From positions 151,106-215,105 of the forward strand of contig NZ_SMGG01000003.1 in the NCBI RefSeq assembly GCF_004339245.1: DNA of 64,000 nt, in the 5' to 3' direction. Positions 1 to 64,000 of this stretch are shown one piece after another. Position 1 is the first letter of the stretch, and every line of letters starts with the position of its first letter. The translations under genes and the position numbers were made by a program. The notes beneath the pieces were generated by a model that had not been told where the DNA came from, searched no databases, and saw only the letters and a list, made by a program, of their open reading frames with translations. The DNA comes from Seleniivibrio woodruffii (lineage in GTDB: Bacteria; Chrysiogenota; Deferribacteres; Deferribacterales; Geovibrionaceae).

Positions 1-853
1 CTATGATTATAAGCAGAATGAGCAGCCCCAGCGGAAGAAAAACTATTACAACGGCAAACTCACCCGCCCAAGGGAAGAAACTGAAAACAAACTGTCTTTT
101 GTAAGGCTCCGTAAGATATATCAGAACGAATTTTGTGCCGTGCACTGTAAATTCATAAAAACCCGCCTGCCTGTTGCCGAACTTGGCCGTGGTTCGGGTT
201 TCTATATTTTTTTTAAGCCTGAGAAGCTGCCCCCTCTCGGTTTCCGCACCATAGCGGGAAACACTGTCGATCAGCAGTTCGCTCTTTCCGCCTCTGTAAA
301 CTGTGCTCCAGTAGCCTTTTACCCCGCTGTCGTCCATCACGGTAAAAATATCGTATACCGCACCGCTGAAAACACCGTTGCGCATAACAGGATATATCAG
401 GATCATGTTGCTGCTCTTGCCCGCATCCATGTATCCCAGATAGACCTTTCCCTGCCTTATCCGGGCTGCGGCCTCCTCTGATCTGGGTGTCGGCACAGAG
501 CAGTCATCGGCACCGTAAGTTATGCTTTTTATTATCTCAAATCCGCTGTCGGTGATTCCGGTGCTGAAACAGTCGCCCAGATTGTAGTGTTTATCGATGA
601 AAGATGCATACTGCTGGAGCTGTCTGGCCATTTCGTCGGGTGTCGGTGCGGCAGCAACCTCTTTCAGATTGTCGCCACGCTCGTGGATTATATGCTCGAT
701 GAACCGGCCGATAAGTTTTGAGTTGCCTGATGCCTCAGTCGAATATTTATCAGTAAGGCTTTCGTCAGTCTCACGTCCCGCAATAAGAATCCCTATGCTC
801 GCCAGACCGGCTATGAACAGCAGGATTATGAGTCTGTTAAAAAATTTGAACAT
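1..853 (-). CDS. Membrane-anchored sensor protein, N-terminal part (cut by window edge)
   Basis: The reverse strand is open from an ATG at 853 to the window edge (284 codons, no stop). The protein starts with a hydrophobic segment (about residues 7-25), then has a roughly 230-residue soluble region, then a second hydrophobic segment (about 262-284) at the edge. This is the layout of an extracytoplasmic ligand-binding sensor between two membrane helices, as in histidine kinases, diguanylate cyclases and chemoreceptors. The output domain lies outside the window, so the class cannot be named. A weak AAGAAG ribosome site precedes the start. The gene is divergent from the downstream mutase gene. 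Confidence 0.7.
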   Translation of the reverse strand, partial: MFKFFNRLIILLFIAGLASIGILIAGRETDESLTDKYSTEASGNSKLIGRFIEHIIHERGDNLKEVAAAPTPDEMARQLQQYASFIDKHYNLGDCFSTGITDSGFEIIKSITYGADDCSVPTPRSEEAAARIRQGKVYLGYMDAGKSSNMILIYPVMRNGVFSGAVYDIFTVMDDSGVKGYWSTVYRGGKSELLIDSVSRYGAETERGQLLRLKKNIETRTTAKFGNRQAGFYEFTVHGTKFVLIYLTEPYKRQFVFSFFPWAGEFAVVIVFLPLGLLILLIII

Positions 854-947
854 ATAAACTTCTTGTGGTTATTCAACAGGACTTGACCGATTCGCCTGTT
901 ATGCCATAATTCTAAAAAGCAAATGTCATTTGTGCAAGAGGTATATC

Positions 948-2783
948 ATGTCAGATTCTTTCAAAAAGCTCGATGCCCCCGAAGCGGTGGTAAAAAACGC
1001 CGATAAACTCCTTAAACCCACATCATACGACATCCGTGCGTATGTGGGAGAACCGGGGAACTTTTTCACAGAAAAGGCAGTGCTCACCCCCGAAGCAATG
1101 GAGACCATCGGCAGGATTCTGGGCTGTCAGGAGTTCGTTCTGAAATCCGGAATGCGCATGAGCCTCAAGGTCGGCGATACTGTGGTGATAGGTTACGACA
1201 ACGGCCCCACCTCCAAACCCCTTGCGGAAGCTATGGCAAAAGGCCTGAACAGTCAGGGGGTAAACGTTTACGATATCGGAACGTCCTCCTCCGGTCAGGT
1301 TTATCAGAACCAGAACCAGCTGGGCGCAAAAGCCCACGTTCAGATAACCCGCTCCCACGTTGAAGTCACCACCAACGGAGCAAAATTCGGCATATCCACT
1401 CAGGGTGTCCACACCTATCTGCTTGAACAGATGAACATATTCCTTAAAGAGGGCTATCCTGTAAGAAACCTGCCCGCAGAAAAACACGGCAAAGTCACCG
1501 ACAAGATCAAAGAGGGCAGAGACGTATATTTCAGTAAGATGAAAGCCGTATACGGCGAATACTTTTCAAAAAGAGACAACTCAAAGACAGCGGTAAACCT
1601 TTTCGGCGGAACAGGACTTCAGTACAAAGAGCTGTTTCTGGATATTCTCGGCAAAGATACGCTGATTCTCGGCGATGATATAGACGTTAACAGCGGACAT
1701 CTTCTGGCTGACCCCACCCGCAAAGAGATGCTGGCGAAAGTTCCGGGGCTTCAGAAAGCTCTGGATGCGGGAAAACGTGTTCACTCCTTCGATCTTGATG
1801 CCGACAGAGGCTCGCTGACAGAAGGCTCGGACGCTCTTTCCGTTTCGGGTTCAGGTCACTATCTGGGCGACAACCTCGCTTTCATCCTTGCCGACCACAA
1901 GCTGAAACTGGCTCTTCCGGCACTTCGCAAGGCTCTCAAAGAAAAAGGAGTGAACGAAACGAACCTGAAAGCCGTAGAAAAGATAGCAAAGACCTTCTAC
2001 ATAGACCCCAGATATACCGGAGCGGTGAAAAAATATATCGAATCCCTTGGCGGAACAACGGTTTTCCACCCCAAAGGTCACTCGCTCTGGAAAGAGACCA
2101 TAACTGAGAATATGAAGCTGATCGCTTCTCTGGCCGGATACGGCTCCATTGATGAATTTGTTCAGGCGACAGGCTACAGAGACCTGCAAATAGAGGCCAG
2201 CCTTCACTTCTTCTCAACCGACACTGCCGACGGCATCCCCAGAGACGACGCTGTGGAAAACATCTTTATCCTTGAGCAGGTAATGGATGAACTTGGCATA
2301 GATAAGCTGGCTGACTACTTCAAAACCGTGCCCTCCCGTTTCGCAACAAAGGAGATACGCACCGTTGCGGCATCTAACGAACAAAAAGAGCATATCACAG
2401 CCGAAGCTGTGGCCGCACTGCGCAACCTCTTTTCCGGCAGACACGGATTCGACGTTACGGAGTTTGACGGTCAGATAAGGGTGGATTTTACAGAAGGATT
2501 CCTGATGTACGGAATGTCCAACACTTCGCCCAAACTCACCTTCATGGCGGAAGGAGAAACGGTAGAAATGCGCAATAAGGCGCTTGCCTTTGTTCTTGCA
2601 CTGCACAACGAACTGAAAAGGAAATATGACGATAAAGAGCCTATGGATCTGTCCGAAAACGACTTTTTCACTAAAGACGGCTCATATGAAATGAGTGCGC
2701 CGGATTCTGTCTATCTTTGTGATAAGCGTGCTCAGGAGTTTATGGATCACTGCGGGCTTGATAAGGAAATTATCGGATTTTAA
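948..2783 (+). CDS. Phosphoglucomutase/phosphomannomutase family protein
   Basis: A 611-residue member of the alpha-D-phosphohexomutase superfamily, which moves phosphate between C1 and C6 of hexoses. The active-site loop is T134-R-S136-H137 followed by N143-G144-A-K146, where S136 would be the phosphoserine. The metal loop is D282-L-D284-A-D286-R. A sugar-binding GHSLWKE segment and a C-terminal SNTSPKLTF phosphate-binding loop follow. The loops depart from the usual TASHNP and DGDGDR forms, so substrate cannot be assigned. ATG 948 is chosen over the TTG at 930 because AGAGG lies just upstream of it. The gene could feed hexose-1-phosphate to glycan synthesis, which is inference. Confidence 0.85.
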   Translation: MSDSFKKLDAPEAVVKNADKLLKPTSYDIRAYVGEPGNFFTEKAVLTPEAMETIGRILGCQEFVLKSGMRMSLKVGDTVVIGYDNGPTSKPLAEAMAKGLNSQGVNVYDIGTSSSGQVYQNQNQLGAKAHVQITRSHVEVTTNGAKFGISTQGVHTYLLEQMNIFLKEGYPVRNLPAEKHGKVTDKIKEGRDVYFSKMKAVYGEYFSKRDNSKTAVNLFGGTGLQYKELFLDILGKDTLILGDDIDVNSGHLLADPTRKEMLAKVPGLQKALDAGKRVHSFDLDADRGSLTEGSDALSVSGSGHYLGDNLAFILADHKLKLALPALRKALKEKGVNETNLKAVEKIAKTFYIDPRYTGAVKKYIESLGGTTVFHPKGHSLWKETITENMKLIASLAGYGSIDEFVQATGYRDLQIEASLHFFSTDTADGIPRDDAVENIFILEQVMDELGIDKLADYFKTVPSRFATKEIRTVAASNEQKEHITAEAVAALRNLFSGRHGFDVTEFDGQIRVDFTEGFLMYGMSNTSPKLTFMAEGETVEMRNKALAFVLALHNELKRKYDDKEPMDLSENDFFTKDGSYEMSAPDSVYLCDKRAQEFMDHCGLDKEIIGF

Positions 2784-2798
2784 AAGATATGCGGTCGG

Positions 2799-2831
2799 TT
2801 ACACCGGAAGCCTTAAAAGCTTCCGGTGTAA
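2799..2831. terminator. Hairpin between convergent mutase gene and lpxC
   Basis: A perfect 13-bp inverted repeat (2799-2811 with 2819-2831, 7-base loop) sits between the two convergent stop codons and touches the lpxC stop. It could end transcription from both sides. There is no clear T-run on either side, so it is not a textbook intrinsic terminator. Confidence 0.6.
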
Positions 2832-3737
2832 TCAGACCAGCCCCTGTGGTTTCAATTCAAACTGAGTTACGCCCGGAACTTTCTCTCCGGACATTTCAAC
2901 TATTGAATATGAGTCTTTCGACTCGGTCATAAGTCTTGCGAAAAGGTTGTTTATCTGGTGGCCGGATTTATAGGCTCTGATGTGCCCGAAAATCCTGTAG
3001 CCTGTCAGCGATATGTCGCCGATGAGATCGAGCACCTTGTGCCTTACGAACTCGTCTTTATATCTGAGTCCTTCGGGGTTCAGTATGTCGTCGCCGTCTA
3101 TCACCACGGCATTTTCAAGACTGCCGCCCTTTGCCAGACCCATCTGCCAGAGTGATTCCACCTCACGCTTGAACCCGAAGGTGCGTGCGGAGGCTATCTC
3201 GTCTGCAAAGGTGTTTTCATCTATCTGATAAAAAGCTCTCTGCTGGCCGATGGATTCGCTTTCGAAGTCAATGTCGAATGTGACCTTGAAAAAGCGGGAA
3301 GGGATTATCTCTATCCACTTTCCGTCCTTCTCAAGCCTTATCTTCTTGTTGAACTTCATATATTTTCTGGGTTTGCCCAGTCTTGTTATCCCTGCGTTCT
3401 TTATAAGGGGGATATAGGGTTTTGCGGAGCCATCCAGAATGGGAACTTCGGGTCCTGAAACCTCTATCATTGCGTTGTCGACACCCATTCCGTAGAGGGC
3501 GGACATTATGTGTTCTATGGTGCTGATGGAGTGTTCGCCGCATTTGATGGTTGTGGCGAGCATGGTTGAAGTGACTGTATAGGGCGACACACGGGTATAT
3601 TCACTGGCTGCGTCGCTGCGTCTGAAACAGATTCCGCTGTCGGCAAAAGCGGGATGCAGGGTCATGGATATTTTCTGCCCTGTGTGAAGCCCGATGCCGT
3701 CGATTGTGATGCTTTTCTTTAATGTTGTCTGTTTCAT
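2832..3737 (-). CDS. lpxC: UDP-3-O-acyl-N-acetylglucosamine deacetylase LpxC
   Basis: Zinc enzyme catalysing the committed step of lipid A synthesis in the cytoplasm. The 301-residue length is normal. The zinc ligands are visible as H76 (EHIMSAL), H233 and D237 (HKVLDLIGD), and the catalytic histidine as H260 (SGHQINN). It is the clearest evidence that the cell makes lipopolysaccharide. The gene lies downstream of dnaB on the same strand but is separated from it by a terminator, so it probably has its own promoter in the 3738-3819 gap; I did not find a convincing one. Confidence 0.97.
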   Translation of the reverse strand: MKQTTLKKSITIDGIGLHTGQKISMTLHPAFADSGICFRRSDAASEYTRVSPYTVTSTMLATTIKCGEHSISTIEHIMSALYGMGVDNAMIEVSGPEVPILDGSAKPYIPLIKNAGITRLGKPRKYMKFNKKIRLEKDGKWIEIIPSRFFKVTFDIDFESESIGQQRAFYQIDENTFADEIASARTFGFKREVESLWQMGLAKGGSLENAVVIDGDDILNPEGLRYKDEFVRHKVLDLIGDISLTGYRIFGHIRAYKSGHQINNLFARLMTESKDSYSIVEMSGEKVPGVTQFELKPQGLV

Positions 3738-3819
3738 GCGATATTTACAGCAATATGCATGCCATCGCTAAAACCCGCTAAAATCAGGAAAATGTTAATA
3801 ATTTGTATGAAAAATACAA

Positions 3820-3869
3820 CAAAAAGGGGCTATCCCCTGTATCATTTTAGATACAGTTTTCTAGCCCCT
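3820..3869 (-). terminator. Intrinsic terminator after dnaB
   Basis: Nested inverted repeats directly at the dnaB stop: AGGGGCTA (3825-3832) pairs with TAGCCCCT (3862-3869), with an inner TGTATC/GATACA stem. Read leftward it is followed by TTTTTGTTG. Confidence 0.8.
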
Positions 3870-5180
3870 GTAGAGATCTTTGAAGAGCATGTACTCTTTT
3901 ATGAATGACAGCTCGACCTCGGTTACGGGGCCGTTTCTGTGTTTTGCTATGATAACTTCCGCAACGCCCAGTCTGTCGGACTGCTTGTTATAGACCTCGT
4001 CACGGTACAGGAAGATGATCATATCCGCATCCTGCTCGATGGCTCCTGATTCTCTAAGGTCGGAAATCATCGGGCGTTTGTCTGCTCTCTGCTCCACACC
4101 GCGGTTAAGCTGCGAAAGAGCAACAATGGGAATATTAAGCTCCTTTGCCAGAGCCTTCAGCGATCTTGATATCTCAGAGATCTGCTGTTCCCTGTTGTCC
4201 CCTTTTGTGGCTCCCATCAGCTGAAGGTAATCCACAAAAATGAGATCCAGTCCGTGTTCACGGCGGATCCTGCGGCATTTCGCCCTGAGTTCCAGAGGGG
4301 TGATGGCGGGGGTATCGTCTATGAAAAGTCTCATATCACCCAGAACACCCGCCGCACTGGCGAGCTTCTGCCACTCCTCCATCGAGAACTTCCCTCCCCT
4401 CAGCTTGTTCGACTCCACACCCGCCTGAGCCGCCAGAAGACGCTGGGCAAGCTGGTGGGAGGACATTTCCAGAGAGAAGAAAGCAACCGAGCGGTTGTCC
4501 TTGTACGCCGCATTCAGAGCGACGTTCAGTGAGAAAGCGGTTTTACCCATACCGGGTCGTCCCGCAACTATTATAAGGTCTGAGTTCTGCAGACCGTTGG
4601 TAACATCGTTCAGGTCTTTAAAGCCCGTGTTTACGCCGGAGAGCTGATCGCTTCTGTGGAAAAGGCTGTTCAGCATATCCAGAGTTTCGTGCATCAGCTT
4701 TCCCAGCGGCTGAACACCGCTCTTGAGCTTATGCTCCGCAAGGCTGAAAATACGCTTCTCCGCACTCTCCACAACTTCGGAAACGTTGTCAGGCTGTTCG
4801 TAGCAGGACTCGGTCATCTCCACCGCAACACCGATAAGCTGGCGCAGGGTTGCCCTGTCACGCACAAGCTCGGCATAGTGGCCTACGTTTGCTGATGTTG
4901 GGATGATATCCACCAGAGAGGAAACGTATTCAACGCCCCCTGCCCTTTGCAGGTCTTCATCGGACATTGAACCTATAACGGTGACAACGTCCACAGGCTT
5001 TCCCTGTTCCTGAAGCCACAAAATCTTGCGGTAGAGGTTCTGGTGGGCGGGAATGTAGAAATCATCGGCACTGATCTTGTCGACGACCCTGTCCAGCGCC
5101 TTGTCATCAAGTAATATCGAGGCTATAACCGCCTGCTCCGCCTCCTTGTTGTGAGGGGGAACACGTCTCATATCCGCCAT
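3861..5180 (-). CDS. dnaB: Replicative DNA helicase DnaB
   Basis: Hexameric helicase that unwinds DNA at the replication fork. 439 residues, normal length, with the N-terminal DnaB domain and a RecA-fold ATPase: Walker A G207-RPGMGKT, a SLEMS segment, and the DYLQLM Walker B region. The start is taken at ATG 5180, one base after the rplI stop; a TTG at 5195 would overlap rplI and lacks support. The rplI-dnaB arrangement is common in bacteria, and translation is likely coupled. Confidence 0.97.
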   Translation of the reverse strand: MADMRRVPPHNKEAEQAVIASILLDDKALDRVVDKISADDFYIPAHQNLYRKILWLQEQGKPVDVVTVIGSMSDEDLQRAGGVEYVSSLVDIIPTSANVGHYAELVRDRATLRQLIGVAVEMTESCYEQPDNVSEVVESAEKRIFSLAEHKLKSGVQPLGKLMHETLDMLNSLFHRSDQLSGVNTGFKDLNDVTNGLQNSDLIIVAGRPGMGKTAFSLNVALNAAYKDNRSVAFFSLEMSSHQLAQRLLAAQAGVESNKLRGGKFSMEEWQKLASAAGVLGDMRLFIDDTPAITPLELRAKCRRIRREHGLDLIFVDYLQLMGATKGDNREQQISEISRSLKALAKELNIPIVALSQLNRGVEQRADKRPMISDLRESGAIEQDADMIIFLYRDEVYNKQSDRLGVAEVIIAKHRNGPVTEVELSFIKEYMLFKDLYRG

Positions 5181-5181
5181 A

Positions 5182-5625
5182 TTATTCCGCAACAACGTTG
5201 ACTTTTACTTCGGCGTTGATTTCCATGTATATCTTGACCTTAACACTGTGCTGTCCGGGTTCCTTGATGTGGTCTTTCAGGGCTATGTCCTTTTTGTCCA
5301 CTTCCACCCCTGCATCGTGCAGAGCCTTTGCAATGTCCGCCGCAGTTATTGCGCCGTAGAGCTTGCCTGTGTCTCCGCCTTTGCCTTTGATGGTGATGCC
5401 TGTTTTGTTCAGTGTTTCAGCCAGAGCCTTCGCATCGGCTATTTTTTTGGCCTCACGCTCTTTGGCCGCCTGTCTTTTGGCCTCCAGTGCCGCAAGGTTT
5501 GCGGGAGTGGCTTCCACTGCCAGTTTCTTTTTAAAAAGGAAGTTCTGGGCGTAGCCGTCTTTGGCCTCTTTTATTTCGTCTTTTTTCGCAACGCCCTTGA
5601 CGTCTTGAAGAAATATTACTTTCAT
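5182..5625 (-). CDS. rplI: 50S ribosomal protein L9
   Basis: A 147-residue L9 with the characteristic N-terminal domain ([20 protein letters not shown]) and the G-YA-NFL-KK-LA block, a charged connecting helix, and a C-terminal rRNA-binding domain. It binds 23S rRNA and helps keep the reading frame. It immediately precedes dnaB. The usual partners rpsF and rpsR are not upstream here; recX is, across a 126-base gap holding two palindromic repeats. Confidence 0.97.
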
Positions 5626-5653
5626 AATTCAAACCTCTAACTTTTCTTAATTC

Positions 5654-5740
5654 TTATCTCCCCCTTTATTAAAGGGGGATTAAGGGGGATTTACATCTTA
5701 AGAAGAAAATACCCCGCCCCTCCTTTGACAAAGGAGGGAG
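5654..5740. repeat. Dispersed palindromic repeat, two hairpins in tandem
   Basis: The first hairpin is TCCCCCTTT (5659-5667) with AAAGGGGGA (5671-5679), followed by a conserved tail to about 5696. The second is CCCTCCTTT (5718-5726) with AAAGGAGGG (5730-5738) and a GAC loop. The first unit matches 58754-58796 at 39 of 43 positions by hand count. It lies between rplI and recX, where it may also end transcription. Confidence 0.75.
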
Positions 5741-5751
5741 AAAACTGAAAT

Positions 5752-6222
5752 CTATTCTTCCTCAGTATTCAATACTGCAACTATCTCGTTGCAGGAATAA
5801 CCTTTTCTGTAAAAATGAGCAATACATTTCTGTTTCAGCTCATAGGGGCTTTTGGCCCTTTTCGTCTCCATGTACTTTGCCACCATAGACCTGAGCAGCT
5901 CTTTTCTGTCGATATACCGCTCGTCCGCTATATCGTCAAAATCCGTCACATTGTCGTCAACGCCCTTCTCTCTCAGTTCCTCTTTTATGCGGAAACTGCC
6001 GTAGCCCGAACGCATGCGGGAGGCTATCAGGTTTTTTCTGGCGTTTTCATCGTTTATGTAGCCGTAGTCTTTCAGTTTCGCTATGGTCTCGTCCGCCGCA
6101 TCCTCTCCGAAATGCTCCGCTATCTTAGACCGCATCTCGCTCTCGAAAAAATCTCTGCGGGAGAGCACCCGAACAGCGTACTCAAATGGGGTCTTACTGC
6201 GTATTCTGCGTTTGGGAAACAA
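5752..6222 (-). CDS. recX: Regulatory protein RecX
   Basis: Small (156-residue), helical, charged protein of the RecX family, which binds RecA filaments and modulates recombination and the SOS response. The family repeats are visible, e.g. YAVRVLSRRDFFESEMRSK near the N-terminus, the LKDYGYINDE segment, and G-YGSFRIKEELREKGV. It starts six bases after the pilT stop in a recA-pilT-recX run, so all three are probably co-transcribed. The only odd point is the pilT gene between recA and recX. Confidence 0.92.
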   Translation of the reverse strand: MFPKRRIRSKTPFEYAVRVLSRRDFFESEMRSKIAEHFGEDAADETIAKLKDYGYINDENARKNLIASRMRSGYGSFRIKEELREKGVDDNVTDFDDIADERYIDRKELLRSMVAKYMETKRAKSPYELKQKCIAHFYRKGYSCNEIVAVLNTEEE

Positions 6223-6228
6223 CTTTTG

Positions 6229-7311
6229 TTACCCTCTGCCGCCGGAAAAACCCGCCAGTTTCAGTTTGAGGTCGTCGGGACTTTTCGCCCATTTCAGAGC
6301 CTCTTCTGCGGTGATGTAGCCTGCGTCGATATGGTCCATAAGGGACTGGTCGAACGACTGTGAGCCGTAAATATCACGCCCCTGCTCTATGAAATCCGTT
6401 ATCTCGTGAATCCTGTTCCTGTCACCGATGCACTCTCTTATTGTGGATGTGGAAACCATTATCTCCACCGCAGGAACCCTGCCAGGCTTGTCGGTTCTGG
6501 GAACAAGTCTCTGGGATATCACCGCATTAAGCACCGATGCAAGCTGGAGCCTTACCTGCTCTTGCCTGTGGGGTTCGAACACGGATATTATCCTGTTGAT
6601 GGTCTCCGGTGCATCCAGAGTGTGCAGGGTTGACATCACAAGGTGTCCGGTCTCCGCCGCATGGAGCGCAGTCTCTATGGTCTCGACATCACGCATCTCG
6701 CCCACCAGAATCATATCCGGATCCTGCCTGAGCGCCCTTTTAAGAGCCTCGGAAAATGAGTTCGTATCCGCACCCACCTCCCTCTGGGAGATGGAGGCCT
6801 GCTTGTCCGTGTGCAGAAACTCTATGGGATCTTCAACGGTGATTATGTTTATCTTCCTGGTGCGGTTAACGTAATCTATCATGGATGCCAGAGTAGTTGA
6901 TTTTCCGCTTCCGGTTATCCCCGTCACCAGAACAAGGCCTCTGTGTTTGCCTGAGATCTCTTTTATGACCTCCGGCAGAAAAAGCTTGTCGATGTCGGGA
7001 ATGGATTCGGGTATCACTCTCAGAACCATGCCTATGAGTCCACGCTGGATATATGCGTTCACCCTGAAACGTGCGACACCTTTCAGAGCATATGCAAAAT
7101 CCGCCTCTTTGCGCTCTTTGAACTCGGCTTTAAGACCGGCGGGCATAATGCTGCCCGCCATTTTAACGGCGTCCTCCGCCGTAACGGTTTCAAATCCTTC
7201 CAGATTCTCCATCTCGCCGTGCAGACGCACCACAGGCGGCCTGCCCACTTTTATGTGGATATCGGAAACGCCCATTGATGCCGCTTTCGCCAGAATGGAG
7301 TTCAGTTCCAT
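6229..7311 (-). CDS. pilT: Type IV pilus retraction ATPase PilT
   Basis: Hexameric cytoplasmic ATPase that powers pilus retraction and twitching. 360 residues. An N-terminal PAS-like region precedes the ATPase core with Walker A G131-ITGSGKST, the TVEDPIEF Asp box, the Walker B region (DPDMILVGEMRD) and the His box (HLVMSTLHT). The C-terminal retraction motif usually written AIRNLIRE is not recognisable; IGDRNRIHEITDFIEQG stands in that place. A relative such as PilU cannot be excluded. It lies one base after recA. Confidence 0.92.
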   Translation of the reverse strand: MELNSILAKAASMGVSDIHIKVGRPPVVRLHGEMENLEGFETVTAEDAVKMAGSIMPAGLKAEFKERKEADFAYALKGVARFRVNAYIQRGLIGMVLRVIPESIPDIDKLFLPEVIKEISGKHRGLVLVTGITGSGKSTTLASMIDYVNRTRKINIITVEDPIEFLHTDKQASISQREVGADTNSFSEALKRALRQDPDMILVGEMRDVETIETALHAAETGHLVMSTLHTLDAPETINRIISVFEPHRQEQVRLQLASVLNAVISQRLVPRTDKPGRVPAVEIMVSTSTIRECIGDRNRIHEITDFIEQGRDIYGSQSFDQSLMDHIDAGYITAEEALKWAKSPDDLKLKLAGFSGGRG

Positions 7312-7312
7312 C

Positions 7313-8335
7313 TTATTCCTCGGAAGCTGTTGCTGTTCCTTTGTAGTCGGTCACGGCATATTTGGCTCTTATCTTAGCCTCAAGCTCTGCCGCCGCTTCA
7401 GGGTTATCTTTAAGCCAGCTTCTGGAGTTCTCCTTGCCCTGACCTATCTTCGCATCGCCGTAGCTGAACCATGCGCCCGCCTTATTGATGAATCCTGCAT
7501 CAACACCCATGTCGATGAGAAGTCCCTCACGGGATACGCCCTCGCCGTACATGATGTCAAATTCGGCCGTTTTGAAGGGGGGAGCCACCTTGTTCTTAAC
7601 CACCTTCGCAATGCCGTGGTTACCCACAACCTCTTCCTTCTCTTTCAGTGCCTGAGATTTTTTGATCTCAATACGCATTGATGCATAGAACTTAAGAGCG
7701 TTACCGCCGGTTGTGGTCTCGGGGTTGCCGTATACCACGCCTATTTTCGAACGGGTCTGGTTTATGAATATCAGTGTGGTCTGAGACTTGTTTACAATGC
7801 TGGTGAGTTTTCTGAGAGCCTGGCTCATCAGTCTCGCCTGAAGACCCATGTGGGAATCGCCCATCTCGCCCTCTATCTCCGCACGGGGAGTAAGAGCCGC
7901 AACAGAATCCACTACGATGATGTCTATCGCACCGCTTCTTACGAGGGTCTCGGTTATCTCCAGTGCCGCCTCGCCGCTGTCGGGCTGGCTCACCAGAAGG
8001 TTGTCGGTGTCAACGCCTATGGCCTTGGCATACACGGGGTCAAGAGCGTGTTCCGCATCGACAAACGCCGCTGCGCCGCCCTGTTTCTGAGCCTCTGCTA
8101 TGGCATGGAGGGCTATGGTGGTCTTACCGCTGGACTCCGCTCCGTAAATCTCTATTATCCTGCCTTTGGGAAATCCGCCCACGCCAAGAGCTATATCCAG
8201 CGACAGAATGCCGGTGGACACAACGGGGAGCTTTTCGTTGGGTCTGTCGCCCAGACGCATAACCGCCCCTTTTCCGAAATCCTTCTCTATCTTGCCCAGA
8301 GCAAGCTCCAGGGCTTTTTTCTTATCCTGATCCAT
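7313..8335 (-). CDS. recA: Recombinase RecA
   Basis: DNA strand-exchange ATPase and co-protease for LexA-type repressors. 340 residues, normal length, with Walker A G65-AESSGKT, the [14 protein letters not shown] region and the [11 protein letters not shown] loop typical of RecA. GGAGGAG precedes the start codon. It is the first gene of recA-pilT-recX. The upstream gap contains a TATAAT and a 15-bp palindrome that may be an operator. Confidence 0.98.
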
Positions 8336-8363
8336 CTCTCCTCCGAAAAAAGTGATTTAACAA

Positions 8364-8369
8364 ATTATA
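8364..8369 (-). promoter_or_regulatory. recA: Possible -10 element of the recA promoter
   Basis: A perfect TATAAT on the reverse strand 29 bases before the recA start codon. The matching -35 region (TCTTAA or nearby) is poor, so this is a tentative call. Confidence 0.35.
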
Positions 8370-8419
8370 TTACTATAAAATCTGTCTTAAGAAAACATCC
8401 ATTTGATAACATGACCAAG

Positions 8420-8434
8420 CGACAGTTGCTGTCG
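8420..8434. promoter_or_regulatory. Palindrome CGACAG-N3-CTGTCG upstream of recA
   Basis: A perfect 6-3-6 inverted repeat in the divergent gap between recA and the glycan island. It sits about 85 bases before the recA start and 48 before the first island gene. Its position fits an operator (for recA or the island), but it does not match the LexA boxes I know (CTGT-N8-ACAG or CGAAC-N4-GTTCG). Confidence 0.3.
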
Positions 8435-8481
8435 TCGTTATAAATACTGTACAACTAAAATATCTTGGATTAAAATTGCTC

Positions 8482-10215
8482 ATGGAAATTTCGTTCAATC
8501 CGGAAGAGCACGTTAATTCATACACAGCCCTTTTCTCAGGCAAACAGGTCACTCTGGACAGCCTGCGCAGATTCATCGACACCGAAAACAGATTCGGCAC
8601 CCACACCGACAAAAAATACATCCAGCAATACGGACAGCTTTTCCGCACACTCAGGGACAATCTGATAGTTCCAAACTACGAAAAATTCAACCTGCTCCCC
8701 GTTTTCGAAGAGCTTGCGGCTCTCATGCGCCGAAGCGGAACAGTCCTTCCGCCAAACCCGCAGGGGAGACAGATAATAGACGGATTTAAAAACTCGTATG
8801 ACTCAAACGAGCCATACTGGAAGCTCCAGCTTCTGCGGATGGAGACCGTTCTTTCATCCTTCTGCGCCGAAGCTGACAGGAACTATTTCCTGAACAAAGT
8901 ACTGCTTCTGCGCTCCGTGGACTGTTTCCGCAGTCTGGAAGAGGTGCGGCTGTTCGCCCAGTGCCTCAGAATGCTCTTCCCCACTCCCACAGAGTTCATG
9001 ACCGCCGCTCTGAAAATTTTCACACCCGACTATGCCAAACGGGGTATAACGGAGTTTAAAGCGGGGCTGATGTGGATAACCGAAATATCGTGGACGCTCG
9101 CCTATAAAGAAGCCAAAGAGCACATGATGCTCATGGACAGCTGGATAAGCATTTTCCATGAATGCATAAGACTTAAAAATGACGAGGCTGTGTTCTACAT
9201 GCATTTCCCCCTCAGTCACGTCTATCTGAACAACTGCCACACCCAGCCTGAGTTCAAAGAGTTCAACGACAGAGTGGAAATACCCTTCTCAGACTATATT
9301 CAGCAGAATATGGACAGATGGAACATAAAGCCCGTCACAAAACAGAACGAGAAAAAGCGCATAGGCTTCGTTTATGACAGACTGGCGGGAAGCTCACCCG
9401 TAAAACTGCTCCTGTCCCTTCTGCATTATATGAAGAACGAACCCTACGAGCTTTTTGTTTACGATATGGCCTACATTGAAAAGGCGGTATCCCGAAAGGA
9501 GTATATTGACGAAGTGCTCTCGGCCGGAGCGAAATACGTCAACAACCACGAACTTACAGACAGCGCAAACGGCCACTACTACAGCCACTTTGAAAAGAAC
9601 AAGGCTCTGCGGAAGAAAGTGATTGAGGACGAAATAGACGTGCTCATCGTCACCAGCAACAAAAGCCAGGCCGCCTTCCTCTGCGCCACAAGAACAGCCC
9701 CTCAGCAGATATTCTGGGACCACGGGAACCACGAATATGACGTTGCGGGACTTGACAGCCGCATATGTCATTTCGATGACGGATACAGGAACGGTTTTGA
9801 ATTTCAGAGATTCGACCTGAAAATGCTCCCGAAGTATCTGAACGAAGACGAGCAGATGAAAAAAGCGGCTGCTGCTGAGATAAAAAAGAACCTTCCGCCC
9901 CACTCCGTTGTTCTGGGAAGCATAGGCAGAATAATGAAACTTTCCGATGAATATATGGAGATGGTGGCCGATATATTAAAAGCAAATCCGGATACGATAT
10001 ACCTTGCCTGCGGCGATGGTCCAATTGAAGAGAAGAAGGCGAAAGCCCGAGCTCTGGGAGTTGCCGACAGGTTCATTTTCACAGGCTGGGCGGATGCCCA
10101 CGTATACGGACACGTTATAGATATCTACCTGAACACTTTCCCCCTTGTGGGCGGCGAAAGTGTCAATGAATTTGTTTCCAAAGGTGAGAATAAGTATGTC
10201 GTCACTCTCTACTGA
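8482..10215 (+). CDS. GT41-like (O-GlcNAc-transferase-like) glycosyltransferase, C-terminus short
   Basis: 577 residues. The first 290 have no recognised domain. From about residue 291 (KKRIGFVYDRL) it resembles the GT-B catalytic region of SPINDLY/OGT-type transferases, with VLGSIGRIMKLSDEY, a CGDG turn, RFIFTGWADAHVYGHVIDI, and the donor-site PLVGGESVNEFVSKG. In relatives the chain goes on from this last motif for several dozen residues; here it stops almost at once. The last 20 bases overlap the next gene, whose ribosome site lies inside this one. ATG 8482 is chosen over TTG 8476. First gene of the island. Confidence 0.7.
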   Translation: MEISFNPEEHVNSYTALFSGKQVTLDSLRRFIDTENRFGTHTDKKYIQQYGQLFRTLRDNLIVPNYEKFNLLPVFEELAALMRRSGTVLPPNPQGRQIIDGFKNSYDSNEPYWKLQLLRMETVLSSFCAEADRNYFLNKVLLLRSVDCFRSLEEVRLFAQCLRMLFPTPTEFMTAALKIFTPDYAKRGITEFKAGLMWITEISWTLAYKEAKEHMMLMDSWISIFHECIRLKNDEAVFYMHFPLSHVYLNNCHTQPEFKEFNDRVEIPFSDYIQQNMDRWNIKPVTKQNEKKRIGFVYDRLAGSSPVKLLLSLLHYMKNEPYELFVYDMAYIEKAVSRKEYIDEVLSAGAKYVNNHELTDSANGHYYSHFEKNKALRKKVIEDEIDVLIVTSNKSQAAFLCATRTAPQQIFWDHGNHEYDVAGLDSRICHFDDGYRNGFEFQRFDLKMLPKYLNEDEQMKKAAAAEIKKNLPPHSVVLGSIGRIMKLSDEYMEMVADILKANPDTIYLACGDGPIEEKKAKARALGVADRFIFTGWADAHVYGHVIDIYLNTFPLVGGESVNEFVSKGENKYVVTLY

Positions 10216-11101
10216 ACATAAACTGCCCGAAATAATAATTCCCGAAGATTATAACTATCTGGCATTCTTCATATCCCTGAACTGCAACCTGAAATGCCAC
10301 TACTGCATAAACCTGAACGATAAAAACTCCGCCAGAAAGGACATGGCGAAGCACCATATGGACGGTTCGGACTGGGCAAAGGCAATAAACAGGCTGAACA
10401 TCGGCCGGGACGACCTTCCCGTGACCTTACAGGGGGGCGAACCCACTCTTCACAAAGATTTTTACCGCATAGTCAACGAAACGGACGACAGCATAAAACT
10501 CGACCTGCTCACAAACATGGCGTTCGATCCCGAAGTTTTCATCAGGAACGTCCCCGTAAAAAAATTCACCCGTGAGGCGAAATATGCCGCCATCCGTGTG
10601 AGCTATCACCCGGGCTACAACGACATAGACGAACTGATAAAAAAGACCCTGCGCATGGCCGATGCCGGATTTTATGTCGGCATCTACTCGGTTCTGGTAC
10701 CGGAGAACAAAGAACATATCGACGATGTAATGGCCAGATGCAAAGGGCTCGGGATAGACTTCCGTGTTAAGGAATATCTGGGATTTGACGGCGAAAAGTG
10801 GCACGGCGAATATAAATATATGGACGCCATAAGCCAGCATGAACGAAAATCATGCCTCTGCAAAACCACGGAACTTATAGCAGGCCCCACAGGGCACGTT
10901 TTCCGCTGTCATTCCGACCTGTATGCCAACAGAACCCCCATCGGGCACATCCTTGACCCCGATTTCCGCATCGAACAGATATTCCGTCCCTGCGACTGGT
11001 ACGGATTCTGCAACCCCTGCGACATAAAAGTGAAGACAAACCGCTTCCAGATATTCGGACACACAAGCGTTGAGATAAAGGATATACATGAGCTCAACTG
11101 A
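10196..11101 (+). CDS. Radical SAM protein
   Basis: 301 residues. The [4Fe-4S] cluster motif C30-NLK-C34-HY-C37 and the following LQGGEPTL (GGEP, SAM-binding) mark a radical SAM enzyme. Further cysteines near the C-terminus (C-L-C-K, FRCHSD, FCNPCD) could hold a second cluster as in SPASM/twitch proteins. Start ATG 10196 follows AAGGTGAG at 10181; the longer frame from 10145 is rejected. It overlaps both neighbours. The substrate is unknown; location implies a sugar or sugar nucleotide, or peptide modification. Confidence 0.85.
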   Translation: MSSLSTEHKLPEIIIPEDYNYLAFFISLNCNLKCHYCINLNDKNSARKDMAKHHMDGSDWAKAINRLNIGRDDLPVTLQGGEPTLHKDFYRIVNETDDSIKLDLLTNMAFDPEVFIRNVPVKKFTREAKYAAIRVSYHPGYNDIDELIKKTLRMADAGFYVGIYSVLVPENKEHIDDVMARCKGLGIDFRVKEYLGFDGEKWHGEYKYMDAISQHERKSCLCKTTELIAGPTGHVFRCHSDLYANRTPIGHILDPDFRIEQIFRPCDWYGFCNPCDIKVKTNRFQIFGHTSVEIKDIHELN

Positions 11102-12152
11102 CAAATACGGAATCGACAGCCATAAACTGAAATATCATCCGGACAGAGTTGCGGATTATCTGAAAACAGGCGACACCGCACCCGTATACGTTGAAATTTC
11201 TCCCACCGCATTCTGCAATCACAGATGCGTATTCTGTCACTACAACTATATAGGACACGAGGGTAAATTTGAAAAAGGGCGTATGCTTAAGCTGGTTGAA
11301 GAGCTTGCGGAGGCCGGCACAAGATCAATAGTCTTCGCAGGGATAGGTGAGCCGCTTCTTAATCCGGAAACCATTCCGGCGGTATTAAGGGCAAAGGAAC
11401 TGGGAATCGATGTCGGCATGAGCACAAACGGAGCTCTTTTAAAGCCGGAATATGCTCAGGCGCTGGCAGATACGCTGACATGGATACGTTTTTCTTTCAA
11501 CGGCTCCACACCCGAAGAGTACGCAAAGATACACCACACACAACCGGAGGATTTTGAAAAAGTCCTCGGAAACATCACCATGCTGGCAAATGAGAGGGCA
11601 AGGAAAAACAGCAGTATCACCATAGGAATGCAGTATATTCTGCTTTCTGATAATCTTGGCGGGATCGAGCAGCTTATCAGAAAGGTCAGAGATACGGGTG
11701 CTGACTATTTTTCCATGAAACATTTCTACGAACACGAAAAGAACACCATGACCTGCTCTGCAATAAACGACGAACAGGAAAAAATGCTTGCGGAACTGTC
11801 TGCGAAATATACTGACAAAAAGTTTTCGGCAATCCTCAGAAGCCGTGAAAATCTAAACCGCAAAAGGATTTACGACAAGTGCCACGGGCTTCCGTTCATC
11901 GTATATATCCGCGAAAATGGAGACGTTTACACCTGTTTTTCATACCAGCATGACGAAAATACCGTGCTGGGCAATATAAACAAAACGACTTTCGGCGAAG
12001 TATGGTCCTCTGAAAGAAAAAAGATGGCCGTAAGTTACATAAACAATAAAATCATAAAAAACAACTGCCAGCCGAACTGCCGCCACCATCAGATAAACAA
12101 TTATCTGTGGGAGCTGAAAAATCCGACGCTGGAACACATAAACTTCATTTAG
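11088..12152 (+). CDS. Radical SAM/SPASM domain protein
   Basis: 354 residues. The cluster motif is C43-NHR-C47-VF-C50, then FAGIGEPLL in the GGEP position, and a C-terminal SPASM-like region (KCHGLPFIVYIRENGDVYTCFSY ... CQPNCRHH), which usually binds auxiliary iron-sulfur clusters. It begins 14 bases before the end of the preceding radical SAM gene, suggesting coupled translation. Reaction unknown; such enzymes in glycan clusters can deoxygenate, epimerise or oxidise sugars, which here is only inference. Confidence 0.85.
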   Translation: MSSTDKYGIDSHKLKYHPDRVADYLKTGDTAPVYVEISPTAFCNHRCVFCHYNYIGHEGKFEKGRMLKLVEELAEAGTRSIVFAGIGEPLLNPETIPAVLRAKELGIDVGMSTNGALLKPEYAQALADTLTWIRFSFNGSTPEEYAKIHHTQPEDFEKVLGNITMLANERARKNSSITIGMQYILLSDNLGGIEQLIRKVRDTGADYFSMKHFYEHEKNTMTCSAINDEQEKMLAELSAKYTDKKFSAILRSRENLNRKRIYDKCHGLPFIVYIRENGDVYTCFSYQHDENTVLGNINKTTFGEVWSSERKKMAVSYINNKIIKNNCQPNCRHHQINNYLWELKNPTLEHINFI

Positions 12153-12162
12153 AAGGCAAAAG

Positions 12163-12942
12163 ATGAAAGATATATCAAAACGCATCAGAAGAAACATCCT
12201 CCGTATGGCAAACGTATCAAAAAGCCCCCACGTAGGCTCTGCGCTCTCATGTGCGGACATCATGACAGTGCTTTACCACAGGGTGCTCAACCTGTCTGTC
12301 CCCGCAGACGATACCCGTGACTATTTCCTGCTCTCAAAAGCTCACTCTGCCATGTGTCTTTACAGCACCCTCAACTCCAAAGGACTACTGAGCGACGAAA
12401 CCATGATGAGCTACTATCAGAACGGCGGGGCACTTCCCGCCCACACCGACAGGTTCACCAACGATTACGTGGAAATATCCGCAGGAAGCCTCGGACATGG
12501 GCTGCCCATAGGGCTGGGGATAGCCAAGGCCATGAAACTTCAGAAAAGAAACAACAGAGTGTTTGTTCTGATGGGAGACGGCGAAAGTCAGGAGGGCTCT
12601 GTGTGGGAGGCGGCAATGCTTGCGCCCAGTCTGGGGCTGGACAATCTGACAGCCATGATAGACTATAACAACCTTCAGGGATACGGCAGAGCACGTGAAC
12701 TGGTGGCGTATGAGCCTGTAAAGGACAAATGGGAAAGCTTCGGCTGGAACACCTTGTGCATAGACGGACACGACCATGATGCGATATACGAGGCTCTTAC
12801 ATCGGCCTCTGACAAACCGAAAATGATAATCTGCAACACAATCAAAGGAAAAGGCGTCTCCTTCATGGAAGATCAGCTTATATGGCACTATTTCATAGTG
12901 ACGGACGAGCACATGAAAAACGCTCTGGAAGAACTGGCATGA
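12163..12942 (+). CDS. Transketolase-like enzyme, N-terminal (thiamine diphosphate) subunit
   Basis: 259 residues, matching the ThDP-binding half of transketolase. It has the SKAHS substrate-site histidine region, E104-ISAGSLGHGLPIGLG, and the cofactor motif G138-DGESQEGSVWEA running to N169-N170, ending before the pyrimidine-binding domain. The missing half is the next gene, overlapping by four bases (ATGA). Split transketolases occur in archaea, some bacteria and in sugar-branching clusters. It should transfer a two-carbon unit; inside this island a nucleotide-sugar acceptor is plausible but unproven. Confidence 0.88.
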   Translation: MKDISKRIRRNILRMANVSKSPHVGSALSCADIMTVLYHRVLNLSVPADDTRDYFLLSKAHSAMCLYSTLNSKGLLSDETMMSYYQNGGALPAHTDRFTNDYVEISAGSLGHGLPIGLGIAKAMKLQKRNNRVFVLMGDGESQEGSVWEAAMLAPSLGLDNLTAMIDYNNLQGYGRARELVAYEPVKDKWESFGWNTLCIDGHDHDAIYEALTSASDKPKMIICNTIKGKGVSFMEDQLIWHYFIVTDEHMKNALEELA

Positions 12943-13853
12943 GAAACAGAATAGCAAAAAGAATATACGAAAAAGCGAAAGAGGACAAAAGCCTCTTCCT
13001 GATATCCGGAGATGCGGGACTGGGTGTCTGGGAGCAGTATCAGAAGGATTTTTCCGACAGATTTCTGAACCCGGGCGTCAATGAAGCATGTGACGTGGGC
13101 ATGGCGGCGGGATTGGCTCTCTGCGGCCACAAGGTGATATATTACAACATAGCCCCATTCGTTGTTATGCGCCCGTATGAGCAGCTGCGCAACGATGTCT
13201 GCTATCAGGAACTCCCCGTTATATTTGTGGGCACAGGAAGCGGAATAACCTATGCACCGGCAGGGATGACCCATTACGTTGTCGAAGACATCGCACTATG
13301 CAGAACACTGCCCAACCTGAACATCTTTTCGCCCTGTGACCCCATAGAGGCGGATGCGGCATTCGCATATGCATACGAAAGCAGAAATCCTTCATACATC
13401 CGCATTCCAAAGAACGGGGAACCGGAGGTGCACAAAGCACCGATAAAGGATATAACCCAGCCGCATGTTCTGAACGAGGGGAGCGATGTTCTCCTTATTT
13501 TCCACGGATCAATATCCGACGATGTTCTTAAAGCATGTGAAGAGCTGAAGGATAAGGGGATATCAGCCTGTGCGGTGTCACATCCTTGCGTTAGTAAAAT
13601 CAGCGAAGAAATGCTGGATATGATAAGCATGTTTCCGGCTGTCTTCTGTATTGAGGAGCATTTCGAATACGGCGGACTGGGAACAATGCTTGCAGATTCA
13701 TGTAACAGTTTCTCTGTACATAAAAAAATACATAAGCTCGGCATAAAAAATCAATACATACACACAGTGGGCAACAGAGATTTTCTCCGAAAACATTACG
13801 GGATAGATGCCGGTTCGATCGTATCCGCAGTAACAGGGGTGCTTCATGGGTAA
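12939..13853 (+). CDS. Transketolase-like enzyme, C-terminal subunit
   Basis: 304 residues corresponding to the pyrimidine-binding and C-terminal domains of transketolase/DXS-type enzymes. GVNEACDVGMAAGLAL carries the conserved glutamate that activates ThDP, followed by the APFVVMRPYEQLRNDVCY and FVGTGSGITYAPAGMTHY segments and a regulatory-type C-terminal Rossmann domain. The ATGA overlap with the preceding subunit and the matching halves indicate a heteromeric enzyme. The start at 12939 is preferred to an extended frame from 12882 inside the upstream gene. Confidence 0.88.
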   Translation: MRNRIAKRIYEKAKEDKSLFLISGDAGLGVWEQYQKDFSDRFLNPGVNEACDVGMAAGLALCGHKVIYYNIAPFVVMRPYEQLRNDVCYQELPVIFVGTGSGITYAPAGMTHYVVEDIALCRTLPNLNIFSPCDPIEADAAFAYAYESRNPSYIRIPKNGEPEVHKAPIKDITQPHVLNEGSDVLLIFHGSISDDVLKACEELKDKGISACAVSHPCVSKISEEMLDMISMFPAVFCIEEHFEYGGLGTMLADSCNSFSVHKKIHKLGIKNQYIHTVGNRDFLRKHYGIDAGSIVSAVTGVLHG

Positions 13854-14508
13854 AATGGTGGAATTTATCACAAAACTTCATAAAAAAACCCAGAGAGACT
13901 ACATCGGCAGAATGACTGACGATAAAATTCACTGTATGGACGTTGCAAAACTCTACGGAGCCGACTACTGGGACGGAGACAGGCGATACGGCTACGGCGG
14001 CTACAGATATGACGGCCGCTGGAAATGTGTTGCCGAAGACCTTATCGCCGCATACGGACTTACCAACGATTCCAAAATCCTCGATGTGGGCTGCGGAAAA
14101 GCATTCATACTTTATGAGCTCAAACAGCTTCTGCCAGGCTGCCGTATCGCTGGAATTGATATATCCGACTACGGGCTGGCAAATGCAAAAGAGGATATCC
14201 GCGACTGCCTTATAAAACACAATGCAGCCGACCCTCTTCCTTTCGGCGACAAAGAGTTTGACCTTGTGTTTTCGGTAACCACCCTGCACAATCTGAAGAT
14301 ATATGACCTGAAAACAGCCCTTTCAGAAATAGAACGGGTGGGACGACATGGTTATGTCATGGTGGAAGCATACAGAAACTCGGCAGAACTGTTCAATCTG
14401 GAATGCTGGGCGCTGACATGCGAATCCTTTTTCAGACCGGACGAATGGATATGGCTCTACAAAGAGTTCGGATACACCGGTGACTATGAATTTATATATT
14501 TCGAGTAA
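13846..14508 (+). CDS. Class I SAM-dependent methyltransferase
   Basis: 220 residues with the SAM-binding motif I78-LDVGCGKAF and downstream acidic and hydrophobic strands (FDLVFSVTTLHNL). An unusual Tyr/Gly/Arg-rich stretch (residues 47-58) lies before the Rossmann core. It overlaps the transketolase subunit by eight bases. Probably methylates a sugar or a sugar precursor; target unknown. Confidence 0.8.
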   Translation: MGKMVEFITKLHKKTQRDYIGRMTDDKIHCMDVAKLYGADYWDGDRRYGYGGYRYDGRWKCVAEDLIAAYGLTNDSKILDVGCGKAFILYELKQLLPGCRIAGIDISDYGLANAKEDIRDCLIKHNAADPLPFGDKEFDLVFSVTTLHNLKIYDLKTALSEIERVGRHGYVMVEAYRNSAELFNLECWALTCESFFRPDEWIWLYKEFGYTGDYEFIYFE

Positions 14509-14516
14509 GGTGTTAA

Positions 14517-15587
14517 ATGGCATTACGTTACACCAAGTATAAGATATTTCACTTTAAGGACAAGCTGGATTCGCTCCCCGCCGGAAATCCGGAAATAAAG
14601 CCGCCTGTCCACATACGCATCAAACCCACGAATGTATGCAACCACAGCTGCTCCTACTGTGCATACAGGACAGACGCTCTTCAACTGGGACAGGACATGA
14701 ACATCCGCGATTTTATCCCCAGAGAGAAGATGCTGGAAATAATCGACGACTGCATCGAAATGGGTGTTAAAGCAGTAACTTTCAGCGGAGGAGGAGAGCC
14801 GTTCTGCTATAAGTATTTCACCGAGGTGCTGGAAAAACTGGCCGCATCGCCCATTCAGTTTGCTTCGCTCTCAAACGGAGCACTGGTAAAAGGCCGCCCC
14901 GCAGAGATATTTGCAGAAAAAGGAACATGGCTCAGAATATCCATCGACGGCTGGGACGATGAAAGCTATTCACGTTACAGATCTGTGAAAAACGGCGAAT
15001 TCACCAATATTATGAAAAATATGTCAGCTTTCAAAGCTATGGGCGGAAAATGCAGTCTGGGAGTCAGCGTCATAGTTGATAACCAGAACTGTGATCATCT
15101 GTATGAACTGGTCGAAAAAATCAGAAATACCGGAGCTGACAGCGTTAAAATATCCCCATGCATCGTAAGCAACAGCGCAGCAGAAAACAACCGTTACCAC
15201 GAGCACATCTTCGACACTGTGAAATCCCATACGGAGAGAATAAAAAAAGACTTCCTTAACGGCGGTTTTGAAATATATGACTCATACCATCTGATGGAAT
15301 CGAAGTTTGAAAAAGACTACGACTGGTGCCCATATCTTCAGGTTCTGCCTGTAATAGGGGCGGATCAGAATATTTATCCCTGTCAGGACAAGGCATATAA
15401 CCTTGAAGAAGCCCTGATAGGCAGCATCCGTGATGTCCGGTTCAAAGACTTCTGGTTTTCCGGTAAAAATAAATTTTTTAAAATCAACCCCTCAAAGGTA
15501 TGCGGACATCATTGTGTTGCCAACGACAAAAACAAGGTTATTCTCGAATACCTGAACACAGATATGGAACATCTGGGGTTTGTATAA
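14517..15587 (+). CDS. Radical SAM/SPASM domain protein
   Basis: 356 residues. Cluster motif C41-NHS-C45-SY-C48, a SGGGEPFCY SAM-binding segment, and a C-terminal SPASM-like region (YDWCPYLQVLPVIGADQNIYPCQD ... KVCGHHCV) that may hold auxiliary clusters. It resembles the 11088 protein in layout and probably arose from the same family. Its TAA overlaps the ATG of the next gene (TAATG), a sign of translational coupling. Confidence 0.85.
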   Translation: MALRYTKYKIFHFKDKLDSLPAGNPEIKPPVHIRIKPTNVCNHSCSYCAYRTDALQLGQDMNIRDFIPREKMLEIIDDCIEMGVKAVTFSGGGEPFCYKYFTEVLEKLAASPIQFASLSNGALVKGRPAEIFAEKGTWLRISIDGWDDESYSRYRSVKNGEFTNIMKNMSAFKAMGGKCSLGVSVIVDNQNCDHLYELVEKIRNTGADSVKISPCIVSNSAAENNRYHEHIFDTVKSHTERIKKDFLNGGFEIYDSYHLMESKFEKDYDWCPYLQVLPVIGADQNIYPCQDKAYNLEEALIGSIRDVRFKDFWFSGKNKFFKINPSKVCGHHCVANDKNKVILEYLNTDMEHLGFV

Positions 15588-16303
15588 TGAAAATACTGAT
15601 TACAGGCTCATCCGGAGGAATAGGTTTTGCAGCTGCCGAAGAGCTTGTCAGACTGGGGCACAGTGTGCTTCTGACAGGCAGGAAACAGGAAACACTTTCC
15701 GCCTCGGCCGGCAGACTGAACTCCCTCGCATTCTGCGGCGATTTGAGCAAAACAGAATCCGTTAACAGACTTTATGGATTCTGCAATGAACAGGACTTCA
15801 TCCCTGAAGCAGTTGTCCACACGGTCGGAGGGACTGTTAACAACGACAGACATCCCCTAAACACCGGGACACTGGAAGAATCAATGCGCCTGAATCTTTA
15901 CAGCGCAGCAGAACTGAACAACCTTCTGATCCCCCTTATGCAGCAAAACAGCGGCGGAAGAATAATCCACATATCCTCTCAGGCGGCAAAAGACGGCAAC
16001 GCCTCGCCTGCATACGCAATTGCCAAGGGCGCGCTGAACATATACATCAGAAATTCCGCAAGGTTTTACGCTCAGGACAATATAATGATATGCGGCATAA
16101 TGCCCGGAATACTGGATCACGAGGGTTCGGCATGGCATCAAAAAAGCACCGAAAATCCCAAAAAATACGAAGAAAGAAAAAGCAGACAGCCCCTCGGGCG
16201 TTTTCTTAAGCCTCAGGATATCAGCGGTCTCATCGGCTTTCTGGCAACGGACAGATCAATGGCATACACCGGCACAATTTTCGATATAAACGGCGGAGAA
16301 TGA
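15587..16303 (+). CDS. Short-chain dehydrogenase/reductase
   Basis: 238 residues. Classical SDR: the cofactor motif T6-GSSGGIG, catalytic S130/S131, Y143 and K147 (YAIAK), and the C-terminal DINGGE end typical of 3-oxoacyl reductase-like SDRs. In this setting it more likely reduces a keto-sugar than a fatty acyl chain (inference). ATG 15587 shares its first base with the stop of the previous gene; the frame upstream of it lies inside that gene. Confidence 0.88.
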   Translation: MKILITGSSGGIGFAAAEELVRLGHSVLLTGRKQETLSASAGRLNSLAFCGDLSKTESVNRLYGFCNEQDFIPEAVVHTVGGTVNNDRHPLNTGTLEESMRLNLYSAAELNNLLIPLMQQNSGGRIIHISSQAAKDGNASPAYAIAKGALNIYIRNSARFYAQDNIMICGIMPGILDHEGSAWHQKSTENPKKYEERKSRQPLGRFLKPQDISGLIGFLATDRSMAYTGTIFDINGGE

Positions 16304-16980
16304 TAATGGGCTACAAGCAGGAACAGTTCAACGAATACACTCAAATGCTTGAGGAAAGCGGATATGTGACACTTGGAGTGCTCTCTTCCGCCACATGGAA
16401 CTATGACCCGAAAAGACTGACCTTCTGTCTGTCCCGATATAAATTTGCCGCCAAAATGCTCAGCGGAAAGGATACGGTTCTGGAAGTCGGTGCAGGAGAC
16501 TGCTTTGCCAGCAGAATAGTCTCTTGCGAGGTGAATAAACTGATCTGCACGGACTATGATGAAAAACTGATTTCCGAAGCCGAAAAAATGCGCCGAAACG
16601 ATATGGCCAACACAGAGTTCAAAGTCCACGACATGCTCACAGGAGCTTATTGCGAACAGGTTGACGCCATATACTGCCTTGATGTATTCGAACATATCGC
16701 CAAACAGGATGAACGGATCTTTCTGGAAAATATAAAAAAATCGCTAAACGAACACGGCATTTTTCTCGTGGGAATGCCCAGTCTGGAAAGTCAGCAGTAT
16801 GCTTCGGAAGGGAGCAAGGCAGGACATGTTAACTGTAAAAACGGAAATGAGATGAAAAAACTGCTGGAAGAATACTATCACAACTGCTTCCTTTTCAGCA
16901 TGAACGACGAGGTGGTTCATACCGGCTTCTCGCCCATGGCTCACTACATTATCGCAGTCTGCACCGGAAAAAAGCAATGA
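16300..16980 (+). CDS. Class I SAM-dependent methyltransferase
   Basis: 226 residues with motif I V60-LEVGAGDC, D-YDEKLISEAE for the SAM ribose, and IYCLDVFEHI in the motif III region, as in UbiE/Coq5-type small methyltransferases. The ATG at 16300 overlaps the upstream stop (ATGA); a second ATG at 16306 is better spaced from the CGGAGA ribosome site and may be the true start. Target unknown; context suggests an O- or N-methylated sugar. Confidence 0.82.
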   Translation: MIMGYKQEQFNEYTQMLEESGYVTLGVLSSATWNYDPKRLTFCLSRYKFAAKMLSGKDTVLEVGAGDCFASRIVSCEVNKLICTDYDEKLISEAEKMRRNDMANTEFKVHDMLTGAYCEQVDAIYCLDVFEHIAKQDERIFLENIKKSLNEHGIFLVGMPSLESQQYASEGSKAGHVNCKNGNEMKKLLEEYYHNCFLFSMNDEVVHTGFSPMAHYIIAVCTGKKQ

Positions 16981-17918
16981 CAGACTACCAGAAGCATCTT
17001 GTTGAAAAATTCAAAGTAAGTTCTTTCGATGATTTCTATGCTTTTCCTCTGTTCTTCGAACTGGAAACAGTAAACGTATGCAACGCCAGATGCTCAATCT
17101 GCACCATCAACGAATGGAAGAGTGAAACTCCTTTCATGGAAGATGACTTATTTTTCAGACTCGCAGACGAAATAAACAGCCATTCCGACACCGTCAGGAT
17201 AGTCAACCTGAGCAGAGACGGCGAACCGTTCCTTGACAGCGGTCTGGAAGAACGGATAGCCTATTTTAAAAAGGGCGGGATAAAGTTCACAACACTGTCC
17301 ACAAACGCCGCACTGCTGAACGAAAAACGCATCCTGTCCGTTCTGGCCTCAGGACTTGACGACATAATGTTCTCTGTTGACGGAGCTACAAAGAATACAT
17401 ACGAAAACATCCGCATAGGTCTTTCATTTGAAGAGGTCACTGAGAATATCAGAAACTTTATACGCCTCAGAAACGCTTCCAACAGCAGCACGTCGGTCAG
17501 AATACGCATGGTGATGACACCCGAAAACATGCACGAAGCTGATGATTTCAAAAAGATGTGGCAGGACGTAATAGGCTCCGGAGATAAAATACAGATGAAA
17601 CACCTGCACAGCTGGGGAAACCAGCTTCAGGGTTTTAATGCCGTTACCGAATATGAAAAGATATATACTCCGTGCAGTTCGCCTTTTACCACATGCATCA
17701 TCAAGTCTGACGGCGAAATAATAGTATGCCCTGTGGATTTCAAGCGAAAACACATCAACGGCAGCATCATGGAAAAGAGTATAGCCGAAATATGGAAAAA
17801 CGGAAAAGAACTGAACGCTTTCAGGCAGATACATCTCGAAGGCGGCAGAAACGATATCCCCATGTGTGAAAAGTGCTTTCTATGGGATGCTGATATCTCA
17901 AAGGTGGACATGACATGA
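16977..17918 (+). CDS. Radical SAM/SPASM domain protein
   Basis: 313 residues. Cluster motif C35-NAR-C39-SI-C42, a NLSRDGEPFL segment where GGEP is usual (R-D-G-E-P), and C-terminal cysteines typical of SPASM (TPCSSPFTTCIIKSDGEIIVCPVD ... PMCEKCFLW). The first glycine of GGEP is replaced by Asp. It overlaps its neighbours by four bases on each side. Reaction unknown. Confidence 0.85.
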   Translation: MTDYQKHLVEKFKVSSFDDFYAFPLFFELETVNVCNARCSICTINEWKSETPFMEDDLFFRLADEINSHSDTVRIVNLSRDGEPFLDSGLEERIAYFKKGGIKFTTLSTNAALLNEKRILSVLASGLDDIMFSVDGATKNTYENIRIGLSFEEVTENIRNFIRLRNASNSSTSVRIRMVMTPENMHEADDFKKMWQDVIGSGDKIQMKHLHSWGNQLQGFNAVTEYEKIYTPCSSPFTTCIIKSDGEIIVCPVDFKRKHINGSIMEKSIAEIWKNGKELNAFRQIHLEGGRNDIPMCEKCFLWDADISKVDMT

Positions 17919-19150
17919 AACAGGACAGAAAACTGACTGAATGCCGAATGTGCGGCAGCAGAAATATCATAGAGACAGTACGTTTTGCAGACGTCCCCTT
18001 CGGAGATAATTTTCACAAAGACCCGACCGGCGCAAAGACCGAAGAACTGCACGAACTGGCACTGGTTCTGTGTGAAGACTGCGGCAACGTTTTTCTGAAT
18101 ATTCTGGCCGATATAGAATCGATATACGAAAGGTATATCTACAGAACTTCAGTCTCTCAGGGGCTGGGCAACCATTTTGCCGGGATGGTGGCTGACTGCA
18201 TGCAGAAACGTAAACCGGATGCCGAATTCGTTGTTGAGATAGGAAGCAATGAAGGCCTTGTTCTTGAGGAATTCAAACGCTACGGAGTAAGAGTTCTCGG
18301 GATTGAGCCATCACCCGTTGCCTGTTTTGCTAAGGAAAGGGGAATCCTCACCCTCAAAGAGTATTTCACCTCCGGATTGGCAAAGCAAATCGTCGGCGAA
18401 CACGGCAAAGCAGATTTCATAATAGCTGCAAACGTCCTTGCCAACATACATGATCTGGACGATATAGCCGAAGGCTGCCGGACACTTCTTAAAGACGGCG
18501 GCGAACTGATAATCGAAAGTTCTTATTTCATGGCGGTGCTGCAAAACAATCTCATCGACACCATCTATCATGAGCATCTCTCCTACTTCACAATAACCGC
18601 CATAGGCAATTTCTTCAGAAAACACGGAATGGAACTGCACGACTATGAGATAAACAGCTCAAAGGGAGGCTCTGTCAGGTATTTCATTAAAAAAGGGTTT
18701 CCCGAAAACGGATTCAACCCGAAAATATCGAATGCAATACTGAAAGAACGTGAAGACGGGCTTTTTGACCCGCAAAAACATGACATGCTCAACAGAAACA
18801 CCGAAAAAATGCGCAGAAATCTGGAATTTCTGCTGAAAGACGGCAGAGAAACCGTTGTTTACGGTGCGTCAGTCGGTATTGTCACGATGATATACCTGCT
18901 TAACCTGAAAGATAAAATCCGGTTTATAGTAGACGATAACCCCATAAAAACAGGGACATTCAGTCCACATGCCGCACTGGAGGTAAAATCTCCTGAAATT
19001 ATCCGTGAAGGCGGGTATAGAGTTATAATATGTGCATGGCGGTTCATCGACAGCATCGCAGAAAGGCAGCCCTTCATAAAGAATGCCCGTGATATATACG
19101 TCACAGATCTGCCCTCTGCGGAAATAAGGGAATGGAGCGGAAATGTCTGA
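17915..19150 (+). CDS. Sugar C-methyltransferase family protein
   Basis: 411 residues in the three-part layout of NDP-hexose C-methyltransferases: an N-terminal zinc site (C10, C13, C53, C56), a SAM-binding core (V-EIGSNEGLVLEEF, GIEPSP), the diagnostic IYHEHLSYF motif, and a C-terminal Rossmann-like domain from about residue 309 (VVYGASVGIVTMIYL, FIVDDNP). These enzymes add a methyl branch to a keto-sugar carbon (e.g. TylCIII in mycarose synthesis). This implies a branched-chain sugar in the product. The C-terminal domain has relatives elsewhere in this island. Confidence 0.88.
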   Translation: MKQDRKLTECRMCGSRNIIETVRFADVPFGDNFHKDPTGAKTEELHELALVLCEDCGNVFLNILADIESIYERYIYRTSVSQGLGNHFAGMVADCMQKRKPDAEFVVEIGSNEGLVLEEFKRYGVRVLGIEPSPVACFAKERGILTLKEYFTSGLAKQIVGEHGKADFIIAANVLANIHDLDDIAEGCRTLLKDGGELIIESSYFMAVLQNNLIDTIYHEHLSYFTITAIGNFFRKHGMELHDYEINSSKGGSVRYFIKKGFPENGFNPKISNAILKEREDGLFDPQKHDMLNRNTEKMRRNLEFLLKDGRETVVYGASVGIVTMIYLLNLKDKIRFIVDDNPIKTGTFSPHAALEVKSPEIIREGGYRVIICAWRFIDSIAERQPFIKNARDIYVTDLPSAEIREWSGNV

Positions 19151-19874
19151 CAAAAAACTCTGCCTCATAATCGGCGGCTCGAAAGGTACAGGACTTGTTG
19201 CTGCAAAGCATTATCTGGCAAACGGATGGGAAGTTGTGTCCGCTTCAAGAAACCTGCCGGAAAAACCGGCCGATGGGATACGGTTTCTCACGCTTAAGGA
19301 CAGCAGCAGTGATTCATGCCGCAAGGTTCTGAATATGCTGGGGCAGCCTGTTGACGCTGTCATCTTCTCGCAGAAGTTCAGAGGCGCAGGCGACAGTTGG
19401 GCAGGCGAGCTTGATACAGGAATGACCCTTACAAAAAATATGATAGAGACGGCCGCAGATGGTTTTTTTGCATCCAAAGCCTCTGTTGTAATAATTGGTT
19501 CAGCCGCTCAGGATTTTTATGCGGAGGAACAGCCTGTATCCTACCATGCCGCCAAGGCTGCTCTGGCTCAGATGGCTGTTTATTATGCAAACTCTCTCGG
19601 AAAGAAAGGCGTAAGGGTAAACGGCATTCTATGCGGAGCGGTAAAAAAACCTGAAAATACAACATATTATGAAGACGAGAAGATGAAGAAAATCTATGAA
19701 ACAATATCACCTCTGGGAAGAATGTGTGAAGCGGAGGATATAGCAGGTGCCGCTTTTTTTCTTACCGGCAGTTCTGCATCATATATAACAGGTCACGTGC
19801 TGAAAGTAGATGGAGGGATCTCCACCGTTTCCCACGAAAGTCTGGTAAAAAAAATCTGGGACATTAAACGATGA
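19143..19874 (+). CDS. Short-chain dehydrogenase/reductase
   Basis: 243 residues. The cofactor motif is G11-GSKGTG, with S120, Y134 and K138 (YHAAK) forming the catalytic set and a C-terminal GHVLKVDGG. It is only distantly similar to the SDR at 15587. It follows the C-methyltransferase with an eight-base overlap, so reduction of a C-methylated keto-sugar is a reasonable guess. Such a ketoreduction follows C-methylation in known deoxysugar pathways. Confidence 0.86.
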   Translation: MSDKKLCLIIGGSKGTGLVAAKHYLANGWEVVSASRNLPEKPADGIRFLTLKDSSSDSCRKVLNMLGQPVDAVIFSQKFRGAGDSWAGELDTGMTLTKNMIETAADGFFASKASVVIIGSAAQDFYAEEQPVSYHAAKAALAQMAVYYANSLGKKGVRVNGILCGAVKKPENTTYYEDEKMKKIYETISPLGRMCEAEDIAGAAFFLTGSSASYITGHVLKVDGGISTVSHESLVKKIWDIKR

Positions 19875-21010
19875 ACAAATATATCGAATATTACTCAAAA
19901 AAGAACGTTTCACCCGTAAAACAGGATATCAGCGACATCAGCGGCCATATTGAAAGACGTCTGGCTCTCTACAGACTGCTGGGAGTAACCCCTGCAACAC
20001 TGAAAGGCTCAAGAGTGCTCGAGGTTGGACCTGGCAGCGGGTATAACTCAGTGGTGACAGCCAGTTGCAAGCCCGCCGAATATTCTCTGGTCGAACCTAA
20101 CCTGACCGGATACCGGGAAATGCTGGAGCTTTTCGGCAGATTCGATTTTTCAGGAACCCGTCTGTCTTTTAACAACGTCACGCTTGAAAATTTCAATGAA
20201 AAACCTTTCGACGTGGTTCTCTGCGAGGGGCTTATCCCCGGTCTGGACGATAAAGCCGGATTCCTGAAAAAACTTACGTGTTTTGCAGAGGACAAAGGCT
20301 CTGTACTTGTTATAACCTGCATCGACACCATAAGCATATTTTTTGAAAACGCACGACGATATCTTGCAAAAAAGATAATCGACAAACATGGTATAACCGA
20401 TTTTGACAAACAGGTGGATCATCTCTGCGTCATTTTTGAAAAGCATCTTAAAACTTTAAAAGGGGTCACCAGATTCACCACGGACTGGGTTATCGATGCT
20501 ATCCTGAACCCTGCGGCGGCAAACCACGACTTCTCTTTCAGAGATGCCATGGAGGTTCTGAGGGATGATTTCTTCTTTCTCGGCGCATCACCCGACATTT
20601 TCACCAATACCGTCTGGTACAAAAATCTGCCGCACGACCCCAAAGACTACAACAATATATACGAGACCCAGTTCGCCGAGCTCTGGCATAACCTTATCCA
20701 CTACAAGATCAGTGAACAGCCCAGAGAAGCGGAGAAAAACATAAAACTTTTCAATATCTGCACCGAGTTCAATGATGCCATTAATAAGAATATATTCGAA
20801 AATGCAGACAACGACGGAAAAATCATCAGCCTCCTCTCTGATGCCGCTGAGAATCTGAGTTCAGCCGCAAATGTTTATGAGGCAATACGTCAGTTTACGG
20901 ATATACTCAATTCAGAATGTTTCAACGCAGACGAGATGATGCAGAAATATCCCCTGTTCTGCGAAGCGTTCGGAAGAGGGCAGCAATATTTCAGCTTTGT
21001 GAGGAAATGA
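19871..21010 (+). CDS. SAM-dependent methyltransferase with C-terminal extension
   Basis: 379 residues. V49-LEVGPGSGYNS is a clear SAM motif, and FDVVLCEGLIPGLDDK follows in the motif II/III region. The last about 190 residues are a helical extension without a recognised domain. It overlaps the upstream SDR by four bases. The next gene's ribosome site (GAGGA) sits at its very end. Target unknown. Confidence 0.75.
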   Translation: MNKYIEYYSKKNVSPVKQDISDISGHIERRLALYRLLGVTPATLKGSRVLEVGPGSGYNSVVTASCKPAEYSLVEPNLTGYREMLELFGRFDFSGTRLSFNNVTLENFNEKPFDVVLCEGLIPGLDDKAGFLKKLTCFAEDKGSVLVITCIDTISIFFENARRYLAKKIIDKHGITDFDKQVDHLCVIFEKHLKTLKGVTRFTTDWVIDAILNPAAANHDFSFRDAMEVLRDDFFFLGASPDIFTNTVWYKNLPHDPKDYNNIYETQFAELWHNLIHYKISEQPREAEKNIKLFNICTEFNDAINKNIFENADNDGKIISLLSDAAENLSSAANVYEAIRQFTDILNSECFNADEMMQKYPLFCEAFGRGQQYFSFVRK

Positions 21011-22638
21011 TGAAAAAACTTCTGGTTACAGCCGTTTGGGGCAGGACATATTTCGACACTTTTTTAAAATTCTGCCTGCCGAGTCTGTTGTCACCGGAAA
21101 ACCTCCCTTCGCTGAAGCCTTACAGCGAAAATTTCTTCGCAATCTGTACCACAAAAGATCTCTGGGACTATTTCCTTACAACCGAAGCATATAAAAATGT
21201 TTCAGAGTATGCTGTTCCCGTTTTTTATCCGGTTGAGGAACATCTTAATAAAAAGTACGACACCACAGGCAACTTAACCTATGCTGTCATGACAGCTGTT
21301 CACAACGGGGTCATGCTGGAATACCAGAACGACTACGCATATGTATTCGTAATGCCCGACACTCTCTGGTTCGATGGAGCACTCTGCAATGTTCTGAAAC
21401 CGCTGAACGAGGGAAAAAGAGCGGTCTATGCATTCGGAATGCATCTGGACATGGGTGCGCTGGAAAAATATACGGCAAATATGACGAATGGCGTCATTAA
21501 GATTTCATCCGAACAGACCTGTTCGCTTACATTAAAAAACCTTCACGGCATATCAGAAAGCTCATTGATAAACTCAAAAAACTTCATAGCAAACGGAAAT
21601 TTCTACATTTCCGATGAAGACAGGACAACAGCCGTACTCAAAATGGCATACCTGACACCTGCCGTGGTCTACCCCTATAAAAAGCTGATCCCGGTAAAAC
21701 CGGAACAGACCATCGATAACGGCAGTTTTGTGAATGACAACATAGACGACCAAAACCTGATAAGCATAATCTCCGACTCACGGGAGTTTATAATGATAGC
21801 CATCGACTCTCAGGAAACAAAGCCATGGGGAGCGGGCAGCAGAGGAATAAATTATCTGGACGTAGCTTTCTATGTCTCCAGATACATTGCGGACTACGCC
21901 TTTGATTTCTATAAGCATTCATGCCGCATATATACCGGACAAAAAACTGACGGACACGAAGCTTTGCAGGAAAAACTGGAATCCTTTATGAATAAAGTCC
22001 GTCTTGTTCTGAAATATAAGCAGTTCTTTTACGACTGGCATGAGGTTCAGCTGGAAATTATCCGCAAAAATGATGTTGGCCTTCATATGAAAAATATAGC
22101 CGATCTGTTCAGCAACCTTTTAAACGATGATGAAATATATTCCTGTCTGAACATAGACAGAGCCGATGCTCAAAGATATCTGCAAAAGCTGCTTTCGGCA
22201 ATTAATGATGAAAACATCAGATACATGGACTTTTTTAACACAACAAGGTATATCATGAACCTGTTCGGCAGCGGTGAGTTTTTCCAGAGCCTTCTTGATG
22301 AATACCGCAAAGGTTCGGAGCTGATTGATGAATTCACGGAAAAATCTGTTCCGTTTTATATTTTTTCAGCAGGGGACGACACCAGAATGTATCTGAAAAT
22401 GTTCGGCCTCTCTAATAAAAACGTAATGGCCATCATTGACGACAATCCGAAATACGAAGGTACGACTCTGAACGGTATACCGGTTATAAAAACACCGCAG
22501 AATCCGGAGAACTTAAACGATGCCGAAAACATCATTATAATATCAACAAAATTCGGCAGTGTTATTTACAACAAGCTTATGGAACTGGGATACGAAAAAG
22601 CCGGCTTCCATCTGCATATTATTCGAAGACATGTCTGA
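21010..22638 (+). CDS. Putative glycosyltransferase-like protein with C-terminal Rossmann-like domain
   Basis: 542 residues. The N-terminus (VTAVWGRTYFDTFLKFCLPSLL and later VFVMPDTLWFDG) resembles a poorly characterised family often found in glycan clusters, with possible GT-A character around the PDT segment; this is tentative. A helical middle follows. From about residue 448 (FYIFSAGDDTRMYL, IIDDNP, GIPVI) there is a Rossmann-like module shared with three other island proteins. The GAGGA ribosome site favours ATG 21010; ATG 21007 is possible. Confidence 0.6.
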   Translation: MKKLLVTAVWGRTYFDTFLKFCLPSLLSPENLPSLKPYSENFFAICTTKDLWDYFLTTEAYKNVSEYAVPVFYPVEEHLNKKYDTTGNLTYAVMTAVHNGVMLEYQNDYAYVFVMPDTLWFDGALCNVLKPLNEGKRAVYAFGMHLDMGALEKYTANMTNGVIKISSEQTCSLTLKNLHGISESSLINSKNFIANGNFYISDEDRTTAVLKMAYLTPAVVYPYKKLIPVKPEQTIDNGSFVNDNIDDQNLISIISDSREFIMIAIDSQETKPWGAGSRGINYLDVAFYVSRYIADYAFDFYKHSCRIYTGQKTDGHEALQEKLESFMNKVRLVLKYKQFFYDWHEVQLEIIRKNDVGLHMKNIADLFSNLLNDDEIYSCLNIDRADAQRYLQKLLSAINDENIRYMDFFNTTRYIMNLFGSGEFFQSLLDEYRKGSELIDEFTEKSVPFYIFSAGDDTRMYLKMFGLSNKNVMAIIDDNPKYEGTTLNGIPVIKTPQNPENLNDAENIIIISTKFGSVIYNKLMELGYEKAGFHLHIIRRHV

Positions 22639-22653
22639 CAGGAGTTTATTTAA

Positions 22654-24480
22654 ATGGACAACAATTACGGGAGTGTCTGGTCTAACGCCATCAGAGCAAT
22701 CAATGATATTCTCAAAAAGGATATCTCTGATGAATACCGCTTCGGCGAAATTCTTTCGACCGGATTTTTTACTCAGCTCACATCATATAAAGACCCTGAG
22801 TTCAACGGCAGTCTGACCGACTGGTACATCGATTTTCTCAAAAACGAATATGTATTCAGCATAGAAAACCTGCCCGATGCTTCACAGGAGGCATCCTTCT
22901 TTCCTGAACATCTTCTGGTCAGGCGCAACGGAATGCTCCTCAGCACCGATATGCTCAGGTATGTTGCATACTGCCTGAAACTGAAGGAAAACAGCACAAA
23001 AATCGGAACTGTCCTTGAAATAGGCAGCGGATACGGCGGATTTGCCAGAATAATGAAGGCGTTCACTCCTGACGTCAGGATATGTCTTACTGACATTAAT
23101 GAGTCCCTGAAATGTGCCGAGATATACCTGAGAAAATCATGCCCTGAAGCAAGAATATCATGGGATATAGCGGATGCCGATGCCGACTTCATTCTGATAC
23201 CTGTGGAGAATGCTCAGAGAGATCTTTCGGGCAGACAGTTTGACCTCGCAGTCAATATCTGGTCTCTTGGTGAAATGCCCGACGCATATACATCTTTTTG
23301 GATGGATCTCATTCAGGCAGGACACATAGAACGTTTTTTCACCATCAACTCCTTCATGGCTCCCGTGGTGTACGGAACGTCCGACAGAACCGGAATCGGC
23401 AACTGGCTTTTCAGGATTGACGAAAAATGGGAAATAGAATATTTCGAAACCGACCCCAAGGTACATCAGTGCCCGCTAATCATGGATTTTCCCAAAGGAG
23501 TGGCAATAATAGGCCGCAGGACACGCTTGGACAGCGAACTTTCTCAGCTGAAAAAGGCCGCAGAAAGACGTTTTCAGCCTGTTTTGCAATATGACTGGGT
23601 CAGATCGGCCCTGTCCGGCTGCAAGCTCGACGACGGAACGTATGACATCACAAAGTTGTCAATGTCCGTGGCCGAAAGGACACGCTCCTATATTGGCCAT
23701 TTCCGGATCGGTTCAGGCATCGATGACACTTTTTTCCGCATATGGGATCATTACAGGCACACCGGAGACAAGCTTCCGGCATCACTCATGGTCGTCTATC
23801 TCTCGCTTGCAGGCAGATTCGGCAGAGGAGAGTGCTCAAAAGAGGAACTGATACTTCTGAAAAAGCTGCCGAAAGGGCATCTCCATAAGCACTATTCAGT
23901 TTTCCTTAACGAAAAGACGCAGGATACGATTACTGCATACGGCAGAATCCTCAGCATACAAAGTGCATGCGATGAAGCCATCCGGTTTCTGGATAGCGGC
24001 TCTCTTGACAAAGCTCAGGAGTTATTTTTCCAAGTCGCCTCAGCCAATCCCCAGCATGCCGACGTATGGCACTATCTGTCCCGAATAGCCATGAATAAAA
24101 AGGACTATGCGGCAGCATCGGCTTATGCCGCACACGTCTGCTTCCTATATCCGGTTTACCGCACATACCACGAATCATTCTTCAATGCGGTTGAACTGCT
24201 GAAAAATAAACGTCCGGATATGCAAGGTATCCTATCGGACAGGATTCCTCCGACAGCCTTTGCAACTCATGCATATGAATGCCACCTGCGCCAGACTGAG
24301 AAGGATATGGGTTATCAGGAAGGCTTTCTGCTTATGATTTTGGCCGGAGATGGCCGTCTGTATTTCAAATCAATGGCCGAAAAATGCCGCAACGAAAACC
24401 TGCATATGCAGGCAGATGCATTTGAGAAGGCATACGTGCGCTACAAAATCAGACAGCACAAAAAAACAGATCCGGAATAA
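22654..24480 (+). CDS. Putative sugar O-methyltransferase with C-terminal TPR-like region
   Basis: 608 residues. The SAM motif V120-LEIGSGYGGFA and the surrounding layout match a family annotated as putative sugar O-methyltransferases. After about residue 320 the protein becomes helical. A tetratricopeptide-like stretch (SLDKAQELFFQVASANPQ, then ADVWHYLSRIAMNKKDYAAA) suggests a protein-protein contact module. It lies 15 bases after the previous gene. Sugar methylation is the most likely role; the TPR part could dock the acceptor or partner transferases. Confidence 0.72.
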   Translation: MDNNYGSVWSNAIRAINDILKKDISDEYRFGEILSTGFFTQLTSYKDPEFNGSLTDWYIDFLKNEYVFSIENLPDASQEASFFPEHLLVRRNGMLLSTDMLRYVAYCLKLKENSTKIGTVLEIGSGYGGFARIMKAFTPDVRICLTDINESLKCAEIYLRKSCPEARISWDIADADADFILIPVENAQRDLSGRQFDLAVNIWSLGEMPDAYTSFWMDLIQAGHIERFFTINSFMAPVVYGTSDRTGIGNWLFRIDEKWEIEYFETDPKVHQCPLIMDFPKGVAIIGRRTRLDSELSQLKKAAERRFQPVLQYDWVRSALSGCKLDDGTYDITKLSMSVAERTRSYIGHFRIGSGIDDTFFRIWDHYRHTGDKLPASLMVVYLSLAGRFGRGECSKEELILLKKLPKGHLHKHYSVFLNEKTQDTITAYGRILSIQSACDEAIRFLDSGSLDKAQELFFQVASANPQHADVWHYLSRIAMNKKDYAAASAYAAHVCFLYPVYRTYHESFFNAVELLKNKRPDMQGILSDRIPPTAFATHAYECHLRQTEKDMGYQEGFLLMILAGDGRLYFKSMAEKCRNENLHMQADAFEKAYVRYKIRQHKKTDPE

Positions 24481-24485
24481 CAGAC

Positions 24486-25277
24486 ATGCACAGACTTGTC
24501 CTCTGCAAAGAAAAAGAAGAATATAAAGATTGTGCCCAGAGCTTTATAGACATGCACAGACTCCACGGCATAAACAGTGCCTTCAGCAGCAGCGGTTCGT
24601 CCGATGAAATAATCCATGCGCTCAAAGCTGAAGGGAGATTTATCTTTGGTTCAGACAAGCCCATTGAACAACAGCAGTTCAGATTTCTGCTGAACCTTCT
24701 GGAAAATACCGAAGACACCGTATATCTTTCCAGAACCGACCTCCCTGAAGATATTGAACTGCCAGCCAGCCTTAAGGACAGGTTTGTGGTCACCCGTTTT
24801 CTCAGCATTGAAAAATACATAAAAATAACAGACTGCTACATCCATTTTTATGACAAAATACTCTTTCAGACCTGCGGGGAAGATCTTAAATGCATAACAG
24901 CCGCAAATCCTCTGAAAATGCCGGATAAAACTGCTCTGGAAGTGTTCGACACTCTGTACGCCACGGCTAAACCGGAGCATATAATGCTCTCTCTTCAGCT
25001 TGACAGGGCAGACTTCACCTCAGGATACGATATTTTCAAAGCCTGCATCGGAGAGCTGATCCCCGATGAGGAGTTCAGCAGGCTGGCAGCCAGCAAAAGG
25101 CGCGGGGCTGATTACATGCTGGAACTTTTCAGGCTTGCCGCAAAATATCCGGCATTAAAAAAGCGTCTGATATCAATTTCGTCCCGAACCATCAGACTCG
25201 CCAGACAGGATATCACTCTTAAAAAGACTGTAAGCCTGTCGGACATACTGTTTGGAAAAGAATCTCAGGAACTGTGA
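24486..25277 (+). CDS. Unrecognised protein, 263 residues
   Basis: I do not recognise this family. The protein is soluble, without signal peptide or membrane segment, and has one Ser/Gly-rich stretch (residues 33-40) and a basic C-terminus (KKRLISISSRTIRLAR). It is placed five bases after the O-methyltransferase gene and one base before the GT2 gene in the same frame direction. The tight packing and codon style like its neighbours argue that it is real and part of the island. Confidence 0.6.
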   Translation: MHRLVLCKEKEEYKDCAQSFIDMHRLHGINSAFSSSGSSDEIIHALKAEGRFIFGSDKPIEQQQFRFLLNLLENTEDTVYLSRTDLPEDIELPASLKDRFVVTRFLSIEKYIKITDCYIHFYDKILFQTCGEDLKCITAANPLKMPDKTALEVFDTLYATAKPEHIMLSLQLDRADFTSGYDIFKACIGELIPDEEFSRLAASKRRGADYMLELFRLAAKYPALKKRLISISSRTIRLARQDITLKKTVSLSDILFGKESQEL

Positions 25278-25278
25278 T

Positions 25279-26412
25279 ATGAAAGAAGATACTGCCGAAA
25301 ATAGAACCATAAGTGTTATAATTCCCGCCTTTAACCGTCCGGAATCTCTCCGCAATTTTTTAGAAACGGTAAAAAAACAGTCTTATAAACATCTTGAGCT
25401 GATAGTGGCCGACGACTGTTCGGACGTTCCTTTGTCCGATGTCGTTGCCGACTATCCCGAAGTCATTTATCTCCGCAATGAAAAGAACCTCGGATATTCC
25501 GCCAACATGATAAATGCCATGAAATATGCATCCGGAGCATTTATCCATTTTGCTTCCGATGACGACGAAATGGGGGAAAGCTGTTTTTTCGAAAATGCAA
25601 TGGAGCGTTTTGACAGCTGTCCCGAAACCGATGCTGTATTCTCCAGACTTGAGATTCTCAGCTGCTACCGCAATATTGTGAACAGAAAAGACTTCAGCGA
25701 AACATTTACTCCAGAAGAGTTCTTTGAAATGCTCAAAAGCATCCGTTTTTCATTTCTCGACTATTTTGCCCTGAGCACATTCGTTTTCAAAAAAGAACTC
25801 CTGCACCTCACAGCCCCGTTTGTAACGGAAACTCCTGAATCAAACTCCATCGACATATCCACAATAATCAAATATACCGCTGCATGCCGCAGGATAGATT
25901 TCATAGACTGCGTCGGATACCGATGGCAAAAGTTCACCCCCGACTCACTCGGTAATGCGAAAAAGGATGATCTGGCCTATCAGACACTCTGCTCTGTTTC
26001 AGCTGTAGTGGATGTTTACCGTCATTTCAACGGCAGCGGAAAATACAAAGATCTGCTGAACGCATATGTTGAATACATTTTTCAGGCCATACTGGCAGAC
26101 TACTACTCTCTGAACATTGAAGAAAAAATAAAGGAGATTCCTGCTGCGGTACGGGGGCAAAGGGTATACGTTTATTGCAGAGGATGGGTTGGTCTGCGCA
26201 TTGAGGACCATCTGCGAAAGAACGGCATAAACATACTCGCCTTTATAGAGGATTTCAAATCTGCAAATGAAGACACCGTCAGCTTTGAAAAATTCCTTGA
26301 AGATGAGCGGCCGTGCACCGTTATAATTGCAAGCACAAAACACAGGGACGTGCTGAACATATATAAAAAGCTGAACAGACTTGCAAATATAACGATTATC
26401 GATCTTATTTGA
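25279..26412 (+). CDS. GT2-family glycosyltransferase with C-terminal Rossmann-like domain
   Basis: 377 residues. The N-terminal part is a GT-A transferase: ISVIIPAFNRPESL, LIVADDCSD, then FASDDDE as the metal-binding acidic motif. From about residue 294 (VYVYCRGWVGLRIEDHL ... FIEDFK ... VIIASTKHRDV) comes the module also seen at 29515, 21010 and 17915. The protein is alignable end to end with the 29515 product, so the two are paralogues. ATG 25279 follows the upstream stop by one base; the longer frame from 25252 overlaps it. Confidence 0.82.
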   Translation: MKEDTAENRTISVIIPAFNRPESLRNFLETVKKQSYKHLELIVADDCSDVPLSDVVADYPEVIYLRNEKNLGYSANMINAMKYASGAFIHFASDDDEMGESCFFENAMERFDSCPETDAVFSRLEILSCYRNIVNRKDFSETFTPEEFFEMLKSIRFSFLDYFALSTFVFKKELLHLTAPFVTETPESNSIDISTIIKYTAACRRIDFIDCVGYRWQKFTPDSLGNAKKDDLAYQTLCSVSAVVDVYRHFNGSGKYKDLLNAYVEYIFQAILADYYSLNIEEKIKEIPAAVRGQRVYVYCRGWVGLRIEDHLRKNGINILAFIEDFKSANEDTVSFEKFLEDERPCTVIIASTKHRDVLNIYKKLNRLANITIIDLI

Positions 26413-26422
26413 GGTTTTGCGG

Positions 26423-28534
26423 ATGAAATTCAGATTTGCTGCATATGACGAACAGGCGGACTACTCCAAAAGAAATATCATATCGTTCATTCACATAGGA
26501 AAAACGGCAGGAATGACCGTTACGGCGGCAATCTCCGCCTGCATGCCCGAATCGGTGGTCTCCTATCCGTTTACAGGATGGCATCACTGGGTCACCGACA
26601 AAAAAAGCCGCCTTATCAAAGAGGTGGATAATATCTACATTTCCGGTCACTTCAGCATAGGGGCATACACCCTTTTCGGTACAGACCGTACTGTAAGAAA
26701 CTATACCTTCCTCCGCAATCCATACAGCCTGGTAATGTCCTTTGACAAGTTCTTCAAAGAACAGCAGTATGCCAGATCTCAGGATCAGGTGGAGATATAC
26801 GCTGTGGAAAGCTATGTGAAAGCACTCGGTGGCGGCTGTTTCGACACAGCCCTTAAAACTCTCTCCGAAACCGTAACCATCACCGGCATAACCGAAATCA
26901 TGGGGAAATCCTTTGAACTGATAGCATACAACCTTAATGCCAATCAGGTTTCCTACGGAAGACACAACTACATAGAAAAGAACGACAACGCTGATATCCC
27001 TGATAAATATAAAAAATATGCCGAAAAGCATATGGCTGAGGATATCGCTCTCTACAGGCTGTCGTGTGAAAAACTGGACAAAATGCACAACGACATTTTT
27101 AACGTAAAAAGATACGCTATTCCCGCTGTCAATTTTTCCAGTGATAACGTATCTTCAATGCCCCATCTTAAAATGTCGGCGAAACTGACGGAATACAAAA
27201 ACGATTCCGAACATCTCGAAAGCCTGATCAACTACTACGAACAAGACAGCTCAGATCCGGTGAGAGCTCAACAGATCGGCCATTTCTATGCCGACAGAGC
27301 CAATGCGGCAGAGGCGGAAAAATGGTATCGAACTGCAACAGCAAATTCCGCCATCTACATTATCGGCCTTCTGAACATGCTGGCGCAACATGACAGGGAG
27401 CAGCAGCTTAAATACCTTTCAGACATCATAAACAAACTGAGCAGCATTAAAACACCGGAAGGTCATTTCACCTATCTGAGTGACTTCAAAAAGCAAATTG
27501 AAAAAATGCTGCCGGAGGATTTCAGCCGGTCGGATAAGCTGTATTTCGCTGATCTCTGGGAAACCATGCATGAAAACGAAAAGGCGGACTTTTTTACTCA
27601 GGTCATCCTCAAGGTCTCTTCCGGAAAAATTCATATCAAAAAAGGCATAGAGGAACTTTTCCCCTTCTGCCTCTCCCGAAGGTTTTCCGATGACAACCTA
27701 TACTGGGCGGGTTTTTTCCTGCATTTTCTCCTCCTTTCACGAAACAGGTCACTTTATGATAAGTTCATCCCCACCGTTCAGAGCAGGATTGAAGAGACTG
27801 TCGACCGATTTCTTAATGAGAAAGCGTGCAGGGAAAAGATAAACGGAGAAAATATTTACAACTTTGCCCTCACAGCTGGATTTCCGGCACCTGTCTATAA
27901 AATCAGCAAATACCTTTCCGAAACCCAGCCGGAGGAGATACACAAAATAAGGCTTCTCAGCAGTATGCTCAGTCTTGGTATGTTCAGAGAAATTCTGGAT
28001 TTCGACGAAAGCACTCTGCAAGAAGCAGATATCATAAAACTGGCAAGACCTATCAGGTATATTGCATCAGGGATGCTGGGAATCGACTGCAAAATGCCGT
28101 CAGATTCAGCGGAACTGCGCAGACAAATGATACTTCAGCCCGTTCAGCCTGACTTTTCAGACAAGCCCGTGAACCTTGTTGTCTGCTGTGGCGACCCGGC
28201 ATATGGCAAAATAGTGAAAGGATTCCGTATCGGCAAAGGTTCAAACATGGTCTCTTTTCTCCCCGCAATATCAGCCGGAAAACATTTTATGTGTGTCCAC
28301 AATCTGACCGGAATTTCCGAAGAACTGGCAGCGGAGTACATTGACGGAAATATGGACACGGTTATTGCCGCAGACCTGCGGGATATCAGAATTCTAAGCA
28401 GAATTTACCACCTTATAGAAAGCAAAGTGAATAAAAAAGTCTATATACGCTTTTTCAGTTACGACGGCAGGATGGAATCCGTCAATGCTGTACTTAACAG
28501 AGATATCTTAGACAGGCTGACTGAAATTAAATAA
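26423..28534 (+). CDS. PAPS-dependent sulfotransferase with long C-terminal helical region
   Basis: 703 residues. The N-terminal 230 residues fit a Sulfotransfer_2-type enzyme: F22-IHIGK27-TAGMT is the 5'-phosphosulfate loop, S74-GHF the following family segment, and F96-LRNP-YSLVMS106 the 3'-phosphate loop with R98 and S106. The enzyme should move sulfate from PAPS to a glycan hydroxyl. The rest is helical, with one TPR-like stretch (RAQQIGHFYADRANAAEAEKW), and ends in an unrecognised domain. ATG 26423 is preferred to TTG 26417 (GAGG eight bases upstream). The PAPS source is encoded 10 kb downstream. Confidence 0.82.
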   Translation: MKFRFAAYDEQADYSKRNIISFIHIGKTAGMTVTAAISACMPESVVSYPFTGWHHWVTDKKSRLIKEVDNIYISGHFSIGAYTLFGTDRTVRNYTFLRNPYSLVMSFDKFFKEQQYARSQDQVEIYAVESYVKALGGGCFDTALKTLSETVTITGITEIMGKSFELIAYNLNANQVSYGRHNYIEKNDNADIPDKYKKYAEKHMAEDIALYRLSCEKLDKMHNDIFNVKRYAIPAVNFSSDNVSSMPHLKMSAKLTEYKNDSEHLESLINYYEQDSSDPVRAQQIGHFYADRANAAEAEKWYRTATANSAIYIIGLLNMLAQHDREQQLKYLSDIINKLSSIKTPEGHFTYLSDFKKQIEKMLPEDFSRSDKLYFADLWETMHENEKADFFTQVILKVSSGKIHIKKGIEELFPFCLSRRFSDDNLYWAGFFLHFLLLSRNRSLYDKFIPTVQSRIEETVDRFLNEKACREKINGENIYNFALTAGFPAPVYKISKYLSETQPEEIHKIRLLSSMLSLGMFREILDFDESTLQEADIIKLARPIRYIASGMLGIDCKMPSDSAELRRQMILQPVQPDFSDKPVNLVVCCGDPAYGKIVKGFRIGKGSNMVSFLPAISAGKHFMCVHNLTGISEELAAEYIDGNMDTVIAADLRDIRILSRIYHLIESKVNKKVYIRFFSYDGRMESVNAVLNRDILDRLTEIK

Positions 28535-28621
28535 AACAGAATCATATTCAGGCACTATACACTTGCGGTAACACGTTTAAACTTATAAAATGGGGTTGCG
28601 TATAAGTCACAACGGTGGAAA

Positions 28622-29518
28622 ATGAAAATACTCATTATTAAACTCGGCTTCTCAGAAACACTTGACCCGGAAATAGGAAAAGTCTCATCTCTGGGAGATG
28701 TTCTGCGAACAACCCCTATATTATATGCCCTTAAAGAAAAATATCTGGATTCAAACATAACATGGCTGACAGACGAATCCGCCGCCCCCCTCCTGCACTA
28801 TAACCCATATATAGACAGGCTTCTTATCTGGGACTCTTTCATCGGATTTCAGCTGATGAGTGAAAGATATGACATTGTAATAAATCTTGAAAAAATAGGC
28901 GGGCTATGCGCACTTTCAAACCATATAAACGCATGGAAGAAATACGGTTTCCGCTTTGACGAAACCACAGGCTCATACGATGTTTACGAAGGCGCTGAAT
29001 ACGCCCTCGACCTCTGTCTGAAACACAACATAAAGAAGAACAACATCCGCATATGGCAGGAAATTCTCGTCGAAATGGTCGGAGTTGAATGGGCTCAGCA
29101 GCCTTATATCCTCGGCTACAAGCCAAAAACAAAAGAGTGCTTTGATGTCGGCTTCAACTATAAGGTGGGAACGAAATTTCCCGAAAAGGCATGGTCAGAA
29201 GAGAGCTGGAAAACACTGGAATCCATGCTGACAGCCGAAAACCGTACATTCAGCTACCAGCAGGGACTCTCTAACCTTTACGAATATATCGACTGGATCA
29301 ACTCCTGTAAAACGCTTATAACATGCGACAGTCTAGGTCTGCATATAGCACTCGCACTAAACAAGACCGTAATAGGCCTTTTCGGCCCGACTAACGCCAC
29401 CGAAGTCTTTTTCTACGGCCGCTCTTCACACATAAAAAAGAACTCCATGCACGAAATATCCCCTGAAGAAGTTTTTACTGAATACCGTAAAGCCGATTAC
29501 AGAGGGGATGCGCAATGA
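28622..29518 (+). CDS. Glycosyltransferase family 9 (heptosyltransferase-like)
   Basis: 298 residues. GT-B protein with the family 9 features ILIIKLGFSETL (short acceptor-side strand), SSLGDVLRTTPIL, and near the end ITCDSLGLHIALALNKTVIGLFGPT, the donor-binding loop of heptosyltransferases. It may use an ADP-heptose or another donor; the sequence does not decide. GGTGGA precedes the start. An 87-base gap separates it from the sulfotransferase, the largest gap inside the island, so a new transcript could begin here. Confidence 0.85.
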   Translation: MKILIIKLGFSETLDPEIGKVSSLGDVLRTTPILYALKEKYLDSNITWLTDESAAPLLHYNPYIDRLLIWDSFIGFQLMSERYDIVINLEKIGGLCALSNHINAWKKYGFRFDETTGSYDVYEGAEYALDLCLKHNIKKNNIRIWQEILVEMVGVEWAQQPYILGYKPKTKECFDVGFNYKVGTKFPEKAWSEESWKTLESMLTAENRTFSYQQGLSNLYEYIDWINSCKTLITCDSLGLHIALALNKTVIGLFGPTNATEVFFYGRSSHIKKNSMHEISPEEVFTEYRKADYRGDAQ

Positions 29519-30654
29519 ACATTAAGATATCCCTTATAACATCAACCCACAACGCATATAATCAGGACTTTTCGGTGCTGGAGAATCTGCTCGACAGCAG
29601 CGGCATAGCTCTGGAAGTAATCCGGGTCAACGATCCCTACGGCAGCTTCCACCTGAATAACATCAACTGCCGGAATATGCGGACAATCACTCCGCCAAAA
29701 GGCCTGGGCTATTTCAACTCACTCCGTTTCGGGCTCCTCCAGACCACAGGAAGCTATATATACTTTCTTTCGGAAGATACAAAGCTGAACGACCTCAGTT
29801 TCTTCTCGCAGGCTGTAAAAAAACTGAATGAAGATGCAGATCTCGTTTTCAGCAGATCAGAGGTCTCCACCGCCGGACACGGAAACTACATTATGAAGCA
29901 TCCGTTCAAGGAGCAGTACACCCCAGCCGAATTTCTTCGTGAGTGGTACAACCTGAGAATGATTTTTGTTGACTATTTCAGCTTCAGCAGCTTCATGTTC
30001 AGAAAAGATATGCTCATGGCAGCGGAAGCCTTTATCTCTTCATTCCCCGATGCTGTCTCGCTGGACACAGCAACAATAATCAAATCCATACTTCTGTCCA
30101 GAAATATAGCTTTTGTGGACTGTGTCACAGCTACAAGACACTTCAGAAGCGGCGGCAGGGATGTCAACGACAAAAGCAACATGACTGCACAGGTGGTCAA
30201 CCATTTTGCTATCCCTCTGGACGTGACCAGCTTCATAAAAAAACTTGATCTCAGCCACGAGCTTATAACCGAGATGAAAACGTTTTTCAACCAATATGCG
30301 GTCTATTCGTTCAACGCAATCACTTCTGATTTCTATCAGACTTCCAATGAGGTGATTTTTGACTGTATGGACTTTGAGGAACTGCTGAAAAACAGAGATG
30401 TTTATATCTACGGCAGAGGCTGGGTCGGACTGGCACTGGTTGAGTATCTGAAAAATGCCGGTATCGGCGTCAGGTCTTTCATTGATGATTTCAAAGCAGG
30501 CGAAGGAATCATAACTTTCGACCAGTTCAAAAACGAAGAACATAGAAATACTTCAGTCATCATCGCCAGTTATAAATGCACTGACGTTTTCAGAATATAC
30601 AAAAAACTCCAGACCGTCGGAGGCCTTAATATAATCGACCTTTTGAGAGCATAA
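29515..30654 (+). CDS. GT2-family glycosyltransferase with C-terminal Rossmann-like domain
   Basis: 379 residues, paralogous to the 25279 product along its full length (shared DYFSFSSFMFRKDML versus DYFALSTFVFKKELL, and VDCVTATRHF versus IDCVGYRWQKF). The GT-A acidic motif is FLSEDTK. The C-terminal module starts near residue 295 (VYIYGRGWVGLALVEYL, SFIDDFK, VIIASYKCTDV). It overlaps the GT9 gene by four bases. The pair suggests two related linkages or residues in the glycan. Confidence 0.82.
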   Translation: MNIKISLITSTHNAYNQDFSVLENLLDSSGIALEVIRVNDPYGSFHLNNINCRNMRTITPPKGLGYFNSLRFGLLQTTGSYIYFLSEDTKLNDLSFFSQAVKKLNEDADLVFSRSEVSTAGHGNYIMKHPFKEQYTPAEFLREWYNLRMIFVDYFSFSSFMFRKDMLMAAEAFISSFPDAVSLDTATIIKSILLSRNIAFVDCVTATRHFRSGGRDVNDKSNMTAQVVNHFAIPLDVTSFIKKLDLSHELITEMKTFFNQYAVYSFNAITSDFYQTSNEVIFDCMDFEELLKNRDVYIYGRGWVGLALVEYLKNAGIGVRSFIDDFKAGEGIITFDQFKNEEHRNTSVIIASYKCTDVFRIYKKLQTVGGLNIIDLLRA

Positions 30655-30656
30655 CT

Positions 30657-33266
30657 ATGATAACGGCATTCGTTCCCACCCTGAACAACGAAAAGACCAT
30701 CGGACGGGTTCTGAAAGCAATAAAGGCGCAGACGGTGAGGCCGAAGCGGATAATCGTCATCGACAGCGGCTCAGCGGACGCAACGGAATCCATCTGTCTG
30801 GATGCGGGTGTGGAGTTCTACCCGAAATCCTATTTCGGCGATTTCGAGATTCTGGGGCTGGGCAGAGCCAGAAACCGTATTCTCGAACTTATCGACACGC
30901 CGTATCTTCTCTCTGTGGACAGCGACATTATCCTGCGCCCCGACCACATAGAAAAGATCCTGCCCATGTTCGCCGAAGACCCAGCCATAGCAGGCATAGC
31001 AGGCAGACAGATAGAGCTGAACCGTATCCACATGGGCGACAAGTGCCGTGCGCTGGTGGACATGCGTGACCTCTACAACGAATCCCGTAAGCTGAAAGAC
31101 GAGTTTCGCCCGTTTCTGATGGGTTCGAACAACATATACAGAACCGATGCCCTCCACATTGTAGGAATGGCCGAGAACGGCAACAAATTCAGGCCGTTTG
31201 AGGACGCATTCATGTCCAACTATGAGGATGCGGATGTTGGCCACAAGCTCACAAAACACGGCTATAAGCTCCTCTGGACGCCCTCCGTGCCGACATATCA
31301 TCTCCAGAAGGACGACGTGCGCTCCTACATAAACAGAGCCTACCGCTACAGGGTCTTCAAATGGCTCCTTAACGGCGGTTTTGAGACGGAAGAGGCATAT
31401 GCGGGCAAGATCGAGCACAACATAAACTACGTCCGGATGGGCATAAACATCATCACTGAAAAACAGCGGTCATATCTGGCCTATCCCTTCTTTCTTGCAG
31501 GTTTCAGCTTTTTCATAGAGGACATACTGCACTTTGAACAGGGACACCCCATGGCACGCAAAATATACAACAGCTTCCTGAAAAGCATGGAACACTGCAA
31601 AAGCGAGGAACTGAAACGGGGCATCCTTGAGTTCAACAGGCTGATACTGGACAACATAACCCTTGAGCGCACCGAGGAATACGACGAGCGCATCCTTGAG
31701 TGGTTCCTGAGCCTTGCCGACCTTTCGGCCTTCCACAAAAAGTTTCCCGCCATGCACGACACAAAGCTTACGGAAACCGATGAGAACACCCGTATCTCCT
31801 GCCTTACAGCCTCAAAAAAGAGGATGGAAGCTGAGGATAATTTAAATATCTACGGCAATTTCAAAGTTATGCTTATGAATCTGCCGTGGCGAAAAGAGAA
31901 CGGCAGATACGGCGTCCGTGCAGGAAGCCGCTGGCCGCACACATACGACATGGGCAGATACGATTCCGCTCTCCCGCCGTACATCCCTTATCCATTCTTT
32001 TTGGGACACACATTCAGCCTGCTCCAGCGGGCGGGGATATCCTCATGGATGTGCGATGCGGTGGCAGAGGGCTACACAGAGGAGGAGGCAATATTTGAAG
32101 CGTTCGGCTACGAACCGAACCTCATAATTGCCGAAGTTTCAGTACCCAGCCTCACAGGCGACCTGAAAACTCTGGCGGACATAAAGGCATTTCTGCCCGA
32201 CACAAAAATATGCATCACAGGTCCTTTACCTAAAGATATAATCGCTCAGCTGGCGGAAAAACCTTTTATAGACCACATAATTGACGGGGAATATGAGTTC
32301 GCCGCACTTAAACTGGCACAAGATCTGAAGCACAAACGTATGACGCAGAAAACAGTCCCCATGGAGCGGCAGGACGACTACGCTCAGCTTCCCGTTCCCG
32401 AAAGGCTGTTCACCCCGTTTTACAACTACAACGACAGACCCGTTGCGGCTCTAAAATACCCGTCTCTACAGATACAGCTCTCCAGAGGATGCCCGTTCGG
32501 CTGCTCCTTCTGCGTTCTGCCGTCGGTTTTCTACGGCGACAGATACCGAAAAGGCGACATAGTTAAAGCTGTAAACGAGATAGAAAAAAACTTTAAAACA
32601 TTCGGCATACAGTCCTTCTATGCGGACGACGACACATTCAACGTGGACAAACGCCATGTTGCAGCATTCGCTCAGGAGCTTATCGACAGAGGGCTGAACC
32701 TGCCGTGGATGGCTATGGCAAGAGCCGACACTCTGAACGACAAAGAACTTCTTACCCTTCTGAAACAGTCGGGGCTTATCGGTCTGAAATTCGGCATAGA
32801 GAGCACAAATCAGGCCGCACTGGCTGAAATGAACAAAAAGCTGAATATAGAAAAATGTCAGGAGACCTTTGAAATATGCAGGGAGCTTGGCATAGGGATA
32901 CATCTGACTTTCACTCTGGGCTATCTGGCGGACACGCCTGTTACTGCGGAAAACACCTTCCGCTGGCTGATAGGGCAGAATCCCGACTCCATGCAGGTGT
33001 CGCTGACCATCCCCTTCCCCGGCACGCCCATGTTTGACACCCTCAAGAATATGAACGTTCTGACCGATATGAACATGGACGGTTACGACGGTGCCGATAA
33101 CCTCCCCTTTGAAACACCCATGGGGCGTGATAGAGTAAAACTGCTGAAACAGCAGTGGATTGCGGCATGGCTTGCATTTAAAAAAGGCGAAAGGACAGAG
33201 GCCTCTCAGCTGACTGCATTCAGCGATCCCCATGGCCTGTCCGAATATATAGGGAGCAGACTTTGA
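30657..33266 (+). CDS. Fusion of GT2 glycosyltransferase and radical SAM (class B-like) enzyme
   Basis: 869 residues. Residues 1 to about 330 are a GT-A family 2 transferase (TAFVPTLNNEKTIGRVLKAI, IDSGSAD, D88-S-D90 metal motif, FLMGSNNIYR). Residues about 395-560 look like the Rossmann domain of B12-binding radical SAM proteins, but D467-AVAE-G472 replaces the DxHxxG cobalamin motif, so B12 binding is doubtful. Residues about 600-810 are a radical SAM core with C612-PFG-C616-SF-C619 and MAMARADTL. I know of no common protein with this combination. It starts two bases after its neighbour's stop. Confidence 0.85.
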   Translation: MITAFVPTLNNEKTIGRVLKAIKAQTVRPKRIIVIDSGSADATESICLDAGVEFYPKSYFGDFEILGLGRARNRILELIDTPYLLSVDSDIILRPDHIEKILPMFAEDPAIAGIAGRQIELNRIHMGDKCRALVDMRDLYNESRKLKDEFRPFLMGSNNIYRTDALHIVGMAENGNKFRPFEDAFMSNYEDADVGHKLTKHGYKLLWTPSVPTYHLQKDDVRSYINRAYRYRVFKWLLNGGFETEEAYAGKIEHNINYVRMGINIITEKQRSYLAYPFFLAGFSFFIEDILHFEQGHPMARKIYNSFLKSMEHCKSEELKRGILEFNRLILDNITLERTEEYDERILEWFLSLADLSAFHKKFPAMHDTKLTETDENTRISCLTASKKRMEAEDNLNIYGNFKVMLMNLPWRKENGRYGVRAGSRWPHTYDMGRYDSALPPYIPYPFFLGHTFSLLQRAGISSWMCDAVAEGYTEEEAIFEAFGYEPNLIIAEVSVPSLTGDLKTLADIKAFLPDTKICITGPLPKDIIAQLAEKPFIDHIIDGEYEFAALKLAQDLKHKRMTQKTVPMERQDDYAQLPVPERLFTPFYNYNDRPVAALKYPSLQIQLSRGCPFGCSFCVLPSVFYGDRYRKGDIVKAVNEIEKNFKTFGIQSFYADDDTFNVDKRHVAAFAQELIDRGLNLPWMAMARADTLNDKELLTLLKQSGLIGLKFGIESTNQAALAEMNKKLNIEKCQETFEICRELGIGIHLTFTLGYLADTPVTAENTFRWLIGQNPDSMQVSLTIPFPGTPMFDTLKNMNVLTDMNMDGYDGADNLPFETPMGRDRVKLLKQQWIAAWLAFKKGERTEASQLTAFSDPHGLSEYIGSRL

Positions 33267-34279
33267 AAATACTTATTACAGGCGGCTGCGGCTTTGTGGG
33301 AAGCAGTCTCGCACTTAAACTCAAGCATAAATACCCCGCATACACCATAACTGCACTGGACAACCTCCACCGCAAGGGGAGCGAACAGAACATTCTGTTT
33401 CTGTCAGCGGCGGGGATAAACTTCATTCAGGGCGATGTCCGCTTTCAGGAAGACCTTGAGGAACTCTCCTACGACGTTATCATTGAGGCCAGCGCCGAAC
33501 CGTCTGTCATGGCGGGGCTGAAAGGCGACGACAGATACCTTATCGACACCAATTTCAACGGACTTTTCAACTGCATCGGTTCCGCTCTTAAGAACAATGC
33601 GAAGATGATCTTTCTCTCCACCAGCAGAATTTTTCCCATGTCTGCCATAAACAGTCAGGACTACATTGAAGAACCCTCACGCTACACCCTGCGCTACGGC
33701 ACAGGTTTCGCCGAGAACTTCTCCAAAGAGGGCACACGCTCGCTCTACGGAATGAGCAAATACGCAGGAGAGCTGATGATAGCCGAATACATCGATATGT
33801 TCGGCCTGAAAGCAGTAATAAACCGCTGCGGTCTCATTGCAGGCAAGGGTCAGTTCGGCAGGACAGATCAGGGAGTGATAACCCACTGGGCGGCAAGCTA
33901 TATCTACGACAAGCCCCTGAGCATCTTCGGCACCGGAAAACAGGTTCGTGACGTGCTGAACGTAAGCGATCTTTTCCGTCTGGTAGACATGCAGATACAC
34001 GACTTCACCACCTTCTCCGGCGAGCTTTTCAACGTGGGCGGCGGAATCCGCAACTCACTCTCAATATTCGAACTGGATTCGCTCTGCAAAAAATACGTTG
34101 GTCAGAAAGATATAGATTTTCAGCCTGAAAGGGACATGGACATCAAATATTATGTCACCGACAACTCCAAGATCCAGAAGCTCGGATGGCAGCCTGAGAT
34201 ATCCGCAGAAGACACCGTTAAAGAGATCATCGAATGGCTGAACAGCAACAAAGAGGAGCTGAGATGGATATTTGCCTGA
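33263..34279 (+). CDS. NAD-dependent epimerase/dehydratase (extended SDR)
   Basis: 338 residues. G7-GCGFVG binds NAD, and Y162-GMSK166 supplies the catalytic Tyr/Lys. The fold resembles CDP-paratose 2-epimerase and GalE-type enzymes ([36 protein letters not shown]). It acts on a nucleotide sugar; which one cannot be read. It overlaps the fusion gene by four bases and the next epimerase by 16, so the three are probably translated together. Confidence 0.88.
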
Positions 34280-35331
34280 TAACGGGTAGCGGAGGACTGA
34301 TAGGTTCGGAGGCAGCGGAGTTCTTCTCCGGCAGTTTCGACAAGGTCATCGGCATCGACAACGATATGCGGGCTTATTTTTTCGGCGAGGGTGCGTCAAC
34401 CTCATGGAATGTTGCACGTCTGGGCGAAAATCTGAAAAATTATGAACATTTCAGCATAGATATCAGGGATTTTGATAAACTTGAAAAACTGTTCTCCGAA
34501 TACGGAACCGACATAAAGCTCGTTCTGCACACAGCGGCACAGCCCAGCCACGACTGGGCGGCGAAGGAACCCTTCACCGATTTCACAGTGAACGCAAACG
34601 GCACACTGAACATGCTCGAAGCGGCGAAACGACACTGCCCCGATGCAGTCTTCATATTTACATCCACCAACAAGGTATACGGCGACACGCCTAACCTGCT
34701 CCCCCTTGTGGAGCTTGAGACCCGCTGGGAGATAGACAGCTCCCACCCCTATTTTGAAAGGGGCATAGATGAAACCATGTCCATCGACAGCTCAAAACAC
34801 TCCATCTTCGGCGCAAGCAAGGTGGCCGCAGATGTCATGGTTCAGGAATACGGCCGCTACTTCGGCATGAAAACCGCCGTTTTCAGAGGGGGATGCCTCA
34901 CAGGACCCAACCACTCCGGCGCACAGCTCCACGGATTCTTAAGCTATCTGGTGAAATGCGCAGTCACCGACACACCCTACACCATCTTCGGCTACAAGGG
35001 CAAACAGGTGCGTGACAACATTCATTCATACGACATGATAAACGCATTCAGTCATTTTTATAAAGCACCCCGTTCCGGTGTAGTTTACAACATGGGCGGA
35101 AGCCGCCACAGCTGCTGTTCCATGCTGGAAGCAATAGCCATGCTTGAAAAACTCACAGGCAGACCTTTCAGACACAGCTACACAGAGGACAACAGAAGCG
35201 GCGACCACATCTGGTGGATAAGCGACGTTTCAAAATTCAAAAACGACTACCCCGAATGGGAATACACGTTCGGCATCGAACGCATCATAACCGACATCTA
35301 CCGCACCATGCTTGAAAGGGGAACCGCATGA
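34264..35331 (+). CDS. NAD-dependent epimerase/dehydratase (CDP-paratose epimerase-like)
   Basis: 355 residues. The NAD motif is T7-GSGGLIG. The catalytic YxxxK position reads F182-GAS-K186, so the usual tyrosine is phenylalanine; from memory, relatives with the same [12 protein letters not shown] block share this. The block [20 protein letters not shown] is typical of the group. A reaction not needing the tyrosine as acid/base is possible. GAGGAG precedes ATG 34264. It works with the other epimerase beside it, perhaps on successive steps. Confidence 0.85.
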
Positions 35332-36428
35332 ACTACAACATAGAGGATATTTCTTACTGCATCACAGAGAGCTGTCCCGGCCCCTGCCGCTACTGCTCTA
35401 TGTGGCAGCTGCCCGACAGGCAGTCCGAGGAACTGACCCCCGCCGAGCTTGACAGTATCTTTTCGTCAAAATACCTGAACCTGAAAAAAGTACACCTTAC
35501 AGGCGGCGAACCCCATCTCACCGATAATATTTTCAACATTGCCGACAGCATATACAAATTCCACGACACGGTGGTAACGGATACCCCTATCACAGGGTGG
35601 TTTCCCGAACGCCACGTTGAAGTTGCAGAATATTTCCTGAAAAAGCACCCTCTGGTTCGTCTGGACATCTCTCTGGACGGAGACGAGGAGACCAACGGAA
35701 AGATTCGACTGCGCAAAGACGGATTCAAACTGGCAGTGAAAACCGTTGAGGAGCTTTCAAAGCTCAAAGGCGTTGTTCTGCGCTTCCAGTTCACCATTTA
35801 CAAAGAGAACCACCATCTCATAGAGTGGATGTACAACTTCGCAAAGGAACTGGGTGTGGGGCTCTACATAGGCTACGGACGATACAACCCAACCCGCTAC
35901 CGCAACCTGAAAGACAACCTTGTAAAAGAGGAGCTGAACGAGAACAGCTTCATCTGGACTGACGAAGAGCTTGCCACCATCGACAGACAGCTTCTCAACA
36001 TAGGCTACGACAAGGGCAGATACGCCGGAAAATATTATTTCCAGAAAGCCATATACGAGCGCAGACCCGTTGAGTTCGACTGCTACATGGGCAGGCGAAG
36101 CATCGACATAGACCCCTACGGCAACGTGTATCCCTGTCTGCTCTGGCTGAACTATCTGAAAATGGGCAACATCCGCACCGCAGGCGGTTTTGACAAGGTG
36201 CTCGAGGGCGATCAGGCACAGGAAGTTCTCACCATGATAGAGTCCAAACAGTGTCAACAGGACTGCACCTTCACCTGCGCAACAAAAATGACCCTTAAAA
36301 ATCCCGACATCCCCTCTGTGGGAATGATAAAATATCCGGGTAGATACGGCTATATTTTCAGCGAACTGGACGTTATCCCCATACGCCCCTGGTGGTATGA
36401 CGAGTACGTCCAAAGGGGCATAATTTGA
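35328..36428 (+). CDS. Radical SAM protein
   Basis: 366 residues. The cluster motif is C16-PGP-C20-RY-C23, with LTGGEPHLT as the SAM-binding GGEP motif, and C-terminal cysteines ([24 protein letters not shown]) forming a SPASM/twitch-like site. The ATG overlaps the epimerase stop (ATGA). Substrate unknown. It belongs to the more GC-rich right part of the island together with the GT2-radical SAM fusion. Confidence 0.86.
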
Positions 36429-37483
36429 TCTGGTTTGACCTTGTAACGCCGAAATCCGTTATGTTCTTCCGCCCCTTTATCAACAAGATAAAGGACAGAG
36501 GCCGCACAGTTCTCGTGACAGCCCGTGAGGGTGAGGGCTATAAGGAGGTCGTTGACCTTCTGAACCTCTACAGGATAGAGTTTGTGAACCGGGGGTTCTT
36601 CGGCGGCGCAAATCTGGGCGACAAGCTCAAGGCATCCATCCACCGTCAGCTTGCGCTGATGGAATACATCGAAAAATGCAACATAACCAAACTGGTCTGC
36701 CTTTGCAGTGTGGATGCAAACCGTGTGGCTTTCGGTCTCGGCATCCCCATAATCAACTTTTACGACATCCCACTATCCGACCATACATCCGATTTCCGTA
36801 AGGCTCTGCCTCAGGCAAGGCTCACACTGCCGCTGTCCACCAAGGCTTTCCGGCCGTATATGGTTCCCCAGAATATCTTCGAAAGGTTCTCTCTGGAACC
36901 CGACCAGATATATTCATACAACTTTCTGGACGTTGTGGCATGGCTCCACGATTTCAAACCCGATATAAAATTCTTCAACGATTTCCTCATCTCAAGGGGT
37001 CTGGACGTTCGTAAAAAGACTGTTGTTGTTCGTGAGGAGGAGTTCAAGGCCTCCTATGTTGCAAAGAAATATCCCATGCTCTATGACGGGCTGAAACTGA
37101 TAAAAGATAAAATGGATGTGAACATCATCCTGATCCCCAGATACGAAGCGGAGGCACTTAAACTGCTTGTGCCCTATGCCACAGTTCTTGAGGAGAAGAT
37201 GGTCATTCAGCACCTTCTGGCCTATGCCGACCTTTTCATAGGCGGCGGCGGAACGCTGAACTCCGAGGCGTGCTATTTCGGCACACCAGTAATATCCACC
37301 CGCTCGTTCATCAGCCACTATGACAAACTGCTCATAGACAGCGGGCTTATGGAAAAGGCCGACACGGCGGAGGAGCTTCTGGAAAAGGCGCAAAACATAA
37401 TATCCAAGCGTCACGACCCGAAGCCTCTGTTTGACACCATGTCGTTTGACATGGACACTATAATTGATGAAATACTGAAGTAA
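36425..37483 (+). CDS. DUF354 family protein (GT-B-like)
   Basis: 352 residues. [15 protein letters not shown] at the start and ADLFIGGGGTLNSEACYFGTPVIS near residue 270 match DUF354, a family with a GT-B/UDP-GlcNAc 2-epimerase-like fold found mostly in archaea and in bacterial glycan clusters. The biochemical role is not established; a glycosyltransferase or epimerase is likely. The start is TTG 36425, overlapping the upstream stop by two bases, and agrees with the family's N-terminus. Confidence 0.78.
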   Translation: MIWFDLVTPKSVMFFRPFINKIKDRGRTVLVTAREGEGYKEVVDLLNLYRIEFVNRGFFGGANLGDKLKASIHRQLALMEYIEKCNITKLVCLCSVDANRVAFGLGIPIINFYDIPLSDHTSDFRKALPQARLTLPLSTKAFRPYMVPQNIFERFSLEPDQIYSYNFLDVVAWLHDFKPDIKFFNDFLISRGLDVRKKTVVVREEEFKASYVAKKYPMLYDGLKLIKDKMDVNIILIPRYEAEALKLLVPYATVLEEKMVIQHLLAYADLFIGGGGTLNSEACYFGTPVISTRSFISHYDKLLIDSGLMEKADTAEELLEKAQNIISKRHDPKPLFDTMSFDMDTIIDEILK

Positions 37484-37484
37484 T

Positions 37485-37697
37485 ATGTTTAAGGAAACCA
37501 CCACACGATCAGTTCTGAAAGCCGTTTCATGGAGGTTTTTCGGAACGATGACCACTATGATAATCGTATATGTCATGTTCCGCAGAATAGACCTTGCGGT
37601 CTTTACAGGGATTCTTGAGACACTCTCAAAGATAGCCCTGTATTTCGTCCACGAACGCATCTGGAACAAAATCCCCATCGGCAAGAACAATGAATGA
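37485..37697 (+). CDS. DUF2061 small membrane protein
   Basis: 70 residues with the family's [15 protein letters not shown] motif, one or two hydrophobic segments (about 19-33 and 37-52) and the closing [18 protein letters not shown]2061 genes are often next to cysD/cysNC-type genes in sulfation or polysaccharide loci, as here; their function is unknown. It starts one base after the DUF354 stop and overlaps cysD by eight bases, so it is part of the PAPS unit. Confidence 0.85.
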
Positions 37698-38586
37698 TAT
37701 GAGCTATCTGGACAGGCTTGAGGCCGAGAGCATCCACATAATCCGTGAAGCCGCCGCAGAGGCGGAAAAGCCCGTTATGCTCTACTCGATCGGCAAGGAT
37801 TCGTCCGTAATGCTGCATCTGGCAATGAAAGCCTTCCATCCTGCAAAGCTCCCCTTCCCTGTTATGCACGTCGACACCGGCTGGAAATTCAGAGAGATGA
37901 TAACCTTTCGGGATGAAACTGCGAAACGTCTGGGGCTTGACCTGATAGTCTATAAAAATCCCGAAGGCGAGGAACAGGAGATCAATCCTTTCACCCACGG
38001 AAGCAGGATACATACGGACGTTATGAAGACCGATGCCCTGAAACAGGCTCTGAACCTCCACGGATTCGATATGATATTCGGCGGAGCAAGGCGGGACGAA
38101 GAGAAGTCACGGGCAAAGGAACGCATTTTCTCATACAGAGACACTAACCACAGGTGGGATCCGAAAAATCAGCGTCCGGAACTCTGGACGCACTACAACA
38201 CAAAACTTAACAGGGGCGGCAGCCTGCGGGTTTTCCCCCTTTCCAACTGGACGGAACTTGACGTCTGGTTCTATATCCTGCGTGAGAATATCCCCGTCGT
38301 GCCGCTTTATCTGGCAAAACAGAGACCCGTTGCGGACGTTGACGGCGTGCTCATTATGGCCGACGATGACAGGCTTCCTGAAAAATATGAGATAACCATG
38401 CAGTCGGTGCGTTTCCGTACACTGGGGTGCTACCCGCTTACGGGAGCAGTCCCTTCCGAAGCATCAACCCTTGAACAGGTCATAGAGGAGATGATGATGT
38501 CCTCCATGTCTGAACGGCAGGGACGTGTCATCGATTTCGACCAGTCCGGAGCGATGGAAAAAAAGAAGACGGAAGGCTATTTCTGA
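37690..38586 (+). CDS. cysD: Sulfate adenylyltransferase subunit 2
   Basis: Makes adenosine 5'-phosphosulfate from ATP and sulfate together with the CysN GTPase. 298 residues. The PP-loop is S33-IGKDSS, followed by [34 protein letters not shown] and the conserved [11 protein letters not shown] block. It is followed directly by the cysN-cysC fusion (ATG overlaps the stop). No PAPS reductase or sulfite reductase gene lies in the window, so the sulfate is more likely bound for sulfation than for cysteine synthesis. Confidence 0.95.
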
Positions 38587-40454
38587 TGGAAAAGCTGAAA
38601 ACATACATGGAAAAGGATGCCGCAAAACAGCTTATCAGGTTCATCACCTGCGGAAGCATTGACGACGGCAAAAGCACTCTGATAGGCAGGCTTCTCCACG
38701 AATGCAGAGCCGTTTATGACGACCAGATGGCAGCTGTAATAAGAGACAGCCGCACGGCGGGCACAACGGGGGATGAACCCGACCTCGCCCTCATAGTCGA
38801 CGGCCTGCTGGCAGAGCGTGAGCAGGGCATAACCATTGACGTTGCCCATCGCTATTTCTCCACAGCAAAAAGAAAATTCATAATTCTGGACACCCCCGGG
38901 CACGAACAGTACACCAGAAACATGGCCACGGGAGCATCAAACGCCGATCTGGCGGTGATACTCATAGATTCACTCAAGGGCATAAGCCCTCAGACAGTAC
39001 GCCATTCATACATAGTTAAGCTTATGGGAATAAAAAATGCCGTTGTCTGCGTCAATAAAATGGATGCACAGGGCTACTCTCAGGCTGTTTTTGACAAAAT
39101 AGCCGCTGATTACGCCTATCTGGCTGCAAAAATCGGTCTTTCATATGACATAATCCCCGTTTCCGCCCTCAAAGGGGACAATATCACATCAAAAAGTCTG
39201 AATACGGACTGGTACTCCGGCCAAAGCCTCATTGATATTCTGGAATCGGCTGAACCTGCGCCAAGCTCCGAACACGGTCTCTTAAGACTCCCCGTTCAGT
39301 ATGTTCTCAGACCCGACAACAGTTTCCGTGGATTTTGCGGAAGGCTGGAATCAGGAACTCTTTCGACTGGCGACAGAATCACGGTGCTCCCGTCAGGACT
39401 TTCCACAAATGTTAAAAGTCTGAGCCTCGGCGACAAACCTCTGGACAGAGCATCCGCTCCCATGTCGGTGACCTTCACCACAACCGAAGAGATCGACATC
39501 AGCAGGGGGGATATGGCTGTCACGGATAAGACATCCGTTCTGTTCGGCAACAGCTTCAGGGCGAACCTCATCTGGATGGATACGGAACCGCTGAAACTTA
39601 ATAAAAAATATATCCTTAAAGGCTCTTTCGGCAGTGTCGGGGCGGGGATAGACAAAATATACGGCAGAACGGACATTTCCACCCTCGAAAGCACAGACGC
39701 AGTTCAGCTTGAAATGAACGACATAGCTGATGCCGGAATTGTTCTGGATGCATCAAAACCCTTTGATACATACGACAAATGCAGAATAACAGGCAGTTTC
39801 ATCCTCATCGACAGGATGACATCCATGACAGCCGCCGCAGGAATGATAACCGCCAGCCGAAGCCCCGAAAATGTCATGTGGCACAGTCACTCGGTGGACA
39901 GGGAGCGGCGGATAATGCTGAAAGGGCACAGACCCGCAATCATCTGGCTGACAGGTCTGAGCGGCTCCGGAAAATCCACCATCGCAAACGCACTCGACCA
40001 GAGGCTGAACAGCCTCGGAGTACATACATACCTTCTGGACGGCGACAATATCCGCCACGGGCTATGCAAAGATCTCGGGTTTTCAGCCGCACACAGAGAC
40101 GAGAACATCAGACGTGTGGGTGAAACAGCAAAGCTTTTCGCCGATGCCGGCATGATAGCCATTGCGGCGTTCATTTCACCCTTTTGTGCAGGCAGAGACA
40201 GCATAAGGGGCGGGATGCCCGAAGGTGAGTTCATTGAAGTGTTTGTGGACGCACCCATTGAGGTCTGCGAAGAACGTGACCCCAAAAACATGTATAAGAA
40301 GGCACGCAGAGGCGAGATCAAGGACTTTACGGGCATAAACTCGCCCTATGAAGCACCCCAGTCGCCTGAAATCCACATCCGCACCGATAAAATGAGTGTC
40401 GGCGAAGCTGTGGATACGATACTCAGCCACCTGCGCCTTAAAAATATAATCTAA
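38586..40454 (+). CDS. cysNC: Bifunctional sulfate adenylyltransferase subunit 1/APS kinase
   Basis: 622 residues. The N-terminal GTPase CysN has G23-SIDDGKST, DTPGHEQY and NKMD motifs and stimulates CysD. The C-terminal CysC kinase has G457-LSGSGKST, DGDNIRHGL, and the FISPF segment with the phospho-accepting serine, turning APS into PAPS. With cysD this forms a complete PAPS generator, matching the sulfotransferase at 26423. It is the last gene of the island, and its stop overlaps that of the convergent cinA by two bases, with no terminator seen between. Confidence 0.95.
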   Translation: MEKLKTYMEKDAAKQLIRFITCGSIDDGKSTLIGRLLHECRAVYDDQMAAVIRDSRTAGTTGDEPDLALIVDGLLAEREQGITIDVAHRYFSTAKRKFIILDTPGHEQYTRNMATGASNADLAVILIDSLKGISPQTVRHSYIVKLMGIKNAVVCVNKMDAQGYSQAVFDKIAADYAYLAAKIGLSYDIIPVSALKGDNITSKSLNTDWYSGQSLIDILESAEPAPSSEHGLLRLPVQYVLRPDNSFRGFCGRLESGTLSTGDRITVLPSGLSTNVKSLSLGDKPLDRASAPMSVTFTTTEEIDISRGDMAVTDKTSVLFGNSFRANLIWMDTEPLKLNKKYILKGSFGSVGAGIDKIYGRTDISTLESTDAVQLEMNDIADAGIVLDASKPFDTYDKCRITGSFILIDRMTSMTAAAGMITASRSPENVMWHSHSVDRERRIMLKGHRPAIIWLTGLSGSGKSTIANALDQRLNSLGVHTYLLDGDNIRHGLCKDLGFSAAHRDENIRRVGETAKLFADAGMIAIAAFISPFCAGRDSIRGGMPEGEFIEVFVDAPIEVCEERDPKNMYKKARRGEIKDFTGINSPYEAPQSPEIHIRTDKMSVGEAVDTILSHLRLKNII

Positions 40455-41677
40455 AGAGATCCCTTTTTAAGAAGGTCGTTAAGGCCTATCAGCGCCGCCT
40501 TCATCGTGCGTATGCGTATGGCCTCCCTGTCACCTGGGAAATCGAATTTTTTAGATATCACCGTCTTTTCAACACACCACGCAATGCAGACCGTGCCAAC
40601 GGGTTTTTCAGCAGTGCCGCCGTTCGGCCCCGCAACCCCTGTCACAGCCACCGAAGCAGTTGTTCTCAGCTGATTAGCCGCACCTATGGCCATTGCCCTT
40701 GCGCACTCCTCGCTCACCGCTCCGTGGTTCACTATTATGTTCTCAGGAACCCTGAGAAGTCTTATCTTCGCATCGTTGCTGTATGAAATTATTCCGCCCA
40801 TGAAAACATCACTTGAGCCGGATATATCGGTCAGTTCCTTGCCGATGAGTCCGCCCGTGCAGCTCTCCGCCACGGAAAGGGTCATACCCTTCTCACGCAG
40901 GGTGCGAAGAAGCACTGCCGCAATGCCGTCTGTGCCGAATCCTATGAAGTTCTTTTCAAATCTTCCACGAACCCGCCCGGCATATTCGTTTATCAGTTCA
41001 ACGTCAAAGCCTCTCAGCTTAACCAGTATTTCGCCTTTGGCAACGTTTATGATGCACTCAAGGCCTTCGGGGAAACCGAACTCACGCAGAACGTCGTCAA
41101 CATCTGACTCAGGCAGTCCGCCGATGCGGATATCCACACTGTGCCGCTCCTTCATCTCAAATCTGCTTCGCAGGTACGGCATAATATGCTCATCAAACAT
41201 CAGATAGGTCTCATAAGGCACGCCCGGCATGCTGATTATGACGTTTCCGTTCTTCTCCACTCCGAACCCCAGCGCAGTGCCCCTTTCGTTGGGGAACAGC
41301 ATGCACCCTTCCGGAAGCATCGCCTGACGGTAGTGGCTCTCTTTTATGGTAACGTTTCTGTTTTTCAGCCTGTTTATCATGTGCTCTTTGGCGGTTTCGT
41401 TCAGTACAGCCGAAACTCCCACAGCCTCCGCCACTGTCTCTGCGGTGAGGTCATCGAAGGTCGGCCCCAGTCCGCCGGTGGTGAGCACACAGTCGTACTC
41501 GTTCAGAGCCTGTCTGAAAATTGAAACTATCATCTCTCTGTTGTCGGGAATTAGTCTGACCTGTTCAACATTGAAGCCCGCCTTTGTGAGCCTTGAGCCC
41601 AGCCATGCGGAGTTGGTGTCAACGATGCTCCCCTCCAGAAGCTCGCTGCCTATTGCGAAAATTGCGCATCTGACCAT
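40451..41677 (-). CDS. cinA: CinA-like protein (competence/damage-inducible, NMN amidohydrolase-type)
   Basis: 408 residues in two domains. The N-terminal MoaB/MogA-like COG1058 part (AIFAIGSELLEG, TTGGLGPTFDD) hydrolyses ADP-ribose in studied members. The C-terminal PncC-like amidohydrolase part (SVAESCTGGLIG, GGIISYSNDAK, VTGVAGPNGGT) deamidates nicotinamide mononucleotide. In some bacteria cinA is linked to recA; here it is not. AGGTGAT precedes the start. It is followed leftward by the stop-overlapping cysNC. Confidence 0.94.
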   Translation of the reverse strand: MVRCAIFAIGSELLEGSIVDTNSAWLGSRLTKAGFNVEQVRLIPDNREMIVSIFRQALNEYDCVLTTGGLGPTFDDLTAETVAEAVGVSAVLNETAKEHMINRLKNRNVTIKESHYRQAMLPEGCMLFPNERGTALGFGVEKNGNVIISMPGVPYETYLMFDEHIMPYLRSRFEMKERHSVDIRIGGLPESDVDDVLREFGFPEGLECIINVAKGEILVKLRGFDVELINEYAGRVRGRFEKNFIGFGTDGIAAVLLRTLREKGMTLSVAESCTGGLIGKELTDISGSSDVFMGGIISYSNDAKIRLLRVPENIIVNHGAVSEECARAMAIGAANQLRTTASVAVTGVAGPNGGTAEKPVGTVCIAWCVEKTVISKKFDFPGDREAIRIRTMKAALIGLNDLLKKGSL

Positions 41678-41684
41678 AGATCAC

Positions 41685-42152
41685 CTATATGTGGGAAAAG
41701 AACGATGCATAAGCGAGATAGAGTATTCCAAGGATAACCGTGGAATAAAGCCCCGCCATGATGTCGTCCGCCATGACGCCGAGCCCTCCGTCTATCTTCT
41801 CCAGTTTTTTTATTGGATATGGTTTTGCGATGTCAAAAATTCTGAACAGCACAAAACCTATTATTACAGTTATAAGGTTTGCGGGGATGAACAGATATAT
41901 CATGAAATAAGCGGCTATCTCGTCTATGACGACCTCGGAGGCGTCCTTTTTGCCCGTAAGCTTCTCATATCTGTCCGCAGCCCAGACTCCGCTCACCAGA
42001 AGCAGAACGAAAAGTGCCGCATTGAAAAAATAGGGGAGCTGTGATGTCAGCACAACAATGACAACGCCCGCAAGGGTTCCGAAAGTTCCGGGTGCTTTGG
42101 GAGCCAGACCGGAGCCGAAACCGAGTGCCAGAAACTTTGCGAATCTGTCCAT
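41685..42152 (-). CDS. pgpA: Phosphatidylglycerophosphatase A
   Basis: 155 residues with four hydrophobic segments. It removes phosphate from phosphatidylglycerol phosphate at the inner membrane. The conserved N-terminal GSGLAPKAPGTFGT, the VIDEIAAY metal-binding segment and FRIFDIAKPYPI identify it. It sits between hisA (three-base gap upstream) and cinA (seven-base gap downstream), so it is probably read from the his promoter. Confidence 0.94.
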   Translation of the reverse strand: MDRFAKFLALGFGSGLAPKAPGTFGTLAGVVIVVLTSQLPYFFNAALFVLLLVSGVWAADRYEKLTGKKDASEVVIDEIAAYFMIYLFIPANLITVIIGFVLFRIFDIAKPYPIKKLEKIDGGLGVMADDIMAGLYSTVILGILYLAYASFFSHI

Positions 42153-42155
42153 TTA

Positions 42156-42872
42156 TCAGTCCTGAAGCTCAAGGGCTTCTTTAAGATCTATCTTACCTTC
42201 ATAAAAGGCCTTTCCGGTGATTGCACCCAGAATGCCCTTTTTACCCTGAAGAGCCTTTATATCTTCGATGCCTTTGAGACCGCCGGAGGCTATGACAGGA
42301 TATTTTATGCTCTCTGCCAGCGACAGAGTCGCCTCGATGTTTATTCCGGTCAGCATACCGTCCCTTGAAATGTCTGTGTAAATGACACTCTCTGCTGAGT
42401 AGCCCTCATAGCTGTTGATAAGCTCAACCGCAGTGACGGTGCTCTTTTCATACCAACCCTCGGTGGCAACGTAGCCGTCTTTTGCGTCCACTCCCAGAAT
42501 TATTCTGTCGGGAAACTCGCTCATGGCCTCTTTCACAAACTCAGGGTTCTTGACCACAACAGTGCCGAGGATCCCATATTTAACGCCTATCTCGAAATAG
42601 GCTTTCAGCTTCTTCATGTCGCGGATTCCGCCGCCCACCTCAATGTCCATTCCGGCGGTGGCCACCATCTTTTCAATGAGAGAGAAGTTGGTTGTCTCCC
42701 CTTTCTTGGCTCCGTCAAGGTCGACTATATGAAGACGTTTAACCCCCATGTCGGCGAACATCTTCGCCGCATCCAGCGGGTTGTCATAGTAAACTGTGAA
42801 ATCGTCCATATCCCCCTGTTTCAGCCTGACGGCCTTGGCGTTCAGGAGGTCGATGGCGGGTATTATCAGCAT
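42156..42872 (-). CDS. hisA: Phosphoribosylformimino-AICAR isomerase HisA
   Basis: TIM-barrel Amadori isomerase of histidine synthesis, 238 residues. IIPAIDLLNAKAVRLKQG carries the catalytic Asp; VGGGIRDM and YTDISRDGMLTGIN carry the phosphate site and second Asp. The ATG at 42872 is preferred to one at 42878, because the GGAG ribosome site is eight bases from the former and only two from the latter. It overlaps hisH. The cyclase partner hisF is not in the window. Confidence 0.95.
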   Translation of the reverse strand: MLIIPAIDLLNAKAVRLKQGDMDDFTVYYDNPLDAAKMFADMGVKRLHIVDLDGAKKGETTNFSLIEKMVATAGMDIEVGGGIRDMKKLKAYFEIGVKYGILGTVVVKNPEFVKEAMSEFPDRIILGVDAKDGYVATEGWYEKSTVTAVELINSYEGYSAESVIYTDISRDGMLTGINIEATLSLAESIKYPVIASGGLKGIEDIKALQGKKGILGAITGKAFYEGKIDLKEALELQD

Positions 42873-43486
42873 TTCCATTCTCCGAAGTTTTTAAGCAGAT
42901 GCAGTCCCAGTTTCTGGCTCTTTTCAGGGTGAAACTGGGTGGCGGCCATGTTGTCACGGATGACCATGGCAGAGAAATCTATTCCGTATTCGCAGGAGAG
43001 AGCTTCCACTCCCGCCTCCTCCGCCTTCACGCAGTAGGAGTGGACAAAGTAAAAGTAGTCCCCTGTCTCTATGCCGTCAAGAAGCGGATGCGTCATTTTT
43101 TTGTTGATTCTGTTCCAGCCCATCTGGGGGATCTTCATTCCCCTGGCGATTATCTCATCGGGAAACTTTCTGACTGTGCCTTTGAAATAGCCAAGCCCCT
43201 CGTGCTCGCCGAACTCAAGGCTCTTTTCGAAAAGCAGCTGCATGCCCACACAGATTCCCAGAAAGGGTTTTCCGGTTTTGATGAACTGCGCCGCCGCTTC
43301 CCTGAGTCCGCTGTCGACAAGCCCCGTGCGGCAGTCGGCAAATGCGCCCACGCCCGGAAGCACGGCTCTGTCGGCCTTCACAACCTTTTCGGGATCGGAG
43401 GTTATCTGCGCATCGAAACCCAGCGACTGGAGGGCTTTTTCAACACTCCGCAGGTTTCCCATGCCGTAATCTATTACTGCTATCAT
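42866..43486 (-). CDS. hisH: Imidazole glycerol phosphate synthase subunit HisH
   Basis: Glutamine amidotransferase that supplies ammonia to HisF. 206 residues with the class I triad: LGICVGMQLLF (nucleophilic Cys), and the QFHPEKS C-terminal His/Glu. YGMGNLRSVEKAL and LPGVGAFADC are family blocks. It overlaps hisA by seven bases and is 30 bases after hisB. Confidence 0.96.
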   Translation of the reverse strand: MIAVIDYGMGNLRSVEKALQSLGFDAQITSDPEKVVKADRAVLPGVGAFADCRTGLVDSGLREAAAQFIKTGKPFLGICVGMQLLFEKSLEFGEHEGLGYFKGTVRKFPDEIIARGMKIPQMGWNRINKKMTHPLLDGIETGDYFYFVHSYCVKAEEAGVEALSCEYGIDFSAMVIRDNMAATQFHPEKSQKLGLHLLKNFGEWKC

Positions 43487-43516
43487 TCGTGTCTCTCCGT
43501 AAAATTGAAAAAAGGA

Positions 43517-44101
43517 TTAAAGAGTGCCCTTTGTGGACATCACCTGATCGGACTCAATGCGCACCGCATCTTTGATGGCTCTGGCAACGCATTTGAATAT
43601 CCCCTCGATGATGTGGTGGGTGTTCCTTCCGTATCTTTTAATAATGTGCAGGTTGATGCCCGCTCTGTCCGCAAACGCCTTGAAAAACTCCTCGGTAAGC
43701 TCCGTGTCGAAATCGCCGACCTTCTCCGCAGGGATATCCGCATCGAAGTTAAGATAAGTCCTGCCCGAAAAGTCCACAGCACATTCTATGAGGGTTTCAT
43801 CCATGGGCAGCAGGAAAAAGCCGTATCTGCGGATTCCCCTTTTGTCGCCCAGAGCCTCACGGAAAGCATCGCCCAGAACAATGCCGATGTCTTCGGCTGT
43901 GTGGTGTCCGTCGATGTGCAGGTCGCCTCTGGCCTTAAGCTCAATGTCGAACCCGCCGTGTCTTGTGAAAAGCTCAAGCATGTGGTTAAGGAAACCTATC
44001 CCTGTATCAACAGAATATTTTCCGCCGCCGTCGACGTTAAGCGTAAGTGCTATTTCCGTCTCCGTGGTCTTCCTTGATATGCTTGATTTTCTCTCTGCCA
44101 C
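43517..44101 (-). CDS. hisB: Imidazoleglycerol-phosphate dehydratase HisB
   Basis: 194 residues, monofunctional. It dehydrates imidazoleglycerol phosphate using two manganese ions; ligands are in GFLNHML, DGHHTAED and NTHHIIEG. The start is taken as GTG 44101, because GAGG lies about eight bases upstream; GTG 44110 is too close to it. First gene of hisB-hisH-hisA-pgpA-cinA, divergent from the globin-like gene. Confidence 0.95.
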   Translation of the reverse strand: MAERKSSISRKTTETEIALTLNVDGGGKYSVDTGIGFLNHMLELFTRHGGFDIELKARGDLHIDGHHTAEDIGIVLGDAFREALGDKRGIRRYGFFLLPMDETLIECAVDFSGRTYLNFDADIPAEKVGDFDTELTEEFFKAFADRAGINLHIIKRYGRNTHHIIEGIFKCVARAIKDAVRIESDQVMSTKGTL

Positions 44102-44216
44102 AGCAAACACCTCGAACTTTTATTTTACTTTACTGTCTTCATATATTATCCTAACATGACGCAAAAAGAAATATCTATTGCACCCGATTTGCCTTTTATG
44201 AGAGACAGCATATAAC

Positions 44217-45107
44217 ATGAGATACCGCAAGTCGCTGACTAAAAACTATGACCTTAATGAACACGATGTAGATAATCTGCTGTTCATAAAGCCTATGATT
44301 TCACGTTACAAAGACGAATTCATCGAAGATTTCACCGAAAAGATGAAAACCTTCCCCCTGAGCGAAAAGCAGGCCGCCGCAATGGGTTCCAACATGAACA
44401 AGCTCGGCTCATGGTTCGACACACTCTTTGACGGCAATGCGGACAACGCCTATTTTGCCTTTGTAGGCAAGCTGGGCGAATCGCTTAACAAATATAAGTT
44501 CGAGCAGGAATTTATCACAGCCATGATAAGTTTCAGCAGGCTCTGGATCCATGAAAAGATATTCGGTCTTGTGGATGACGAGGTTCGCAGAAAGAAGATC
44601 CTCATTTCAATGCACAAGATGATGGACATAAACAGCGAGATTATTCTGGGTTCCTACTATGACAAGCTGGTCAGCTCGTACAACCCCGTACACAGCTACC
44701 GCAACAAAGTTGTGGACATCAGCGAAAAGTTCTCATTTTTCGTTCACACCCTTATGGTGATAACCCTCATAGGGCTTACTCTGACGGCGGGCGTTGCGTT
44801 TCTTGCGGAAACGGTACATCTATTCGGCAAAAAGCCCGACCACGCACTCATCACGGCGCTGGGTTCACTGCTTATCATCTGGGTGCTGGTGGAACTTCTG
44901 CACACCGAGATTCAGATGATAAAGGGCGGAAAGTTCAAGAACTCAATATTCATCAGCGTTGCGCTGATAGCATTCATCAGGGATCTCATGATAATCACGC
45001 TCAAACACGAAACAACCAACGTGCTCCAGCAGGGCTTCATTCTCCTTGCCATAACAGTTCTGGGTCTTGTTTACTGGCTTATTGTCCGCACCGAAAATAA
45101 CAACTAA
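44217..45107 (+). CDS. Globin-like sensor domain fused to PsiE-like membrane domain
   Basis: 296 residues. Residues about 10-150 align by eye with the sensor globin of globin-coupled sensors ([31 protein letters not shown], the closing [17 protein letters not shown]). The proximal heme histidine, expected after GK in V83-GKLGES, is G87 or its neighbours instead, so heme binding as usual is doubtful. Four hydrophobic segments follow (about 174-199, 209-228, 243-263, 270-290). The [15 protein letters not shown] and AFIRDLMII parts resemble PsiE. Function unknown; it lies 13 bases before secA. Confidence 0.65.
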
Positions 45108-45120
45108 CCGGAGTTTATTA

Positions 45121-47724
45121 ATGTTCAAATCTGTTCTGCAAAAAATCTTCGGCTCCTATGCCGAACGCTATATCAAATCCATGCAGCCTATGGTCTCTGC
45201 CGTGGCTGCCCTTGAACCTAAAATGCAGGAGCTTGGTTTCGACCAGCTGGCCGAAGCGGCTCAGATGCTCAGAGACAAGCTGAAAGAGGGAGCAACCGAG
45301 GACGAAATCCTCAACCAGACCTTCGCCCTCGTTCGTGAGGCGGGCCGCAGAACCCTCAACATGCGTCATTTCGACGTTCAGCTTATGGGCGGATATGCTC
45401 TGCACAAAGGCAAAATATCCGAGATGAGAACCGGTGAAGGTAAAACCCTCGTGGCAACCCTCGCAATGACCCTCAACGCTCTGGGCGGAAAAGGTGCGCA
45501 CCTTGTAACTGTGAACGACTACCTCGCCAGACGTGACGCACAGTGGATGAGCCCCATCTATCTGTCCCTTGGACTCACAGTGGGCATCATTAACCATGAA
45601 CGCTCATTCCTTGTGGAATGGGACGACAAAGAAGCGTTTACAACCAAACTCTCAGACGTTACACGTCAGGAGGCATACGCCGCCGACATCACATACGGAA
45701 CTAACAACGAGTTCGGTTTCGACTATCTCCGTGACAACATGAAGCCGCCCCACGAACCCACATCTCAAAGGGAACTGAACTTCGCCATTGTGGATGAGGT
45801 GGACTCCATCCTTATCGATGAGGCGAGAACACCCCTCATCATCTCCGGCCCCACAGAGAGAAGCACTGAAAAATACTACAACGTTGACGCAGTGGTCAAA
45901 AACCTGCGCATCGATGAGCACTATACAAAAGACGAAAAGAGCAGAACAGTTCAGCTCAAGGACGAGGGCATAAACGTTGTGGAACGTGAGATGAACATTG
46001 AAAACCTCTACGACATCAAATATGTCGACGTTCTGCACAACGTAAACAACTCACTGAAAGCACATGCGATCTTCAAGAAAGACGTGGACTACGTCGTTAA
46101 AGACGGCAAGGTCGTAATAGTTGACGAATTTACCGGACGTCTCCAGCCCGGCAGACGCTACTCCGACGGCATGCATCAGGCTCTGGAAGCCAAAGAGGGC
46201 GTGAATATCGAGAGCGAAAACCAGACGCTGGCATCCATCACCTATCAGAACTATTTCAGAATGTACAAGAAACTGGCAGGTATGACAGGTACGGCTCTTA
46301 CAGAGGCAAACGAGTTCATGTCCATCTATAATCTGGGCGTGGCAGTTATCCCCACCAACATGAGAATGATCCGTAACGACCATACCGACGTTATCTTCCG
46401 CACGGCGAAAGAGAAATATATCGCCATCGTGGACGAGATAGAAGAGATGAACAGGACAGGCAGACCCGTTCTGGTGGGTACAAGCTCCATCGAAAAATCC
46501 GAGCTGGTGAGCGACCTGCTCAACCGCAGAAAGATAAAGCATGAAGTGCTGAACGCAAAGAACCACGAGCGTGAAGCTGAGATCGTTAAAGACGCAGGTC
46601 TTAAAGGTGCGGTGACCATCGCAACCAACATGGCCGGACGAGGAACCGACATCAAGCTCGGCGAAGGCGTTCGTGAGCTGGGCGGTCTGCATATCATCGG
46701 TACGGACAGACACGAATCCAGACGTATCGACAATCAGCTGAGAGGCCGTGCGGGACGTCAGGGCGACCCCGGTTCATCCCGTTTCTTCGTTTCACTGGAA
46801 GACGACCTTATGCGCATCTTCGGTTCCGAAAAGATAGCGGGCATCATGCAGAAACTGGGCATGAAAGAGGGCGAATCCATCGAACACCCCATCATCAGCC
46901 GCTCCATCGAAGGTGCACAGAAGAAGGTCGAGGCTTACCACTTCGAAATCAGAAAGCACCTGCTTGACTACGACAACGTAATGAACCAGCAGAGAAACGT
47001 TATCTATACTCTGCGTAAGGATATCATTGCCGGTGAGGCTCTGGATGAGATCATCTCGGAGACCATCGACAACGTCATCGACACCATGACCGAAACCTAC
47101 GTTTCCGCCGCTGAAAAGCCCGACTACGAAGCGTTTGAAAAAGAGATTTATGAGATTTTCGACATAGAGTTCCGTTTTGACGAGGACAGAAAGAACTTCC
47201 ACAACGAGCTTGTGCGTCTGAAAGAACTTGCCGCCGGAAAACTGGCTGCGAAAAAAGAGAGCTTCGGCGACTTCTTCCCTGAGGTTGTCCGCTTCCTCTT
47301 CACAACAATCCTTGACAATAAATGGAAAGAGAACCTGCTCCAGATGGACCATCTGCGTGACTCGGTAGGTCTCAGAGGCTACGGCCAGAAAGACCCGCTG
47401 AACGAGTATAAGCGTGAGGCATATAACCTGTTCGTCGGCATGATGAACAAGGTCAACAACGAGGTTGTCAGAGTTCTGCTCCACGTTGAGCTTAACAGAC
47501 AGTCGGACATTCAGGAAGCCGAGCAGAAGCAGGAGCGTGTGCAGACCAGAGAGGAACAGAGGGACATCTTCGCAGAGCAGCCCCGTCAGCAGTCTGAGGA
47601 GAAACGCTCACCCATCAAAAGGGAGTATCCGAAGGTGGGCAGAAACGATCCCTGTCCCTGCGGCAGCGGAAAGAAATATAAAAAATGTCACGGCATCAAC
47701 GAAACAGACGCCGACGAAGATTAA
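45121..47724 (+). CDS. secA: Preprotein translocase ATPase SecA
   Basis: Motor that drives proteins through SecYEG. 867 residues, with M102-RTGEGKTL (Walker A), [20 protein letters not shown], the [12 protein letters not shown] and [12 protein letters not shown] helicase blocks, and the C-terminal zinc site [13 protein letters not shown] that contacts SecB and ribosomes. ATG 45121 follows CGGAG; the frame extends upstream into the globin-like gene without support. A terminator follows. Confidence 0.98.
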
Positions 47725-47730
47725 TACTTA

Positions 47731-47756
47731 AGGGAGCTGAAAAGCTCCCTTTTTTA
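47731..47756 (+). terminator. Intrinsic terminator of secA
   Basis: AGGGAGCT (47731-47738), GAAA loop, AGCTCCCT (47743-47750), then a T-run. The last three bases are also the stop codon of the convergent DUF262 gene. Confidence 0.92.
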
Positions 47757-49415
47757 TCTCCAAACTCCTGAATACATATTCTCAAATATTGAATTTCTGT
47801 GTTCCAATATCGCCTTATCATCCCAGTCAGTATTATTTTCAAATATTTCTTTTGTTGTAAGCAATGTTGACTTACCCAATATTGTACTTCTTTTCTTAGT
47901 ATAGTCAGCATTTCCTATTGAACTGTTAAGATCTTTATCTAATAAAACTAAATTCCCAATATTGCTTATATTTTTCGGATTAATCCCGACCCACTCACCT
48001 TTCTTTGGTTTTTCAGGGCATATATGCTCTAAGCTAATTTGCAAAAGTTTGATATTATTGTTCTGTTTGGTAGATTCAATTTTTTCTAAAACATATTGGA
48101 CTAATTTCTTTTGCTTTTGATTTTGCTTATTATAATATAGCTTTGAATCAAATTTACTGTTTAGTTCATCTTTAGTAGGAAACTTATCTTTAATTTCTTT
48201 AACTATAGCATCAATAGCGATATGTTTTTTCTCTTTCCCACTAGCATCTCTTAGAATTCTTGAATATTTAGCGTACATTATATCTAGTCCTGACGATCTA
48301 TTTGACATAATTGCATTATGAAAAAAATGATACTGTTCCATTGTTTTTAATATTTTAATCACATACTGCTGACTGATTAACTTTTCTCTGTAATCTCTTA
48401 TCAAAGTAAGTAAAAGTGCATTTGCAACTTCTATACTAAAAACATTTACAATTGTATAAATTGACTTATAAATGCTTATTTCATCTTTTTCCCAGTCACT
48501 TTCGTCTACTTTTGTCACAATATTATATATTTCAGAATCATCAATCATGTTTTTTAAAAATACTTTAATATCAGTACTTGCATTATTAACAATTTCTGCA
48601 TTAAATGCTTTATATAAATTCTTATCTGAAACTTTACTATATCTTGAAGCCCAAAAGTTATTTAAAAATTTTGCTGACTTGCCTTCTGTGTTTTCTAAAA
48701 TGATATTCCAACTTTCCTCAGGCTCATTAATATTACATTCTTTTGGATACTTCCTGAAAATATGACTTTTAATAAGGTCAAGAGTTGTAAGATCCTTACC
48801 TGTTGCGTTTAATGTTTGGAATATTTCATTAACATCTGCCCCATCGCTCACAGCTACAAATATAATCTCAACGTTAAGTAATTTATCTCTAAATTCTATT
48901 AAGCTTTTAACATCAAGCTTAGAGAATATACTCCGCATGTGAAGGTATATCTCTTTAATTCTTCTTTCTCCTGAACGTTTAGGAATAACTTCTTCTTTTT
49001 TTCCCGGAAATCTCTGAACATATTTTTGCAATAGAGGGTAAGGCATCTTATTATCTAATATTGCGTATTCTTTATTATTTTCATCTTTTTTAAATATATA
49101 GTTATTATGAATTCCTTCACTATAGTCTTTCTCATCAAGATCAGCTAAACAATCTCTAAGCGCGCTTAACATTATGGTTATCGTTGTAATACGTTGTTGG
49201 CCATCTACAACTTTAAAATCAGTACCATTATAATCCCCATCAAAAACCATATGACCAATGAAATATCCAGTTTCAAGGTTACTATTTTGAATATCATCAT
49301 AGAACTCTATTACTTCATCGATTCCCCAATCAAACTCGCGCTGATACGGTGGAATTTCAAATTTCCCCATTCCTAATATTTTTTTGACATTAAAATTTCT
49401 TGCTTCGACTTTCAT
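47754..49415 (-). CDS. DUF262/DUF1524 (GmrSD-type) HNH nuclease protein
   Basis: 553 residues. The N-terminal DUF262 has IPPYQREFDW (21-30) and the nucleotide-binding D71-GQQR-ITT. The C-terminal DUF1524-like HNH part has E463-H464, IGNLVLL with N488, and NADYTKKR. This combination occurs in type IV restriction enzymes (GmrSD, BrxU-like) that cut modified phage DNA, but also in loosely defined relatives; a defence role is inference. The gene is strikingly AT-rich (14 G/C in the 60 bases from 48121) compared with neighbours, which implies recent acquisition. It stands alone. Confidence 0.82.
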   Translation of the reverse strand: MKVEARNFNVKKILGMGKFEIPPYQREFDWGIDEVIEFYDDIQNSNLETGYFIGHMVFDGDYNGTDFKVVDGQQRITTITIMLSALRDCLADLDEKDYSEGIHNNYIFKKDENNKEYAILDNKMPYPLLQKYVQRFPGKKEEVIPKRSGERRIKEIYLHMRSIFSKLDVKSLIEFRDKLLNVEIIFVAVSDGADVNEIFQTLNATGKDLTTLDLIKSHIFRKYPKECNINEPEESWNIILENTEGKSAKFLNNFWASRYSKVSDKNLYKAFNAEIVNNASTDIKVFLKNMIDDSEIYNIVTKVDESDWEKDEISIYKSIYTIVNVFSIEVANALLLTLIRDYREKLISQQYVIKILKTMEQYHFFHNAIMSNRSSGLDIMYAKYSRILRDASGKEKKHIAIDAIVKEIKDKFPTKDELNSKFDSKLYYNKQNQKQKKLVQYVLEKIESTKQNNNIKLLQISLEHICPEKPKKGEWVGINPKNISNIGNLVLLDKDLNSSIGNADYTKKRSTILGKSTLLTTKEIFENNTDWDDKAILEHRNSIFENMYSGVWR

Positions 49416-49620
49416 TTATCACCCCAAAGCTTGTATTTGCAATAATTATACACAATAAGCCAATATAGTCAAAGTTTTGTTTTATATTATCATAAACAAA
49501 AGAACCATTTTTTAGAGTACTGCTTTCAGAAAAATAATTCTTTAAACATATGAAAAGTAAAAAAGGAAAAATGTGATAAAATTTTTAGAGTGACAACGCA
49601 AAAATGCGAAGATTATGGGC
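49416..49620. other. AT-rich gap upstream of the DUF262 gene
   Basis: No gene seen. The base composition continues that of the DUF262 gene, so the acquired segment probably extends to about 49600. It should hold that gene's promoter, but many AT-rich hexamers make a single call impossible. Confidence 0.5.
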
Positions 49621-49625
49621 ATTAA

Positions 49626-49752
49626 GCTTTTGTGGCTAGATGCAAGTTATGCAAGAATGGCAAGGTGAGACGAGCAAAAGCATACGTTTAAGTATGTGTT
49701 GCGAGCGAACCGCGGCAGACGCCGCAGAACGAAGTATATAGCCGTAAAAAGC
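49626..49752. repeat. 127-bp imperfect palindrome
   Basis: The outer arms GCTTTTGTGGCTAGATGCAAG (from 49626) and the reverse complement of 49730-49752 agree at most positions. The centre CATAC-GTTTAA-GTATG (49681-49696) is a perfect inverted repeat located at the exact midpoint. The inner arms match poorly. It may be a REP/MITE-like repeat or fold as RNA. No coding sense is seen. Confidence 0.6.
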
Positions 49753-49790
49753 AAAATGACCGACAGAGGCCTCGCTCCACCGGTCATTCT
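49748..49790 (-). terminator. Probable terminator downstream of rpsU
   Basis: Read leftward, AATGACCG (49788-49781) pairs with CGGTCATT (49762-49755), with an inner GAGGCCTC palindrome, then TTGCTTTTT. It abuts the 127-bp palindrome. Confidence 0.65.
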
Positions 49791-49829
49791 TCATTAAGAC
49801 AGCCGCTTTATCCAAGCAACCATACATTC

Positions 49830-50048
49830 TTAATAGTATTTGTACTTGTCGTTGAGTTTACGCTGAAGTTTCTGCTGTTTGCGTTTTGCTTTGAGCAGTT
49901 TTTTTCTGCGAACCTCTGTGGGTTTCTCATAGTAGGTATGAGTTTTAATCTCCCTAATGAGACCCTCGCGCTCGATCTTCTTTTTCAGAAGTTTCAGAGC
50001 GTAGTCGACGTTATCGCCGTCAACTTTTACAATAGCGTTAATTGCCAC
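49830..50048 (-). CDS. rpsU: 30S ribosomal protein S21
   Basis: 72 residues, strongly basic, with the S21 layout (INAIVKVDGDNVDYALKLLKKKIEREG, then the RRKKLLKAKRKQQKLQRK tail). It assists base-pairing of mRNA leaders with 16S rRNA. GTG 50048 is chosen: AAAGGA lies about ten bases upstream and the N-terminus fits the family, whereas GTG 50057 is too close to that site. It follows lon. Confidence 0.93.
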   Translation of the reverse strand: MAINAIVKVDGDNVDYALKLLKKKIEREGLIREIKTHTYYEKPTEVRRKKLLKAKRKQQKLQRKLNDKYKYY

Positions 50049-50072
50049 TGTAATCACATCCTTTCTTAGTGT

Positions 50073-52382
50073 TTAGATTAGTACTATATCAAGCACCTGA
50101 TCGATATGTTCGACCAAATGGATACGGAGCATACTTTTAACATCTGCGGGTATATCTGTCAAGTCCTTATCGTTGGCCTTTGGCAAAATAACCTCTTTAA
50201 CACCCGCTCTGTGAGCCGCAAGCACCTTTTCTTTCACTCCGCCGATAGCGAGCACCCGTCCTCTGAGGGTGATCTCACCCGTCATGGCGATGTCGCAGCG
50301 AACCTGACGCTCGGCAAGAGCGGACAGGATAGCCGTTGTCATGGTTATGCCTGCGCTGGGGCCGTCCTTGGGCACTGCACCCTCCGGAACGTGTACGTGA
50401 AGGTCGAAGTCAGTAAATCGTTTAGCGGGTATCTGAAGCCTTGTGGCACAGCTTTTTGCCACAGTGAGGGCTGTGTGTGCCGATTCCTTCATAACATCAC
50501 CCAGCTTGCCCGTAAGCTGCATCTTCCCGTTTCCTCTGTATATGGCAACCTCTATCTGGAGGATGTCTCCGCCGTAGGGTGTCCATGCCAGACCGGTGGC
50601 AACACCTGTCTCAACGGCACTGGGAATAGCCTCGAAACGGAATTTCAGTTTACCGAGGAATTTTTCAAGGTTCTTGTCGTTTATCTTCACCGACTTAAGG
50701 TCGGGGTTCTCAACTATCTTCTTGGCGGACTTGCGGATTACAGACGCTATCTCACGCTCAAGGTTGCGGACTCCCGCCTCCTTCGTGTAGCCTCTGATGA
50801 TCCCGTATACCGCACTGTCGGCTATCTTCACCCTTTCGTTGTCCAGCTTGTGTTCTTTCAGCTGTTTAGGGATGAGAAATCTTGTTGCGATGCCGAATTT
50901 CTCTTTCTCTGTGTAGCCTGTGACGGGAATGACCTCCATCCTGTCCAGAAGGGGTCTGGGGATGCCGTCAAGACTGTTTGCAGTTGTGATGAACATCACC
51001 TTTGAAAGGTCGAACTCCACCTCAAGGTAATGGTCGACAAAAGTCGAGTTCTGCTCAGGGTCGAGCACCTCAAGCAGAGCGGATGAGGGATCGCCTCTGA
51101 AATCCGCACCGAGCTTGTCTATCTCGTCCAGCAGGAACACGGGGTTCATGCTCTTCGCTTTCTTAATGCTCTGAATTATCTTTCCGGGCAGCGAACCTAT
51201 ATAGGTTTTTCTGTGCCCTCTTATCTCAGCTTCGTCACGCACGCCGCCGAGGGACATGCGCACAAACTCCCTGCCCATGGCTTCCGCTATGGAGCGTGCC
51301 AGAGAGGTTTTGCCCACTCCGGGAGGGCCTGTGAAGCAGAGTATCGCCCCTTTTATGTCGGGAGCTAGTTTTTTTACTGCGAGGTATTCGAGGATGCGCT
51401 CTTTCGGTTTTTCCAGTCCGAAGTGATCCCTGTTAAGGATATCTTCGGCGTTTTTAAGCTCAAGTTTATCCTCGGTATAGCTGCCCCACGGCATTGAAAG
51501 CACCCAGTCCAGATAGTTTCTAACGACTGTGGCCTCCGCACTCATGGGTGACATCAGCTTCAGTTTTTTATATTCCTTTGCGGCCTTCTCTTTAACAGTG
51601 TCGCCGAATTTAGCGGCCTTTATCTTTTCGTCAAGCTCGTCCAGATCGGCTTTGAAATCATCGTCCTTGCCCAGTTCCTCGTTGATGGCCTTAACCTGTT
51701 CGCCGAGGTAGTATTCCTTCTGAGCTTTGGACATCTGGTTTTTAACCTTCTGACGGATGCGGTTGTCCATCTTCACCAGTTCGGTGTAGGTCTGCACCAT
51801 CTCAATGACCTTTTCCGCACGTTCCTTGGGGTTGTCTGTTTCCAGTATCCCCTGCTGTTCCGTGTTCTTAACAGGCATATATGATGATATCGAGTAGGCA
51901 AGCCTGTTCAGGTCGTCTATCTGGTTGACCGTGCCGAGCACGTTCTCGTTTATCTTTTTGGAAAGTTCTGAGTAATTGCGGAAACTCTCGGCGAGCATTT
52001 TAAACAGTACCGGCTCTTCCGATCTGTCCACGTCGCCTTCCTCAAGCTCGCTGACGTTTACGAAAAGACAGTCGCCCTCGTCCGCCATAGAGAGAATACG
52101 CCCTCTGCGCACCCCTTCCATCAGCAGCTTAACTGTGCCGTCGGGCAGTTTAAGCACCTGAAGTATCTTTGCCGACACTCCGGTGGTATATATATCGTCA
52201 AAAGTGGGGTCGTTGACCTCTTCGTCCTTCTGGAGGACAAAAAATACATGCCCGTTTGTTCTTTCCGCCAGTTCGATGGCGTTTACGGATTTGTCCCTCC
52301 CCACAAAAACAGGTGTTATCATGTATGGGAAAACAACCATATCCCTGAGGGGAATCAGAGGATACTGTTCAATTCGCTCCAT
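50073..52382 (-). CDS. lon: ATP-dependent protease Lon
   Basis: 769 residues: N-terminal substrate domain (LIPLRDMVVFPYM), AAA+ domain with Walker A G352-PPGVGKT and FLLDEIDK, and the protease domain with S676 (PKDGPSAG) and K719 (GGVKEKVLAAH) as the Ser-Lys dyad. It degrades misfolded and regulatory proteins. ATG 52382 has AAAGGAGA four bases before it; the longer frame to 52418 is not needed. Part of the tig-clpP-clpX-lon block. Confidence 0.98.
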   Translation of the reverse strand: MERIEQYPLIPLRDMVVFPYMITPVFVGRDKSVNAIELAERTNGHVFFVLQKDEEVNDPTFDDIYTTGVSAKILQVLKLPDGTVKLLMEGVRRGRILSMADEGDCLFVNVSELEEGDVDRSEEPVLFKMLAESFRNYSELSKKINENVLGTVNQIDDLNRLAYSISSYMPVKNTEQQGILETDNPKERAEKVIEMVQTYTELVKMDNRIRQKVKNQMSKAQKEYYLGEQVKAINEELGKDDDFKADLDELDEKIKAAKFGDTVKEKAAKEYKKLKLMSPMSAEATVVRNYLDWVLSMPWGSYTEDKLELKNAEDILNRDHFGLEKPKERILEYLAVKKLAPDIKGAILCFTGPPGVGKTSLARSIAEAMGREFVRMSLGGVRDEAEIRGHRKTYIGSLPGKIIQSIKKAKSMNPVFLLDEIDKLGADFRGDPSSALLEVLDPEQNSTFVDHYLEVEFDLSKVMFITTANSLDGIPRPLLDRMEVIPVTGYTEKEKFGIATRFLIPKQLKEHKLDNERVKIADSAVYGIIRGYTKEAGVRNLEREIASVIRKSAKKIVENPDLKSVKINDKNLEKFLGKLKFRFEAIPSAVETGVATGLAWTPYGGDILQIEVAIYRGNGKMQLTGKLGDVMKESAHTALTVAKSCATRLQIPAKRFTDFDLHVHVPEGAVPKDGPSAGITMTTAILSALAERQVRCDIAMTGEITLRGRVLAIGGVKEKVLAAHRAGVKEVILPKANDKDLTDIPADVKSMLRIHLVEHIDQVLDIVLI

Positions 52383-52435
52383 TGTGTCTCCTTTGGCTTT
52401 ATAGCCTCTCTTTTTCAAAGGAGGGCATAATATAA

Positions 52436-52459
52436 CAACACTCCCCGAAGGGAGTGTTG
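52436..52459 (-). terminator. Hairpin with UUCG loop between clpX and lon
   Basis: A perfect 10-bp stem (52436-52445 with 52450-52459). Read leftward the loop is TTCG, an extra-stable tetraloop, followed by TTATATTATG. It could partly terminate or process the clpX-lon transcript. Confidence 0.65.
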
Positions 52460-52516
52460 CTCTATGTATAATAAGTTGATTTTTACAAAAAGGGCAAGGG
52501 TAACTTGCGTTGAAAC

Positions 52517-53758
52517 TTAAGCGGTCTCTTTTTTGTTTTCGTACATCAGGATGGGTTTAGCGTTGTCGTTGATCACATCCTCGTTGATGATGCACTCCAC
52601 AATCTCGCTCTCAGAGGGAACTGTGTACATGATCTCCATCATGGCTTCCTCAAGGATCGAACGCAGACCTCTTGCTCCCGTCTTTCTGGCCAGTGCTTTT
52701 TTGGCAACGGCTTTCAGAGCGGAGTTGGTGAATGTCAGCTTAACCTCGTCGAAAGAGAACATCTGAATGTACTGTTTGACCAGTGCGTTCCTGGGTTCCT
52801 GAAGAATACGAACCAGAGCCTCTTCGTCAAGATCTTCCAGAGCCGCCGCAATGGGAAGCCTGCCCACAAATTCGGGGATAAGACCGAATTTGACAAGATC
52901 GTCGGGGCGAAGCTGCTTGAGCAGTTCGAACCTTGTGAAGTCTTTAGTGCCGACGGATTTAGTTGTAAATCCGAGTGACTTCTCACCGATACGCTTTTTG
53001 ATGAGGCTGTCGAGAAACTCGAATGCGCCGCCCACTATGAACAGGATGTTTGAGGTATCAACCTGAATATAATCCTGCTGGGGATGCTTGCGTCCGCCCT
53101 GCGGGGGAACGTTCGCTATCGTGCCTTCGATTATCTTAAGCAGAGCCTGCTGAACACCCTCGCCGCTTACATCTCTTGTGATGCTGGGGCTGTCGGTCTT
53201 CTTGGCTATTTTGTCTATCTCGTCTATGAAGATGATGCCGTTCTGAGCTCTCTGAACGTCATAATCGGCGTTCTGGAGGAGCTTGAGCACAACGTTCTCA
53301 ACGTCTTCGCCGACATAGCCCGCCTCTGTGAGAGTCGTTGCATCTGCGATGGCAAAGGGAACGTTAAGCACTCTGGCAAGGGTTCTTGCGAGGAGGGTTT
53401 TACCTGTTCCGGTGGGGCCAAGGAGCAGAATGTTGCTCTTTTCAAGCTCGATTTCGCTCTTTTTGCCGTGAAGAACACGTTTGTAGTGGTTGTGCACAGC
53501 AACGCTGAGCACTTTTTTGGCATCCTGCTGACCGATGACATACTCATCCAGCTTCGCTTTTATTTCAGCGGGAGTGAGCAGTTTGAGAGCGGTATCCTCT
53601 TTGATTCCGTCCTCAAGGTCTTCTTTCAGGATTTCGTTGCAGAGTTCTATACACTCATTGCAGATGAATACGTTGGGACCTGCAATCAGCTTCTTGACTT
53701 CGTCCTGGGTCTTTCCGCAGAAAGAACAGGAGAGCGTTTCTTTTTTTGATTTAGCCAT
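52517..53758 (-). CDS. clpX: ATP-dependent Clp protease ATP-binding subunit ClpX
   Basis: 413 residues. The zinc-binding domain has C11, C14, C33 and C36. The AAA+ core has Walker A G114-[16 protein letters not shown], and the RIGEKSLGF loop that contacts ClpP. It unfolds tagged proteins and feeds them to ClpP. The gene follows clpP after a 120-base gap with two small hairpins and no gene (53783-53800 and 53813-53826). Confidence 0.98.
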
Positions 53759-53878
53759 GAGTAACCTCGTACAATATGCCGACCGGAGCTTAAACTCCGG
53801 CAGGTTTCAGCGCAGACATCCGTCTGTGCCCCAATGGGATTGTTTATCTACACCAACATAGGAACAGGCGCAGATATT

Positions 53879-54466
53879 TCAAGCCCTCTTGGTGAATACA
53901 TCGTCTATAAGACCGTACTCTTTAGCCTCGGCAGCCGTCATAAAGTTGTCTCTGTCGGAATCAGCCGCAACCTGATCGGGTTTCTTGCCCGTTGCGTTTG
54001 CAAGGATTCCGTTCAGAACGGCTTTCACACGAAGGATCTCCTTCGCATGGATCTCTATGTCCGTTGCCTGACCCTGAGCACCGCCCAGAACCTGATGGAT
54101 CATTATGCGGGCGTTGGGCAGGGCGAACCTTTTGCCTTTTGCGCCGCCTGCAAGGAGCACTGCGCCCATGCTGGACGCCTGACCGATGCAGATTGTGGAT
54201 ACATCCGGTTTGATGTAGTTCATTGTATCAAGGATGGCGAGACCGTCGGTGACGACTCCGCCGGGGCTGTTGATGTAAAGGAAGATATCCTTGTCGGGGT
54301 CTTCCGCTTCAAGAAACAGCAGCTGGGCAATGATGGAGTTCGCAATTCCGCTCTCCACCTGAGAGCCCAGAAATATGATCCTGTCTTTAAGCAGACGGGA
54401 GTAAATGTCGTATGACCTTTCTCCCCTTCCTGTCTGCTCTATGACATAAGGGATGTAATAGCTCAT
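53879..54466 (-). CDS. clpP: ATP-dependent Clp protease proteolytic subunit ClpP
   Basis: 195 residues. Serine protease with S99 (GQASSMGA), H124 (ARIMIHQ) and D173 ([10 protein letters not shown]). LYINSPGG is the family oxyanion-side block. It starts one base after the tig stop, so tig and clpP are probably coupled. Confidence 0.98.
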
Positions 54467-54467
54467 G

Positions 54468-55814
54468 TTACGCTTCCTTGGCCGCCTGTGATGCCTCGGC
54501 TATTTTGGCATCTCTCTCGGCCTTGCTGATAACTTTTTCGGCGATTTTGTTATTAGCAGTCAGATAGTCGTAGACCATGTTGGTGAACACAGTGTTTCTG
54601 AAAGAGTTGATGCCGCCGTACTGCTCCAGCTCTTTTTTGAACTCATCAACTGATCTCTCAAATTTTTCCGCATATTCTGCGATTGCCTTTTCAACATCCT
54701 CGTCAGTGGGATTGATGTTGTTCTTTTCGGAAATCTTATTGATGACCAGAGCGCTTTTGATCTGTCTCTCGGCGTTGGCCATGTGCTGTTCGGCGAGTTT
54801 CTTTTTGTTCAGGCCGAACTGCTCGGGGTTCATTCCGTACATGCTGTACTGACGAAGGGTCTGCTCGGCGAGTTTTTCCGCCTGCTCTACTACCATGACA
54901 GCCGGAATGTCAAAAGGGTTCTCTTCAATTAATTTATCAAGGATTGCGTTGTAAAGTGCGTCTTTTGAAAGGTCTTCAGCTTCAGACTTAAGATCTGCCT
55001 CAATAGCCTTTTTCAGCGCATCGACAGTTTCGTATTTTTCGTTGATGCTTTTTGCGAAAGCGTCGTCCAGAGCGGGAGCGGCTTTCTTTTTTACTTCATG
55101 CAGGGTGATTGTGAAAACAACGGGCTGACCTGCCAGAGATTTTTCATGGTATGCTTCGGGGAAAGTTACGGTGATATCCTTAACTTCGCCTTTGTTCATG
55201 CCGATTACCTGCTCTTCGAATCCGGGGATGAAGTTGCCGGAACCTATCTCAAGGGGATATTCCTTTGCGCATGCCTGAGGAATAATCTCTCCGTTCAGCT
55301 TGCCTTCAAAGTCGATTACAGCAACACAGCCGTTTTCAACTGGGCCTTCTGCGGGCTCGAAAGCCGCCTGACGCTTAAGGAGGTTGTCCAGAACGTTGTC
55401 AACGTCTGCCGTTTCAACAGAGTTGATCTCTTTTGTAAACTCGAAGCCGGAAAACTTCTCTATGTCGTATGTGGGGAAAACGTCAACGTATACTTTGAAA
55501 GTGATGGGTGAATCGTCGTCTTCGAATTTAACGTCTTTAACTTCGGGCTGACCCATAGCTCTGATGCCGTTTTCTTCGATGGCGTTTTTAACAGCTTCGT
55601 TTATTACGTGCTCAAGAGCATAAACACGGATAGCGTGGCCTTTTTCTTTCAGAACAACGTCCTTGGGAGCTTTGCCCTGACGGAAACCTGCAACTTTAAC
55701 TGTTTTTGCTGCTTTATCGAATTCTTTTTCGAAGGTGTCTTTATAGACCTGTGCGGGAATCTCCACACTGAGTTCTTTCTGTGACTTTTCTTTGTCCGCT
55801 ACAGTAACTTTCAT
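54468..55814 (-). CDS. tig: Trigger factor
   Basis: 448 residues, ribosome-bound chaperone with peptidyl-prolyl isomerase activity. The ribosome-binding signature [12 protein letters not shown] is present (the GFRxGKxP motif), followed by the FKBP-type domain and a helical chaperone domain. AAGGAGATTACA precedes ATG 55814; a longer frame runs back to 55922 through a tRNA gene and is rejected. Confidence 0.97.
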
Positions 55815-55867
55815 TGTAATCTCCTTGGAATCTATACAAGAATATAATTGACTAATTTGGATTTTTA

Positions 55868-55940
55868 AGCGGGTGGCCGATTTCGAACCGGCAACCTCAA
55901 CCTTGGGAAGGTCGTGCTCCACCAGTTGAGCTGCACCCGC
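55868..55940 (-). tRNA. tRNA-Gly(CCC)
   Basis: The cloverleaf reads with acceptor GCGGGTG/CACCCGC, anticodon stem CGACC/GGTTG around loop TTCCCAA (anticodon CCC), T-loop TTCGAAA, and discriminator T as usual for glycine. CCA is not encoded. Confidence 0.93.
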
Positions 55941-55953
55941 GGAAGGTATGATA

Positions 55954-56034
55954 TGCGAGTGAAGGGACTCGAACCCCCACGCCTAGGACACTAGATCCTA
56001 AGTCTAGCGCGTCTACCAATTCCGCCACACTCGC
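55954..56034 (-). tRNA. tRNA-Leu(TAG)
   Basis: Acceptor GCGAGTG/CACTCGC, anticodon stem CTAGA/TCTAG around loop CTTAGGA (anticodon TAG), a longer variable arm, T-loop TTCGAGT, discriminator A. CCA is not encoded. Confidence 0.93.
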
Positions 56035-56052
56035 TAAACCGGTCATATAAAG

Positions 56053-56126
56053 GGTGGCTGACGGGGATCGAACCCGCGGCAACAGGAATCACAATCCTGT
56101 ACTCTACCGACTGAGCTACAGCCACC
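56053..56126 (-). tRNA. tRNA-His(GTG)
   Basis: Acceptor GTGGCTG/CAGCCAC with an extra 5' G paired to C73, the histidine identity signal. Anticodon stem CAGGA/TCCTG around loop TTGTGAT (anticodon GTG). CCA is not encoded. Confidence 0.93.
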
Positions 56127-56137
56127 ATGAAAGAAAG

Positions 56138-56211
<74 letters not shown>

Positions 56212-56233
56212 GTATCGGTCTTACGAATCACGA

Positions 56234-56262
56234 AACTTATCAAAAGAGATTCTATAAGTCAA
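56234..56262 (-). promoter_or_regulatory. Likely promoter of the tRNA cluster
   Basis: TTGACT (56262-56257) as -35. The -10 is weaker, TAAGTT at 17-base spacing or GATAAG at 15. Its position about 22 bases upstream of tRNA-Arg fits. Confidence 0.5.
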
Positions 56263-56341
56263 TAGCTAATTTACAGCTTTCTTATATTACTCCTTGATTT
56301 GAAATTAAAAACAGCATATTACAGTCTACACGAGGTTTAAG

Positions 56342-57127
56342 ATGATATTATACAATGATACCCCTGTTTACATCGGCACCGCCGGATATAAATTCGACGA
56401 CTGGCTGGGAACTTTCTATCCGGAACAGTTCCCCAACGAGCAGATGCTGAAGTTTTACAGCCGTGATAAGGGAATTGATTTCCTTGAACTTACTTTCACA
56501 TTTTATAACGACCCCACAGAAGAGATCACCGCAAACATAGCGGAGAACGGCTCCGATGATCTGGCCATCTCTGTCCGTCTGGGCAAAAGATTCCTCAAGG
56601 AGACTCCGGTCAAAGAGGATGCGGACAGATTCAAAAGCGGACTTAATCCTATATATAACAGGGTCAAAGCCTACTTTGCAGATTTCTACAACGGCTTCAC
56701 ACCCTCAAGAGCCAACTTCGACCACATCCTGCGTCTGCGTGACACATTCAGCGACAGACCCTTTTTCGTTGAGCTGGCGAACAGAGGCTGGGCAAGACAA
56801 AAATTTCAGGAAGAATTTAAAGAGAACGGCGTAGGCGTTATCAACGCCGAGTTCCCGCCCACGGCAGGACTTGCACCCTACTCCGTTAAGGCTTACAGCA
56901 ACATGGCATATTTCAGGCTCTACGGCAAAAGCCCCGAGTGGGAGACTCCTCAGAAGCGTGACCTGAACTATCGCTACAGCCTTAAACAGCTTGAAAAATT
57001 AAAAAAAGATATCGATGTGGTCACATCGGTTTCAAGCTCGGTATTCGTTTCATTCTGCAACTCAGCAATGGGAAGTGCGGCTGCAAACGCTATAGACCTC
57101 AGAAAGATGCTCACAGAAGGCAAGTGA
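56342..57127 (+). CDS. DUF72 family protein
   Basis: 261 residues of the DUF72 TIM-barrel family (VYIGTAGYKFDDWLGTFYP, FLELTFTFY, FVELANRGW, YFRLYGKSPEW). The family is widespread and its reaction is not established. AGG lies before the ATG. The stop overlaps the start of the aminotransferase gene, implying one transcript. Confidence 0.85.
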   Translation: MILYNDTPVYIGTAGYKFDDWLGTFYPEQFPNEQMLKFYSRDKGIDFLELTFTFYNDPTEEITANIAENGSDDLAISVRLGKRFLKETPVKEDADRFKSGLNPIYNRVKAYFADFYNGFTPSRANFDHILRLRDTFSDRPFFVELANRGWARQKFQEEFKENGVGVINAEFPPTAGLAPYSVKAYSNMAYFRLYGKSPEWETPQKRDLNYRYSLKQLEKLKKDIDVVTSVSSSVFVSFCNSAMGSAAANAIDLRKMLTEGK

Positions 57128-58404
57128 TGGGAATTATTTTCGATAAGTACACTGCAAAATTCAAAAAGTCCAAAGAGCTTTATGAAAAAAGCAGAACACT
57201 CTTTCCCAACGGTGTCTGCCACGATATCCGGAACCACCCGCCCTTCCCCGTCGTAACCGACAGATGCGAAGGAATTTATATGACAGACGCTGACGGACAT
57301 CAGCTTATCGACCTGTGGATGGGACATTACGCCAACATTCTGGGTCACGGAAGCGATGCCCAGAAACGGGGGATGGAGCGGGCTTTGGCCGCAGGTGTTC
57401 ACCACGGCACACTGAACAGATACCAGATCGAATATGCCGAGCTTGTCCAAAGAGCAATTCCGGAGCTTGAGTCCATGCGCTTCTGCACCTCAGGCACAGA
57501 GGCCACAATGTACGTCACCCGTGTTGCCCGTGCTTTCACCGGCAGACACGTCATAATAAAGGCCGAAGGCGGCTGGCACGGCGGCAATTCCGTTCTTTCA
57601 ACGGGTGTAGTTCCCCCGTTCGCCAAAAGCTCAGGCCCCGAAGGCCAGAAAACAGTGGCCGTTCCCTACAATGACATTGAAAAAACCGCAGAGATACTCC
57701 GTGCACACAGCGAGGAGACTGCGGCAATCATTATAGAACCCATGATGGGTTCCGGCGGAGGCATAACAGCCGCCCCTGAATATCTGAAACTTCTGCGTGA
57801 TTTCTGCGATCTCACAGGCACACTGCTCATCTTTGACGAAGTTATCACAGGCTTCCGGTTCAGATGGGGCAGTATATGGCCCCTGCTTGGGGTTAAGCCC
57901 GATCTTTTCACCTTCGGCAAGGCAGCGGCAGGCGGGATACATATCGGCATCTACGGCGGACGCAGGGACGTTATGGACATCATAACAAAACAGAAGCTTT
58001 TCGTGGGCGGCGGAACCTATTCCGCTAATCCCGTGGCCATGTGTGTGGGCATCGAAACGCTGAAAGACCTTGAAACCGCCGACTATGATAAACTGAACAA
58101 GGCGGGGGAGGACTTCAGACAGAAGCTCACCGCAATGACAAAAGACCTGCCCTATCCTGCATACGTAACAGGATTCGGTTCTTTCTTCTGTGTACATTTC
58201 CTTGATGCAAGATTCGAAACCATCACCCCGCAGGTGATCATGACCCACACCGACAAGGACAGAGAGAACCTGTTCAAGGCGGCAATGCTCCTGAACAATG
58301 TTTTCACAATGCATGCAGGCGGTGCATTTTCATTTATGCATTTGGACGAAATGACGAATAGTAAACTTACAGAGGCATACAGGAAGTCTTTCGAAATGAT
58401 ATAG
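57127..58404 (+). CDS. Class III aminotransferase, glutamate-1-semialdehyde aminomutase-like
   Basis: 425 residues, PLP enzyme related to HemL. FCTSGTEATMYVTRVARAF binds PLP phosphate; D237-EVI contacts the pyridine nitrogen; K265 (TFGKAAAGG) forms the Schiff base. True HemL usually reads GKIIGGG at this site, and the FFCVHF and MHAGGAFSFMH regions also vary, so this may be a relative acting on another substrate. ATG 57127 is preferred to GTG 57124. Confidence 0.8.
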   Translation: MGIIFDKYTAKFKKSKELYEKSRTLFPNGVCHDIRNHPPFPVVTDRCEGIYMTDADGHQLIDLWMGHYANILGHGSDAQKRGMERALAAGVHHGTLNRYQIEYAELVQRAIPELESMRFCTSGTEATMYVTRVARAFTGRHVIIKAEGGWHGGNSVLSTGVVPPFAKSSGPEGQKTVAVPYNDIEKTAEILRAHSEETAAIIIEPMMGSGGGITAAPEYLKLLRDFCDLTGTLLIFDEVITGFRFRWGSIWPLLGVKPDLFTFGKAAAGGIHIGIYGGRRDVMDIITKQKLFVGGGTYSANPVAMCVGIETLKDLETADYDKLNKAGEDFRQKLTAMTKDLPYPAYVTGFGSFFCVHFLDARFETITPQVIMTHTDKDRENLFKAAMLLNNVFTMHAGGAFSFMHLDEMTNSKLTEAYRKSFEMI

Positions 58405-58421
58405 CCTCTTAAGAGGTTGAC

Positions 58422-58736
58422 TTGGCTTATATAAGAAAAAAAGCCGCCGCCATAAGATATGACGACAAAGAGGACAAGGTTCCGAAGCTCATCGCAAAGG
58501 GCAAGGGAGCCGTGGCGGAAAATATCATTGCAAAGGCGCAGGAGCACGGGGTTTATATCAAAGAGGATAAAGACCTTGTTGAGGCTCTGTCAACTCTCGA
58601 CCTGTTCGACGATATACCTGTGGAACTGTACAAGGTTGTGGCGGCACTGCTGGCCGAGCTGTACAAGATAAACGGAAAGCTGAAAGAGAAGGCCGCACAG
58701 GCAAATGCGCCCGCCAGCCAGCAAAACGGCAGTTAG
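58422..58736 (+). CDS. Stand-alone FlhB C-terminal domain homologue
   Basis: 104 residues aligning with the cytoplasmic C-terminus of the flagellar export switch FlhB just after the NPTH cleavage site (AAIRYDDKEDKVPKLIAKGKG, AQEHGVYIKEDKDLVEALSTL, IPVELYKVVAALLAELY). No membrane part is present. Such short FlhB-like proteins are common in flagellated bacteria and in some can replace the FlhB C-terminus. The start is TTG 58422 with AAGAGG upstream. Confidence 0.85.
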   Translation: MAYIRKKAAAIRYDDKEDKVPKLIAKGKGAVAENIIAKAQEHGVYIKEDKDLVEALSTLDLFDDIPVELYKVVAALLAELYKINGKLKEKAAQANAPASQQNGS

Positions 58737-58753
58737 TTTTTTGACTCTCAGTT

Positions 58754-58836
58754 TTATCTCCCCCTTTGACAAAGGGGGATTAATGGGGATTTACATTAAA
58801 TAATGAGATCCTTCGCCCAAAGGCTCAGGATGACGG
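58754..58836. repeat. Dispersed palindromic repeats downstream of the FlhB-like gene
   Basis: TCCCCCTTT-GAC-AAAGGGGGA (58759-58779) plus the tail GGATTAATGGGGATTTACAT, matching 5654-5696. It is followed by ATCCT (58808-58812) with AGGAT (58827-58831), a second small palindrome of a type I recall seeing between genes in many bacteria. Confidence 0.7.
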
Positions 58837-58843
58837 CAATCCA

Positions 58844-59197
58844 TCATCCCTCTAAATGCTCGTTGATTCTTCTGAGCAGAATCTCTATCTTCTTATCTTT
58901 TGTAAAATATTCCTCCGCATAGAGTGATGCGAAGTTTCTCTTATACTCTTCATATGCTGTCAGCAGGAAGACCACCTGCGAATCCTTTATGCCTTTTATC
59001 TCTTTGAGCACTTCCAGACCCGACTTGTCCGGCATGTTTACATCAAGGAGCACGAGGTCATATTCGCCCTCACGGAATTTTGCCAGACCGCTGGTTCCGT
59101 TCTCTGCGGTATCAACATGAAAGCCCTTATCGGTAAGCAGTTTGCAGTAATGCTCACGGATATGCTGTTCGTCATCGATAATCAGTATTCTCTTCAT
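58844..59197 (-). CDS. Single-domain response regulator
   Basis: 117 residues, receiver domain only: acidic pocket D8-D9, phospho-acceptor D52 (LLDVNMPD), T80 and K100. No output domain, so it works through protein contacts or as a phosphate relay. It follows the histidine kinase gene by two bases and is its likely partner. Confidence 0.93.
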   Translation of the reverse strand: MKRILIIDDEQHIREHYCKLLTDKGFHVDTAENGTSGLAKFREGEYDLVLLDVNMPDKSGLEVLKEIKGIKDSQVVFLLTAYEEYKRNFASLYAEEYFTKDKKIEILLRRINEHLEG

Positions 59198-59199
59198 CC

Positions 59200-60651
59200 C
59201 TATCCTCTCTTGGGCAGCACAAGGGTGAAAACCGCCCCCTTGGCGGCATCGGAAACATAAATGTCTCCGTCATGAGCCCGCATCAGCTTTCTGCATAATG
59301 CCAGCCCCAGTCCCGTGCCGTTTCGTTTCCTTGTATAGAATGGTTCAAATATCCTCTCTTTCATCTCAGGGGGAACGCCCTGTCCAGTGTCGGTGAAACT
59401 GACCGTGACATAGCCTTTGCTTTCGGAAGAACCGATAATAAGATCCCCGCCTTCGGACATCTCCTGAACAGCGTTGGTAATTATATTCATTATCACCTGA
59501 CGGAGTTTATCCCTGTCTGCATCAACATATAACCCATCGGGGATATTTACAACAATATTTATCTGTTCAAGTGCAAAACAATTTTTCAATAGTACCATAA
59601 TTTCGTCAATAAAAAGCACTAGATTGATTTTTTCATAAATTATTTCAGTCCGCTTGGTGTATGAGAGGATATCCTCCACCAGTTTTTCGAGTCTGGCAGT
59701 TTCGGACTGCACAATTTTCAGATATTCAGCCGCCTCTCCGGAAACAGACGCTTCAAGACGCTTTGCAAAACCTCCTATAGCTATCAGCGGGTTTCGCATC
59801 TCGTGGGCAACGGTGGCCGACAGACTGCCTATCTGCATAAGGTTGTCGCTGTTTGAGGAAGCCTTTTTTGCATCGTCAAGCTCGGACTGAACCAGCTCAA
59901 GCCGCTTCATGGTGCGGAAATACTCTATGGACAGCGAACAGATGTTGCCGAAAAGCCTTACCGCATCCTTGTCCGCTCTGGAATATGCGCCCTTGCAGAC
60001 GATAAGCACCCCTATCGGTTTGCCGCCTATTCCCAATGATGTCACCAGCACGTCATTGCAGAAATATCTTCTCAGCGGCTCATACTCGTCGGATGAACCC
60101 AGATCCAGAGTATCCGTTTTATCGAAAAACATTATATCCGACAGCTTATTTTTGCTCTCAAAGACAAATTTCATATTTCTGAAACGGGTTATATCTATCT
60201 TCATATCGCTGTTGCAGTATATCCCGCCCCTGAGTTCAAGCAGGGCTTCGTTCAGAAACATTATTCCGGCCTTATAGAACTGACCGTTTATGATTATGGA
60301 CGAAACGAGCTGATGCATGACCTCGTCCAGATTTTTTCTGTTGGTAATGGTCTCCAGAATCTTGGCACTGGCCACAACTCTGGAAAGTGACGCTCCGAAA
60401 GGAGCATAAGCATAGATGTTTATTATTCTTTTCAGGCTCTCTGCCTGGGCTTCGGAAGGAAATATCTGCTTCTCTGTAAAAACGGACGCAGCACAGCCGC
60501 CCGCAACAACGCTGAATTCGGTCATTTCGGACGAGATATTGCCGGAATTAAGGATTATCCCCTCAGTATCCCGAACCAGAATGCCCTTGATCTCGGTTTG
60601 CAGGACAGATTCAAGTAATCCAAGCAGATCTTGAGTTGCCGAACGTCCCAT
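59200..60651 (-). CDS. Cytoplasmic GAF-domain sensor histidine kinase
   Basis: 483 residues, no membrane segment. The N-terminus (1-90) is an unassigned sensor region; about 100-245 resembles a GAF domain; then HisKA with H283 (VAHEMRNPL) and a HATPase_c domain (NIITNAVQEM, DTGQGVPPEM, GTGLGLALC). It should phosphorylate itself and the adjacent receiver protein. The signal is unknown. Confidence 0.9.
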   Translation of the reverse strand: MGRSATQDLLGLLESVLQTEIKGILVRDTEGIILNSGNISSEMTEFSVVAGGCAASVFTEKQIFPSEAQAESLKRIINIYAYAPFGASLSRVVASAKILETITNRKNLDEVMHQLVSSIIINGQFYKAGIMFLNEALLELRGGIYCNSDMKIDITRFRNMKFVFESKNKLSDIMFFDKTDTLDLGSSDEYEPLRRYFCNDVLVTSLGIGGKPIGVLIVCKGAYSRADKDAVRLFGNICSLSIEYFRTMKRLELVQSELDDAKKASSNSDNLMQIGSLSATVAHEMRNPLIAIGGFAKRLEASVSGEAAEYLKIVQSETARLEKLVEDILSYTKRTEIIYEKINLVLFIDEIMVLLKNCFALEQINIVVNIPDGLYVDADRDKLRQVIMNIITNAVQEMSEGGDLIIGSSESKGYVTVSFTDTGQGVPPEMKERIFEPFYTRKRNGTGLGLALCRKLMRAHDGDIYVSDAAKGAVFTLVLPKRG

Positions 60652-60684
60652 CTGGATGCTCCGGTTGTGTGTATTTAATCAAAT

Positions 60685-60710
60685 AGGGGAACACATTGCT
60701 GTGTTCCCCT
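60685..60710 (-). terminator. Terminator of ppdK
   Basis: A perfect 11-bp stem (60685-60695 with 60700-60710, loop of four), ten bases past the ppdK stop, followed leftward by ATTTGATTAAAT. Confidence 0.75.
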
Positions 60711-60719
60711 GTTTACGGT

Positions 60720-63341
60720 TTACTTAAGTGCAGCGTGTGCCGCAGCAAGCCTTGCGACAGGAACCCTGAAGGGCGAACAGCTCACATAATTGAGCCCCGC
60801 CTTCTGACAGAATGCGATTGAATCGGGGTCGCCGCCGTGTTCGCCGCAGATGCCCGTTTTAAGGTCGGGTCTGACACTGCGTCCTTTGCTGACGCCCATC
60901 TCAACGAGCTGGCCTACGCCGCTGACATCTATTGAAACGAAAGGATCTTCTTTGAAGATACCCTTTTCAACATAGATTGGCAGGAACTTTCCGGCATCGT
61001 CACGGCTTACGCCCAGAGTTGTCTGGGTGAGGTCGTTTGTGCCGAATGAGAAGAACTGAGCATGCTCGGCTATCTCGTTCGCTGTCAGTGCCGCTCTGGG
61101 AAGCTCTATCATTGTGCCCACGAGGTAGTCCAGCTTAACGCCGTAGCGTGCGATGGTCTCCTGAGCCACTTCGTTTGTCATATCTTTAAGGATTTCAAGC
61201 TCTTTGTATGAGCCGACAAGAGGAATCATAACCTCGGGTTTGACTACCTTGCCCTGTTTAACCAGCTCACATGCCGCCTCGAAGATGGCATAGACCTGCA
61301 TTTCGTATATCTCAGGATACGTCAGACCCAGACGGCAGCCTCTGTGGCCGAGCATGGGGTTGAACTCGTGCAGTTCGGTGGCCTTCGCCTTGAGATGCTC
61401 AGCTGAAACTCCGGACGCCTTGGCAACACGGTCTATCTCCTCATCGTTGTGGGGGATGAACTCGTGAAGGGGGGGATCAAGCAGACGAATAGTTACGGGC
61501 AGCCCTTCCATTGCGGTGAACAGACCAAGGAAGTCCTCTTTCTGATATGGCTTGACCTTTGCCAGAGCCTTTCTGCGTCCCTCTTCGTTATCAGCAAGGA
61601 TCATCTCACGAACAGCGTCTATACGGTTGCCGTCGAAGAACATGTGCTCCGTGCGGCAGAGACCGATGCCCTCTGCGCCGAACTCACGGGCAACCTGAGA
61701 ATCGTGGGGCGTGTCTGCGTTGGCTCTTACTCCCAGTGTTCTGAAGGTGTCAGCCCATGTGAGAATCTCTGCGAACTCGCCTGAAAGCTCAGGCTCGATA
61801 AGTTTTGCCGCACCGACGATAACCTCGCCTGTGGAGCCGTTGATTGTGAGTATATCACCCTCTTTAATTGTGACTCCGGATGCGGTGAACAATCTCTGGT
61901 GTTCGTTTATTCTGATTGCGCCGCAGCCTGCGACACAGCATTTACCCATTCCTCTGGCAACGACCGCCGCATGGCTGGTCATACCGCCTGTGGCTGTGAG
62001 GATACCCTGAGCGGCGTGCATACCGCCGATGTCTTCGGGTGAAGTTTCAGCCCTTACAAGGATTACCTTTTCGCCCTGAGCTGCCCAGCTCTCCGCATCT
62101 TCAGCAGAGAAAACCGCTTTGCCCACAGCCGCACCGGGGGATGCGGGGAGACCCTTTGCGATGATATCGTATTTGATGGAAGTATCTATCATGGGGTGAA
62201 GAAGCTGATCCACCTGCTCGGGCGCAACACGGAGAACTGCAGTTCTCTTGTCGATAAGCCCTTCCTGAACCATGTCATAGGCTATCTTAACAGCCGCTCT
62301 GGCAGTTCTTTTGCCTGTTCTGGTCTGGAGCATGTAGAGCGTGCCTCTTTCGATGGTGAACTCAATGTCCTGAACGTCCTTGTAGTGGTTCTCCAGTTTC
62401 TTGTAGACCTCTTCGAGCTGTCCGAAAACTTCGGGCATAGCCGTCTGGAGTTTCGCAATGGGTTCGGGAGTTCTGATACCGGCGACCACGTCCTCACCCT
62501 GAGCATTTACAAGGTATTCGCCGAAGAAGACCTTTTCGCCTGTGGAGGGGTCACGGGTGAACGCAACGCCTGTTCCGCAGTCGTCGCCCATGTTTCCGAA
62601 AACCATGGACTGAACGTTGACCGCTGTTCCCCAGTCGTCGGACATTTTGTTTATCTTTCTGCAGGTCTTGGCTCTCTGGTTGTTCCATGAGTCAAAGACC
62701 GCATCGATTGCATATTTAAGCTGTTCCTTGGGATCCTGAGGAAACTGTCTGCCTATTTCGCTGAGAACCAGAGCCTTGTATTTCTCAACAAGCTCTTTCA
62801 TGTCCGCTGCGTTAAGCTCGGTATCCTCTTTCACTCCTCTGGCGTTCTTCATATCCTTAAGGATATGTTCGAACTGGTGATGGCCTATGCCGAGCACCAC
62901 GTCGGAGAACATCTGGATGAATCTTCTGTAGCTGTCGTATGCAAATCTTTCGTTGCCGGAAGATTTTGCAAGACCTTTTACCGATTCGTCGGTGAGGCCG
63001 AGGTTCAGAACAGTATCCATCATGCCGGGCATTGAAACCCTTGCACCGGAACGTACTGAAACCAGAAGGGGATTTTCGATGTCCCCGAATTTTTTGCCCA
63101 TTGCGGTCTCAAGTGTCGCCAGAGCCGCAAGAACCTGATCCCACAGTCCTGCGGGATAGTTTTTGTTGTCTTTGTAAAACTGTACGCACGCTTCCGTGGT
63201 GATGGTAAAACCGGGAGGAACGGGAATTCCTATACTGGTCATTTCAGCCAGACCAGCCCCCTTTCCGCCGAGAAGGTTTTTGTTTTTGCCGTCCCCTTCC
63301 GTGCGGTCTTTACCGAAGAAGTAAACCCATTTGGCGCTCAT
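60720..63341 (-). CDS. ppdK: Pyruvate, phosphate dikinase
   Basis: 873 residues. Interconverts pyruvate, ATP and phosphate with phosphoenolpyruvate, AMP and pyrophosphate. N-terminal ATP-grasp (LGGKGAGLAEM, VRSGARVSMPGMMDTVLNLG), central swivelling domain with the catalytic histidine (GGMTSHAAVVARGMG), and C-terminal PEP-binding TIM barrel ending in the active-site cysteine (KTGICGEHGGDP). It suggests gluconeogenic growth or pyrophosphate-linked metabolism. It follows glyS after 16 bases. Confidence 0.97.
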   Translation of the reverse strand: MSAKWVYFFGKDRTEGDGKNKNLLGGKGAGLAEMTSIGIPVPPGFTITTEACVQFYKDNKNYPAGLWDQVLAALATLETAMGKKFGDIENPLLVSVRSGARVSMPGMMDTVLNLGLTDESVKGLAKSSGNERFAYDSYRRFIQMFSDVVLGIGHHQFEHILKDMKNARGVKEDTELNAADMKELVEKYKALVLSEIGRQFPQDPKEQLKYAIDAVFDSWNNQRAKTCRKINKMSDDWGTAVNVQSMVFGNMGDDCGTGVAFTRDPSTGEKVFFGEYLVNAQGEDVVAGIRTPEPIAKLQTAMPEVFGQLEEVYKKLENHYKDVQDIEFTIERGTLYMLQTRTGKRTARAAVKIAYDMVQEGLIDKRTAVLRVAPEQVDQLLHPMIDTSIKYDIIAKGLPASPGAAVGKAVFSAEDAESWAAQGEKVILVRAETSPEDIGGMHAAQGILTATGGMTSHAAVVARGMGKCCVAGCGAIRINEHQRLFTASGVTIKEGDILTINGSTGEVIVGAAKLIEPELSGEFAEILTWADTFRTLGVRANADTPHDSQVAREFGAEGIGLCRTEHMFFDGNRIDAVREMILADNEEGRRKALAKVKPYQKEDFLGLFTAMEGLPVTIRLLDPPLHEFIPHNDEEIDRVAKASGVSAEHLKAKATELHEFNPMLGHRGCRLGLTYPEIYEMQVYAIFEAACELVKQGKVVKPEVMIPLVGSYKELEILKDMTNEVAQETIARYGVKLDYLVGTMIELPRAALTANEIAEHAQFFSFGTNDLTQTTLGVSRDDAGKFLPIYVEKGIFKEDPFVSIDVSGVGQLVEMGVSKGRSVRPDLKTGICGEHGGDPDSIAFCQKAGLNYVSCSPFRVPVARLAAAHAALK

Positions 63342-63357
63342 TACGATAGACCCCCTG

Positions 63358-64000
63358 TCATATGATTTTTGTCAGATCGCCCAGCCTGTTGAACAGACCT
63401 ATCAGACGGTTAAGCAAGCTTAATCTGTTTTCCTTAACCTTTTCATCCTTCGCCATAACCATGACGTTGTCGAAAAAGCGGTCAACAGGGCCGCTGAAGG
63501 TCAGTAGCTGAGTCATCGCCTCAGTGAAGTTCTCTTCACTCACCTCTCTATTAATACCGGCAGACTTAGTTTCGATAAGTTCCGCCAGTTCCCTCTCAAA
63601 GTCGGACTCAAAAAGAGACGCATCATATTCCGTTCCGGTATGTCCGCTCTTTTTAAGGATGTTGTTGATACGCTTGTAGCCTGCTGCGATGCTTGCAAAC
63701 TCAGCCGTCTCCCTGTACCGGGCAAGAGCTCTTGCTGCCTTTTCTACAGTGATTATATCACCTGAAATGCTCGCTGCACAGTCAACACAGTCCGCAGCCA
63801 GCCCCTCTGTTGTGAGCATTTGGCGGAAACGCTGTGTTATGAAGTCGTTAACAGCATCCACAGTTTTAGCTTTATCAAATTTTATGAACCCTGTCAGTAT
63901 GTCCGCACTCTTCTCAACCAGTGTGCGGATGTCGGCTCTCAGACCTCTCTGACGGATTATGTTCAGTATACCGATGGCGTTTCTGCGCAGGGCATAGGGA
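63358..64000 (-). CDS. glyS: Glycyl-tRNA synthetase beta subunit, C-terminal part (cut by window edge)
   Basis: The frame is open from the right edge to the stop at 63358 (214 residues), beyond the internal Met at 63861. The edge sequence YALRRNAIGILNIIR is the family's conserved FALRR-A-GIIRI block, and FFDNVMVMAKDEKVKENRL-LL lies near the end. The beta subunit binds tRNA-Gly in the alpha2beta2 enzyme. glyQ would be expected outside the window. Confidence 0.92.
   Translation of the reverse strand, partial: PYALRRNAIGILNIIRQRGLRADIRTLVEKSADILTGFIKFDKAKTVDAVNDFITQRFRQMLTTEGLAADCVDCAASISGDIITVEKAARALARYRETAEFASIAAGYKRINNILKKSGHTGTEYDASLFESDFERELAELIETKSAGINREVSEENFTEAMTQLLTFSGPVDRFFDNVMVMAKDEKVKENRLSLLNRLIGLFNRLGDLTKII

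Follow-up and report, generated by a model that had tools for sequence, protein, structure and literature searches.

Four proteins encoded within 64,000 nucleotides of Seleniivibrio woodruffii DNA (the window) end in similar sequences. Are these C-termini one and the same domain, and what would such a domain do on a methyltransferase, on glycosyltransferases and on a protein of a family without a Pfam model? The initial annotation placed a shared module at residues 309, 448, 294 and 295 of a sugar C-methyltransferase (C-MT), of a protein starting at position 21010 and of two GT2-like proteins (GT25279 and GT29515). These starts were correct within three residues (309, 445, 292 and 292). The described pattern of strand, G-rich turn, helix, DD motif and later strand was present in four of four copies, which read strand, G-rich turn, helix, (F/I)(I/V)(D/E)D and VIIAS-type strand.

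The module-bearing enzymes and their locus

The four genes (Table 1) belong to a glycan gene cluster of ~32 kb (8476-40454) that is bordered on both sides by housekeeping genes and encodes radical SAM enzymes, methyltransferases, epimerases, GT9 and GT2 glycosyltransferases and, at its right end, sulfate-activation proteins. The host belongs to the family Geovibrionaceae (Deferribacterota), and a scan of genome contigs led to one Denitrovibrio locus, that of Denitrovibrio sp. BM704, as the closest locus of a named relative. Immediately downstream of GT29515, positions 30657-33266 encode a single 869-aa protein with a GT2 and a radical SAM domain; Denitrovibrio has the same fusion (L056, 6521-9127). 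A 705-aa protein (26417-28534) carries a sulfotransferase-like HIGKTAGMT motif at its start and has no Pfam match, and genes of the CysD and CysN/C type (37690-40454) close the cluster. The motif and the sulfate-activation genes together suggest that the product of the cluster is a sulfated glycan.

Table 1. Module-bearing proteins of the window and their module copies
Feature	Position	Strand	Remarks
Sugar C-methyltransferase (C-MT), TylC3/TcaB9/MtmC type, 411 aa	17915..19150	+	PF08421, PF13489, PF08484
Module copy 1 (C-MT residues 309-399)	18839..19111	+	VVYGASVG loop; IVDD (D340-D341); VIICA strand
21010 protein, 542 aa	21010..22638	+	N-terminal ~340 aa without Pfam match
Module copy 2 (21010 residues 445-536)	22342..22617	+	IFSAG loop (first Gly replaced by S453); IIDD (D477-D478); IIIIS strand
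GT25279, GT2 glycosyltransferase, 377 aa	25279..26412	+	PF00535 2.6e-24, above cut-off; GT2 motifs ADD, SDDD canonical
Module copy 3 (GT25279 residues 292-377)	26152..26409	+	YCRGWVG loop (first Gly replaced by C300); FIED (E324-D325); VIIAS
GT29515, GT2-like, 379 aa, paralogue of GT25279	29515..30654	+	PF00535 1.2e-4; GT-A fold matches
Module copy 4 (GT29515 residues 292-376)	30388..30642	+	YGRGWVG loop; FIDD (D324-D325); VIIAS; site intact

C-MT consists of a Zn domain, a SAM domain and a C-terminal domain that matches PF08484 at 1.7e-18, a combination found in the window at 17915-19150 only. It is a full-length relative of the D-mycarose and TcaB9 3-C-methyltransferases (1.7e-61 against structure 4rv9; ~1e-39 against TcaB9 over residues 8-403), and its C-terminal domain is therefore the normal one for this enzyme, as had been proposed. 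For the 21010 and 25279 proteins the lengths given are those after correction of the start codons. The N-terminal part of the 21010 protein (21010-22020; VTAVWGxxYxxxFLxxCLPxLL...) belongs to a family without a Pfam model that is common to module-bearing proteins of distant bacteria; the same architecture occurs at L054, L055 and L069, and the family also in proteins of G113 and G254. It may be a GT-A-like transferase. GT25279 belongs to GT2 by sequence, and GT29515 by a PF00535 match of 22.5 bits, slightly below the cut-off of 23.3, together with a GT-A fold match at 7e-10. The two GT2s being paralogues, the idea of one module on four different enzymes stands as to the module, with three rather than four enzyme types.

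The four C-termini are one homologous domain

Pairwise BLOSUM alignments gave uneven results: C-MT against GT25279 scored at the level of shuffled sequences, and C-MT against GT29515 scored above all 1000 shuffles. We then used a profile of 38 modules from which the GT2, C-methyltransferase and 21010 classes had been left out. It was run against 1212 sequences, that is, all window ORFs of at least 60 aa plus their reversed and shuffled versions. All four proteins were retrieved (E values of 6.7e-11 for 21010, 7.1e-10 for GT29515, 9.7e-8 for GT25279 and 3.7e-5 for C-MT). The best E value beyond them was 0.55 among the 1212 sequences, decoys included, and no fifth copy was detectable by this search among window ORFs of at least 60 aa.

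Profile-profile comparison had been proposed as the check on the four regions. With three to seven sequences per class, hhalign gave 34% for GT2 against C-MT and 18% for GT2 against 21010. With larger classes, C-MT against 21010 gave 98.6% (P 6e-16). The direct comparisons of GT2 with C-MT (53-70%) and with 21010 (33-69%) were weak (P 5e-4 to 4e-5), and the link of the GT2s thus runs via third classes. GT2 matched other module classes at 93-96% overall, among them the PglD_N class (94.7%, 6e-8), the winged-helix class (95%, 3e-8) and the GT8/GT4/sulfotransferase class (96%, 1e-9); the PglD_N class in turn matched 21010 at 98.3% and C-MT at 96.1%. As controls, SAM-methyltransferases stayed below 6% and SDR proteins below 53%. 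TrkA, a related Rossmann domain, scored 92% with one of the module classes over ~35 columns; short G-loop matches by themselves are therefore not decisive.

Two of the four copies were folded with AF2, the module of 21010 (pLDDT 81; alignment of six sequences) and GT29515 (pLDDT 76; alignment of four sequences). The order of strands and helices was identical in both models, in agreement with the expectation that the predicted folds would match. Each model alternates beta and alpha elements, with a glycine turn after strand 1 and an acidic end of strand 2; in GT29515 the order is E295-300, H303-314, E319-323, H335-339, E346-351, H355-366 and E371-375. The leave-class-out profile, the hhalign comparisons and this common fold order show that the four C-termini are one homologous domain. 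The rival view, that the copies merely look alike as Rossmann folds do and share no close ancestor, would fit the shuffle-level scores of some pairs and the fact that Pfam recognised the module in neither of the two GT2s. Nevertheless, we regard it as highly improbable, since the leave-class-out profiles and the hhalign matrix set the module apart from the SDR and SAM Rossmann controls of the same window.

Distribution and partner domains

Relatives were gathered from our own seeds, and the sample is not random. At least one copy of the module (E 1e-6) was present in 63 of 385 sampled genomes and in 53 of 319 genera, and one locus frequently held several copies. The module is joined, at either end, to diverse surface-glycan enzymes and to winged-helix regulators. 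Among 113 module-bearing ORFs, the Pfam partners were GT2 (19), winged-helix (10), radical SAM (9), hexapeptide acetyltransferase (9), FkbM (8), CoA_binding_3 (6), Polysacc_synt_2 (5), MptE-like (4) and several SAM methyltransferases; single scans further showed fusions to GT8, GT4 and sulfotransferase domains. A look at other glycan enzymes, as had been recommended, therefore yielded the module on radical SAM, FkbM, MptE-like, GT8, GT4 and further proteins. The view that it is unexpected on glycosyltransferases was not supported: GT2 is its commonest partner in this sample, and a glycosyltransferase is thus an ordinary host of the module. No module was found on viral contigs, and the matches on plasmids span the GT2 part only. 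A literature search returned no account of the module on glycosyltransferases, which does not prove absence. The domain type itself is known under three names, but its presence on the window GT2s and in the 21010 family escapes Pfam at cut-off.

Some of the fusions are more elaborate. At L032/L033 (G003, G004) and L139 (6142-8406), radical SAM, sulfotransferase and module are combined in one protein of ~754 aa, which adjoins two module-bearing GT8-like proteins. MarR-type winged-helix proteins with the module occur at L010/L058, L068 and L071, and several more were found in the census; the protein at L010 adjoins a DegT-type aminotransferase gene. It is possible that these MarR-type proteins form a family of nucleotide-sugar-sensing regulators.

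A tree of 54 modules (96 columns) left the deep branches without resolution. One clade of 12 modules (99/99), mostly from single loci of three sister species, occurs on six catalytic types, a sign of domain shuffling. The GT2 modules of the window type, five in number, group separately in a clade (99/98).

The two window GT2s most likely inherited the module jointly. Their identity is 30% over the catalytic part and 46% over the module. Among GT2 paralogue pairs overall the module (37-48%) is about equally or better conserved than the catalytic part (30-40%), and in several pairs its identity is the higher, so that the module appears to be under selection. The exception is Denitrovibrio L015, where the module has decayed (16-21%) and the GT part is kept (30-39%); the module is thus not essential to every GT2. 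GT29515, with its intact module, reads SEDTK in the DxD region where others read SDDD. Its Denitrovibrio counterpart (L056, 5377-6528) reads SHES and also has an intact module; an in-frame TAA interrupts the gene in that MAG. From these few sequences, the sister GT2s could have divided the labour among themselves.

The putative ligand site and relation to known systems

The module is a compact half-Rossmann domain of ~85-95 residues, of the PglD_N / CoA_binding_3 / Methyltransf_14 (NeuD-like) type. The likeness to this superfamily extends over the full length and is significant. Against solved structures, the module profile matched 3nkl, the domain of a UDP-D-quinovosamine 4-dehydrogenase, at 3.9e-9, PglD at 1.1e-5 and PglB at 5e-5, and the 21010 module matched NeuD_NnaD at 5.2e-4 over residues 449-511. 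The FIDD of the module profile aligns with Asp35-Asp36 of PglD. In Pcryo_0637, a relative of PglD, the N-terminal domain is a UDP-binding platform in which Asp40 touches the ribose and Asp41 the uracil, and the phosphates are contacted by the main-chain amides of Ala75 and the glycine loop (PMC8040287). We infer that Ala75 corresponds to the VIIAS position of the module. By this correspondence, the motifs seen in the four proteins are, at the level of sequence, the ligand loops of the UDP-binding PglD family.

Conservation agrees with this assignment. In 104 copies the first Asp was present in 100 and the first Gly in 101; the aromatic residue before the Gly is also conserved, and the helices are variable. 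Conservation thus coincides with the ligand loops, which favours a ligand site over a docking surface. A docking or assembly module, making homotypic contacts or binding a common partner among the enzymes of one locus, with the nucleotide pocket as a relic, would account for the clustering of copies in one locus per genome (four in 12 kb in the window, six in 17 kb in G011, four in 9 kb in G008 and in G010, four in 4 kb in G113), for the 12-module clade, and for the two window copies that lack the near-invariant glycine and retain the rest of the domain. However, a single copy is all that many of the sampled genomes contain, and the winged-helix fusions are more readily explained by a ligand. 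Together with the variable helices, this makes docking rather unlikely in our view, although it is the alternative that we take most seriously.

The fold search raised a different ligand. The full GT2 model gave only glycosyltransferases among its 50 best Foldseek matches, and the module was therefore searched with the 21010 model. The top match was 3nkl, with biliverdin reductase and Rex repressors (TM 0.56-0.65) close after; no match reached an E value of 1e-3 or better, and PglD was absent from the best 50 matches listed. Like Rex-type and CoA-binding domains, the module might thus bind or sense another nucleotide, e.g. NAD(H) or CoA, and tune glycan synthesis to the state of the cell. Rex was also marginal in sequence searches, and the winged-helix proteins with a module are Rex-like in architecture. 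On the other hand, the PglD_N/NeuD matches were better than Rex in sequence (PglD at 1e-5; Rex absent at 0.1), the D(D/N) pair is as in PglD, and the module, which terminates the protein, falls short of a full dinucleotide-binding domain in length: its ~90 aa offer space for one nucleotide. We consider this second alternative unlikely.

On balance, we think that the module would hold the NDP end of a nucleotide sugar beside the catalytic domain. As in the PglD-family acetyltransferases, it would meet the phosphates at its glycine loop and at the end of strand 4, and would hold ribose and base through the DD pair that closes strand 2. In C-MT, it would be the NDP-sugar substrate that the module positions. 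For the GT2s, the prediction is an additional nucleotide(-sugar) site, distinct from the GT-A donor site, that either takes a nucleotide-linked acceptor or serves in sensing. The winged-helix fusions (10 of 113) suit a ligand sensor. That the modules bind a common sugar nucleotide, as had been suggested, is plausible by homology to PglD, and the idea is not equally valid for all four because two copies have altered loops. The first Gly is missing from only three of the 104 copies, those of GT25279, 21010 and one sister-species GT2, which has Phe there; GT25279 has in addition lost the first Asp, and 21010 has kept its DD. C-MT and GT29515 have both residues. NDP-sugar binding is therefore a best guess for the modules of C-MT and GT29515 and a weaker one for GT25279 and 21010, whose modules probably have another mode of binding or none.

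A wider reading would have one mobile nucleotide-sugar module shuffled across the surface-glycan tool set (GT2, GT4, GT8, radical SAM, sulfo-, methyl- and MptE-like transferases, and regulators), with many enzymes engaging the same nucleotide-linked intermediate. The sister GT2s would then split the work, GT25279 with a normal active site and an eroded module and GT29515 with an intact module and an altered DxD. We give this little credence. Apart from that reading, the three Pfam domains PglD_N, CoA_binding_3 and Methyltransf_14 make up one module family with the tails, so far without annotation, of numerous glycosyltransferases, and the re-use of this single domain with many catalysts illustrates how glycan loci diversify. 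If the module does bind nucleotide sugars, a second ligand site can be predicted for many uncharacterised glycan enzymes, and an assay of the module alone could assign their substrates.

How does the module compare with its known relatives? The Rossmann domain of Rex has a similar predicted fold, and some module relatives share its wHTH plus Rossmann architecture; its sequence is less similar, and it is a larger domain that binds NADH. PglD_N (PF17836; NeuD/PglB/VioB acetyltransferases, TIGR03570) shares the compact alpha/beta form, the glycine turn, (F/L)(I/L)DD and the fourth strand. However, known copies are N-terminal to a left-handed beta-helix, whereas the window copies are C-terminal to GT2, methyltransferase and 21010-family domains, and the GT2 modules lack the Ser of the GASGHG loop. 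Pfam found no Hexapep (left-handed beta-helix) match in the four window proteins, which are therefore not PglD-type acetyltransferases. Methyltransf_14 (PF08484; TcaB9, MtmC) includes C-MT as a full member and is the class to which the 21010 module is so closely linked; its classical members L045 and L046, in contrast, read VCDA..KQG without a DD pair, and the family, at 160 positions, has additional sequence absent from the GT2 modules. In membrane proteins, the CoA_binding_3 domain (PF13727) of CapD/WbpM-type dehydratases is followed by an SDR domain. Through 3nkl it is the top match of the module by both sequence and fold, and it differs in its place, upstream of the SDR domain there and C-terminal in the window proteins.

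Follow-up and report, generated by a model that had tools for sequence, protein, structure and literature searches.

Apparent repeated loss of the proximal haem ligand in a family of sensor globins fused to a PsiE membrane domain

The window, a stretch of 64,000 nucleotides, contains a gene whose product is predicted to join a globin of the sensor type to a membrane domain of the PsiE family. The gene lies between a divergently oriented hisB-like gene and secA, the likely ATG of which is found 13 bases past the globin–PsiE stop codon. The features of the locus are as follows.

44217..45107, + strand: globin–PsiE gene, 296 aa plus stop (ORF and translation; full-length orthologues)
44244..44669, + strand: sensor-globin half, approximately residues 10–151 (Pfam PF11563, AF2 model, fold match to 2w31)
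44484..44486, + strand: codon of Leu90, the F8 position, corresponding to the proximal His93 of 2w31 (alignments)
44538..44627, + strand: G/H-corner block, residues 108–137 (invariant in 26/26 Deferribacterota members outside family f7)
44682..45104, + strand: PsiE half, residues 156–296 (Pfam PF06146, separate AF2 model, sequence comparison with PsiE of E. coli)
45121..47724, + strand: secA, the next gene (sequence and ORF; likely ATG start at 45121)
43517..44110, − strand: hisB-like gene, divergent neighbour (ORF)

Of 50 genomes examined in the phylum, 39 have a full-length open orthologue without internal stops, and the reading frame is therefore not a chance ORF, an artefact or the product of a frameshift. 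The phylum name Deferribacterota is taken from the nearest named relatives of the genome, which are Seleniivibrio and Deferribacteraceae records at 67–83% identity. In a second phylum, that of a Nitrospirae metagenome-assembled genome, 68 matches were found in 395 genomes, and 65 full-length proteins from this set were combined with the 39 from Deferribacterota to give a family alignment of 104 globin–PsiE proteins together with 2w31. The Nitrospirae-phylum proteins have the same two-domain order as the window protein and are alignable with it over the whole length, yet every one of them (65/65) has histidine at position F8, where the window protein has Leu90. An earlier note on this DNA, made from the sequence alone, had taken a haem-free or differently liganded globin sensor tied to a membrane protein next to secA to be new; the fusion as such is common in two phyla, and in one of them it always has its histidine intact. 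No plasmid match to the query was obtained with tblastn. No paper on a globin–PsiE protein was found in the open-access literature, so one may still exist. Two further PsiE-family matches, L120 and L121 (genomes G003 and G001), lie outside the fusion in frames of about 200–220 aa, and the L120 sequence, as read, is without a globin half.

The names of the neighbouring genes (secA, hisB, purH/purD, glgP and thioesterase-like) are those that we presume from their sequences. The secA gene is located 3′ of the globin–PsiE gene in all 26 loci outside family f7 (26/39 Deferribacterota members), and hisB is on the other flank in 22 of these 26. At the 13 f7 loci, without exception, the neighbours are glgP-like and thioesterase-like ORFs, and in the phylum of the Nitrospirae genome purH- and/or purD-like genes adjoin the globin–PsiE gene in 22 of 30 flanked loci (L036, L055–L083). 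The association with secA pointed out in the earlier note thus stands for the window and for much of the phylum, but as a trait of a lineage. As the neighbours are stable within clades and different between clades, secA is probably not a functional partner, and the gene context points to no clear function. Beyond secA, at 47754–49415 on the − strand, the window encodes a 553-aa protein with GKFEIPPYQREFDWG near its start, which we take to be of the DUF262 type from its general look.

The C-terminal half belongs to the PsiE family, as the earlier note had suspected, with a match to PF06146 over residues 176–293 at 69.6 bits against a Pfam cut-off of 23.9. Four long helices are present in both AF2 models, that of the whole protein and that of the PsiE half alone (built from 71 sequences, pLDDT 77.9), and their insertion in the membrane is read from the sequence. 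This half is better conserved than the globin half, and W222, E226, E231, G237 and R255 are invariant across all 104 proteins. The PsiE protein of E. coli belongs to the same Pfam family and shares the Glu of TM2 (E226), the Arg of TM3 (R255) and a few Gly, Phe, Leu and Trp positions, but is only 15% identical and is without a globin half. The charged loop at 236–241 and the C-terminus would fit a topology in which both the globin and the C-terminus are cytoplasmic. When the separate PsiE half was compared with the PDB, no fold match reached significance (best Foldseek E 0.55), and the best VIA-align Z of 8.8 is within the range common for helical bundles; VTC-complex and Orai entries among the non-significant matches are no evidence of kinship. 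In E. coli, PhoB and CRP mediate the induction of psiE (PMC4415409), and a protein less than 30% identical to PsiE is located in a stress-tolerance island (PMC8290217); in the portions of the literature available to us, no activity was found to have been assigned to PsiE.

The N-terminal half matches the Protoglobin family PF11563 over residues 11–150 (31.6 bits, Pfam cut-off 25), and its best PDB sequence match is 2w31, the globin of a globin-coupled sensor (GCS) from Geobacter sulfurreducens (phmmer E 1.5e-4). At full length, the Geobacter protein probably has transmembrane helices at its C-terminal end as well. The AF2 model of the window protein, built from 27 orthologues (mean pLDDT 76, pTM 0.51), consists of a globin, extended at its N-terminus by a further helix (residues 2–10), and then the four long helices. 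The globin-coupled-sensor pattern that had been proposed for the N-terminal 150 or so residues is recovered in the model of residues 1–155, and the structure prediction for which the earlier note had asked returned a sensor globin rather than some other fold. The predicted globin half superimposes on 2w31 with Z 19.4 and rmsd 2.2 over 149 aligned residues, and the AfGcHK structures 5ohf and 5ohe tie with 2w31 as the top fold matches; non-haem globin folds match less well (3pmc, Z 13.8; 3pmd, 13.1; 2bnl, 12.8). In the model, helix 157–202 comes directly after helix 122–155, although pLDDT falls to about 58 at residues 151–170 and the junction between the globin and TM1 is therefore unsure. The window protein thus has the predicted fold of a globin-coupled sensor and a putative C-terminal output domain, here PsiE, and is without the proximal F8 histidine.

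In the multiple alignment the window protein has Leu90 in the column of 2w31 His93, which is presumably F8 and fits the alignment as such. The absence of the proximal histidine reported in the earlier note is accordingly confirmed, the segment singled out there being the F8 segment. The globin half has just three histidines, H16, H112 and H133; none lies in helix E (50–70) or helix F (77–92) of the AF2 model, which leaves neither helix with an alternative proximal histidine. Haem in 2w31 is reported to be held by two histidines, HisE11 and HisF8, with His66 named as E11 (PMC4476040), and both columns are leucine in the window protein (Leu63 and Leu90). E11 is also variable across the Nitrospirae-phylum set (Q, V, H, I, R, among others), and is for that reason little informative. 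Within Deferribacterota, F8 is His in eight of 39 proteins, and in the remaining 31 it is Gln (15), Leu (6), Asn (3), Phe (3), Tyr (2), Ile (1) or Val (1); nine residue changes at this position are placed on the tree in Deferribacterota, and none in the Nitrospirae-phylum set. From the missing ligand, the window globin would appear to be free of haem; for some members of the family haem may have kept its importance, given the eight Deferribacterota proteins with an F8 histidine. Two other sites, residue 98 (44508–44510; H101 of 2w31) and residues 149–151 (44661–44669; E152–E154 of 2w31), are His and Glu-Glu-Glu, respectively, invariant or nearly so in the Nitrospirae-phylum set; they vary in Deferribacterota, including in members that have the F8 histidine.

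The check on orthologues suggested in the earlier note indicates that the histidine has been lost repeatedly in Deferribacterota. With the F8 columns left out of tree building, the parsimony minimum is five changes in the F8 histidine state, both on a tree of 104 rows and on one of 51 rows. When the 31 rows without histidine were forced into one clade, the log-likelihood fell by 107 (AU p 5.5e-96), and a single ancestral loss is rejected under the model used, in a test for which the program flagged long-branch joins and the group was named after the first tree had been seen. Parsimony alone does not distinguish loss from gain; loss is the natural direction, because the histidine is uniform in the Nitrospirae phylum and is kept by other sensor globins. 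Nine other Protoglobin loci were found in the phylum, of which the ninth (L126) fell below the threshold for alignment, and F8 is His in all eight that could be aligned, which makes the loss specific to the PsiE-linked globin. Together with matches to the multihaem-cytochrome family PF02335 in the window's own genome, these globins show that haem proteins are in use and rule out a general, phylum-wide abandonment of haem. Two of the eight, L051 and L052 (genomes G026 and G028, of the same genus), are globin proteins in frames of about 400 aa, encoded separately from the fusion, and both have the F8 histidine; the C-terminus of L051 looks EAL-like from its sequence.

One alternative is that the globin half serves only as a dimerization or stability fold for PsiE and senses nothing, the haem pocket having drifted because nothing depends on it. 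The range of residues at F8 (L, I, V, Q, N, F and Y), the variation in Deferribacterota at the columns of 2w31 H101 and E152–E154, and the better conservation of the PsiE half would all be expected under such an explanation. However, globin halves without the histidine are under purifying selection: their dN/dS (Nei–Gojobori) is 0.025–0.09 in the pairs where it could be computed (for example, L003–L005, 0.039; L014–L015, 0.046; L026–L027, 0.072), about as low as that of the PsiE half in most pairs. These values are rough for several distant pairs in which dS is near saturation, and two pairs were not computable; the histidine-keeping pair L018–L021 gave 0.13 for the globin half. The globin half also has invariant polar residues of its own, two histidines included, in 26/26 proteins outside f7. 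We consider a purely structural role unlikely, while giving it more weight than the other alternatives.

The residues invariant in these 26 proteins are N77, R108, H112, E113, F116, R125, K126, L129, H133, K134 and D137, and all except N77 fall within the C-terminal half of helix G and the N-terminal half of helix H. R108 (as R or K), K134 and D137 are conserved in the Nitrospirae phylum as well; the remaining eight positions (N77, H112, E113, F116, R125, K126, L129 and H133) undergo 10–25 changes there. It is possible to imagine that sensing has moved to this G/H corner, with His112, His133, E113, R125 and K126 forming a site that responds to a metal, protons or an anion and acts by way of helix H to switch PsiE, but we regard this as decidedly speculative and doubtful. 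The block is just as fixed in the Deferribacterota members that keep the F8 histidine, so that its origin predates the losses or is independent of them, and it is not a replacement tied to them in time; it may be structural or form a dimer face. Both the block and the F8 histidine are missing from the 13 f7 proteins. Mutual information between columns 112 and 133 ranks 139 of 9730 pairs, a signal confounded by the two-phylum split, and we make no claim of contact. If such a site did exist, the sensing site would have been relocated within one globin fold, with members that have the haem ligand still extant.

A further alternative, which we judge improbable, is that haem is retained through another axial ligand, such as Tyr93 (F8 +3) or a residue of the partner subunit. 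Tyrosine is found at position 93 in 15 of the 31 proteins without the histidine, compared with one of the eight that keep it. However, this link is not independent of descent (only two independent pairs with support; median p of 1 in a sign test), the 16 proteins of families f4 and f7, all without the histidine, have I, Q, G or E at 93, and further columns that are conserved in the haem-type sensor globin have changed too. That the gene is decaying and on its way out, as loss of the residue that defines haem globins might suggest, is rejected on a dN/dS far under 1, and the open full-length frames in 39 genomes and the place before secA kept in 26/26 non-f7 loci also speak against it.

Our working hypothesis, which we consider more probable than any of these alternatives, is that in the window protein a globin without haem acts as a regulatory module for the PsiE membrane domain to which it is attached, the globin probably doing a job that no longer needs haem. 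In this model a cytoplasmic sensor-type globin would be connected to PsiE by helix H, which leads into TM1. In the ancestral globin–PsiE protein the F8 histidine was very probably a haem ligand, and in the Nitrospirae-phylum relatives it still appears to be one. Several lineages of Deferribacterota, the window's included, would then have lost the haem ligand and kept the globin as a selected folded module, most likely now with a regulatory role that does not involve haem. Changes in its ligand, partner or dimer state would be relayed through helix H to TM1 and alter the activity of PsiE.

Non-haem globin sensors (RsbR, pXO1-118, pXO2-61 and MabR) are known from a few separate proteins. The window globin resembles the RsbR/pXO1-118 kind in having a predicted globin fold without the F8 histidine; the link to that kind consists of fold matches only, and the tree places the loss inside the globin–PsiE family. 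RsbR has Ala74 at F8, binds no haem and is joined to a STAS domain (PMC4476040), whereas the window globin is joined to the PsiE membrane domain; Vibrio relatives keep haem (PMC4976288). MabR is likewise without a haem-binding histidine, but is joined to GGDEF-like and DNA-binding parts (PMC11617747), and none of the four proteins is described with a membrane domain in the accessible portions of these sources. The globin–PsiE family differs from the RsbR precedent in its membrane partner, and also in that several losses fall within a single family whose inheritance is largely vertical.

Proteins that keep the haem ligand and relatives that lack it have the same architecture and, inside the phylum, for the most part the same locus, and globin sensing after haem is thereby open to paired comparison. 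The fusion also provides a handle on PsiE, which here carries its own cytoplasmic, and probably regulatory, half.
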